Source: Loxodes magnus
Lineage: Eukaryota > Ciliophora > Karyorelictea > Loxodida > Loxodidae
NCBI GenBank assembly: GCA_946699065.1
Contig: CAMPDV010002178.1
Location: 17,960-81,959 of the forward strand
DNA: 64,000 bases
Direction of reading: 5' to 3'
The notes below the pieces were generated by a model that ran no database searches, had not been told where the DNA came from, and worked only from the letters and a program-made list of their open reading frames with translations. This document shows, one piece after another, positions 1-64,000 of this stretch; the stretch's first letter is position 1, and every line of letters begins with the position of its first letter. The translations under genes were made by a program, and so were the position numbers.

Positions 1-1804
1 TTGAGTGATTTTTAAAGTAAAAAAAAGCATTGTTTTAGTTTTGAAGTGAAAATACTAAATTTTAATACCAGAGTGAGTTAACAATGTATGAAAAATAGTT
101 GAGTGATTTTTAAAGTAAAAAAAAACATTGTTTTGATATGTTTTGAAGTGAGAATACTAAATTTTAATACCAGAGTGAGTTAACAATGTATGAAAAATAG
201 TTGAGTGATTTTTAAAGTAAAAAAAAACATTGTTTTAGTTTTGAAGTGAGAATACTAAATTTTAATACCAGAGTGAGTTAACAATGTATGAAAAATAGTT
301 GAGTGATTTTTAAAGTAAAAAAAAACATTGTTTTAGTTTTGAAGTGAGAAATTAAAATTTTAATACCAGAGTGAGTTAACAATGTATGAAAAATAGTTGA
401 GTGATTTTTAAAGTAAAAAAAAACATTGTTTTTGATATGTTTTGAAGTGAGAATACGAAATTTTAATACCAGAGTGAGTTAACAATGTATGAAAAATAGT
501 TGAGTGATTTTTAAAGTAAAAAAAAACATTGTTTTAGTTTTGAAGTGAGAATACGAAATTTTAATACCAGAGTGAGTTAACAATGTATGAAAAATAGTTG
601 AGTGATTTTTAAAGTAAAAAAAAACATTGTTTTAGTTTTGAAGTGAGAATACGAAATTTTAATACCAGAGTGAGTTAACAATGTATGAAAAAAAGTTGAG
701 TGATTTTTAAAGTAAAAAAAAACATTGTTTTATAAGTGTTTTGAAGTGAGAATACGAAATTTTAATACCAGAGTGAGTTAACAATGTATGAAAAATAGTT
801 TAGTGATTTTTAAAGTAAAAAAAAACATTGTTTTAGTTTTGAAGTGAGAATACGAAATTTTAATACCAGAGTGAGTTAACAATGTATGAAAAATAGTTGA
901 GTGATTTTTAAAGTAAAAAAAAACATTGTTTTAGTTTTGAAGTGAGAATACGAAATTTTAATACCAGAGTGAGTTAACAATGTATGAAAAATAGTTGAGT
1001 GATTTTTAAAGTAAAAAAAAACATTGTTTTAGTTTTGAAGTGAGAATACGAAATTTTAATACCAGAGTGAGTTAACAATGTATGAAAAATAGTTGAGTGA
1101 TTTTTAAAGTAAAAAAAAACATTGTTTTAGTTTTGAAGTGAAAATACTAAATTTTAATACCAGAGTGAGTTAACAATGTATGAAAAATAGTTGAGTGATT
1201 TTTAAAGTAAAAAAAAACATTGTTTTAGTTTTGAAGTGAGAATACGAAATTTTAATACCAGAGTGAGTTAACAATGTATGAAAAATAGTTTAGTGATTTT
1301 TAAAGTAAAAAAAAACATTGTTTTAGTTTTGAAGTGAGAATACGAAATTTTAATACCAGAGTGAGTTAACAATGTATGAAAAATAGTTGAGTGATTTTTA
1401 AAGTAAAAAAAAACATTGTTTTAGTTTTGAAGTGAGAATACGAAATTTTAATACCAGAGTGAGTTAACAATGTATGAAAAATAGTTGAGTGATTTTTAAA
1501 GTAAAAAAAAACATTGTTTTAGTTTTGAAGTGAGAATACGAAATTTTAATACCAGAGTGAGTTAACAATGTATGAAAAATAGTTTAGTGATTTTTAAAGT
1601 AAAAAAAAACATTGTTTTAGTTTTGAAGTGAGAATACGAAATTTTAATACCAGAGTGAGTTAACAATGTATGAAAAATAGTTGAGTGATTTTTAAAGTAA
1701 AAAAAAACATTGTTTTAGTTTTGAAGTGAGAATACGAAATTTTAATACCAGAGTGAGTTAACAATGTATGAAAAATAGTTGAGTGATTTTTAAAGTAAAA
1801 AAAA

Positions 1805-1852
1805 ACATTGTTTTTTTTGAAGTGAGAATACGAAAAATACCAGAGTGAGTTA
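1805..1852 (+). repeat. Truncated 48 bp satellite unit
   Basis: Two successive acattg motifs start at 1,805 and 1,853, so this unit is 48 bp instead of about 98. It reads acattg, a run of eight T, gaagtgag, a shortened variable block lacking the ttttaat part, then gagtgagttaaca joined directly to ttgttttag. The last join removes the aatgtatg to A-run portion and falls in 'aaca' shared by both ends, as expected for a microhomology deletion or replication slippage. A consensus error in the assembly is also possible. Confidence 0.8.
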
Positions 1853-1860
1853 ACATTGTT

Positions 1861-4390
1861 TTAGTTTTGAAGTGAGAATACGAAATTTTAATACCAGAGT
1901 GAGTTAACAATGTATGAAAAATAGTTGAGTGATTTTTAAAGTAAAAAAAAACATTGTTTTATATGTTTTGAAGTGAGAAATTAAAATTTTAATACCAGAG
2001 TGAGTTAACAATGTATGAAAAATAGTTGAGTGATTTTTAAAGTAAAAAAAAACATTGTTTTAGTTTTGAAGTGAGAATACTAAATTTTAATACCAGAGTG
2101 AGTTAACAATGTATGAAAAATAGTTGAGTGATTTTTAAAGTAAAAAAAAACATTGTTTTTGATATGTTTTGAAGTGAGAATACTAAATTTTAATACCAGA
2201 CTGAGTTAACAATGTATGAAAAATAGTTGAGTGATTTTTAAAGTAAAAAAAAACATTGTTTTAGTTTTGAAGTGAGAAATTAAAATTTTAATACCAGAGT
2301 GAGTTAACAATGTATGAAAAATAGTTTAGTGATTTTTAAAGTAAAAAAAAACATTGTTTTAGTTTTGAAGTGAGAATACGAAATTTTAATACCAGAGTGA
2401 GTTAACAATGTATGAAAAATAGTTGAGTGATTTTTAAAGTAAAAAAAAACATTGTTTTATAAGTGTTTTGAAGTGAGAATACGAAATTTTAATACCAGAG
2501 TGAGTTAACAATGTATGAAAAATAGTTGAGTGATTTTTAAAGTAAAAAAAAACATTGTTTTAGTTTTGAAGTGAGAAATTAAAATTTTAATACCAGAGTG
2601 AGTTAACAATGTATGAAAAATAGTTGAGTGATTTTTAAAGTAAAAAAAAACATTGTTTTAGTTTTGAAGTGAGAAATTAAAATTTTAATACCAGAGTGAG
2701 TTAACAATGTATGAAAAATAGTTGAGTGATTTTTAAAGTAAAAAAAAACATTGTTTTAGTTTTGAAGTGAGAAATTAAAATTTTAATACCAGAGTGAGTT
2801 AACAATGTATGAAAAATAGTTGAGTGATTTTTAAAGTAAAAAAAAACATTGTTTTAGTTTTGAAGTGAGAATACGAAATTTTAATACCAGAGTGAGTTAA
2901 CAATGTATGAAAAATAGTTGAGTGATTTTTAAAGTAAAAAAAAAGCATTGTTTTAGTTTAAAAATACGAAATTTTAATACCAGAGTGAGTTTGTTTTGAG
3001 TTTTGAAGTGAGAATACTAAATTTTAATACCAGAGTGAGTTAACAATGTATGAAAAATAGTTGAGTGATTTTTAAAGTAAAAAAAAACAAAAGTGAAATA
3101 CATACCAGAGTGAGTTTTAGTTTGAGTGAAGTAAAAAAAAAGAGTTTTAGTTTTGAAGTGAGAATACGAAATTTTAATACCAGAGTGAGTTAACAATGTA
3201 TGAAAAATAGTTGAGTGATTTTTAAAGTAAAAAAAAACATTGTTTTTGATATGTTTTGAAGTGAAAATACTAAATTTTAATACCAGAGTGAGTTAACAAT
3301 GTATGAAAAATAGTTGAGTGATTTTTAAAGTAAAAAAAAACATTGTTTTATATGTTTTGAAGTGAGAATACGAAATTTTAATACCAGAGTGAGTTAACAA
3401 TGTATGAAAAATAGTTGAGTGATTTTTAAAGTAAAAAAAAACATTGTTTTAGTTTTGAAGTGAGAATACGAAATTTTAATACCAGAGTGAGTTAACAATG
3501 TATGAAAAATAGTTGAGTGATTTTTAAAGTAAAAAAAAACATTGTTTTAGTTTTGAAGTGAGAATACGAAATTTTAATACCAGAGTGAGTTAACAATGTA
3601 TGAAAAATAGTTGAGTGATTTTTAAAGTAAAAAAAAACATTGTTTTAGTTTTGAAGTGAAAATACTAAATTTTAATACCAGAGTGAGTTAACAATGTATG
3701 AAAAATAGTTGAGTGATTTTTAAAGTAAAAAAAAACATTGTTTTAGTTTTGAAGTGAGAAATTAAAATTTTAATACCAGAGTGAGTTAACAATGTATGAA
3801 AAATAGTTGAGTGATTTTTAAAGTAAAAAAAAACATTGTTTTAGTTTTGAAGTGAGAATACGAAATTTTAATACCAGAGTGAGTTAACAATGTATGAAAA
3901 ATAGTTGAGTGATTTTTAAAGTAAAAAAAAACATTGTTTTAGTTTTGAAGTGAGAATACGAAATTTTAATACCAGAGTGAGTTAACAATGTATGAAAAAT
4001 AGTTGAGTGATTTTTAAAGTAAAAAAAAACATTGTTTTAGTTTTGAAGTGAGAATACGAAATTTTAATACCAGAGTGAGTTAACAATGTATGAAAAATAG
4101 TTTAGTGATTTTTAAAGTAAAAAAAAACATTGTTTTAGTTTTGAAGTGAGAATACGAAATTTTAATACCAGAGTGAGTTAACAATGTATGAAAAATAGTT
4201 GAGTGATTTTTAAAGTAAAAAAAAAGTTTGTTTTAGTTTTGAAGTGAGAATACGAAATTTTAATACCAGAGTGAGTTAACAATGTATGAAAAATAGTTGA
4301 GTGATTTTTAAAGTAAAAAAAAACATTGTTTTAGTTTTGAAGTGAGAATACGAAATTTTAATACCAGAGTGAGTTAACAATGTATGAAAA
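1861..4390 (+). repeat. Higher-order block, copy 1 of a ~2.5 kb tandem duplication
   Basis: Unit types here recur in the same order in the next 2.5 kb. From 1,861 to about 2,958 the match is at an offset of 2,470 bp: atatg unit 1,961 to 4,431, gatatg/actgag unit 2,161 to 4,631, 'ttta' start 2,325 to 4,795, ataagtg unit 2,461 to 4,931. From about 3,141 to 4,390 the offset is 2,571 bp: gatatg unit 3,241 to 5,812, 'ttta' start 4,101 to 6,672, gtttg unit 4,226 to 6,797. The 101 bp jump in offset is caused by a collapsed stretch at 2,959-3,140 in this copy. Confidence 0.88.
2959..3140 (+). repeat. Collapsed, rearranged satellite units
   Basis: The regular unit is broken here. After gcattgttttag the sequence jumps to an A-rich remnant and aatacgaaat. 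A gagtgag is then joined to ttgttttgag, and around 3,090-3,145 several partial motifs (aaaagtgaaa, tacatacc, gttttagtttgagtg) lie side by side. The matching stretch in the next block copy (5,429-5,711) is intact and 101 bp longer. This is a local multi-deletion, either real or a low-quality consensus patch similar in texture to 33.3-35.5 kb. Confidence 0.8.
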
Positions 4391-6961
4391 ATAGTTGAGT
4401 GATTTTTAAAGTAAAAAAAAACATTGTTTTATATGTTTTGAAGTGAGAAATTAAAATTTTAATACCAGAGTGAGTTAACAATGTATGAAAAATAGTTGAG
4501 TGATTTTTAAAGTAAAAAAAAACATTGTTTTAGTTTTGAAGTGAGAATACTAAATTTTAATACCAGAGTGAGTTAACAATGTATGAAAAATAGTTGAGTG
4601 ATTTTTAAAGTAAAAAAAAACATTGTTTTTGATATGTTTTGAAGTGAGAATACTAAATTTTAATACCAGACTGAGTTAACAATGTATGAAAAATAGTTGA
4701 GTGATTTTTAAAGTAAAAAAAAACATTGTTTTAGTTTTGAAGTGAGAAATTAAAATTTTAATACCAGAGTGAGTTAACAATGTATGAAAAATAGTTTAGT
4801 GATTTTTAAAGTAAAAAAAAACATTGTTTTAGTTTTGAAGTGAGAATACGAAATTTTAATACCAGAGTGAGTTAACAATGTATGAAAAATAGTTGAGTGA
4901 TTTTTAAAGTAAAAAAAAACATTGTTTTATAAGTGTTTTGAAGTGAGAATACGAAATTTTAATACCAGAGTGAGTTAACAATGTATGAAAAATAGTTGAG
5001 TGATTTTTAAAGTAAAAAAAAACATTGTTTTAGTTTTGAAGTGAGAAATTAAAATTTTAATACCAGAGTGAGTTAACAATGTATGAAAAATAGTTGAGTG
5101 ATTTTTAAAGTAAAAAAAAACATTGTTTTAGTTTTGAAGTGAGAAATTAAAATTTTAATACCAGAGTGAGTTAACAATGTATGAAAAATAGTTGAGTGAT
5201 TTTTAAAGTAAAAAAAAACATTGTTTTAGTTTTGAAGTGAGAAATTAAAATTTTAATACCAGAGTGAGTTAACAATGTATGAAAAATAGTTGAGTGATTT
5301 TTAAAGTAAAAAAAAACATTGTTTTAGTTTTGAAGTGAGAATACGAAATTTTAATACCAGAGTGAGTTAACAATGTATGAAAAATAGTTGAGTGATTTTT
5401 AAAGTAAAAAAAAAGCATTGTTTTAGTTTTGAAGTGAGAATACGAAATTTTAATACCAGAGTGAGTTAACAATGTATGAAAAATAGTTGAGTGATTTTTA
5501 AAGTAAAAAAAAGCATTGTTTTAGTTTTGAAGTGAAAATACTAAATTTTAATACCAGAGTGAGTTAACAATGTATGAAAAATAGTTGAGTGATTTTTAAA
5601 GTAAAAAAAAACATTGTTTTAGTTTTGAAGTGAGAATACGAAATTTTAATACCAGAGTGAGTTAACAATGTATGAAAAATAGTTGAGTGATTTTTAAAGT
5701 AAAAAAAAAGCATTGTTTTAGTTTTGAAGTGAGAATACGAAATTTTAATACCAGAGTGAGTTAACAATGTATGAAAAATAGTTGAGTGATTTTTAAAGTA
5801 AAAAAAAACATTGTTTTTGATATGTTTTGAAGTGAAAATACTAAATTTTAATACCAGAGTGAGTTAACAATGTATGAAAAATAGTTGAGTGATTTTTAAA
5901 GTAAAAAAAAACATTGTTTTATATGTTTTGAAGTGAGAATACGAAATTTTAATACCAGAGTGAGTTAACAATGTATGAAAAATAGTTGAGTGATTTTTAA
6001 AGTAAAAAAAAACATTGTTTTAGTTTTGAAGTGAGAATACGAAATTTTAATACCAGAGTGAGTTAACAATGTATGAAAAATAGTTGAGTGATTTTTAAAG
6101 TAAAAAAAAACATTGTTTTAGTTTTGAAGTGAGAATACGAAATTTTAATACCAGAGTGAGTTAACAATGTATGAAAAATAGTTGAGTGATTTTTAAAGTA
6201 AAAAAAAACATTGTTTTAGTTTTGAAGTGAAAATACTAAATTTTAATACCAGAGTGAGTTAACAATGTATGAAAAATAGTTGAGTGATTTTTAAAGTAAA
6301 AAAAAACATTGTTTTAGTTTTGAAGTGAGAAATTAAAATTTTAATACCAGAGTGAGTTAACAATGTATGAAAAATAGTTGAGTGATTTTTAAAGTAAAAA
6401 AAAACATTGTTTTAGTTTTGAAGTGAGAATACGAAATTTTAATACCAGAGTGAGTTAACAATGTATGAAAAATAGTTGAGTGATTTTTAAAGTAAAAAAA
6501 AACATTGTTTTAGTTTTGAAGTGAGAATACGAAATTTTAATACCAGAGTGAGTTAACAATGTATGAAAAATAGTTGAGTGATTTTTAAAGTAAAAAAAAA
6601 CATTGTTTTAGTTTTGAAGTGAGAATACGAAATTTTAATACCAGAGTGAGTTAACAATGTATGAAAAATAGTTTAGTGATTTTTAAAGTAAAAAAAAACA
6701 TTGTTTTAGTTTTGAAGTGAGAATACGAAATTTTAATACCAGAGTGAGTTAACAATGTATGAAAAATAGTTGAGTGATTTTTAAAGTAAAAAAAAAGTTT
6801 GTTTTAGTTTTGAAGTGAGAATACGAAATTTTAATACCAGAGTGAGTTAACAATGTATGAAAAATAGTTGAGTGATTTTTAAAGTAAAAAAAAACATTGT
6901 TTTAGTTTTGAAGTGAGAATACGAAATTTTAATACCAGAGTGAGTTAACAATGTATGAAAA
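4331..6961 (+). repeat. Higher-order block, copy 2 of the ~2.5 kb duplication
   Basis: Second copy of the block at 1,861-4,390, overlapping its first copy's end by part of a unit, so the two are directly tandem. In this copy the centre (5,429-5,711, 283 bp) consists of ordinary full-length units, including two 9A-g or 8A-g units, where copy 1 has only 182 bp of scrambled sequence. Copy 2 is therefore probably nearer the parental form. Past 6,961 the unit order departs from copy 1: a 'ttta' start replaces the atatg unit. Confidence 0.85.
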
Positions 6962-7849
6962 ATAGTTTAGTGATTTTTAAAGTAAAAAAAAACATTGTTT
7001 TAGTTTTGAAGTGAGAATACGAAATTTTAATACCAGAGTGAGTTAACAATGTATGAAAAATAGTTGAGTGATTTTTAAAGTAAAAAAAAACATTGTTTTA
7101 GTTTTGAAGTGAGAATACTAAATTTTAATACCAGAGTGAGTTAACAATGTATGAAAAATAGTTGAGTGATTTTTAAAGTAAAAAAAAACATTGTTTTATA
7201 TGTTTTGAAGTGAGAAATTAAAATTTTAATACCAGAGTGAGTTAACAATGTATGAAAAATAGTTGAGTGATTTTTAAAGTAAAAAAAAACATTGTTTTAG
7301 TTTTGAAGTGAGAATACTAAATTTTAATACCAGAGTGAGTTAACAATGTATGAAAAATAGTTGAGTGATTTTTAAAGTAAAAAAAAACATTGTTTTAGTT
7401 TTGAAGTGAGAATACTAAATTTTAATACCAGAGTGAGTTAACAATGTATGAAAAATAGTTGAGTGATTTTTAAAGTAAAAAAAAACATTGTTTTTGATAT
7501 GTTTTGAAGTGAGAATACGAAATTTTAATACCAGAGTGAGTTAACAATGTATGAAAAATAGTTGAGTGATTTTTAAAGTAAAAAAAAACATTGTTTTAGT
7601 TTTGAAGTGAGAATACGAAATTTTAATACCAGAGTGAGTTAACAATGTATGAAAAATAGTTGAGTGATTTTTAAAGTAAAAAAAAACATTGTTTTAGTTT
7701 TGAAGTGAGAATACGAAATTTTAATACCAGAGTGAGTTAACAATGTATGAAAAATAGTTGAGTGATTTTTAAAGTAAAAAAAAACATTGTTTTAGTTTTG
7801 AAGTGAGAATACTAAATTTTAATACCAGACTGAGTTAACAATGTATGAA

Positions 7850-9055
7850 AAATAGTTGAGTGATTTTTAAAGTAAAAAAAAACATTGTTTTAGTTTTGAA
7901 GTGAGAAATTAAAATTTTAATACCAGAGTGAGTTAACAATGTATGAAAAATAGTTGAGTGATTTTTAAAGTAAAAAAAAGCATTGTTTTAGTTTTGAAGT
8001 GAAAATACTAAATTTTAATACCAGAGTGAGTTAACAATGTATGAAAAATAGTTGAGTGATTTTTAAAGTAAAAAAAAACATTGTTTTAGTTTTGAAGTGA
8101 GAAATTAAAATTTTAATACCAGAGTGAGTTAACAATGTATGAAAAATAGTTGAGTGATTTTTAAAGTAAAAAAAAACATTGTTTTAGTTTTGAAGTGAGA
8201 AATTAAAATTTTAATACCAGAGTGAGTTAACAATGTATGAAAAATAGTTGAGTGATTTTTAAAGTAAAAAAAAGCATTGTTTTAGTTTTGAAGTGAAAAT
8301 ACTAAATTTTAATACCAGAGTGAGTTAACAATGTATGAAAAATAGTTGAGTGATTTTTAAAGTAAAAAAAAACATTGTTTTAGTTTTGAAGTGAGAAATT
8401 AAAATTTTAATACCAGAGTGAGTTAACAATGTATGAAAAATAGTTGAGTGATTTTTAAAGTAAAAAAAAAGCATTGTTTTAGTTTTGAAGTGAGAATACG
8501 AAATTTTAATACCAGAGTGAGTTAACAATGTATGAAAAATAGTTGAGTGATTTTTAAAGTAAAAAAAAGCATTGTTTTAGTTTTGAAGTGAAAATACTAA
8601 ATTTTAATACCAGAGTGAGTTAACAATGTATGAAAAATAGTTGAGTGATTTTTAAAGTAAAAAAAAACATTGTTTTAGTTTTGAAGTGAGAATACGAAAT
8701 TTTAATACCAGAGTGAGTTAACAATGTATGAAAAATAGTTGAGTGATTTTTAAAGTAAAAAAAAAGCATTGTTTTAGTTTTGAAGTGAGAATACGAAATT
8801 TTAATACCAGAGTGAGTTAACAATGTATGAAAAATAGTTGAGTGATTTTTAAAGTAAAAAAAAACATTGTTTTTGATATGTTTTGAAGTGAAAATACTAA
8901 ATTTTAATACCAGAGTGAGTTAACAATGTATGAAAAATAGTTGAGTGATTTTTAAAGTAAAAAAAAACATTGTTTTATATGTTTTGAAGTGAGAATACGA
9001 AATTTTAATACCAGAGTGAGTTAACAATGTATGAAAAATAGTTGAGTGATTTTTA
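7850..9055 (+). repeat. Higher-order block duplicated at +1,588 bp (copy 1)
   Basis: This stretch matches 9,438-10,643 at a constant offset of 1,588 bp. Shared markers are the aaatt unit at 7,893 (to 9,481), the 8A-g/gaaaatacta unit at 7,980 (to 9,568), the gatatg unit at 8,865 (to 10,453) and the atatg unit at 8,977 (to 10,565). Beyond that the second copy carries one extra 99 bp unit, after which the same order resumes at an offset of 1,687 bp. Confidence 0.85.
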
Positions 9056-9437
9056 AAGTAAAAAAAAACATTGTTTTTGATATGTTTTGAAGTGAGAATA
9101 CGAAATTTTAATACCAGAGTGAGTTAACAATGTATGAAAAATAGTTGAGTGATTTTTAAAGTAAAAAAAAACATTGTTTTAGTTTTGAAGTGAGAAATTA
9201 AAATTTTAATACCAGAGTGAGTTAACAATGTATGAAAAATAGTTTAGTGATTTTTAAAGTAAAAAAAAACATTGTTTTAGTTTTGAAGTGAGAATACGAA
9301 ATTTTAATACCAGAGTGAGTTAACAATGTATGAAAAATAGTTGAGTGATTTTTAAAGTAAAAAAAAACATTGTTTTATAAGTGTTTTGAAGTGAGAATAC
9401 GAAATTTTAATACCAGAGTGAGTTAACAATGTATGAA

Positions 9438-10643
9438 AAATAGTTGAGTGATTTTTAAAGTAAAAAAAAACATTGTTTTAGTTTTGAAGTGAGAAATTAA
9501 AATTTTAATACCAGAGTGAGTTAACAATGTATGAAAAATAGTTGAGTGATTTTTAAAGTAAAAAAAAGCATTGTTTTAGTTTTGAAGTGAAAATACTAAA
9601 TTTTAATACCAGAGTGAGTTAACAATGTATGAAAAATAGTTGAGTGATTTTTAAAGTAAAAAAAAACATTGTTTTAGTTTTGAAGTGAGAAATTAAAATT
9701 TTAATACCAGAGTGAGTTAACAATGTATGAAAAATAGTTGAGTGATTTTTAAAGTAAAAAAAAACATTGTTTTAGTTTTGAAGTGAGAAATTAAAATTTT
9801 AATACCAGAGTGAGTTAACAATGTATGAAAAATAGTTGAGTGATTTTTAAAGTAAAAAAAAGCATTGTTTTAGTTTTGAAGTGAAAATACTAAATTTTAA
9901 TACCAGAGTGAGTTAACAATGTATGAAAAATAGTTGAGTGATTTTTAAAGTAAAAAAAAACATTGTTTTAGTTTTGAAGTGAGAAATTAAAATTTTAATA
10001 CCAGAGTGAGTTAACAATGTATGAAAAATAGTTGAGTGATTTTTAAAGTAAAAAAAAAGCATTGTTTTAGTTTTGAAGTGAGAATACGAAATTTTAATAC
10101 CAGAGTGAGTTAACAATGTATGAAAAATAGTTGAGTGATTTTTAAAGTAAAAAAAAGCATTGTTTTAGTTTTGAAGTGAAAATACTAAATTTTAATACCA
10201 GAGTGAGTTAACAATGTATGAAAAATAGTTGAGTGATTTTTAAAGTAAAAAAAAACATTGTTTTAGTTTTGAAGTGAGAATACGAAATTTTAATACCAGA
10301 GTGAGTTAACAATGTATGAAAAATAGTTGAGTGATTTTTAAAGTAAAAAAAAAGCATTGTTTTAGTTTTGAAGTGAGAATACGAAATTTTAATACCAGAG
10401 TGAGTTAACAATGTATGAAAAATAGTTGAGTGATTTTTAAAGTAAAAAAAAACATTGTTTTTGATATGTTTTGAAGTGAAAATACTAAATTTTAATACCA
10501 GAGTGAGTTAACAATGTATGAAAAATAGTTGAGTGATTTTTAAAGTAAAAAAAAACATTGTTTTATATGTTTTGAAGTGAGAATACGAAATTTTAATACC
10601 AGAGTGAGTTAACAATGTATGAAAAATAGTTGAGTGATTTTTA
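9438..10643 (+). repeat. Higher-order block, copy 2 (offset 1,588 bp)
   Basis: Second copy of 7,850-9,055, with the same unit types in the same order. It is followed at about 10,640 by an extra 9A-g (99 bp) unit not present in copy 1. The stretch between the two copies (about 9,060-9,437) resembles part of the 1.9-2.7 kb block: gatatg, aaatt, 'ttta' start, ataagtg, aaatt. This suggests block shuffling and not a simple head-to-tail series. Confidence 0.82.
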
Positions 10644-12079
10644 AAGTAAAAAAAAAGCATTGTTTTAGTTTTGAAGTGAGAATACGAAATTTTAATACCA
10701 GAGTGAGTTAACAATGTATGAAAAATAGTTGAGTGATTTTTAAAGTAAAAAAAAACATTGTTTTTGATATGTTTTGAAGTGAGAATACGAAATTTTAATA
10801 CCAGAGTGAGTTAACAATGTATGAAAAATAGTTGAGTGATTTTTAAAGTAAAAAAAAACATTGTTTTAGTTTTGAAGTGAGAATACGAAATTTTAATACC
10901 AGAGTGAGTTAACAATGTATGAAAAATAGTTGAGTGATTTTTAAAGTAAAAAAAAAGCATTGTTTTAGTTTTGAAGTGAGAATACGAAATTTTAATACCA
11001 GAGTGAGTTAACAATGTATGAAAAATAGTTGAGTGATTTTTAAAGTAAAAAAAAACATTGTTTTTGATATGTTTTGAAGTGAAAATACTAAATTTTAATA
11101 CCAGAGTGAGTTAACAATGTATGAAAAATAGTTGAGTGATTTTTAAAGTAAAAAAAAACATTGTTTTATATGTTTTGAAGTGAGAATACGAAATTTTAAT
11201 ACCAGAGTGAGTTAACAATGTATGAAAAATAGTTGAGTGATTTTTAAAGTAAAAAAAAACATTGTTTTAGTTTTGAAGTGAGAATACGAAATTTTAATAC
11301 CAGAGTGAGTTAACAATGTATGAAAAATAGTTGAGTGATTTTTAAAGTAAAAAAAAACATTGTTTTTGATATGTTTTGAAGTGAGAATACTAAGATTTAA
11401 TACCAGAGTGAGTTAACAATGTATGAAAAATAGTTGAGTGATTTTTAAAGTAAAAAAAAACATTGTTTTTGATATGTTTTGAAGTGAGAATACTAAATTT
11501 TAATACCAGACTGAGTTAACAATGTATGAAAAATAGTTGAGTGATTTTTAAAGTAAAAAAAAACATTGTTTTAGTTTTGAAGTGAGAATACGAAATTTTA
11601 ATACCAGAGTGAGTTAACAATGTATGAAAAATAGTTGAGTGATTTTTAAAGTAAAAAAAAACATTGTTTTAGTTTTGAAGTGAGAATACGAAATTTTAAT
11701 ACCAGAGTGAGTTAACAATGTATGAAAAATAGTTGAGTGATTTTTAAAGTAAAAAAAAACATTGTTTTATAAGTGTTTTGAAGTGAGAATACGAACTTTT
11801 AATACCAGAATGAGTTAACAATGTATGAAAAATAGTTGAGTGATTTTTAAAGTAAAAAAAAACATTGTTTTAGTTTTGAAGTGAGAATACGAAATTTTAA
11901 TACCAGAGTGAGTTAACAATGTATGAAAAATAGTTGAGTGATTTTTAAAGTAAAAAAAAACATTGTTTTAGTTTTGAAGTGAGAATACTAAATTTTAATA
12001 CCAGAGTGAGTTAACAATGTATGAAAAATAGTTGAGTGATTTTTAAAGTAAAAAAAAACATTGTTTTAGTTTTGAAGTG

Positions 12080-13836
12080 AGAATACTAAATTTTAATACC
12101 AGACTGAGTTAACAATGTATGAAAAATAGTTGAGTGATTTTTAAAGTAAAAAAAAACATTGTTTTAGTTTTGAAGTGAGAAATTAAAATTTTAATACCAG
12201 AGTGAGTTAACAATGTATGAAAAATAGTTGAGTGATTTTTAAAGTAAAAAAAAACATTGTTTTAGTTTTGAAGTGAGAAATTAAAATTTTAATACCAGAG
12301 TGAGTTAACAATGTATGAAAAATAGTTGAGTGATTTTTAAAGTAAAAAAAAACATTGTTTTAGTTTTGAAGTGAGAATACGAAATTTTAATACCAGAGTG
12401 AGTTAACAATGTATGAAAAATAGTTGAGTGATTTTTAAAGTAAAAAAAAACATTGTTTTAGTTTTGAAGTGAGAATACGAAATTTTAATACCAGAGTGAG
12501 TTAACAATGTATGAAAAATAGTTGAGTGATTTTTAAAGTAAAAAAAAACATTGTTTTAGTTTTGAAGTGAGAATACGAAATTTTAATACCAGAGTGAGTT
12601 AACAATGTATGAAAAATAGTTGAGTGATTTTTAAAGTAAAAAAAAACATTGTTTTAGTTTTGAAGTGAGAATACTAAATTTTGATACCAGACTGAGTTAA
12701 CAATGTATGAAAAATAGTTGAGTGATTTTTAAAGTAAAAAAAAACATTGTTTTAGTTTTGAAGTGAGAATACGAAATTTTAATACCAGAGTGAGTTAACA
12801 ATGTATGAAAAATAGTTGAGTGATTTTTAAAGTAAAAAAAAACATTGTTTTAGTTTTGAAGTGAGAATACGAAATTTTAATACCAGAGTGAGTTAACAAT
12901 GTATGAAAAATAGTTGAGTGATTTTTAAAGTAAAAAAAAACATTGTTTTAGTTTTGAAGTGAGAATACGAAATTTTAATACCAGAGTGAGTTAACAATGT
13001 ATGAAAAATAGTTGAGTGATTTTTAAAGTAAAAAAAAACATTGTTTTAGTTTTGAAGTGAGAATACGAAATTTTAATACCAGAGTGAGTTAACAATGTAT
13101 GAAAAATAGTTGAGTGATTTTTAAAGTAAAAAAAAACATTGTTTTAGTTTTGAAGTGAGAATACGAAATTTTAATACCAGAGTGAGTTAACAATGTATGA
13201 AAAATAGTTGAGTGATTTTTAAAGTAAAAAAAAACATTGTTTTAGTTTTGAAGTGAGAATACTAAATTTTAATACCAGACTGAGTTAACAATGTATGAAA
13301 AATAGTTGAGTGATTTTTAAAGTAAAAAAAAACATTGTTTTAGTTTTGAAGTGAGAAATTAAAATTTTAATACCAGAGTGAGTTAACAATGTATGAAAAA
13401 TAGTTGAGTGATTTTTAAAGTAAAAAAAAACATTGTTTTAGTTTTGAAGTGAGAAATTAAAATTTTAATACCAGAGTGAGTTAACAATGTATGAAAAATA
13501 GTTGAGTGATTTTTAAAGTAAAAAAAAACATTGTTTTAGTTTTGAAGTGAGAATACGAAATTTTAATACCAGAGTGAGTTAACAATGTATGAAAAATAGT
13601 TGAGTGATTTTTAAAGTAAAAAAAAACATTGTTTTAGTTTTGAAGTGAGAATACGAAATTTTAATACCAGAGTGAGTTAACAATGTATGAAAAATAGTTG
13701 AGTGATTTTTAAAGTAAAAAAAAACATTGTTTTAGTTTTGAAGTGAGAATACGAAATTTTAATACCAGAGTGAGTTAACAATGTATGAAAAATAGTTGAG
13801 TGATTTTTAAAGTAAAAAAAAACATTGTTTTAGTTT
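12080..13836 (+). repeat. 12-unit (1,176 bp) offset duplication
   Basis: The actgag unit at 12,104, followed by two aaatt units and then acg units, recurs at 13,280 with exactly the same order. The offset is 1,176 bp, which is 12 x 98. The match covers about 12,080-12,660 against 13,256-13,836. It ends where a second actgag unit, with a g for a in ttttgatacc (about 12,680), has no partner in the later copy. Confidence 0.82.
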
Positions 13837-14030
13837 TGAAGTGAGAATACGAAATTTTAATACCAGAGTGAGTTAACAATGTATGAAAAATAGTTGAGTG
13901 ATTTTTAAAGTAAAAAAAAACATTGTTTTAGTTTTGAAGTGAGAATACGAAATTTTAATACCAGAGTGAGTTAACAATGTATGAAAAATAGTTGAGTGAT
14001 TTTTAAAGTAAAAAAAAACATTGTTTTTGA

Positions 14031-17000
14031 TATGTTTCGAAGTGAGAATACGAAATTTTAATACCAGAGTGAGTTAACAATGTATGAAAAATAGTTGAGT
14101 GATTTTTAAAGTAAAAAAAAACATTGTTTTAGTTTTGAAGTGAGAATACGAAATTTTAATACCAGAGTGAGTTAACAATGTATGAAAAATAGTTGAGTGA
14201 TTTTTAAAGTAAAAAAAAACTTTGTTTTAGTTTTGAAGTGAGAATACGAAATTTTAATACCAGAGTGAGTTAACAATGTATGAAAAATAGTTGAGTGATT
14301 TTTAAAGTAAAAAAAAACATTGTTTTAGTTTTGAAGTGAGAATACGAAATTTTAATACCAGAGTGAGTTAACAATGTATGAAAAATAGTTGAGTGATTTT
14401 TAAAGTAAAAAAAAACATTGTTTTAGTTTTGAAGTGAGAATACGAAATTTTAATACCAGAGTGAGTTAACAATGTATGAAAAATAGTTGAGTGATTTTTA
14501 AAGTAAAAAAAAACATTGTTTTAGTTTTGAAGTGAGAATACGAAATTTTAATACCAGAGTGAGTTAACAATGTATGAAAAATAGTTGAGTGATTTTTAAA
14601 GTAAAAAAAAACATTGTTTTAGTTTTGAAGTGAGAATACGAAATTTTAATACCAGAGTGAGTTAACAATGTATGAAAAATAGTTGAGTGATTTTTAAAGT
14701 AAAAAAAAACATTGTTTTAGTTTTGAAGTGAGAATACGAAATTTTAATACCAGAGTGAGTTAACAATGTATGAAAAATAGTTGAGTGATTTTTAAAGTAA
14801 AAAAAAACATTGTTTTAGTTTTGAAGTGAGAAATTAAAATTTTAATACCAGAGTGAGTTAACAATGTATGAAAAATAGTTGAGTGATTTTTAAAGTAAAA
14901 AAAAACATTGTTTTTGATATGTTTCGAAGTGAGAATACGAAATTTTAATACCAGAGTGAGTTAACAATGTATGAAAAATAGTTGAGTGATTTTTAAAGTA
15001 AAAAAAAACATTGTTTTAGTTTTGAAGTGAGAATACGAAATTTTAATACCAGAGTGAGTTAACAATGTATGAAAAATAGTTGAGTGATTTTTAAAGTAAA
15101 AAAAAACATTGTTTTAGTTTTGAAGTGAGAATACGAAATTTTAATACCAGAGTGAGTTAACAATGTATGAAAAATAGTTGAGTGATTTTTAAAGTAAAAA
15201 AAAACATTGTTTTAGTTTTGAAGTGAGAATACGAAATTTTAATACCAGAGTGAGTTAACAATGTATGAAAAATAGTTGAGTGATTTTTAAAGTAAAAAAA
15301 AACATTGTTTTAGTTTTGAAGTGAGAATACGAAATTTTAATACCAGAGTGAGTTAACAATGTATGAAAAATAGTTGAGTGATTTTTAAAGTAAAAAAAAA
15401 CATTGTTTTAGTTTTGAAGTGAGAAATTAAAATTTTAATACCAGAGTGAGTTAACAATGTATGAAAAATAGTTGAGTGATTTTTAAAGTAAAAAAAAACT
15501 TTGTTTTAGTTTTGAAGTGAGAATACGAAATTTTAATACCAGAGTGAGTTAACAATGTATGAAAAATAGTTGAGTGATTTTTAAAGTAAAAAAAAACATT
15601 GTTTTAGTTTTGAAGTGAGAATACGAAATTTTAATACCAGAGTGAGTTAACAATGTATGAAAAATAGTTGAGTGATTTTTAAAGTAAAAAAAAACATTGT
15701 TTTAGTTTTGAAGTGAGAATACTAAATTTTAATACCAGACTGAGTTAACAATGTATGAAAAATAGTTGAGTGATTTTTAAAGTAAAAAAAAACATTGTTT
15801 TAGTTTTGAAGTGAGAATACGAAATTTTAATACCAGAGTGAGTTAACAATGTATGAAAAATAGTTGAGTGATTTTTAAAGTAAAAAAAAACATTGTTTTA
15901 GTTTTGAAGTGAGAATACGAAATTTTAATACCAGAGTGAGTTAACAATGTATGAAAAATAGTTGAGTGATTTTTAAAGTAAAAAAAAACATTGTTTTTGA
16001 TATGTTTCGAAGTGAGAATACGAAATTTTAATACCAGAGTGAGTTAACAATGTATGAAAAATAGTTGAGTGATTTTTAAAGTAAAAAAAAACATTGTTTT
16101 AGTTTTGAAGTGAGAATACGAAATTTTAATACCAGAGTGAGTTAACAATGTATGAAAAATAGTTGAGTGATTTTTAAAGTAAAAAAAAACATTGTTTTAG
16201 TTTTGAAGTGAGAATACGAAATTTTAATACCAGAGTGAGTTAACAATGTATGAAAAATAGTTGAGTGATTTTTAAAGTAAAAAAAAACATTGTTTTAGTT
16301 TTGAAGTGAGAATACGAAATTTTAATACCAGAGTGAGTTAACAATGTATGAAAAATAGTTGAGTGATTTTTAAAGTAAAAAAAAACATTGTTTTAGTTTT
16401 GAAGTGAGAATACGAAATTTTAATACCAGAGTGAGTTAACAATGTATGAAAAATAGTTGAGTGATTTTTAAAGTAAAAAAAAACATTGTTTTAGTTTTGA
16501 AGTGAGAAATTAAAATTTTAATACCAGAGTGAGTTAACAATGTATGAAAAATAGTTGAGTGATTTTTAAAGTAAAAAAAAACTTTGTTTTAGTTTTGAAG
16601 TGAGAATACGAAATTTTAATACCAGAGTGAGTTAACAATGTATGAAAAATAGTTGAGTGATTTTTAAAGTAAAAAAAAACATTGTTTTAGTTTTGAAGTG
16701 AGAATACGAAATTTTAATACCAGAGTGAGTTAACAATGTATGAAAAATAGTTGAGTGATTTTTAAAGTAAAAAAAAACATTGTTTTAGTTTTGAAGTGAG
16801 AATACTAAATTTTAATACCAGACTGAGTTAACAATGTATGAAAAATAGTTGAGTGATTTTTAAAGTAAAAAAAAACATTGTTTTATATGTTTTGAAGTGA
16901 GAATACGAAATTTTAATACCAGAGTGAGTTAACAATGTATGAAAAATAGTTGAGTGATTTTTAAAGTAAAAAAAAACATTGTTTTAGTTTTGAAGTGAGA

Positions 17001-17083
17001 ATACGAAATTTTAATACCAGAGTGAGTTAACAATGTATGAAAAATAGTTGAGTGATTTTTAAAGTAAAAAAAAACATTGTTTT
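14031..17083 (+). repeat. Higher-order repeat marked by gatatgtttcga units
   Basis: The rare tatgtttcga marker (g-a-a changed to c-g-a context) occurs at 14,031, 14,918 and 16,001, giving intervals of 887 bp (9 units) and 1,083 bp (11 units). The 1,083 bp interval also links the ctttg units at 15,499 and 16,582 and the actgag units at 15,740 and 16,823. So 14,918-15,797 and 16,001-16,880 are copies of one block. The next ctttg and actgag pair (17,369 and 17,610) lies 787 bp further on, that is 8 units including one 101 bp atatg unit. Confidence 0.87.
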
Positions 17084-17639
17084 AGTTTTGAAGTGAGAAT
17101 ACGAAATTTTAATACCAGAGTGAGTTAACAATGTATGAAAAATAGTTGAGTGATTTTTAAAGTAAAAAAAAACATTGTTTTAGTTTTGAAGTGAGAATAC
17201 GAAATTTTAATACCAGAGTGAGTTAACAATGTATGAAAAATAGTTGAGTGATTTTTAAAGTAAAAAAAAACATTGTTTTAGTTTTGAAGTGAGAATACGA
17301 AATTTTAATACCAGAGTGAGTTAACAATGTATGAAAAATAGTTGAGTGATTTTTAAAGTAAAAAAAAACTTTGTTTTAGTTTTGAAGTGAGAATACGAAA
17401 TTTTAATACCAGAGTGAGTTAACAATGTATGAAAAATAGTTGAGTGATTTTTAAAGTAAAAAAAAACATTGTTTTAGTTTTGAAGTGAGAATACGAAATT
17501 TTAATACCAGAGTGAGTTAACAATGTATGAAAAATAGTTGAGTGATTTTTAAAGTAAAAAAAAACATTGTTTTAGTTTTGAAGTGAGAATACTAAATTTT
17601 AATACCAGACTGAGTTAACAATGTATGAAAAATAGTTGA

Positions 17640-18600
17640 GTGATTTTTAAAGTAAAAAAAAACATTGTTTTAGTTTTGAAGTGAGAATACGAAATTTTAA
17701 TACCAGAGTGAGTTAACAATGTATGAAAAATAGTTGAGTGATTTTTAAAGTAAAAAAAAACATTGTTTTAGTTTTGAAGTGAGAATACGAAATTTTAATA
17801 CCAGAGTGAGTTAACAATGTATGAAAAATAGTTGAGTGATTTTTAAAGTAAAAAAAAACATTGTTTTAGTTTTGAAGTGAGAATACGAAATTTTAATACC
17901 AGAGTGAGTTAACAATGTATGAAAAATAGTTGAGTGATTTTTAAAGTAAAAAAAAACATTGTTTTAGTTTTGAAGTGAGAATACGAAATTTTAATACCAG
18001 AGTGAGTTAACAATGTATGAAAAATAGTTGAGTGATTTTTAAAGTAAAAAAAAACATTGTTTTAGTTTTGAAGTGAGAATACGAAATTTTAATACCAGAG
18101 TGAGTTAACAATGTATGAAAAATAGTTGAGTGATTTTTAAAGTAAAAAAAAACATTGTTTTAGTTTTGAAGTGAGAATACGAAATTTTAATACCAGAGTG
18201 AGTTAACAATGTATGAAAAATAGTTGAGTGATTTTTAAAGTAAAAAAAAACATTGTTTTAGTTTTGAAGTGAGAATACGAAATTTTAATACCAGAGTGAG
18301 TTAACAATGTATGAAAAATAGTTGAGTGATTTTTAAAGTAAAAAAAAACATTGTTTTAGTTTTGAAGTGAGAATACGAAATTTTAATACCAGAGTGAGTT
18401 AACAATGTATGAAAAATAGTTGAGTGATTTTTAAAGTAAAAAAAAACATTGTTTTAGTTTTGAAGTGAGAATACGAAATTTTAATACCAGAGTGAGTTAA
18501 CAATGTATGAAAAATAGTTGAGTGATTTTTAAAGTAAAAAAAAACATTGTTTTAGTTTTGAAGTGAGAATACGAAATTTTAATACCAGAGTGAGTTAACA
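17640..18600 (+). repeat. Homogeneous run of identical acg units
   Basis: About ten consecutive 98 bp units of the plain acg type follow one another with no marker difference that I can see. Similar but shorter runs occur between 13.5 and 17.3 kb. Such homogeneity points to the most recent local amplification in the left domain. Confidence 0.8.
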
Positions 18601-18605
18601 ATGTA

Positions 18606-19987
18606 TGAAAAAAAGTTGAGTGATTTTTAAAGTAAAAAAAAACATTGTTTTTGATATGTTTTGAAGTGAGAATACTAAATTTTAATACCAGACTGAGTTA
18701 ACAATGTATGAAAAATAGTTGAGTGATTTTTAAAGTAAAAAAAAACATTGTTTTAGTTTTGAAGTGAGAAATTAAAATTTTAATACCAGAGTGAGTTAAC
18801 AATGTATGAAAAATAGTTGAGTGATTTTTAAAGTAAAAAAAAACATTGTTTTAGTTTTGAAGTGAGAATACTAAATTTTAATACCAGACTGAGTTAACAA
18901 TGTATGAAAAAAAGTTGAGTGATTTTTAAAGTAAAAAAAAACATTGTTTTAGTTTTGAAGTGAGAATACTAAATTTTAATACCAGAGTGAGTTAACAATG
19001 TATGAAAAATAGTTGAGTGATTTTTAAAGTAAAAAAAAACATTGTTTTAGTTTTGAAGTGAGAATACGAAATTTTAATACCAGAGTGAGTTAACAATGTA
19101 TGAAAAATAGTTGAGTGATTTTTAAAGTAAAAAAAAACATTGTTTTAGTTTTGAAGTGAGAATACTAAATTTTAATACCAGAGTGAGTTAACAATGTATG
19201 AAAAATAGTTGAGTGATTTTTAAAGTAAAAAAAAACATTGTTTTAGTTTTGAAGTGAGAAATTAAAATTTTAATACCAGAGTGAGTTAACAATGTATGAA
19301 AAAAAGTTGAGTGATTTTTAAAGTAAAAAAAAACATTGTTTTTGATATGTTTTGAAGTGAGAATACTAAATTTTAATACCAGACTGAGTTAACAATGTAT
19401 GAAAAATAGTTGAGTGATTTTTAAAGTAAAAAAAAACATTGTTTTAGTTTTGAAGTGAGAAATTAAAATTTTAATACCAGAGTGAGTTAACAATGTATGA
19501 AAAATAGTTGAGTGATTTTTAAAGTAAAAAAAAACATTGTTTTTGATATGTTTTGAAGTGAGAATACTAAATTTTAATACCAGAGTGAGTTAACAATGTA
19601 TGAAAAATAGTTGAGTGATTTTTAAAGTAAAAAAAAACATTGTTTTAGTTTTGAAGTGAGAATACGAAATTTTAATACCAGAGTGAGTTAACAATGTATG
19701 AAAAATAGTTGAGTGATTTTTAAAGTAAAAAAAAACATTGTTTTAGTTTTGAAGTGAGAATACTAAATTTTAATACCAGAGTGAGTTAACAATGTATGAA
19801 AAATAGTTTAGTGATTTTTAAAGTAAAAAAAAACATTGTTTTAGTTTTGAAGTGAGAATACTAAATTTTAATACCAGAGTGAGTTAACAATGTATGAAAA
19901 ATAGTTGAGTGATTTTTAAAGTAAAAAAAAACATTGTTTTATATGTTTTGAAGTGAGAATACGAAATTTTAATACCAGAGTGAGTTA
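18606..19987 (+). repeat. 7-unit (691 bp) higher-order repeat
   Basis: A unit ending tgaaaaaaag (T lost from the usual aaaatag), followed by a gatatg/actgag unit and an aaatt unit, occurs at 18,606 and again at 19,297. The offset of 691 bp is seven units, one of them 103 bp; the gatatg motifs at 18,653 and 19,344 confirm it. Only the first few units of each copy are marked, so the outer limits are approximate. Confidence 0.75.
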
Positions 19988-21240
19988 ACAATGTATGAAA
20001 AATAGTTGAGTGATTTTTAAAGTAAAAAAAAACATTGTTTTAGTTTTGAAGTGAGAATACGAAATTTTAATACCAGAGTGAGTTAACAATGTATGAAAAA
20101 TAGTTGAGTGATTTTTAAAGTAAAAAAAAACATTGTTTTAGTTTTGAAGTGAGAATACTAAATTTTAATACCAGAGTGAGTTAACAATGTATGAAAAATA
20201 GTTGAGTGATTTTTAAAGTAAAAAAAAACATTGTTTTAGTTTTGAAGTGAGAATACTAAATTTTAATACCAGACTGAGTTAACAATGTATGAAAAATAGT
20301 TGAGTGATTTTTAAAGTAAAAAAAAACATTGTTTTAGTTTTGAAGTGAGAATACGAAATTTTAATACCAGAGTGAGTTAACAATGTATGAAAAATAGTTG
20401 AGTGATTTTTAAAGTAAAAAAAAACATTGTTTTAGTTTTGAAGTGAGAATACGAAATTTTAATACCAGAGTGAGTTAACAATGTATGAAAAATAGTTGAG
20501 TGATTTTTAAAGTAAAAAAAAACATTGTTTTAGTTTTGAAGTGAGAATACTAAATTTTAATACCAGAGTGAGTTAACAATGTATGAAAAATAGTTGAGTG
20601 ATTTTTAAAGTAAAAAAAAACATTGTTTTTGATATGTTTTGAAGTGAGAATACTAAATTTTAATACCAGAGTGAGTTAACAATGTATGAAAAATAGTTGA
20701 GTGATTTTTAAAGTAAAAAAAAACATTGTTTTAGTTTTGAAGTGAGAATACGAAATTTTAATACCAGAGTGAGTTAACAATGTATGAAAAATAGTTGAGT
20801 GATTTTTAAAGTAAAAAAAAAGCATTGTTTTAGTTTTGAAGTGAGAATACGAAATTTTAATACCAGACTGAGTTAACAATGTATGAAAAATAGTTGAGTG
20901 ATTTTTAAAGTAAAAAAAACATTGTTTTAGTTTTGAAGTGAGAATACGAAATTTTAATACCAGAGTGAGTTAACAATGTATGAAAAATAGTTGAGTGATT
21001 TTTAAAGTAAAAAAAAACATTGTTTTAGTTTTGAAGTGAGAATACGAAATTTTAATACCAGAGTGAGTTAACAATGTATGAAAAATAGTTGAGTGATTTT
21101 TAAAGTAAAAAAAAACATTGTTTTAGTTTTGAAGTGAGAATACTAAATTTTAATACCAGAGTGAGTTAACAATGTATGAAAAATAGTTGAGTGATTTTTA
21201 AAGTAAAAAAAAACATTGTTTTAGTTTTGAAGTGAGAATA

Positions 21241-21400
21241 CTAAATTTTAATACCAGAGTGATAACAATGTATGAAAAATAGTTGAGTGATTTTTAAAGT
21301 ACATTGTTTTAGTTTTGAAGTGAGAATACTAAATTTTAATACCTGAGTTAACAATGTATGAAAAATAGTTTAGTGATTTTGAAAGTAAAAAAAAGCATTG
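21241..21400 (+). repeat. Cluster of small deletions in three adjacent units
   Basis: Three neighbouring units are shortened. One reads gagtgataacaatg (part of gagtt lost), one has aaagtacattg (the A-run lost), and one has acctgag (a 4 bp deletion). They are followed by a unit with the rare gattttgaaag change and an 8A-gcattg run. The acctgag and gattttgaaag types recur elsewhere in the window, so at least those are inherited variants and not single errors. Confidence 0.8.
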
Positions 21401-24344
21401 TTTTAGTTTTGAAGTGAGAATACGAAATTTTAATACCAGAGTGAGTTAACAATGTATGAAAAATAGTTGAGTGATTTTTAAAGTAAAAAAAAACATTGTT
21501 TTAGTTTTGAAGTGAGAAATTAAAATTTTAATACCAGAGTGAGTTAACAATGTATGAAAAATAGTTGAGTGATTTTTAAAGTAAAAAAAAAGCATTGTTT
21601 TAGTTTTGAAGTGAGAATACTAAATTTTAATACCAGAGTGAGTTAACAATGTATGAAAAATAGTTGAGTGATTTTTAAAGTAAAAAAAAACATTGTTTTA
21701 GTTTTGAAGTGAGAATACTAAATTTTAATACCAGAGTGAGTTAACAATGTATGAAAAATAGTTGAGTGATTTTTAAAGTAAAAAAAAACATTGTTTTAGT
21801 TTTGAAGTGAGAATACTAAATTTTAATACCAGAGTGAGTTAACAATGTATGAAAAATAGTTGAGTGATTTTTAAAGTAAAAAAAAACATTGTTTTAGTTT
21901 TGAAGTGAGAATACTAAATTTTAATACCAGAGTGAGTTAACAATGTATGAAAAATAGTTGAGTGATTTTTAAAGTAAAAAAAAACATTGTTTTAGTTTTG
22001 AAGTGAGAATACGAAATTTTAATACCAGAGTGAGTTAACAATGTATGAAAAATAGTTGAGTGATTTTTAAAGTAAAAAAAAACATTGTTTTAGTTTTGAA
22101 GTGAGAATACTAAATTTTAATACCAGAGTGAGTTAACAATGTATGAAAAATAGTTGAGTGATTTTTAAAGTAAAAAAAAACATTGTTTTAGTTTTGAAGT
22201 GAGAAATTAAAATTTTAATACCAGAGTGAGTTAACAATGTATGAAAAAAAGTTGAGTGATTTTTAAAGTAAAAAAAAAGTTTGTTTTAGTTTTGAAGTGA
22301 GAATACGAAATTTTAATACCAGAGTGAGTTAACAATGTATGAAAAATAGTTGAGTGATTTTTAAAGTAAAAAAAAGCATTGTTTTAGTTTTGAAGTGAGA
22401 ATACGAAATTTTAATACCAGAGTGAGTTAACAATGTATGAAAAATAGTTGAGTGATTTTTAAAGTAAAAAAAAACATTGTTTTAGTTTTAAAGTGAGAAT
22501 ACTAAATTTTAATACCAGAGTGAGTTAACAATGTATGAAAAATAGTTGAGTGATTTTTAAAGTAAAAAAAAACATTGTTTTAATTTTGAAGTGAGAAATT
22601 AAAATTTTAATACCAGAGTGAGTTAACAATGTATGAAAAATAGTTGAGTGATTTTTAAAGTAAAAAAAAAGTTTGTTTTAGTTTTGAAGTGAGAATACGA
22701 AATTTTAATACCAGAGTGAGTTAACAATGTATGAAAAATAGTTGAGTGATTTTTAAAGTAAAAAAAAACATTGTTTTAGTTTTGAAGTGAGAAATTAAAA
22801 TTTTATTACCAGAGTGAGTTAACAATGTATGAAAAATAGTTGAGTGATTTTTAAAGTAAAAAAAAAGCATTGTTTTAGTTTTGAAGTGAGAATACTAAAT
22901 TTTAATACCAGAGTGAGTTAACAATGTATGAAAAATAGTTGAGTGATTTTTAAAGTAAAAAAAACATTGTTTTAGTTTTGAAGTGAGAATACGAAATTTT
23001 AATACCAGAGTGAGTTAACAATGTATGAAAAATAGTTGAGTGATTTTTAAAGTAAAAAAAAACATTGTTTTAGTTTTGAAGTGAGAATACTAAATTTTAA
23101 TACCAGAGTGAGTTAACAATGTATGAAAAATAGTTGAGTGATTTTTAAAGTAAAAAAAAACATTGTTTTAGTTTTGAAGTGAGAAATTAAAATTTTAATA
23201 CCAGAGTGAGTTAACAATGTATGAAAAATAGTTGAGTGATTTTTAAAGTAAAAAAAAACATTGTTTTAGTTTTGAAGTGAGAAATTAAAATTTTAATACC
23301 AGAGTGAGTTAACAATGTATGAAAAATAGTTGAGTGATTTTTAAAGTAAAAAAAAACATTGTTTTAGTTTTGAAGTGAGAATACGAAATTTTAATACCAG
23401 AGTGAGTTAACAATGTATGAAAAATAGTTGAGTGATTTTTAAAGTAAAAAAAAACATTGTTTTAGTTTTGAAGTGAGAATACGAAATTTTAATACCAGAG
23501 TGAGTTAACAATGTATGAAAAATAGTTGAGTGATTTTTAAAGTAAAAAAAAACATTGTTTTAGTTTTGAAGTGAGAATACGAAATTTTAATACCAGAGTG
23601 AGTTAACAATGTATGAAAAATAGTTGAGTGATTTTCAAAGTAAAAAAAAACATTGTTTTTGATATGTTTTGAAGTGAGAATACTAAATTTTAATACCTGA
23701 GTTAACAATGTATGAAAAATAGTTGAGTGATTTTTAAAGTAAAAAAAAACATTGTTTTAGTTTTGAAGTGAGAATACGAAATTTTAATACCAGAGTGAGT
23801 TAACAATGTATGAAAAATAGTTGAGTGATTTTTAAAGTAAAAAAAAACATTGTTTTTGATATGTTTTGAAGTGAGAAATTAAAATTTTAATACCAGAGTG
23901 AGTTAACAATGTATGAAAAATAGTTGAGTGATTTTTAAAGTAAAAAAAAAGCATTGTTTTAGTTTTGAAGTGAGAATACTAAATTTTAATACCAGAGTGA
24001 GTTAACAATGTATGAAAAATAGTTGAGTGATTTTTAAAGTAAAAAAAAACATTGTTTTAGTTTTGAAGTGAGAATACGAAATTTTAATACCAGAGTGAGT
24101 TAACAATGTATGAAAAATAGTTGAGTGATTTTTAAAGTAAAAAAAAACATTGTTTTAGTTTTGAAGTGAGAATACGAAATTTTAATACCAGAGTGAGTTA
24201 ACAATGTATGAAAAATAGTTGAGTGATTTTTAAAGTAAAAAAAAACATTGTTTTAGTTTTGAAGTGAGAATACTAAATTTTAATACCAGAGTGAGTTAAC
24301 AATGTATGAAAAATAGTTGAGTGATTTTTAAAGTAAAAAAAAAC

Positions 24345-27300
24345 ATTGTTTTATATGTTTTGAAGTGAGAATACGAAATTCTAATACCAGAGTGAGTTAA
24401 CAATGTATGAAAAATAGTTGAGTGATTTTTAAAGTAAAAAAAAACATTGTTTTTGATATGTTTTGAAGTGAGAATACTAAATTTTAATACCAGAGTGAGT
24501 TAACAATGTATGAAAAATAGTTGAGTGATTTTTAAAGTAAAAAAAAACATTGTTTTAGTTTTGAAGTGAGAAATTAAAATTTTAATACCAGAGTGAGTTA
24601 ACAATGTATGAAAAATAGTTGAGTGATTTTTAAAGTAAAAAAAAACATTGTTTTAGTTTTGAAGTGAGAATACTAAATTTTAATACCAGAGTGAGTTAAC
24701 AATGTATGAAAAATAGTTTAGTGATTTTGAAAGTAAAAAAAAGCATTGTTTTAGTTTTGAAGTGAGAATACTAAATTTTAATACCAGAGTGAGTTAACAA
24801 TGTATGAAAAATAGTTGAGTGATTTTTAAAGTAAAAAAAAACATTGTTTTAGTTTTGAAGTGAGAATACGAAATTTTAATACCAGAGTGAGTTAACAATG
24901 TATGAAAAATAGTTGAGTGATTTTTAAAGTAAAAAAAAACATTGTTTTAGTTTTGAAGTGAGAATACGAAATTTTAATACCAGAGTGAGTTAACAATGTA
25001 TGAAAAATAGTTGAGTGATTTTTAAAGTAAAAAAAAACATTGTTTTAGTTTTGAAGTGAGAATACTAAATTTTAATACCAGAGTGAGTTAACAATGTATG
25101 AAAAATAGTTGAGTGATTTTTAAAGTAAAAAAAAACATTGTTTTAGTTTTGAAGTGAGAATACTAAATTTTAATACCAGAGTGAGTTAACAATGTATGAA
25201 AAATAGTTGAGTGATTTTTAAAGTAAAAAAAAACATTGTTTTAGTTTTGAAGTGAGAATACGAAATTTTAATACCAGAGTGAGTTAACAATGTATGAAAA
25301 ATAGTTGAGTGATTTTTAAAGTAAAAAAAAAGCATTGTTTTAGTTTTGAAGTGAGAATACTAAATTTTAATACCAGAGTGAGTTAACAATGTATGAAAAA
25401 TAGTTGAGTGATTTTTAAAGTAAAAAAAAACATTGTTTTAGTTTTGAAGTGAGAATACTAAATTTTAATACCAGAGTGAGTTAACAATGTATGAAAAATA
25501 GTTGAGTGATTTTTAAAGTAAAAAAAAACATTGTTTTAGTTTTGAAGTGAGAATACGAAATTTTAATACCAGAGTGAGTTAACAATGTATGAAAAATAGT
25601 TGAGTGATTTTTAAAGTAAAAAAAAACATTGTTTTATATGTTTTGAAGTGAGAATACGAAATTCTAATACCAGAGTGAGTTAACAATGTATGAAAAATAG
25701 TTGAGTGATTTTTAAAGTAAAAAAAAACATTGTTTTTGATATGTTTTGAAGTGAGAATACTAAATTTTAATACCAGAGTGAGTTAACAATGTATGAAAAA
25801 TAGTTGAGTGATTTTTAAAGTAAAAAAAAACATTGTTTTAGTTTTGAAGTGAGAAATTAAAATTTTATTACCAGAGTGAGTTAACAATGTATGAAAAATA
25901 GTTGAGTGATTTTTAAAGTAAAAAAAAACATTGTTTTAGTTTTGAAGTGAGAATACGAAATTTTAATACCAGAGTGAGTTAACAATGTATGAAAAATAGT
26001 TGAGTGATTTTTAAAGTAAAAAAAAACATTGTTTTAGTTTTGAAGTGAGAATACGAAATTTTAATACCAGAGTGAGTTAACAATGTATGAAAAATAGTTG
26101 AGTGATTTTTAAAGTAAAAAAAAACATTGTTTTAGTTTTGAAGTGAGAATACTAAATTTTAATACCTGAGTTAACAATGTATGAAAAATAGTTGAGTGAT
26201 TTTTAAAGTAAAAAAAAACATTGTTTTAGTTTTGAAGTGAGAATACTAAATTTTAATACCAGAGTGAGTTAACAATGTATGAAAAATAGTTGAGTGATTT
26301 TTAAAGTAAAAAAAAACATTGTTTTAGTTTTGAAGTGAGAATACTAAATTTTAATACCAGAGTGAGTTAACAATGTATGAAAAATAGTTGAGTGATTTTT
26401 AAAGTAAAAAAAAACATTGTTTTAGTTTTGAAGTGAGAATACTAAATTTTAATACCAGAGTGAGTTAACAATGTATGAAAAATAGTTGAGTGATTTTTAA
26501 AGTAAAAAAAAACATTGTTTTAGTTTTGAAGTGAGAATACTAAATTTTAATACCTGAGTTAACAATGTATGAAAAATAGTTGAGTGATTTTTAAAGTAAA
26601 AAAAAAGCATTGTTTTAGTTTTGAAGTGAGAATACGAAATTTTAATACCAGAGTGAGTTAACAATGTATGAAAAATAGTTGAGTGATTTTTAAAGTAAAA
26701 AAAAACATTGTTTTAGTTTTGAAGTGAGAATACTAAATTTTAATACCAGAGTGAGTAACAATGTATGAAAAATAGTTGAGTGATTTTTAAAGTAAAAAAA
26801 AACATTGTTTTAGTTTTGAAGTGAGAATACGAAATTTTAATACCAGAGTGAGTTAACAATGTATGAAAAATAGTTGAGTGATTTTTAAAGTAAAAAAAAA
26901 CATTGTTTTTGATATGTTTTGAAGTGAGAATACTAAATTTTAATACCAGAGTGAGTTAACAATGTATGAAAAATAGTTGAGTGATTTTTAAAGTAAAAAA
27001 AAACATTGTTTTAGTTTTGAAGTGAGAATACGAAATTTTAATACCAGAGTGAGTTAACAATGTATGAAAAATAGTTTAGTGATTTTGAAAGTAAAAAAAA
27101 GCATTGTTTTAGTTTTGAAGTGAGAATACTAAATTTTAATACCAGAGTGAGTTAACAATGTATGAAAAATAGTTGAGTGATTTTTAAAGTAAAAAAAAAC
27201 ATTGTTTTAGTTTTGAAGTGAGAATACGAAATTTTAATACCAGAGTGAGTTAACAATGTATGAAAAATAGTTGAGTGATTTTTAAAGTAAAAAAAAACAT

Positions 27301-30300
27301 TGTTTTAGTTTTGAAGTGAGAATACGAAATTTTAATACCAGAGTGAGTTAACAATGTATGAAAAATAGTTGAGTGATTTTTAAAGTAAAAAAAAACATTG
27401 TTTTATATGTTTTGAAGTGAGAATACGAAATTCTAATACCAGAGTGAGTTAACAATGTATGAAAAATAGTTGAGTGATTTTTAAAGTAAAAAAAAACATT
27501 GTTTTTGATATGTTTTGAAGTGAGAATACTAAATTTTAATACCAGAGTGAGTTAACAATGTATGAAAAATAGTTGAGTGATTTTTAAAGTAAAAAAAAAC
27601 ATTGTTTTAGTTTTGAAGTGAGAAATTAAAATTTTAATACCAGAGTGAGTTAACAATGTATGAAAAATAGTTGAGTGATTTTTAAAGTAAAAAAAAAGCA
27701 TTGTTTTAGTTTTGAAGTGAGAATACTAAATTTTAATACCAGAGTGAGTTAACAATGTATGAAAAATAGTTGAGTGATTTTTAAAGTAAAAAAAACATTG
27801 TTTTAGTTTTGAAGTGAGAATACGAAATTTTAATACCAGAGTGAGTTAACAATGTATGAAAAATAGTTGAGTGATTTTTAAAGTAAAAAAAAACATTGTT
27901 TTAGTTTTGAAGTGAGAAATTAAAATTTTAATACCAGAGTGAGTTAACAATGTATGAAAAATAGTTGAGTGATTTTTAAAGTAAAAAAAAAGCATTGTTT
28001 TAGTTTTGAAGTGAGAATACTAAATTTTAATACCAGAGTGAGTTAACAATGTATGAAAAATAGTTGAGTGATTTTTAAAGTAAAAAAAAACATTGTTTTA
28101 GTTTTGAAGTGAGAATACGAAATTTTAATACCAGACTGAGTTAACAATGTATGAAAAATAGTTGAGTGATTTTTAAAGTAAAAAAAAACATTGTTTTAGT
28201 TTTGAAGTGAGAATACTAAATTTTAATACCAGAGTGAGTTAACAATGTATGAAAAATAGTTGAGTGATTTTTAAAGTAAAAAAAAACATTGTTTTAGTTT
28301 TGAAGTGAGAATACTAAATTTTAATACCAGAGTGAGTTAACAATGTATGAAAAATAGTTGAGTGATTTTTAAAGTAAAAAAAAACATTGTTTTAGTTTTG
28401 AAGTGAGAATACTAAATTTTAATACCTGAGTTAACAATGTATGAAAAATAGTTTAGTGATTTTGAAAGTAAAAAAAAGCATTGTTTTAGTTTTGAAGTGA
28501 GAATACTAAATTTTAATACCAGAGTGAGTTAACAATGTATGAAAAATAGTTGAGTGATTTTTAAAGTAAAAAAAAACATTGTTTTAGTTTTGAAGTGAGA
28601 ATACGAAATTTTAATACCAGAGTGAGTTAACAATGTATGAAAAATAGTTGAGTGATTTTTAAAGTAAAAAAAACATTGTTTTAGTTTTGAAGTGAGAATA
28701 CGAAATTTTAATACCAGAGTGAGTTAACAATGTATGAAAAATAGTTGAGTGATTTTTAAAGTAAAAAAAAACATTGTTTTAGTTTTGAAGTGAGAATACG
28801 AAATTTTAATACCAGAGTGAGTTAACAATGTATGAAAAATAGTTGAGTGATTTTTAAAGTAAAAAAAAACATTGTTTTAGTTTTGAAGTGAGAATACGAA
28901 ATTTTAATACCAGAGTGAGTTAACAATGTATGAAAAATAGTTGAGTGATTTTTAAAGTAAAAAAAAACATTGTTTTATATGTTTTGAAGTGAGAATACGA
29001 AATTCTAATACCAGAGTGAGTTAACAATGTATGAAAAATAGTTGAGTGATTTTTAAAGTAAAAAAAAACATTGTTTTTGATATGTTTTGAAGTGAGAATA
29101 CTAAATTTTAATACCAGAGTGAGTTAACAATGTATGAAAAATAGTTGAGTGATTTTTAAAGTAAAAAAAAACATTGTTTTAGTTTTGAAGTGAGAAATTA
29201 AAATTTTAATACCAGAGTGAGTTAACAATGTATGAAAAATAGTTGAGTGATTTTTAAAGTAAAAAAAAAGCATTGTTTTAGTTTTGAAGTGAGAATACTA
29301 AATTTTAATACCAGAGTGAGTTAACAATGTATGAAAAATAGTTGAGTGATTTTTAAAGTAAAAAAAACATTGTTTTAGTTTTGAAGTGAGAATACGAAAT
29401 TTTAATACCAGAGTGAGTTAACAATGTATGAAAAATAGTTGAGTGATTTTTAAAGTAAAAAAAAACATTGTTTTAGTTTTGAAGTGAGAATACTAAATTT
29501 TAATACCAGAGTGAGTTAACAATGTATGAAAAATAGTTGAGTGATTTTTAAAGTAAAAAAAAACATTGTTTTAGTTTTGAAGTGAGAATACTAAATTTTA
29601 ATACCAGAGTGAGTTAACAATGTATGAAAAATAGTTGAGTGATTTTTAAAGTAAAAAAAAACATTGTTTTAGTTTTGAAGTGAGAATACGAAATTTTAAT
29701 ACCAGACTGAGTTAACAATGTATGAAAAATAGTTGAGTGATTTTTAAAGTAAAAAAAAACATTGTTTTAGTTTTGAAGTGAGAATACTAAATTTTAATAC
29801 CAGAGTGAGTTAACAATGTATGAAAAATAGTTTAGTGATTTTTAAAGTAAAAAAAAACATTGTTTTAGTTTTGAAGTGAGAATACTAAATTTTAATACCA
29901 GAGTGAGTTAACAATGTATGAAAAATAGTTGAGTGATTTTTAAAGTAAAAAAAAACATTGTTTTAGTTTTGAAGTGAGAATACTAAATTTTAATACCAGA
30001 GTGAGTTAACAATGTATGAAAAATAGTTGAGTGATTTTTAAAGTAAAAAAAAACATTGTTTTAGTTTTGAAGTGAGAATACTAAATTTTAATACCAGAGT
30101 GAGTTAACAATGTATGAAAAATAGTTGAGTGATTTTTAAAGTAAAAAAAAAGCATTGTTTTAGTTTTGAAGTGAGAATACGAAATTTTAATACCAGACTG
30201 AGTTAACAATGTATGAAAAATAGTTGAGTGATTTTTAAAGTAAAAAAAAACATTGTTTTAGTTTTGAAGTGAGAATACTAAATTTTAATACCAGAGTGAG

Positions 30301-31250
30301 TTAACAATGTATGAAAAATAGTTGAGTGATTTTTAAAGTAAAAAAAAACATTGTTTTTGATATGTTTTGAAGTGAGAATACTAAATTTTAATACCAGAGT
30401 GAGTTAACAATGTATGAAAAATAGTTGAGTGATTTTTAAAGTAAAAAAAAACATTGTTTTAGTTTTGAAGTGAGAATACGAAATTTTAATACCAGAGTGA
30501 GTTAACAATGTATGAAAAATAGTTGAGTGATTTTTAAAGTAAAAAAAAAGCATTGTTTTAGTTTTGAAGTGAGAATACTAAATTTTAATACCAGAGTGAG
30601 TTAACAATGTATGAAAAATAGTTGAGTGATTTTTAAAGTAAAAAAAAACATTGTTTTAGTTTTGAAGTGAGAATACGAAATTTTAATACCAGAGTGAGTT
30701 AACAATGTATGAAAAATAGTTGAGTGATTTTTAAAGTAAAAAAAAACATTGTTTTAGTTTTGAAGTGAGAATACGAAATTTTAATACCAGAGTGAGTTAA
30801 CAATGTATGAAAAATAGTTGAGTGATTTTTAAAGTAAAAAAAAACATTGTTTTATATGTTTTGAAGTGAGAATACGAAATTCTAATACCAGAGTGAGTTA
30901 ACAATGTATGAAAAATAGTTGAGTGATTTTTAAAGTAAAAAAAAACATTGTTTTTGATATGTTTTGAAGTGAGAATACTAAATTTTAATACCAGAGTGAG
31001 TTAACAATGTATGAAAAATAGTTGAGTGATTTTTAAAGTAAAAAAAAACATTGTTTTAGTTTTGAAGTGAGAAATTAAAATTTTAATACCAGAGTGAGTT
31101 AACAATGTATGAAAAATAGTTGAGTGATTTTTAAAGTAAAAAAAAACATTGTTTTAGTTTTGAAGTGAGAATACTAAATTTTAATACCAGAGTGAGTTAA
31201 CAATGTATGAAAAATAGTTGAGTGATTTTTAAAGTAAAAAAAACATTGTT
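24345..31250 (+). repeat. Higher-order repeat family marked by an attctaat unit
   Basis: A distinctive trio of units occurs five times: an atatg unit carrying a T-to-C change (attctaat), then a gatatg/act unit, then an aaatt unit. The changed C lies at 24,381, 25,664, 27,433, 29,005 and 30,882, giving intervals of 1,283, 1,769, 1,572 and 1,877 bp. In the copies from 27.4 kb on, an act unit (with a 9A-g run in the copies at 27.4 and 29.0 kb) and an 8A-run acg unit follow the trio. Unequal intervals show insertion or loss of whole units between copies. The marker is absent from the rest of the window. Confidence 0.87.
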
Positions 31251-33290
31251 TTAGTTTTGAAGTGAGAATACGAAATTTTAATACCAGAGTGAGTTAACAA
31301 TGTATGAAAAATAGTTGAGTGATTTTTAAAGTAAAAAAAAACATTGTTTTAGTTTTGAAGTGAGAATACGAAATTTTAATACCAGAGTGAGTTAACAATG
31401 TATGAAAAATAGTTGAGTGATTTTTAAAGTAAAAAAAAACATTGTTTTAGTTTTGAAGTGAGAATACGAAATTTTAATACCAGAGTGAGTTAACAATGTA
31501 TGAAAAATAGTTGAGTGATTTTTAAAGTAAAAAAAAACATTGTTTTAGTTTTGAAGTGAGAATACGAAATTTTAATACCAGACTGAGTTAACAATGTATG
31601 AAAAATAGTTGAGTGATTTTTAAAGTAAAAAAAAACATTGTTTTAGTTTTGAAGTGAGAATACGAAATTTTAATACCAGAGTGAGTTAACAATGTATGAA
31701 AAATAGTTGAGTGATTTTTAAAGTAAAAAAAAACATTGTTTTAGTTTTGAAGTGAGAATACTAAATTTTAATACCAGAGTGAGTTAACAATGTATGAAAA
31801 ATAGTTGAGTGATTTTTAAAGTAAAAAAAAACATTGTTTTAGTTTTGAAGTGAGAATACTAAATTTTAATACCTGAGTTAACAATGTATGAAAAATAGTT
31901 TAGTGATTTTGAAAGTAAAAAAAAGCATTGTTTTAGTTTTGAAGTGAGAATACTAAATTTTAATACCAGAGTGAGTTAACAATGTATGAAAAATAGTTGA
32001 GTGATTTTTAAAGTAAAAAAAAACATTGTTTTAGTTTTGAAGTGAGAAATTAAAATTTTAATACCAGAGTGAGTTAACAATGTATGAAAAATAGTTGAGT
32101 GATTTTTAAAGTAAAAAAAAAGCATTGTTTTAGTTTTGAAGTGAGAATACTAAATTTTAATACCAGAGTGAGTTAACAATGTATGAAAAATAGTTGAGTG
32201 ATTTTTAAAGTAAAAAAAAACATTGTTTTAGTTTTGAAGTGAGAATACGAAATTTTAATACCAGAGTGAGTTAACAATGTATGAAAAATAGTTGAGTGAT
32301 TTTTAAAGTAAAAAAAACATTGTTTTAGTTTTGAAGTGAGAAATTAAAATTTTAATACCAGAGTGAGTTAACAATGTATGAAAAATAGTTGAGTGATTTT
32401 TAAAGTAAAAAAAAACATTGTTTTAGTTTTGAAGTGAGAATACTAAATTTTAATACCAGAGTGAGTTAACAATGTATGAAAAATAGTTGAGTGATTTTTA
32501 AAGTAAAAAAAAACATTGTTTTAGTTTTGAAGTGAGAATACTAAATTTTAATACCAGAGTGAGTTAACAATGTATGAAAAATAGTTGAGTGATTTTTAAA
32601 GTAAAAAAAAACATTGTTTTAGTTTTGAAGTGAGAAATTAAAATTTTAATACCAGAGTGAGTTAACAATGTATGAAAAATAGTTGAGTGATTTTTAAAGT
32701 AAAAAAAAACATTGTTTTAGTTTTGAAGTGAGAAATTAAAATTTTAATACCAGAGTGAGTTAACAATGTATGAAAAAATGTTGAGTGATTTTTAAAGTAA
32801 AAAAAAACATTGTTTTAGTTTTGAAGTGAGAAATTAAAATTTTAATACCAGAGTGAGTTAACAATGTATGAAAAAAAGTTGAGTGATTTTTAAAGTAAAA
32901 AAAAAGTTTGTTTTAGTTTTGAAGTGAGAATACGAAATTTTAATACCAGAGTGAGTTAACAATGTATGAAAAATAGTTGAGTGATTTTTAAAGTAAAAAA
33001 AAACATTGTTTTAGTTTTGAAGTGAGAATACGAAATTTTAATACCAGAGTGAGTTAACAATGTATGAAAAATAGTTGAGTGATTTTTAAAGTAAAAAAAA
33101 GCATTGTTTTAGTTTTGAAGTGAGAATACGAAATTTTAATACCAGAGTGAGTTAACAATGTATGAAAAATAGTTGAGTGATTTTTAAAGTAAAAAAAAGC
33201 ATTGTTTTAGTTTTGAAGTGAGAATACTAAATTTTAATACCAGAGTGAGTTAACAATGTATGAAAAATAGTTGAGTGATTTTTAAAGTAA

Positions 33291-35516
33291 AAAAAAAGCA
33301 GTTTTTGAGAATACTAATTTTAATACCTGAGTTAACAATTTGAGTTGAGTGATTTTTAAAGATTGTTTTAAATGAGAATAAAATTTTAATACCAGAGTGA
33401 GTTAACAATGTATGAAAAATAGTTGAGTGATTTTTAAAGTAAAAAAACATTGTTTTAGTTTTTGAGAAATTAAAATTTTAATACCAGAGTGAGTTAACAA
33501 TTATGAAGTGAGATTTTTAAAGTAAAAAAAAACATTGTTTTAGTTTGAAGTGAAATTTTAATACCAGAGTGAGTTAACAATGTATGAAAAATAGTTGAGT
33601 GATTTTTAAAGTAAAAAAAAACATTGTTTTTATGTTTTGAAGTGAGAATACGAAATTTTAATACCAGAGTGAGTTAACAATGTATGAAAAATAGTTGAGT
33701 GATTTTTAAAGTAAAAAAAAACATTGTTTTAGTTTTGAAGTGAGAATACTAAATTTTTAATACCAGAGTGAGTTAACAATGTATGAAAAATAGTTGAGTG
33801 ATTTTTTAAAGTAAAAAAAAACATTGTTTTAGTTTTGAAGTGAGAATACGAAATTTTAATACCAGAGTGAGTTAACAATGTATGAAAAATAGTTGAGTGA
33901 TTTTTAAAGTAAAAAAAAACATTGTTTTAGTTTTGAAGTGAGAATACTAAATTTTAATACCAGAGTGAGTTAACAATGTATGAAAAATATGTTGAGTGAT
34001 TTTTAAAGTAAAAAAAAACATTGTTTTAGTTTTGAAGTGAGAAATAAAATTTTAATACCAGAGTGAGTTAACAATGTATGAAAAATAGTTGAGTGATTTT
34101 TAAAGTAAAAAAAAAGTTTTTTTGATAGTTTTGAAGTGAGAATACGAAATTTTAATACCAGAGTGAGTTAACAATGTATGAAAAATAGTTGAGTGATTTT
34201 TAAAGTAAAAAAAAAAACATTGTTTTAGTTTTGAAGTGAGAATACGAAATTTTAATACCAGAATGAGTTAACAATGTATGAAAAATAGTTGAGTGATTTT
34301 TAAAGTAAAAAAAACATTGTTTTGATGTGTTTTGAAGTGAGAATACGAAATTTTAATACCAGAGTGAGTTAACAATGTATGAAAAATAGTTGAGTGATTT
34401 TTAAAGTAAAAAAAAAGCATTGTTTTAGTTTTGAAGTGAGAATACTAAATTTTAATACCAGAGTGAGTTAACAATGTATGAAAAATAGTTGAGTGATTTT
34501 TAAAGTAAAAAAAAACATTGTTTTAGTTTTGAAGTGAGAATACTAAATTTTAATACCAGAGTGAGTTAACAATGTATGAAAAATAGTTGAGTGATTTTTA
34601 AAGTAAAAAAAAAAGTTTGTTTTAGTTTTGAAGTGAGAATACGAAATTTTAATACCAGAGTGAGTTAACAATGTATGAAAAATAGTTGAGTGATTTTTAA
34701 GTAAAAAAAAACATTGTTTTAGTTTTGAAGTGAGAATACGAAATTTTAATACCAGAGTGAGTTAACAATGTATGAAAAATAGTTGAGATTTTTGATTTTG
34801 ATAAAGTGAAAAAAAAATACCATAACAATGTATTTTGTGTAATTTTTAAGTAAAAAAAAACATAGTTTTGAAGTGAGAATACTAAATTTTAATACCAGAG
34901 TGAGTTAACAATGTATGAAAAATAGTTGAGTGATTTTTAAAGTAAAAAAAAACATTGTTTTAGTTTTGAAGTGAGAAATTAAAATTTTAATACCAGAGTG
35001 AGTTAACAATGTATGAAAAATAGTTGAGTGATTTTTTAAAGTAAAAAAAAAGCATTGTTTTAGTTTTGAAGTGAGAATACTAAATTTTAATACCAGAGTG
35101 AGTTAACAATGTATGAAAAATAGTTGAGTGATTTTTAAAGTAAAAAAAACATTGTTTTAGTTTTGAAGTGAGAAATTAAAAATTTTAATACCAGAGTAGT
35201 TTATGAAGTGATTTTTAAAGTAAAAAAAAACATTGTTTTTGATACGAAGTGAGAAATTTTAATACCAGAGTGAGTTAACAATGTATGAAAAATAGTTGAG
35301 TGATTTTTAAAGTAAAAAAAAACATTGTTTTAGTTTTGAAGTGAGAATACGAAATTTTAATACCAGAGTGAGTTAACAATGTATGAAAAAATAGTTGAGT
35401 GATTTTTAAAGTAAAAAAAAAACATTGTTTTAGTTTTGAAGTGAGAATACGAAATTTTAATACCAGAGTGAGTTAACAATGTATGAAAAAATTTGAGTGA
35501 TTTTTTAAAGTAAAAA
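33291..35516 (+). repeat. Degraded satellite segment, left arm of a palindrome
   Basis: Forward units continue but are damaged in nearly every repeat. Examples are acctgag joined to gttaacaatttgag near 33,330, a missing A-run near 33,360, an 11-A run near 34,207, and heavily scrambled units at 34,780-34,850 and 35,190-35,250. Reading backward from 35,516, the unit types match those of the opposite-strand array reading forward from 35,517. Shared rare markers are a cgaagtg remnant at 35,245, tgtgtaattttt at 34,836, gatgtg at 34,324, gaatgag at 34,261, a long A-run at 34,207 and acctgag at 33,327. The damage lies almost entirely on this arm, which suggests a low-accuracy copy of the other arm. 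Confidence 0.85.
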
Positions 35517-35545
35517 CAATGTTTTTTTTTACTTTAAAAATCACT
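35500..35545. other. Inverted junction 1 (forward to reverse units)
   Basis: The forward unit stops in its A-run (ttaaagtaaaaa, ending 35,516). The next bases, caatg followed by nine T and actttaaaaa, belong to the opposite strand. The two sides are inverted copies separated by fewer than about ten bases, so the single strand could fold into a hairpin with a very small loop. No foreign sequence is present at the join. Confidence 0.93.
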
Positions 35546-36309
35546 CAACTATTTTTCATACATTGTTAACTCACTCTGGTATTAAAATTTCGTATTCTCA
35601 CTTCAAAACTAAAACAATGTTTTTTTTTACTTTAAAAATCACTCAACTATTTTTCATACATTGTTAACTCACTCTGGTATTAAAATTTAGTATTCTCACT
35701 TCAAAACTAAAACAATGTTTTTTTTTACTTTAAAAATCACTCAACTATTTTTCATACATTGTTAACTCACTCTGGTATTAAAATTTAGTATTCTCACTTC
35801 GAAACATATCAAAAACAATGTTTTTTTTTACTTTAAAAATCACTCAACTATTTTTCATACATTGTTAACTCACTCTGGTATTAAAATTTTAATTTCTCAC
35901 TTCAAAACTAAAACAATGTTTTTTTTTACTTTAAAAATCACTCAACTATTTTTCATACATTGTTAACTCACTCTGGTATTAAAATTTAGTATTCTCACTT
36001 CAAAACTAAAACAATGTTTTTTTTTACTTTAAAAATCACTCAACTATTTTTCATACATTGTTAACTCACTCTGGTATTAAAATTTTAATTTCTCACTTCA
36101 AAACTAAAACAATGTTTTTTTTTACTTTAAAAATCACTCAACTATTTTTCATACATTGTTAACTCACTCTGGTATTAAAATTTCGTATTCTCACTTCAAA
36201 ACTAAAACAATGTTTTTTTTTACTTAAAAATTACACAACTATTTTTCATACATTGTTAACTCACTCTGGTATTAAAATTTCGTATTCTCACTTCAAAACA
36301 TATCAAAAA

Positions 36310-37140
36310 CAATGTTTTTTTTTACTTTAAAAATCACTCAACTATTTTTCATACATTGTTAACTCACTCTGGTATTAAAATTTCGTATTCTCACTTCAAA
36401 ACTAAAACAATGTTTTTTTTTACTTTAAAAATCACTCAACTATTTTTCATACATTGTTAACTCACTCTGGTATTAAAATTTAGTATTCTCACTTCAAAAC
36501 TAAAACAATGTTTTTTTTTACTTTAAAAATCACTCAACTATTTTTCATACATTGTTAACTCACTCTGGTATTAAAATTTCGTATTCTCACTTCAAAACTA
36601 AAACAATGTTTTTTTTTACTTAAAAATTACACAACTATTTTTCATACATTGTTAACTCACTCTGGTATTAAAATTTAGTATTCTCACTTCAAAACTAAAA
36701 CAATGTTTTTTTTTACTTTAAAAATCACTCAACTATTTTTCATACATTGTTAACTCACTCTGGTATTAAAATTTCGTATTCTCACTTCAAAACACATCAA
36801 AAACAATGTTTTTTTTTACTTTAAAAATCACTCAACTATTTTTCATACATTGTTAACTCATTCTGGTATTAAAATTTCGTATTCTCACTTCAAAACTAAA
36901 ACAATGTTTTTTTTTTACTTTAAAAATCACTCAACTATTTTTCATACATTGTTAACTCACTCTGGTATTAAAATTTCGTATTCTCACTTCAAAACATATC
37001 AAAAACAATGTTTTTTTTTACTTTAAAAATCACTCAACTATTTTTCATACATTGTTAACTCACTCTGGTATTAAAATTTCGTATTCTCACTTCAAAACTA
37101 AAACAATGTTTTTTTTTACTTTAAAAATCACTCAACTATT
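36310..37140 (-). repeat. Block duplicated at +5,312 bp (copy 1)
   Basis: The attacacaac unit at 36,627, the gatgtg unit (reverse cacatc) at 36,793, the cattctgg unit at 36,859 and the ten-T unit after it recur in order at 41,622-42,452 with a 5,312 bp offset. The gatgtg, cattctgg and ten-T trio also occurs at 40,131-40,250, which is 3,338 bp after the first and 1,974 bp before the third. There are therefore three copies of this short series in the inverted array, plus its degraded mirror image at 34.2-34.35 kb. Confidence 0.85.
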
Positions 37141-37844
37141 TTTCATACATTGTTAACTCACTCTGGTATTAAAATTTAGTATTCTCACTTCAAAACTAAA
37201 ACAATGTTTTTTTTTACTTTAAAAATCACTCAACTATTTTTCATACATTGTTAACTCACTCTGGTATTAAAATTTCGTATTCTCACTTCAAAACTAAAAC
37301 AATGTTTTTTTTTACTTTAAAAATCACTCAACTATTTTTCATACATTGTTAACTCACTCTGGTATTAAAATTTAGTATTCTCACTTCAAAACTAAAACAA
37401 TGTTTTTTTTTACTTTAAAAATCACTCAACTATTTTTCATACATTGTTAACTCACTCTGGTATTAAAATTTCGTATTCTCACTTCAAAACTAAAACAATG
37501 TTTTTTTTTACTTTAAAAATCACTCAACTATTTTTCATACATTGTTAACTCACTCTGGTATTAAAATTTTAATTTATCACTTCAAAACTAAAACAATGTT
37601 TTTTTTTACTTTAAAAATCACTCAACTATTTTTCATACATTGTTAACTCACTCTGGTATTAAAATTTTAATTTCTCACTTCAAAACTAAAACAATGTTTT
37701 TTTTTACTTTAAAAATCACTCAACTATTTTTCATACATTGTTAACTCACTCTGGTATTAAAATTTCGTATTCTCACTTCAAAACTAAAACAATGTTTTTT
37801 TTTACTTTAAAAATCACTCAACTATTTTTCATACATTGTTAACT

Positions 37845-38835
37845 CAGGTATTAAAATTTAGTATTCTCACTTCAAAACTAAAACAATGCTTTTTTTTTAC
37901 TTTAAAAATCACTCAACTATTTTTCATACATTGTTAACTCACTCTGGTATTAAAATTTCGTATTCTCACTTCAAAACTAAAACAATGCTTTTTTTTACTT
38001 TAAAAATCACTCAACTATTTTTCATACATTGTTAACTCACTCTGGTATTAAAATTTCGTATTCTCACTTCAAAACTAAAACAATGTTTTTTTTTACTTTA
38101 AAAATCACTCAACTATTTTTCATACATTGTTAACTCACTCTGGTATTAAAATTTAGTATTCTCACTTCAAAACTAAAACAATGTTTTTTTTTACTTTAAA
38201 AATCACTCAACTATTTTTCATACATTGTTAACTCACTCTGGTATTAAAATTTAGTATTCTCACTTCAAAACTAAAACAATGCTTTTTTTTTACTTTAAAA
38301 ATCACTCAACTATTTTTCATACATTGTTAACTCACTCTGGTATTAAAATTTCGTATTCTCACTTCAAAACTAAAACAATGTTTTTTTTTACTTTAAAAAT
38401 CACTCAACTATTTTTCATACTTTGTTAACTCATTCTGGTATTAAAATTTCGTATTCTCACTTCAAAACTAAAACAATGTTTTTTTTTACTTTAAAAATCA
38501 CTCAACTATTTTTCATACATTGTTAACTCACTCTGGTATTAAAATTTAGTATTCTCACTTCAAAACTAAAACAATGCTTTTTTTTTACTTTAAAAATCAC
38601 TCAACTATTTTTCATACATTGTTAACTCACTCTGGTATTAAAATTTCGTATTCTCACTTCAAAACTAAAACAATGTTTTTTTTTACTTTAAAAATCACTC
38701 AACTATTTTTCATACATTGTTAACTCACTCTGGTATTAAAATTTCGTATTCTCACTTAAACTAAAACAAACTTTTTTTTTACTTTAAAAATCACTCAACT
38801 ATTTTTCATACATTGTTAACTCACTCTGGTATTAA
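37845..38835 (-). repeat. Block duplicated at +4,922 bp (copy 1)
   Basis: Matches 42,766-43,757. Shared markers are the 4 bp deletion (ctcaggta), a unit with actttgttaactcattc (38,421 to 43,343), and the cttaaac/caaac unit (38,755 to 43,677). The offset changes from 4,921 to 4,922 bp because one T-run differs by a base. The next unit differs between copies: the later one has a catatc insertion. Confidence 0.85.
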
Positions 38836-41621
38836 AATTTAGTATTCTCACTTCAAAACTAAAACAATGTTTTTTTTTACTTTAAAAATCACTCAACTAT
38901 TTTTCATACATTGTTAACTCACTCTGGTATTAAAATTTCGTATTCTCACTTCAAAACTAAAACAATGTTTTTTTTTACTTTAAAAATCACTCAACTATTT
39001 TTCATACATTGTTAACTCACTCTGGTATTAAAATTTCGTATTCTCACTTCAAAACTAAAACAATGCTTTTTTTTTACTTTAAAAATCACTCAACTATTTT
39101 TCATACATTGTTAACTCACTCTGGTATTAAAATTTTAATTTCTCACTTCAAAACTAAAACAATGTTTTTTTTTACTTTAAAAATCACTCAACTATTTTTC
39201 ATACATTGTTAACTCACTCTGGTATTAAAATTTCGTATTCTCACTTCAAAACTAAAACAATGTTTTTTTTTACTTTAAAAATCACTCAACTATTTTTCAT
39301 ACATTGTTAACTCACTCTGGTATTAAAATTTAGTATTCTCACTTCAAAACTAAAACAATGTTTTTTTTTACTTTAAAAATCACTCAACTATTTTTCATAC
39401 ATTGTTAACTCACTCTGGTATTAAAATTTCGTATTCTCACTTCAAAACTAAAACAATGCTTTTTTTTTACTTTAAAAATCACTCAACTATTTTTCATACA
39501 TTGTTAACTCACTCTGGTATTAAAATTTCGTATTCTCACTTCAAAACTAAAACAATGTTTTTTTTTACTTTAAAAATCACTCAACTATTTTTCATACATT
39601 GTTAACTCACTCTGGTATTAAAATTTAGTATTCTCACTTCAAAACTAAAACAATGTTTTTTTTTACTTTAAAAATCACTCAACTATTTTTCATACATTGT
39701 TAACTCACTCTGGTATTAAAATTTCGTATTCTCACTTCAAAACTAAAACAATGTTTTTTTTTACTTTAAAAATCACTCAACTATTTTTCATACATTGTTA
39801 ACTCACTCTGGTATTAAAATTTAGTATTCTCACTTCAAAACTAAAACAATGTTTTTTTTTACTTTAAAAATCACTCAACTATTTTTCATACATTGTTAAC
39901 TCACTCTGGTATTAAAATTTCGTATTCTCACTTCAAAACTAAAACAATGTTTTTTTTTACTTAAAAATTACACAACTATTTTTCATACATTGTTAACTCA
40001 GGTATTAAAATTTAGTATTCTCACTTCAAAACTAAAACAATGCTTTTTTTTTACTTTAAAAATCACTCAACTATTTTTCATACATTGTTAACTCACTCTG
40101 GTATTAAAATTTCGTATTCTCACTTCAAAACACATCAAAAACAATGTTTTTTTTTACTTTAAAAATCACTCAACTATTTTTCATACATTGTTAACTCATT
40201 CTGGTATTAAAATTTCGTATTCTCACTTCAAAACTAAAACAATGTTTTTTTTTTACTTTAAAAATCACTCAACTATTTTTCATACATTGTTAACTCACTC
40301 TGGTATTAAAATTTCGTATTCTCACTTCAAAACATATCAAAAACAATGTTTTTTTTTACTTTAAAAATCACTCAACTATTTTTCATACATTGTTAACTCA
40401 CTCTGGTATTAAAATTTCGTATTCTCACTTCAAAACTAAAACAATGTTTTTTTTTACTTTAAAAATCACTCAACTATTTTTCATACATTGTTAACTCACT
40501 CTGGTATTAAAATTTAGTATTCTCACTTCAAAACTAAAACAATGTTTTTTTTTACTTTAAAAATCACTCAACTATTTTTCATACATTGTTAACTCACTCT
40601 GGTATTAAAATTTCGTATTCTCACTTCAAAACTAAAACAATGTTTTTTTTTACTTTAAAAATCACTCAACTATTTTTCATACATTGTTAACTCACTCTGG
40701 TATTAAAATTTTAATTTCTCACTTCAAAACTAAAACAATGTTTTTTTTTACTTTAAAAATCACTCAACTATTTTTCATACATTGTTAACTCACTCTGGTA
40801 TTAAAATTTTAATTTCTCACTTCAAAACTAAAACAATGTTTTTTTTTACTTTAAAAATCACTCAACTATTTTTCATACATTGTTAACTCACTCTGGTATT
40901 AAAATTTAGTATTCTCACTTCAAAACTAAAACAATGCTTTTTTTTTACTTTAAAAATCACTCAACTATTTTTCATACATTGTTAACTCACTCTGGTATTA
41001 AAATTTCGTATTCTCACTTCAAAACTAAAACAATGTTTTTTTTTACTTTAAAAATCACTCAACTATTTTTCATACATTGTTAACTCACTCTGGTATTAAA
41101 ATTTCGTATTCTCACTTAAACTAAAACAAACTTTTTTTTTACTTTAAAAATCACTCAACTATTTTTCATACATTGTTAACTCACTCTGGTATTAAAATTT
41201 AGTATTTTCACTTCAAAACATATCAAAAACAATGTTTTTTTTTACTTTAAAAATCACTCAACTATTTTTCATACATTGTTAACTCACTCTGGTATTAAAA
41301 TTTAGTATTCTCACTTCAAAACTAAAACAATGTTTTTTTTTACTTTAAAAATCACTCAACTATTTTTCATACATTGTTAACTCACTCTGGTATTAAAATT
41401 TCGTATTCTCACTTCAAAACTAAAACAATGTTTTTTTTTACTTTAAAAATCACTCAACTATTTTTCATACATTGTTAACTCACTCTGGTATTAAAATTTC
41501 GTATTCTCACTTCAAAACTAAAACAATGTTTTTTTTTACTTTAAAAATCACTCAACTATTTTTCATACATTGTTAACTCACTCTGGTATTAAAATTTAGT
41601 ATTCTCACTTCAAAACTAAAA

Positions 41622-42452
41622 CAATGTTTTTTTTTACTTTAAAAATCACTCAACTATTTTTCATACATTGTTAACTCACTCTGGTATTAAAATTTCGTAT
41701 TCTCACTTCAAAACTAAAACAATGTTTTTTTTTACTTTAAAAATCACTCAACTATTTTTCATACATTGTTAACTCACTCTGGTATTAAAATTTAGTATTC
41801 TCACTTCAAAACTAAAACAATGTTTTTTTTTACTTTAAAAATCACTCAACTATTTTTCATACATTGTTAACTCACTCTGGTATTAAAATTTCGTATTCTC
41901 ACTTCAAAACTAAAACAATGTTTTTTTTTACTTAAAAATTACACAACTATTTTTCATACATTGTTAACTCACTCTGGTATTAAAATTTAGTATTCTCACT
42001 TCAAAACTAAAACAATGTTTTTTTTTACTTTAAAAATCACTCAACTATTTTTCATACATTGTTAACTCACTCTGGTATTAAAATTTCGTATTCTCACTTC
42101 AAAACACATCAAAAACAATGTTTTTTTTTACTTTAAAAATCACTCAACTATTTTTCATACATTGTTAACTCATTCTGGTATTAAAATTTCGTATTCTCAC
42201 TTCAAAACTAAAACAATGTTTTTTTTTTACTTTAAAAATCACTCAACTATTTTTCATACATTGTTAACTCACTCTGGTATTAAAATTTCGTATTCTCACT
42301 TCAAAACATATCAAAAACAATGTTTTTTTTTACTTTAAAAATCACTCAACTATTTTTCATACATTGTTAACTCACTCTGGTATTAAAATTTCGTATTCTC
42401 ACTTCAAAACTAAAACAATGTTTTTTTTTACTTTAAAAATCACTCAACTATT
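41622..42452 (-). repeat. Block copy of 36,310-37,140
   Basis: Unit order matches 36,310-37,140 at +5,312 bp: attacacaac at 41,939, cacatc at 42,105, cattctgg at 42,171. The match fails upstream of about 41,620, where a catatc unit is missing, and downstream of about 42,450, where aaatt-type units replace an act unit. Confidence 0.83.
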
Positions 42453-42765
42453 TTTCATACATTGTTAACTCACTCTGGTATTAAAATTTTAATTTCTCAC
42501 TTCAAAACTAAAACAATGTTTTTTTTTACTTTAAAAATCACTCAACTATTTTTCATACATTGTTAACTCACTCTGGTATTAAAATTTTAATTTCTCACTT
42601 CAAAACTAAAACAATGTTTTTTTTTACTTTAAAAATCACTCAACTATTTTTCATACATTGTTAACTCACTCTGGTATTAAAATTTCGTATTCTCACTTCA
42701 AAACTAAAACAATGCTTTTTTTTTACTTTAAAAATCACTCAACTATTTTTCATACATTGTTAACT

Positions 42766-43757
42766 CAGGTATTAAAATTTAGTATTCTCACTTCAAAACT
42801 AAAACAATGCTTTTTTTTTACTTTAAAAATCACTCAACTATTTTTCATACATTGTTAACTCACTCTGGTATTAAAATTTCGTATTCTCACTTCAAAACTA
42901 AAACAATGCTTTTTTTTTACTTTAAAAATCACTCAACTATTTTTCATACATTGTTAACTCACTCTGGTATTAAAATTTCGTATTCTCACTTCAAAACTAA
43001 AACAATGTTTTTTTTTACTTTAAAAATCACTCAACTATTTTTCATACATTGTTAACTCACTCTGGTATTAAAATTTAGTATTCTCACTTCAAAACTAAAA
43101 CAATGTTTTTTTTTACTTTAAAAATCACTCAACTATTTTTCATACATTGTTAACTCACTCTGGTATTAAAATTTAGTATTCTCACTTCAAAACTAAAACA
43201 ATGCTTTTTTTTTACTTTAAAAATCACTCAACTATTTTTCATACATTGTTAACTCACTCTGGTATTAAAATTTCGTATTCTCACTTCAAAACTAAAACAA
43301 TGTTTTTTTTTACTTTAAAAATCACTCAACTATTTTTCATACTTTGTTAACTCATTCTGGTATTAAAATTTCGTATTCTCACTTCAAAACTAAAACAATG
43401 TTTTTTTTTACTTTAAAAATCACTCAACTATTTTTCATACATTGTTAACTCACTCTGGTATTAAAATTTAGTATTCTCACTTCAAAACTAAAACAATGCT
43501 TTTTTTTTACTTTAAAAATCACTCAACTATTTTTCATACATTGTTAACTCACTCTGGTATTAAAATTTCGTATTCTCACTTCAAAACTAAAACAATGTTT
43601 TTTTTTACTTTAAAAATCACTCAACTATTTTTCATACATTGTTAACTCACTCTGGTATTAAAATTTCGTATTCTCACTTAAACTAAAACAAACTTTTTTT
43701 TTACTTTAAAAATCACTCAACTATTTTTCATACATTGTTAACTCACTCTGGTATTAA
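42766..43757 (-). repeat. Block copy of 37,845-38,835
   Basis: Second copy of the block described at 37,845-38,835. The cttaaac unit followed by an agtattttcac/catatc unit at its right edge recurs at about 41,105-41,225, 44,165-44,280 and 48,110-48,230. In the reverse sense the same pair is found in the forward array at 52,441-52,560 and 53,131-53,250. Confidence 0.83.
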
Positions 43758-46389
43758 AATTTAGTATTTTCACTTCAAAACATATCAAAAACAATGTTTT
43801 TTTTTACTTTAAAAATCACTCAACTATTTTTCATACATTGTTAACTCACTCTGGTATTAAAATTTAGTATTCTCACTTCAAAACTAAAACAATGTTTTTT
43901 TTTACTTTAAAAATCACTCAACTATTTTTCATACATTGTTAACTCACTCTGGTATTAAAATTTAGTATTCTCACTTCAAAACTAAAACAATGCTTTTTTT
44001 TTACTTTAAAAATCACTCAACTATTTTTCATACATTGTTAACTCACTCTGGTATTAAAATTTCGTATTCTCACTTCAAAACTAAAACAATGTTTTTTTTT
44101 ACTTTAAAAATCACTCAACTATTTTTCATACATTGTTAACTCACTCTGGTATTAAAATTTCGTATTCTCACTTAAACTAAAACAAACTTTTTTTTTACTT
44201 TAAAAATCACTCAACTATTTTTCATACATTGTTAACTCACTCTGGTATTAAAATTTAGTATTTTCACTTCAAAACATATCAAAAACAATGTTTTTTTTTA
44301 CTTTAAAAATCACTCAACTATTTTTCATACATTGTTAACTCACTCTGGTATTAAAATTTAGTATTCTCACTTCAAAACTAAAACAATGTTTTTTTTTACT
44401 TTAAAAATCACTCAACTATTTTTCATACATTGTTAACTCACTCTGGTATTAAAATTTCGTATTCTCACTTCAAAACTAAAACAATGCTTTTTTTTTACTT
44501 TAAAAATCACTCAACTATTTTTCATACATTGTTAACTCACTCTGGTATTAAAATTTCGTATTCTCACTTCAAAACTAAAACAATGTTTTTTTTTACTTTA
44601 AAAATCACTCAACTATTTTTCATACATTGTTAACTCACTCTGGTATTAAAATTTAGTATTCTCACTTCAAAACTAAAACAATGTTTTTTTTTACTTTAAA
44701 AATCACTCAACTATTTTTCATACATTGTTAACTCACTCTGGTATTAAAATTTAGTATTCTCACTTCAAAACTAAAACAATGTTTTTTTTTACTTTAAAAA
44801 TCACTCAACTATTTTTCATACATTGTTAACTCACTCTGGTATTAAAATTTAGTATTCTCACTTCAAAACTAAAACAATGCTTTTTTTTTACTTTAAAAAT
44901 CACTCAACTATTTTTCATACATTGTTAACTCACTCTGGTATTAAAATTTCGTATTCTCACTTCAAAACTAAAACAATGTTTTTTTTTACTTTAAAAATCA
45001 CTCAACTATTTTTCATACATTGTTAACTCACTCTGGTATTAAAATTTCGTATTCTCACTTCAAAACATATCAAAAACAATGCTTTTTTTTACTTTAAAAA
45101 TCACTCAACTATTTTTCATACATTGTTAACTCACTCTGGTATTAAAATTTCGTATTCTCACTTCGAAACATATCAAAAACAATGTTTTTTTTTACTTTAA
45201 AAATCACTCAACTATTTTTCATACATTGTTAACTCACTCTGGTATTAAAATTTTAATTTCTCACTTCAAAACTAAAACAATGTTTTTTTTTACTTTAAAA
45301 ATCACTCAACTATTTTTCATACATTGTTAACTCACTCTGGTATTAAAATTTAGTATTCTCACTTCAAAACTAAAACAATGTTTTTTTTTACTTTAAAAAT
45401 CACTCAACTATTTTTCATACATTGTTAACTCACTCTGGTATTAAAATTTCGTATTCTCACTTCAAAACTAAAACAATGTTTTTTTTTACTTTAAAAATCA
45501 CTCAACTATTTTTCATACATTGTTAACTCACTCTGGTATTAAAATTTTAATTTCTCACTTCAAAACTAAAACAATGTTTTTTTTTACTTTAAAAATCACT
45601 CAACTATTTTTCATACATTGTTAACTCACTCTGGTATTAAAATTTAGTATTCTCACTTCAAAACTAAAACAATGCTTTTTTTTTACTTTAAAAATCACTC
45701 AACTATTTTTCATACATTGTTAACTCACTCTGGTATTAAAATTTCGTATTCTCACTTCAAAACTAAAACAATGTTTTTTTTTACTTTAAAAATCACTCAA
45801 CTATTTTTCATACATTGTTAACTCACTCTGGTATTAAAATTTAGTATTCTCACTTCAAAACTAAAACAATGTTTTTTTTTACTTTAAAAATCACTCAACT
45901 ATTTTTCATACATTGTTAACTCACTCTGGTATTAAAATTTAGTATTCTCACTTCAAAACTAAAACAATGTTTTTTTTTACTTTAAAAATCACTCAACTAT
46001 TTTTCATACATTGTTAACTCACTCTGGTATTAAAATTTAGTATTCTCACTTCAAAACTAAAACAATGTTTTTTTTTACTTTAAAAATCACTCAACTATTT
46101 TTCATACATTGTTAACTCACTCTGGTATTAAAATTTAGTATTCTCACTTCAAAACTAAAACAATGTTTTTTTTTACTTTAAAAATCACTCAACTATTTTT
46201 CATACATTGTTAACTCACTCTGGTATTAAAATTTAGTATTCTCACTTCAAAACTAAAACAATGTTTTTTTTTACTTTAAAAATCACTCAACTATTTTTCA
46301 TACATTGTTAACTCACTCTGGTATTAAAATTTAGTATTCTCACTTCAAAACTAAAACAATGTTTTTTTTTACTTTAAAAATCACTCAAC

Positions 46390-46900
46390 TATTTTTCATA
46401 CATTGTTAACTCACTCTGGTATTAAAATTTAGTATTCTCACTTCAAAACTAAAACAATGTTTTTTTTTACTTTAAAAATCACTCAACTATTTTTCATACA
46501 TTGTTAACTCACTCTGGTATTAAAATTTCGTATTTTCACTTCAAAACTAAAACAATGTTTTTTTTTACTTTAAAAATCACTCAACTATTTTTCATACATT
46601 GTTAACTCACTCTGGTATTAAAATTTCGTATTCTCACTTCAAAACTAAAACAATGTTTTTTTTTACTTTAAAAATCACTCAACTATTTTTCATACATTGT
46701 TAACTCACTCTGGTATTAAAATTTCGTATTCTCACTTCGAAACATATCAAAAACAATGTTTTTTTTTACTTTAAAAATCACTCAACTATTTTTCATACAT
46801 TGTTAACTCACTCTGGTATTAAAATTTAGTATTCTCACTTCAAAACTAAAACAATGTTTTTTTTTACTTTAAAAATCACTCAACTATTTTTCATACATTG
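46390..46900 (-). repeat. Block duplicated at +2,067 bp
   Basis: A unit with cgtattttcac (46,529 to 48,596) followed two units later by a cttcgaaacatatc unit (46,735 to 48,802) recurs at exactly 2,067 bp. Both copies are preceded by a run of plain act-type units (46.0-46.44 kb and 48.3-48.5 kb), so the true duplication may be longer than the marked part. Confidence 0.8.
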
Positions 46901-48959
46901 TTAACTCACTCTGGTATTAAAATTTCGTATTCTCACTTCAAAACTAAAACAATGTTTTTTTTTACTTTAAAAATCACTCAACTATTTTTCATACATTGTT
47001 AACTCAGGTATTAAAATTTTAATTTCTCACTTCAAAACTAAAACAATGTTTTTTTTTACTTTAAAAATCACTCAACTATTTTTCATACATTGTTAACTCA
47101 CTCTGGTATTAAAATTTAGTATTCTCACTTCAAAACTAAAACAATGTTTTTTTTTACTTTAAAAATCACTCAACTATTTTTCATACATTGTTAACTCACT
47201 CTGGTATTAAAATTTAGTATTCTCACTTCAAAACTAAAACAATGCTTTTTTTTTACTTTAAAAATCACTCAACTATTTTTCATACATTGTTAACTCACTC
47301 TGGTATTAAAATTTCGTATTCTCACTTCAAAACTAAAACAATGCTTTTTTTTTACTTTAAAAATCACTCAACTATTTTTCATACATTGTTAACTCACTCT
47401 GGTATTAAAATTTAGTATTCTCACTTCAAAACTAAAACAATGTTTTTTTTTTACTTTAAAAATCACTCAACTATTTTTCATACATTGTTAACTCACTCTG
47501 GTATTAAAATTTCGTATTCTCACTTCAAAACTAAAACAATGCTTTTTTTTTACTTTAAAAATCACTCAACTATTTTTCATACATTGTTAACTCACTCTGG
47601 TATTAAAATTTTAATTTCTCACTTCAAAACTAAAACAATGTTTTTTTTTACTTTAAAAATCACTCAACTATTTTTCATACATTGTTAACTCACTCTGGTA
47701 TTAAAATTTAGTATTCTCACTTCAAAACTAAAACAATGCTTTTTTTTTACTTTAAAAATCACTCAACTATTTTTCATACATTGTTAACTCACTCTGGTAT
47801 TAAAATTTCGTATTCTCACTTCAAAACTAAAACAATGTTTTTTTTTACTTTAAAAATCACTCAACTATTTTTCATACATTGTTAACTCACTCTGGTATTA
47901 AAATTTAGTATTCTCACTTCAAAACTAAAACAATGTTTTTTTTTACTTTAAAAATCACTCAACTATTTTTCATACATTGTTAACTCACTCTGGTATTAAA
48001 ATTTCGTATTCTCACTTCAAAACTAAAACAATGTTTTTTTTTACTTTAAAAATCACTCAACTATTTTTCATACATTGTTAACTCACTCTGGTATTAAAAT
48101 TTCGTATTCTCACTTAAACTAAAACAAACTTTTTTTTTACTTTAAAAATCACTCAACTATTTTTCATACATTGTTAACTCACTCTGGTATTAAAATTTAG
48201 TATTTTCACTTCAAAACATATCAAAAACAATGTTTTTTTTTACTTTAAAAATCACTCAACTATTTTTCATACATTGTTAACTCACTCTGGTATTAAAATT
48301 TAGTATTCTCACTTCAAAACTAAAACAATGTTTTTTTTTACTTTAAAAATCACTCAACTATTTTTCATACATTGTTAACTCACTCTGGTATTAAAATTTA
48401 GTATTCTCACTTCAAAACTAAAACAATGTTTTTTTTTACTTTAAAAATCACTCAACTATTTTTCATACATTGTTAACTCACTCTGGTATTAAAATTTAGT
48501 ATTCTCACTTCAAAACTAAAACAATGTTTTTTTTTACTTTAAAAATCACTCAACTATTTTTCATACATTGTTAACTCACTCTGGTATTAAAATTTCGTAT
48601 TTTCACTTCAAAACTAAAACAATGTTTTTTTTTACTTTAAAAATCACTCAACTATTTTTCATACATTGTTAACTCACTCTGGTATTAAAATTTCGTATTC
48701 TCACTTCAAAACTAAAACAATGTTTTTTTTTACTTTAAAAATCACTCAACTATTTTTCATACATTGTTAACTCACTCTGGTATTAAAATTTCGTATTCTC
48801 ACTTCGAAACATATCAAAAACAATGTTTTTTTTTACTTTAAAAATCACTCAACTATTTTTCATACATTGTTAACTCACTCTGGTATTAAAATTTAGTATT
48901 CTCACTTCAAAACTAAAACAATGTTTTTTTTTACTTTAAAAATCACTCAACTATTTTTC

Positions 48960-51400
48960 ATACATTGTTAACTCACTCTGGTATTAAAATTTTAATTTCT
49001 CACTTCAAAACTAAAACAATGTTTTTTTTTACTTTAAAAATCACTCAACTATTTTTCATACATTGTTAACTCACTCTGGTATTAAAATTTAGTATTCTCA
49101 CTTCAAAACTAAAACAATGTTTTTTTTTACTTTAAAAATCACTCAACTATTTTTCATACATTGTTAACTCACTCTGGTATTAAAATTTCGTATTCTCACT
49201 TCAAAACTAAAACAATGTTTTTTTTTACTTTAAAAATCACTCAACTATTTTTCATACATTGTTAACTCACTCTGGTATTAAAATTTTAATTTCTCACTTC
49301 AAAACTAAAACAATGTTTTTTTTTACTTTAAAAATCACTCAACTATTTTTCATACATTGTTAACTCACTCTGGTATTAAAATTTAGTATTCTCACTTCAA
49401 AACTAAAACAATGTTTTTTTTTACTTTAAAAATCACTCAACTATTTTTCATACATTGTTAACTCACTCTGGTATTAAAATTTAGTATTCTCACTTCAAAA
49501 CTAAAACAATGCTTTTTTTTTACTTTAAAAATCACTCAACTATTTTTCATACATTGTTAACTCACTCTGGTATTAAAATTTAGTATTCTCACTTCAAAAC
49601 TAAAACAATGTTTTTTTTTACTTTAAAAATCACTCAACTATTTTTCATACATTGTTAACTCACTCTGGTATTAAAATTTTAATTTCTCACTTCAAAACTA
49701 AAACAATGTTTTTTTTTACTTTAAAATCACTCAACTATTTTTCATACATTGTTAACTCACTCTGGTATTAAAATTTAGTATTCTCACTTCAAAACTAAAA
49801 CAATGTTTTTTTTTACTTTAAAAATCACTCAACTATTTTTCATACATTGTTAACTCACTCTGGTATTAAAATTTCGTATTCTCACTTCAAAACTAAAACA
49901 ATGTTTTTTTTTACTTTAAAAATCACTCAACTATTTTTCATACATTGTTAACTCACTCTGGTATTAAAATTTTAATTTCTCACTTCAAAACTAAAACAAT
50001 GTTTTTTTTTACTTTAAAAATCACTCAACTATTTTTCATACATTGTTAACTCACTCTGGTATTAAAATTTAGTATTCTCACTTCAAAACTAAAACAATGT
50101 TTTTTTTTACTTTAAAAATCACTCAACTATTTTTCATACATTGTTAACTCACTCTGGTATTAAAATTTAGTATTCTCACTTCAAAACTAAAACAATGCTT
50201 TTTTTTTACTTTAAAAATCACTCAACTATTTTTCATACATTGTTAACTCACTCTGGTATTAAAATTTCGTATTCTCACTTCAAAACTAAAACAATGCTTT
50301 TTTTTTACTTTAAAAATCACTCAACTATTTTTCATACATTGTTAACTCACTCTGGTATTAAAATTTAGTATTCTCACTTCAAAACTAAAACAATGTTTTT
50401 TTTTTACTTTAAAAATCACTCAACTATTTTTCATACATTGTTAACTCACTCTGGTATTAAAATTTCGTATTCTCACTTCAAAACTAAAACAATGCTTTTT
50501 TTTTACTTTAAAAATCACTCAACTATTTTTCATACATTGTTAACTCACTCTGGTATTAAAATTTCGTATTCTCACTTCAAAACTAAAACAATGTTTTTTT
50601 TTACTTTAAAAATCACTCAACTATTTTTCATACATTGTTAACTCACTCTGGTATTAAAATTTAGTATTCTCACTTCAAAACTAAAACAATGTTTTTTTTT
50701 ACTTTAAAAATCACTCAACTATTTTTCATACATTGTTAACTCACTCTGGTATTAAAATTTTAATTTCTCACTTCAAAACTAAAACAATGTTTTTTTTTAC
50801 TTTAAAAATCACTCAACTATTTTTCATACATTGTTAACTCACTCTGGTATTAAAATTTAGTATTCTCACTTCAAAACTAAAACAATGTTTTTTTTTACTT
50901 TAAAAATCACTCAACTATTTTTCATACATTGTTAACTCACTCTGGTATTAAAATTTCGTATTCTCACTTCAAAACTAAAACAATGTTTTTTTTTACTTTA
51001 AAAATCACTCAACTATTTTTCATACATTGTTAACTCACTCTGGTATTAAAATTTTAATTTCTCACTTCAAAACTAAAACAATGTTTTTTTTTACTTTAAA
51101 AATCACTCAACTATTTTTCATACATTGTTAACTCACTCTGGTATTAAAATTTAGTATTCTCACTTCAAAACTAAAACAATGTTTTTTTTTACTTTAAAAA
51201 TCACTCAACTATTTTTCATACATTGTTAACTCACTCTGGTATTAAAATTTAGTATTCTCACTTCAAAACTAAAACAATGCTTTTTTTTTACTTTAAAAAT
51301 CACTCAACTATTTTTCATACATTGTTAACTCACTCTGGTATTAAAATTTCGTATTCTCACTTCAAAACTAAAACAATGCTTTTTTTTTACTTTAAAAATC
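48960..51400 (-). repeat. Higher-order repeat with paired aaatt-type units
   Basis: Pairs of aaatt-type units spaced by three units (293-294 bp) occur at 48,992/49,286, 49,679/49,972 and 50,760/51,054, with the same act, acg, aaatt, act order around them. The pair starts are 687 and 1,081 bp apart, that is 7 and 11 units. A fourth pair with 294 bp spacing lies at 45,253/45,547. A single A is missing from ctttaaaatcac at about 49,726, which explains the 293 bp spacing. Confidence 0.85.
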
Positions 51401-51485
51401 ACTCAACTATTTTTCATACATTGTTAACTCACTCTGGTATTAAAATTTAGTATTCTCACTTCAAAACATATCAAAAACAATGTTT

Positions 51486-51560
51486 TTTTTTACTTTAAAA
51501 ATCACTAAACTATTTTTCAATGTATGAAAAATAGTTGAGTGATTTTTAAAGTAAAAAAAA
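51486..51560. other. Inverted junction 2 (reverse to forward units)
   Basis: Reverse units end with aaaaatcactaaac, then tatttttca. A 5 bp spacer (atgta, 51,520-51,524) follows, then tgaaaaatag and gttgagtgattttt in forward sense. The flanks form an imperfect inverted repeat of about 28 bp per arm with one mismatch. The left side carries cactaaac, the reverse of the 'ttta' start, which I see nowhere else in the inverted array but which is common in the forward array just to the right. Beyond the local arms, the unit orders on the two sides do not mirror each other. Confidence 0.92.
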
Positions 51561-52440
51561 ACATTGTTTTAGTTTTGAAGTGAGAAATTAAAATTTTAAT
51601 ACCAGAGTGAGTTAACAATGTATGAAAAATAGTTGAGTGATTTTTAAAGTAAAAAAAACATTGTTTTAGTTTTGAAGTGAGAATACTAAATTTTAATACC
51701 AGAGTGAGTTAACAATGTATGAAAAATAGTTTAGTGATTTTTAAAGTAAAAAAAAACATTGTTTTAGTTTTGAAGTGAGAATACTAAATTTTAATACCAG
51801 AGTGAGTTAACAATGTATGAAAAATAGTTGAGTGATTTTTAAAGTAAAAAAAAACATTGTTTTAGTTTTGAAGTGAGAATACTAAATTTTAATACCAGAG
51901 TGAGTTAACAATGTATGAAAAATAGTTTAGTGATTTTTAAAGTAAAAAAAAACATTGTTTTAGTTTTGAAGTGAAAATACTAAATTTTAATACCAGAGTG
52001 AGTTAACAATGTATGAAAAATAGTTGAGTGATTTTTAAAGTAAAAAAAAGTTTGTTTTAGTTTTGAAGTGAGAATACGAAATTTTAATACCAGAGTGAGT
52101 TAACAATGTATGAAAAATAGTTGAGTGATTTTTAAAGTAAAAAAAAACATTGTTTTAGTTTTGAAGTGAGAATACGAAATTTTAATACCAGAGTGAGTTA
52201 ACAATGTATGAAAAATAGTTGAGTGATTTTTAAAGTAAAAAAAAGCATTGTTTTAGTTTTGAAGTGAGAATACGAAATTTTAATACCAGAGTGAGTTAAC
52301 AATGTATGAAAAATAGTTGAGTGATTTTTAAAGTAAAAAAAAACATTGTTTAGTTTTGAAGTGAGAATACTAAATTTTAATACCAGAGTGAGTTAACAAT
52401 GTATGAAAAATAGTTGAGTGATTTTAAAGTAAAAAAAAAC

Positions 52441-54420
52441 ATTGTTTTTGATATGTTTTGAAGTGAAAATACTAAATTTTAATACCAGAGTGAGTTAACA
52501 ATGTATGAAAAATAGTTGAGTGATTTTTAAAGTAAAAAAAAAGTTTGTTTTAGTTAAGTGAGAATACGAAATTTTAATACCAGAGTGAGTTAACAATGTA
52601 TGAAAAATAGTTGAGTGATTTTTAAAGTAAAAAAAAACATTGTTTTAGTTTTGAAGTGAGAATACGAAATTTTAATACCAGAGTGAGTTAACAATGTATG
52701 AAAAATAGTTGAGTGATTTTTAAAGTAAAAAAAAACATTGTTTTAGTTTTGAAGTGAGAAATTAAAATTTTAATACCAGAGTGAGTTAACAATGTATGAA
52801 AAATAGTTGAGTGATTTTTAAAGTAAAAAAAAACATTGTTTTAGTTTTGAAGTGAGAATACGAAATTTTAATACCAGAGTGAGTTAACAATGTATGAAAA
52901 ATAGTTGAGTGATTTTTAAAGTAAAAAAAAGCATTGTTTTAGTTTTGAAGTGAGAATACGAAATTTTAATACCAGAGTGAGTTAACAATGTATGAAAAAT
53001 AGTTGAGTGATTTTTAAAGTAAAAAAAAACATTGTTTTAGTTTTGAAGTGAGAATACTAAATTTTAATACCAGAGTGAGTTAACAATGTATGAAAAATAG
53101 TTGAGTGATTTTTAAAGTAAAAAAAAACATTGTTTTTGATATGTTTTGAAGTGAAAATACTAAATTTTAATACCAGAGTGAGTTAACAATGTATGAAAAA
53201 TAGTTGAGTGATTTTTAAAGTAAAAAAAAAGTTTGTTTTAGTTTAAGTGAGAATACGAAATTTTAATACCAGAGTGAGTTAACAATGTATGAAAAATAGT
53301 TGAGTGATTTTTAAAGTAAAAAAAAACATTGTTTTAGTTTTGAAGTGAGAATACGAAATTTTAATACCAGAGTGAGTTAACAATGTATGAAAAATAGTTG
53401 AGTGATTTTTAAAGTAAAAAAAAACATTGTTTTAGTTTTGAAGTGAGAAATTAAAATTTTAATACCAGAGTGAGTTAACAATGTATGAAAAATAGTTGAG
53501 TGATTTTTAAAGTAAAAAAAAACATTGTTTTAGTTTTGAAGTGAGAATACGAAATTTTAATACCAGAGTGAGTTAACAATGTATGAAAAATAGTTGAGTG
53601 ATTTTTAAAGTAAAAAAAAACATTGTTTTAGTTTTGAAGTGAGAATACTAAATTTTAATACCAGAGTGAGTTAACAATGTATGAAAAATAGTTGAGTGAT
53701 TTTTAAAGTAAAAAAAAACATTGTTTTTGATATGCTTTGAAGTGAAAATACGAAATTTTAATACCAGAGTGAGTTAACAATGTATGAAAAATAGTTGAGT
53801 GATTTTTAAAGTAAAAAAAAACATTGTTTTAGTTTTGAAGTGAGAATACTAAATTTTAATACCAGAGTGAGTTAACAATGTATGAAAAATAGTTGAGTGA
53901 TTTTTAAAGTAAAAAAAAAGTTTGTTTTAGTTTAAGTGAGAATACGAAATTTTAATACCAGAGTGAGTTAACAATGTATGAAAAATAGTTGAGTGATTTT
54001 TAAAGTAAAAAAAAACATTGTTTTAGTTTTGAAGTGAGAATACGAAATTTTAATACCAGAGTGAGTTAACAATGTATGAAAAATAGTTGAGTGATTTTTA
54101 AAGTAAAAAAAAACATTGTTTTAGTTTTGAAGTGAGAAATTAAAATTTTAATACCAGAGTGAGTTAACAATGTATGAAAAATAGTTGAGTGATTTTTAAA
54201 GTAAAAAAAAACATTGTTTTAGTTTTGAAGTGAGAATACGAAATTTTAATACCAGAGTGAGTTAACAATGTATGAAAAATAGTTGAGTGATTTTTAAAGT
54301 AAAAAAAAACATTGTTTTAGTTTTGAAGTGAGAATACTAAATTTTAATACCAGAGTGAGTTAACAATGTATGAAAAATAGTTGAGTGATTTTTAAAGTAA
54401 AAAAAAACATTGTTTTTGAT
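52441..54420 (+). repeat. ~688 bp (7-unit) higher-order repeat
   Basis: A gatatg/gaaaatac unit and a gtttg unit with a shortened ttaagtgag or tttaagtgag recur together. The gatatg motifs at 52,450 and 53,138 are 688 bp apart. The gtttg motifs at 52,543, 53,231 and 53,920 are 688 and 689 bp apart. Later copies change gatatgtttt to gatatgcttt (about 53,731, 54,420 and 54,822), so the variant arose within this local series. It is the clearest regular higher-order repeat in the window. Confidence 0.88.
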
Positions 54421-57254
54421 ATGCTTTGAAGTGAAAATACGAAATTTTAATACCAGAGTGAGTTAACAATGTATGAAAAATAGTTGAGTGATTTTTAAAG
54501 TAAAAAAAAACATTGTTTTAGTTTTGAAGTGAGAATACGAAATTTTAATACCAGAGTGAGTTAACAATGTATGAAAAATAGTTGAGTGATTTTTAAAGTA
54601 AAAAAAAACATTGTTTTAGTTTTGAAGTGAGAAATTAAAATTTTAATACCAGAGTGAGTTAACAATGTATGAAAAATAGTTGAGTGATTTTTAAAGTAAA
54701 AAAAAGCATTGTTTTAGTTTTGAAGTGAGAATACTAAATTTTAATACCAGAGTGAGTTAACAATGTATGAAAAATAGTTGAGTGATTTTTAAAGTAAAAA
54801 AAAACATTGTTTTTGATATGCTTTGAAGTGAAAATACGAAATTTTAATACCAGAGTGAGTTAACAATGTATGAAAAATAGTTGAGTGATTTTTAAAGTAA
54901 AAAAAAGCATTGTTTTTGATATGTTTTGAAGTGAGAATACTAAATTTTAATACCAGAGTGAGTTAACAATGTATGAAAAATAGTTGAGTGATTTTTAAAG
55001 TAAAAAAAAACATTGTTTTAGTTTTGAAGTGAGAAATTAAAATTTTAATACCAGAGTGAGTTAACAATGTATGAAAAATAGTTGAGTGATTTTTAAAGTA
55101 AAAAAAAGCATTGTTTTAGTTTTGAAGTGAGAATACGAAATTTTAATACCAGAGTGAGTTAACAATGTATGAAAAATAGTTGAGTGATTTTTAAAGTAAA
55201 AAAAAACATTGTTTTAGTTTTGAAGTGAGAATACGAAATTTTAATACCAGAGTGAGTTAACAATGTATGAAAAATAGTTGAGTGATTTTTAAAGTAAAAA
55301 AAAACATTGTTTTAGTTTTGAAGTGAGAATACGAAATTTTAATACCAGAGTGAGTTAACAATGTATGAAAAATAGTTGAGTGATTTTTAAAGTAAAAAAA
55401 AACATTGTTTTAGTTTTGAAGTGAGAATACGAAATTTTAATACCAGAGTGAGTTAACAATGTATGAAAAATAGTTGAGTGATTTTTAAAGTAAAAAAAAA
55501 CATTGTTTTAGTTTTGAAGTGAGAAATTAAAATTTTAATACCAGAGTGAGTTAACAATGTATGAAAAATAGTTGAGTGATTTTTAAAGTAAAAAAAAAGC
55601 ATTGTTTTAGTTTTGAAGTGAGAATACGAAATTTTAATACCAGAGTGAGTTAACAATGTATGAAAAATAGTTGAGTGATTTTTAAAGTAAAAAAAAACAT
55701 TGTTTTAGTTTTGAAGTGAGAATACGAAATTTTAATACCAGAGTGAGTTAACAATGTATGAAAAATAGTTGAGTGATTTTTAAAGTAAAAAAAAACATTG
55801 TTTTAGTTTTGAAGTGAGAATACTAAATTTTAATACCAGAGTGAGTTAACAATGTATGAAAAATAGTTGAGTGATTTTTAAAGTAAAAAAAAACATTGTT
55901 TTAGTTTTGAAGTGAGAATACTAAATTTTAATACCAGAGTGAGTTAACAATGTATGAAAAATAGTTTAGTGATTTTTAAAGTAAAAAAAAACATTGTTTT
56001 AGTTTTGAAGTGAGAATACGAAATTTTAATACCAGAGTGAGTTAACAATGTATGAAAAATAGTTGAGTGATTTTTAAAGTAAAAAAAAACATTTTTTTAT
56101 AAGTGTTTTGAAGTGAGAAATTAAAATTTTAATACCAGAGTGAGTTAACAATGTATGAAAAATAGTTGTGTAATTTTTAAGTAAAAAAAAACATTGTTTT
56201 AGTTTTGAAGTGAGAATACGAAATTTTAATACCAGAGTGAGTTAACAATGTATGAAAAATAGTTGAGTGATTTTTAAAGTAAAAAAAAACATTGTTTTAG
56301 TTTTGAAGTGAGAATACTAAATTTTAATACCAGAGTGAGTTAACAATGTATGAAAAATAGTTTAGTGATTTTTAAAGTAAAAAAAAACATTGTTTTAGTT
56401 TTGAAGTGAGAATACGAAATTTTAATACCAGAGTGAGTTAACAATGTATGAAAAATAGTTGAGTGATTTTTAAAGTAAAAAAAAAACATTTTTTTATAAG
56501 TGTTTTGAAGTGAGAATACTAAATTTTAATACCAGAGTGAGTTAACAATGTATGAAAAATAGTTGAGTGATTTTTAAAGTAAAAAAAAACATTGTTTTTG
56601 ATATGTTTTGAAGTGAGAATACTAAATTTTAATACCAGAGTGAGTTAACAATGTATGAAAAATAGTTGAGTGATTTTTAAAGTAAAAAAAAACATTGTTT
56701 TAGTTTTGAAGTGAGAATACGAAATTTTAATACCAGAGTGAGTTAACAATGTATGAAAAATAGTTGAGTGATTTTTAAAGTAAAAAAAAACATTGTTTTA
56801 GTTTTGAAGTGAGAATACTAAATTTTAATACCAGAGTGAGTTAACAATGTATGAAAAATAGTTGAGTGATTTTTAAAGTAAAAAAAAAGCATTGTTTTAG
56901 TTTTGAAGTGAGAATACTAAATTTTAATACCAGAGTTAGTTAACAATGTATGAAAAATAGTTGAGTGATTTTTAAAGTAAAAAAAAACATTGTTTTAGTT
57001 TTGAAGTGAGAATACTAAATTTTAATACCAGAGTGAGTTAACAATGTATGAAAAATAGTTGAGTGATTTTTAAAGTAAAAAAAAACATTGTTTTAGTTTT
57101 GAAGTGAGAATACGAAATTTTAATACCAGAGTGAGTTAACAATGTATGAAAAATAGTTGAGTGATTTTTAAAGTAAAAAAAAGCATTGTTTTAGTTTTGA
57201 AGTGAGAATACTAAATTTTAATACCAGAGTGAGTTAACAATGTATGAAAAATAG

Positions 57255-60200
57255 TTTAGTGATTTTTAAAGTAAAAAAAAACATTGTTTTAGTTTTGAAG
57301 TGAGAATACGAAATTTTAATACCAGAGTGAGTTAACAATGTATGAAAAATAGTTGAGTGATTTTTAAAGTAAAAAAAAACATTGTTTTAGTTTTGAAGTG
57401 AGAATACTAAATTTTAATACCAGAGTGAGTTAACAATGTATGAAAAATAGTTGAGTGATTTTTAAAGTAAAAAAAAACATTGTTTTAGTTTTGAAGTGAG
57501 AATACGAAATTTTAATACCAGAGTGAGTTAACAATGTATGAAAAATAGTTGAGTGATTTTTAAAGTAAAAAAAAACATTGTTTTAGTTTTGAAGTGAGAA
57601 TACGAAATTTTAATACCAGAGTGAGTTAACAATGTATGAAAAATAGTTGAGTGATTTTTAAAGTAAAAAAAAAGCATTGTTTTAGTTTTGAAGTGAGAAT
57701 ACTAAATTTTAATACCAGAGTGAGTTAACAATGTATGAAAAATAGTTGAGTGATTTTTAAAGTAAAAAAAAACATTGTTTTAGTTTTGAAGTGAGAATAC
57801 GAAATTTTAATACCAGAGTGAGTTAACAATGTATGAAAAATAGTTGAGTGATTTTTAAAGTAAAAAAAAACATTGTTTTTGATATGTTTTGAAGTGAGAA
57901 TACTAAATTTTAATACCAGAGTGAGTTAACAATGTATGAAAAATAGTTGAGTGATTTTTAAAGTAAAAAAAAACATTGTTTTAGTTTTGAAGTGAGAATA
58001 CGAAATTTTAATACCAGAGTGAGTTAACAATGTATGAAAAATAGTTGTGTAATTTTTAAGTAAAAAAAAACATTGTTTTAGTTTTGAAGTGAGAATACGA
58101 AATTTTAATACCAGAGTGAGTTAACAATGTATGAAAAATAGTTGAGTGATTTTTAAAGTAAAAAAAAACCATTGTTTTAGTTTTGAAGTGAGAATACGAA
58201 ATTTTAATACCAGAGTGAGTTAACAATGTATGAAAAATAGTTGAGTGATTTTTAAAGTAAAAAAAAACATTGTTTTTAGTTTTGAAGTGAGAATACTAAA
58301 TTTTAATACCAGAGTGAGTTAACAATGTATGAAAAATAGTTGAGTGATTTTTAAAGTAAAAAAAAACATTGTTTTAGTTTTGAAGTGAGAATACGAAATT
58401 TTAATACCAGAGTGAGTTAACAATGTATGAAAAATAGTTGAGTGATTTTTAAAGTAAAAAAAAACATTGTTTTAGTTTTGAAGTGAGAATACGAAATTTT
58501 AATACCAGAGTGAGTTAACAATGTATGAAAAATAGTTGAGTGATTTTTAAAGTAAAAAAAAAGCATTGTTTTAGTTTTGAAGTGAGAATACTAAATTTTA
58601 ATACCAGAGTGAGTTAACAATGTATGAAAAATAGTTGAGTGATTTTTAAAGTAAAAAAAAACATTGTTTTAGTTTTGAAGTGAGAATACTAAATTTTAAT
58701 ACCAGAGTGAGTTAACAATGTATGAAAAATAGTTGAGTGATTTTTAAAGTAAAAAAAAACTTCGTTTTAGTTTTGAAGTGAGAATACGAAATTTTAATAC
58801 CAGAGTGAGTTAACAATGTATGAAAAATAGTTGAGTGATTTTTAAAGTAAAAAAAAACATTGTTTTAGTTTTGAAGTGAGAAATTAAAATTTTAATACCA
58901 GAGTGAGTTAACAATGTATGAAAAATAGTTGAGTGATTTTTAAAGTAAAAAAAAACATTGTTTTAGTTTTGAAGTGAGAATACGAAATTTTAATACCAGA
59001 GTGAGTTAACAATGTATGAAAAATAGTTGAGTGATTTTTAAAGTAAAAAAAAACATTTTTTTATAAGTGTTTTGAAGTGAGAAATTAAAATTTTAATACC
59101 AGAGTGAGTTAACAATGTATGAAAAATAGTTGAGTGATTTTTAAAGTAAAAAAAAACATTGTTTTAGTTTTGAAGTGAGAATACGAAATTTTAATACCAG
59201 AGTGAGTTAACAATGTATGAAAAATAGTTGAGTGATTTTTAAAGTAAAAAAAAACATTGTTTTTGTTTTGAAGTGAGAATACGAAATTTTAATACCAGAG
59301 TGAGTTAACAATGTATGAAAAATAGTTTAGTGATTTTTAAAGTAAAAAAAAACATTGTTTTAGTTTTGAAGTGAGAATACGAAATTTTAATACCAGAGTG
59401 AGTTAACAATGTATGAAAAATAGTTGAGTGATTTTTAAAGTAAAAAAAAACATTGTTTTAGTTTTGAAGTGAGAATACTAAATTTTAATACCAGAGTGAG
59501 TTAACAATGTATGAAAAATAGTTGAGTGATTTTTAAAGTAAAAAAAAACATTGTTTTAGTTTTGAAGTGAGAATACGAAATTTTAATACCAGAGTGAGTT
59601 AACAATGTATGAAAAATAGTTGAGTGATTTTTAAAGTAAAAAAAAACATTGTTTTAGTTTTGAAGTGAGAATACGAAATTTTAATACCAGAGTGAGTTAA
59701 CAATGTATGAAAAATAGTTGAGTGATTTTTAAAGTAAAAAAAAAGCATTGTTTTAGTTTTGAAGTGAGAATACTAAATTTTAATACCAGAGTGAGTTAAC
59801 AATGTATGAAAAATAGTTGAGTGATTTTTAAAGTAAAAAAAAGCATTGTTTTAGTTTTGAAGTGAGAATACGAAATTTTAATACCAGAGTGAGTTAACAA
59901 TGTATGAAAAATAGTTGAGTGATTTTTAAAGTAAAAAAAACATTGTTTTAGTTTTGAAGTGAGAATACGAAATTTTAATACCAGAGTGAGTTAACAATGT
60001 ATGAAAAATAGTTGAGTGATTTTTAAAGTAAAAAAAAACATTTTTTTATAAGTGTTTTGAAGTGAGAAATTAAAATTTTAATACCAGAGTGAGTTAACAA
60101 TGTATGAAAAATAGTTGAGTGATTTTTAAAGTAAAAAAAAACATTGTTTTAGTTTTGAAGTGAGAATACGAAATTTTAATACCAGAGTGAGTTAACAATG

Positions 60201-63200
60201 TATGAAAAATAGTTGAGTGATTTTTAAAGTAAAAAAAAACATTGTTTTTGTTTTGAAGTGAGAATACTAAATTTTAATACCAGAGTGAGTTAACAATGTA
60301 TGAAAAATAGTTGAGTGATTTTTAAAGTAAAAAAAAACATTGTTTTAGTTTTGAAGTGAGAATACGAAATTTTAATACCAGAGTGAGTTAACAATGTATG
60401 AAAAATAGTTGAGTGATTTTTAAAGTAAAAAAAAACATTGTTTTAGTTTTGAAGTGAGAATACGAAATTTTAATACCAGAGTGAGTTAACAATGTATGAA
60501 AAATAGTTGAGTGATTTTTAAAGTAAAAAAAAACATTGTTTTAGTTTTGAAGTGAGAAATTAAAATTTTAATACCAGAGTGAGTTAACAATGTATGAAAA
60601 ATAGTTGAGTGATTTTTAAAGTAAAAAAAAACATTGTTTTAGTTTTGAAGTGAGAATACGAAATTTTAATACCAGAGTGAGTTAACAATGTATGAAAAAT
60701 AGTTGAGTGATTTTTAAAGTAAAAAAAAACATTGTTTTAGTTTTGAAGTGAGAATACGAAATTTTAATACCAGAGTGAGTTAACAATGTATGAAAAATAG
60801 TTGAGTGATTTTTAAAGTAAAAAAAAACATTGTTTTAGTTTTGAAGTGAGAATACGAAATTTTAATACCAGAGTGAGTTAACAATGTATGAAAAATAGTT
60901 GAGTGATTTTTAAAGTAAAAAAAAACATTGTTTTAGTTTTGAAGTGAGAATACGAAATTTTAATACCAGAGTGAGTTAACAATGTATGAAAAATAGTTGA
61001 GTGATTTTTAAAGTAAAAAAAAAGCATTGTTTTAGTTTTGAAGTGAGAATACTAAATTTTAATACCAGAGTGAGTTAACAATGTATGAAAAATAGTTGAG
61101 TGATTTTTAAAGTAAAAAAAAACATTGTTTTAGTTTTGAAGTGAGAATACGAAATTTTAATACCAGAGTGAGTTAACAATGTATGAAAAATAGTTGAGTG
61201 ATTTTTAAAGTAAAAAAAAACATTGTTTTAGTTTTGAAGTGAGAATACGAAATTTTAATACCAGAGTGAGTTAACAATGTATGAAAAATAGTTGTGTAAT
61301 TTTTAAGTAAAAAAAAACATTGTTTTAGTTTTGAAGTGAGAATACGAAATTTTAATACCAGAGTGAGTTAACAATGTATGAAAAATAGTTGAGTGATTTT
61401 TAAAGTAAAAAAAAACATTGTTTTAGTTTTGAAGTGAGAATACTAAATTTTAATACCAGAGTGAGTTAACAATGTATGAAAAATAGTTTAGTGATTTTTA
61501 AAGTAAAAAAAAACATTGTTTTAGTTTTGAAGTGAGAATACGAAATTTTAATACCAGAGTGAGTTAACAATGTATGAAAAATAGTTGAGTGATTTTTAAA
61601 GTAAAAAAAAACATTGTTTTAGTTTTGAAGTGAGAATACTAAATTTTAATACCAGAGTGAGTTAACAATGTATGAAAAATAGTTGAGTGATTTTTAAAGT
61701 AAAAAAAAACATTGTTTTAGTTTTGAAGTGAGAATACGAAATTTTAATACCAGAGTGAGTTAACAATGTATGAAAAATAGTTGAGTGATTTTTAAAGTAA
61801 AAAAAAACATTGTTTTAGTTTTGAAGTGAGAATACGAAATTTTAATACCAGAGTGAGTTAACAATGTATGAAAAATAGTTGAGTGATTTTTAAAGTAAAA
61901 AAAAAGCATTGTTTTAGTTTTGAAGTGAGAATACTAAATTTTAATACCAGAGTGAGTTAACAATGTATGAAAAATAGTTGAGTGATTTTTAAAGTAAAAA
62001 AAAACATTGTTTTAGTTTTGAAGTGAGAATACGAAATTTTAATACCAGAGTGAGTTAACAATGTATGAAAAATAGTTGAGTGATTTTTAAAGTAAAAAAA
62101 AACATTTTTTTATAAGTGTTTTGAAGTGAGAAATTAAAATTTTAATACCAGAGTGAGTTAACAATGTATGAAAAATAGTTGAGTGATTTTTAAAGTAAAA
62201 AAAAACATTGTTTTAGTTTTGAAGTGAGAATACGAAATTTTAATACCAGAGTGAGTTAACAATGTATGAAAAATAGTTGTGTAATTTTTAAGTAAAAAAA
62301 AACATTGTTTTAGTTTTGAAGTGAGAATACGAAATTTTAATACCAGAGTGAGTTAACAATGTATGAAAAATAGTTGAGTGATTTTTAAAGTAAAAAAAAA
62401 CATTTTTTTATAAGTGTTTTGAAGTGAGAATACGAAATTTTAATACCAGAGTGAGTTAACAATGTATGAAAAATAGTTGAGTGATTTTTAAAGTAAAAAA
62501 AAACATTGTTTTAGTTTTGAAGTGAGAATACGAAATTTTAATACCAGAGTGAGTTAACAATGTATGAAAAATAGTTGAGTGATTTTTAAAGTAAAAAAAA
62601 AGCATTGTTTTAGTTTTGAAGTGAGAATACTAAATTTTAATACCAGAGTGAGTTAACAATGTATGAAAAATAGTTGAGTGATTTTTAAAGTAAAAAAAAA
62701 CATTGTTTTAGTTTTGAAGTGAGAATACGAAATTTTAATACCAGAGTGAGTTAACAATGTATGAAAAATAGTTGAGTGATTTTTAAAGTAAAAAAAAACA
62801 TTGTTTTAGTTTTGAAGTGAGAATACGAAATTTTAATACCAGAGTGAGTTAACAATGTATGAAAAATAGTTGAGTGATTTTTAAAGTAAAAAAAAACATT
62901 GTTTTAGTTTTGAAGTGAGAATACGAAATTTTAATACCAGAGTGAGTTAACAATGTATGAAAAATAGTTGAGTGATTTTTAAAGTAAAAAAAAAGCATTG
63001 TTTTAGTTTTGAAGTGAGAATACTAAATTTTAATACCAGAGTGAGTTAACAATGTATGAAAAATAGTTGAGTGATTTTTAAAGTAAAAAAAAAGCATTGT
63101 TTTAGTTTTGAAGTGAGAATACTAAATTTTAATACCAGAGTGAGTTAACAATGTATGAAAAATAGTTGAGTGATTTTTAAAGTAAAAAAAAACATTGTTT

Positions 63201-63750
63201 TAGTTTTGAAGTGAGAATACGAAATTTTAATACCAGAGTGAGTTAACAATGTATGAAAAATAGTTGAGTGATTTTTAAAGTAAAAAAAAAGCATTGTTTT
63301 AGTTTTGAAGTGAGAATACTAAATTTTAATACCAGAGTGAGTTAACAATGTATGAAAAATAGTTGAGTGATTTTTAAAGTAAAAAAAAAGCATTGTTTTA
63401 GTTTTGAAGTGAGAATACGAAATTTTAATACCAGAGTGAGTTAACAATGTATGAAAAATAGTTGAGTGATTTTTAAAGTAAAAAAAAACATTGTTTTTAG
63501 TTTTGAAGTGAGAATACTAAATTTTAATACCAGAGTGAGTTAACAATGTATGAAAAATAGTTTAGTGATTTTTAAAGTAAAAAAAAACATTGTTTTAGTT
63601 TTGAAGTGAGAATACGAAATTTTAATACCAGAGTGAGTTAACAATGTATGAAAAATAGTTGAGTGATTTTTAAAGTAAAAAAAAAGCATTGTTTTAGTTT
63701 TGAAGTGAGAATACGAAATTTTAATACCAGAGTGAGTTAACAATGTATGA
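57255..63750 (+). repeat. ~2.1 kb higher-order repeat in the right array
   Basis: Units starting 'tttagtg' lie at 57,255, 59,326, 61,487 and 63,561, at intervals of 2,071, 2,161 and 2,074 bp (21-22 units). The first three are followed by the same order of types: acg, act, acg, acg, then a 9A-g act unit. The fourth copy departs after two units. The 9A-g act unit and the cattttttt-ataagtg units drift relative to the markers, so copies differ by gain or loss of units. Confidence 0.75.
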
Positions 63751-64000
63751 AAAATAGTTGAGTGATTTTTAAAGTAAAAAAAAACATTGTTTTAGTTTTG
63801 AAGTGAGAATACGAAATTTTAATACCAGAGTGAGTTAACAATGTATGAAAAATAGTTGAGTGATTTTTAAAGTAAAAAAAAACATTGTTTTAGTTTTGAA
63901 GTGAGAATACGAAATTTTAATACCAGAGTGAGTTAACAATGTATGAAAAATAGTTGAGTGATTTTTAAAGTAAAAAAAAAGCATTGTTTTAGTTTTGAAG

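What the first reader, a model, noticed from the sequence alone, without database searches (positions are those of the whole stretch)
33291..37890. Fold-back palindrome with one intact and one decayed arm
Typing units outward from 35,516 gives nearly the same series on both sides for about 24 units. Right arm, reverse sense: acg, act, tttcga/gatatg, aaatt, act, aaatt, then tgtgtaattttt, later gatgtg, gaatgag, a long homopolymer, gatatg, and finally acctgag next to a 9A-g unit. The left arm has the same rare markers at corresponding distances (35,245; 34,836; 34,324; 34,261; 34,207; about 34,125; 33,327). The left arm is riddled with indels while the right arm is clean. A read that folds back onto its own complementary strand with poor second-strand accuracy would give exactly this. 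A true palindrome whose arm decayed should show substitutions and damage on both arms. Mirror matching stops near 33.29 kb, where clean left-array units begin.
Basis: partly seen in the sequence, partly recalled or inferred. Interest (0 to 1): 0.8.

Follow-up and report, generated by a model that had tools for sequence, protein, structure and literature searches.

The report
Fold-back artefact in satellite DNA array
A long stretch of simple repeated DNA appears to double back on itself, but the damaged half of the loop looks more like an uncorrected copy made during sequencing and assembly than a real part of the chromosome.

Summary
The window is one AT-rich 98-bp satellite array, part of contig C2178 of a 705.7-Mb genome. 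Orientation flips at 35,516 and 51,518. The fold-back at 35,516 is really in the sequence: left arm 33,301-35,516 mirrors right arm 35,526-37,886. In 600-bp pieces the mirror register ranks 1 or 2 of 153 in all 8 pieces touching the arm; the next six rank 84, 120, 34, 3, 7, 140. Damage is one-sided and deletion-rich: 42 deletions (162 b), 16 insertions (17 b), 10 substitutions.

Best reading: a fold-back read was built into the assembly. Support: 8 patterns found 25 short-spacer flips of this satellite in 24 contigs, this one included; contig C3995 mirrors itself for 17 kb. Against: the same noise occurs in a direct repeat (2,959-3,143), so poor second-strand reading is not needed; C5899 and 51,518 flip without mirroring; a cruder register test did not favour the mirror here. 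Raw reads were not available.

The parts
1..33290 (+). Forward 98-bp satellite array, clean apart from a few spots (for example 1,792-1,875 and 2,936-3,167)
33291..35516 (+). Damaged left arm of the fold-back: same satellite, deletion-rich, mirror of the right arm
35507..35534 (.). Turn: A-run of a forward unit meets CAATG of a reverse unit; 9-nt spacer between perfect arms
35517..37890 (-). Clean right arm of the fold-back, start of the reverse array
37891..51518 (-). Rest of the reverse satellite array
51496..51541 (.). Second flip (back to forward), short-spacer palindromic junction, arms not mirrored
51519..64000 (+). Forward satellite array to the end of the contig

Best explanation
The palindrome is most likely an artefact: a hairpin (fold-back) DNA molecule, sequenced as one long read, was built into the assembly. 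SHOWN: the left arm mirrors the right arm for about 2.2 kb; only the left arm is heavily damaged, mainly by missing bases; mirror and damage end together near 33.29 kb; the turn lies where each monomer carries A9-CATTG-TTTT. INFERRED: a strand ending ...AAAAAAAAACATTGTTTT folded back so that its T's paired with its own A-run, and the end was extended or joined. The first arm read copies genuine array (35,517 onward), which other reads cover, so its consensus is clean. The second arm exists in no chromosome, so no other reads corrected it; nanopore signal loss on the second strand may have added damage. The read ended near 33.29 kb, where satellite similarity let the assembler join another forward array.
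For: Mirror register and its sharp end; one-sided deletion-rich damage, the pattern described for second arms in nanopore reads (PMC7229812); fold-back reads arise in library preparation at about 0.55-0.6% of ONT genomic reads (PMC12870357). Same assembly: C3995 turns at the same monomer position and mirrors itself for 17 kb; of 7 further flips fetched, 4 have mirror-specific arms (L042, L045, L046, L047). Noise stops where the array is still the same satellite, and two unmirrored flips, 51,518 and C5899, show no comparable noise at the turn in what I looked at (for 51,518; C5899 by reading only).
Against: No raw reads or coverage. The sequencing technology is unknown to me; fold-backs were virtually absent from HiFi data in PMC12870357. 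The same noise occurs in a direct repeat. Of the 7 fetched flips, L041 and L044 are uninformative and L043 does not favour the mirror. C5899 turns at the same monomer position without mirrored arms, so that site can flip without a fold-back. The block test did not favour the mirror at 35,516. Four unit states and one marker disagree between the arms. 90 of the 579 unique left-arm 25-mers occur in other fetched loci.
Confidence: 0.7

Rival explanations
1. A real, recent inverted duplication of about 2.2 kb (or a real orientation switch made by snap-back or template switching at the A-run), whose left arm is poorly sequenced because few reads, all from the right, cover it.
For: Orientation flips of this satellite are numerous (25 places from 8 patterns). 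The same monomer position flips in C5899 without mirrored arms. Real macro-dyad symmetries are reported in Tribolium satellites (PMC13081366, passages). One-arm noise next to inverted duplications is a known nanopore effect (PMC7229812).
Against: Noise and mirror end together at about 33.29 kb although the satellite goes on; the left arm should also be read cleanly from the other side. The junctions are varied rather than one conserved inversion site.
Confidence: 0.17
2. The stretch 33,291-35,516 is a raw read filling a gap between two arrays, and its mirror likeness is only ordinary satellite similarity.
For: Noise lies between two clean stretches and satellite units are alike in any register; the block test did not favour the mirror.
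Against: Mirror register first of 521, and first or second of 153 in 8 of 8 pieces, with rare markers in the same order.
Confidence: 0.08
3. An old genomic palindrome in which one arm has truly decayed by mutation.
For: The arms are alike and one is damaged; array homogenisation could have kept the other arm like its neighbours.
Against: Damage is mostly short deletions with few substitutions, confined to the mirrored stretch. Neutral decay should give many substitutions and no sharp edge (general knowledge).
Confidence: 0.04

Closest known systems
Fold-back artefact reads in long-read libraries (PMC12870357, parts 1-3 of 5 read)
   Same: A sequence followed at once by its own reverse complement, with a short spacer and no adapter
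   Different: Here it is seen in an assembled contig inside a satellite; the read itself was not available
Low-accuracy second arm at inverted duplicates in nanopore reads (PMC7229812; abstract, results and discussion read)
   Same: One arm normal, the other shorter and rich in missed bases
   Different: Reported for single reads with quality scores and current traces; here only a consensus is seen, and similar noise occurs in a direct repeat
Macro-dyad symmetries of Tribolium satellite DNA (PMC13081366, passages read)
   Same: Satellite of about 100-bp units in kilobase subarrays of opposite orientation
   Different: There inversion sites are highly conserved in thousands of copies and were checked on raw reads; the junctions found here are few and varied, and one arm is damaged

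Membership tests
Fold-back read artefact | Second part is the reverse complement of the first, in register from the turn | tested here: met
   the block test disagrees
Fold-back read artefact | Turn near the middle of the read, supported by palindromic reads only | not testable with these tools
   No raw reads held
Nanopore second-arm quality loss | Arm after the junction shorter and rich in missed bases | tested here: met
   162 b deleted against 17 b inserted in the left arm
Nanopore second-arm quality loss | Such noise is tied to inverted sequence | tested here: not met
   The same kind of noise lies in a direct repeat at 2,959-3,143
Macro-dyad symmetry of satellite arrays | Long subarrays of opposite orientation | tested here: met
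   Flips at 35,516 and 51,518
Macro-dyad symmetry of satellite arrays | Conserved inversion site in many copies | tested here: not met
   3 places at the A-run site and 22 at other monomer positions with differing spacers, from 8 exact patterns that cover only part of the monomer
Macro-dyad symmetry of satellite arrays | Present in raw reads | not testable with these tools
   No raw reads held

The most novel reading that the evidence does not exclude
The flips are real: this satellite keeps folding back on itself in the living genome wherever its monomer can form a small hairpin (A9-CATTG-TTTT, TAT-GAAAA-ATA, AAATTT), making private, freshly mirrored palindromes up to 17 kb long, of which the window holds one.
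Probability: 0.17. Interest if true: 0.6.

Novelty: not a real feature. Interest (0 to 1): 0.22.

Why it matters
Satellite arrays hold little unique sequence to expose a false turn, so fold-back reads can pass into assemblies and be taken for inverted repeats or for centromere architecture. Comparing the unit order of the two arms register by register separates mirrored flips (this site, C3995) from unmirrored ones (51,518; C5899). If the flips proved real, the satellite would be a natural system for watching fold-back rearrangement.

Tried and rejected
Rfam: nothing at gathering score in 30,000-40,000. Exact monomer stretches: none in genome contigs or, with another stretch, in viral contigs; blastn of 36,000-37,000 against plasmids: none; the calls warn that near records may be left out. 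Five monomer strings were not found in the paper library. One search found no paper; of the listings I opened only the three papers cited.

That 51,518 is also a fold-back: rejected, its mirror register is below average. Whether the 51,518 junction recurs elsewhere was not learned: searches did not complete, and the broader pattern (0 places) does not match 51,518 itself.

That one whole arm of C3995 is the noisy one: not borne out. Of 219 differences, 92 could not be given to a side; the rest lie on the left arm near the turn and on the right arm beyond about 8-10 kb, which would fit reads being shared unevenly between two copies (inference).

Position of the turn within the contig (11 junctions, 0.06 to 0.85 of contig length): mixed, not used.

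First version of the register test on the 7 fetched flips compared unequal lengths; I repeated it with equal blocks and use that: 4 clear, 2 uninformative, 1 against.

Full report
WHAT THE WINDOW IS. The window is one AT-rich satellite with a 98-bp monomer (GC about 0.23). It is contig C2178:17,960-81,959 of a genome of 705,730,643 bases in 7,843 contigs. The contig ends where the window ends, and its first 17,959 bases are the same satellite. No call names the organism or the sequencing technology. Orientation is forward from 1 to 35,516, reverse from 35,517 to 51,518, forward again to 64,000.

THE OBSERVATION. The left arm outward from 35,516 aligns with the right arm from 35,526 to 37,886 with 10 substitutions, 42 left-arm deletions (162 bases) and 16 left-arm insertions (17 bases) (three substitutions beyond 33.3 kb are left out). 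Since any two satellite stretches align well, I tested the register. The mirror register scored highest of 521. In half-overlapping 600-bp pieces it ranked 1,1,1,2,1,1,1,2 among 153 registers from 35,516 out to 32,817, then 84,120,34,3,7,140 along the continuation of the same path, which serves as a control. Local alignment over 2 kb put the mirror first of 7 registers. One test disagreed: on blocks of 10 detected units the mirror penalty was 129 against 122.5 one unit over. I give this test less weight because its unit finder skips damaged left-arm units (merged units), but I report it. Four acg/act states and one tgtgtaa marker are not mirrored. Damage is one-sided: 21 of 52 runs of window-unique 25-mers fall in 33,277-35,534; 579 of 2,202 left-arm 25-mers are unique in the contig, against 36 of 2,350 on the right arm and 648 of 59,352 in the rest of the window; 90 of the 579 occur in 185,017 bases of other fetched loci, some of them overlapping.

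THE TURN. At 35,516 an A-run of a forward unit meets CAATG of a reverse unit, with a 9-nt spacer between perfect arms. Each monomer holds A9-CATTG-TTTT, which can pair with itself, weakly when alone (-1.6 kcal/mol with DNA parameters). That a strand end folded back there is inferred.

OTHER TURNS IN THE SAME GENOME. A gapped pattern for this junction finds three places: this one, C3995 and C5899. C3995 (36,329 bp) turns at 19,289; its arms align over 17 kb with 0-3 substitutions per kb and 219 differences, of which 68 of the 70 printed are single-base. Its mirror penalty is 52 against 198 or more for shifts. C5899 turns at the same monomer position, but its arms are not mirrored. Seven further patterns found 0, 0, 11, 0, 2, 5 and 4 places: 25 places in 24 contigs from 8 exact patterns, which cover only part of the monomer. 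I saw both orientations in sequence for this site, C3995, C5899 and 7 of the 11 places; the other 15 rest on the pattern match alone. Of the 7, the mirror register is clearly best in L042, L045, L046 and L047, uninformative in L041 and L044, and not best in L043. Spacers of the 19 junctions examined, 51,518 included, are 0-11 nt; two of them (C3302, C3481) have only short inner stems. The flip at 51,518 is not mirrored.

NOISE WITHOUT A FOLD-BACK. Window 1,852-4,396 is identical to 4,322-6,967 in direct orientation except for a deletion-rich spot at 2,959-3,143; an extra 48-base piece lies at 1,804-1,851. So deletion-rich noise in this contig marks uncorrected tracts and need not come from second-strand reading.

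INTERPRETATION. The most economical account is a fold-back molecule read once: its first arm coincides with genuine array and is corrected by other reads; its second arm has no counterpart and stays raw; the read ends near 33.29 kb and is joined to another forward array by similarity. If the noise came only from hairpin re-annealing at a real inverted repeat, it should go on beyond 33.29 kb, where the satellite is still complementary to the middle array, and appear at 51,518. It does neither. A real palindrome covered by few reads from one side is not excluded.

LITERATURE. PMC7229812 (abstract, results, discussion) describes low-quality, shorter second arms after inverted-duplicate junctions in nanopore reads. 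PMC12870357 (parts 1-3 of 5) gives fold-back rates of about 0.55-0.6% in ONT genomic reads and virtually none in HiFi, favours library preparation as the source, and saw no notable signal change at breakpoints in eight reads, which does not support second-arm signal loss as a general rule. PMC13081366 (passages) reports macro-dyad symmetries in Tribolium satellites with conserved inversion sites checked on raw HiFi reads; the varied junctions here do not show that conservation.

VERDICT. The artefact reading is best supported but not proved. Interest is low, except as a warning and a simple test for satellite assemblies.

Noticed in passing
window 51,518 (51,496-51,541): Second orientation flip with a short-spacer palindromic junction and no mirrored arms; a better candidate for a real orientation switch than 35,516.
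   Followed up: partly
window 1,804-4,396 against 4,322-6,967: A 2.5-kb direct copy, identical except for a deletion-rich noisy spot at 2,959-3,143 and an extra 48 bases just before it: another clean/noisy pair of copies.
   Followed up: yes
C3995 (L020-L023), turn at 19,289: Whole 36.3-kb contig is nearly one palindrome (17-kb mirrored arms), turning at the same monomer position as the window.
   Followed up: partly
C5899 (L038-L040), turn near 12,502: Orientation flip at the same monomer position, but with arms of different unit types.
   Followed up: partly
24 contigs of G000: 25 short-spacer flip junctions of this satellite family at several monomer positions; only some were fetched.
   Followed up: partly
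window 35,517-64,000: Middle and right arrays share recurring unit orders (for example a GATATG unit followed by a TAAGTG/GTTTG unit), hinting at a common higher-order pattern across the 51,518 flip (symbol strings).
   Followed up: no
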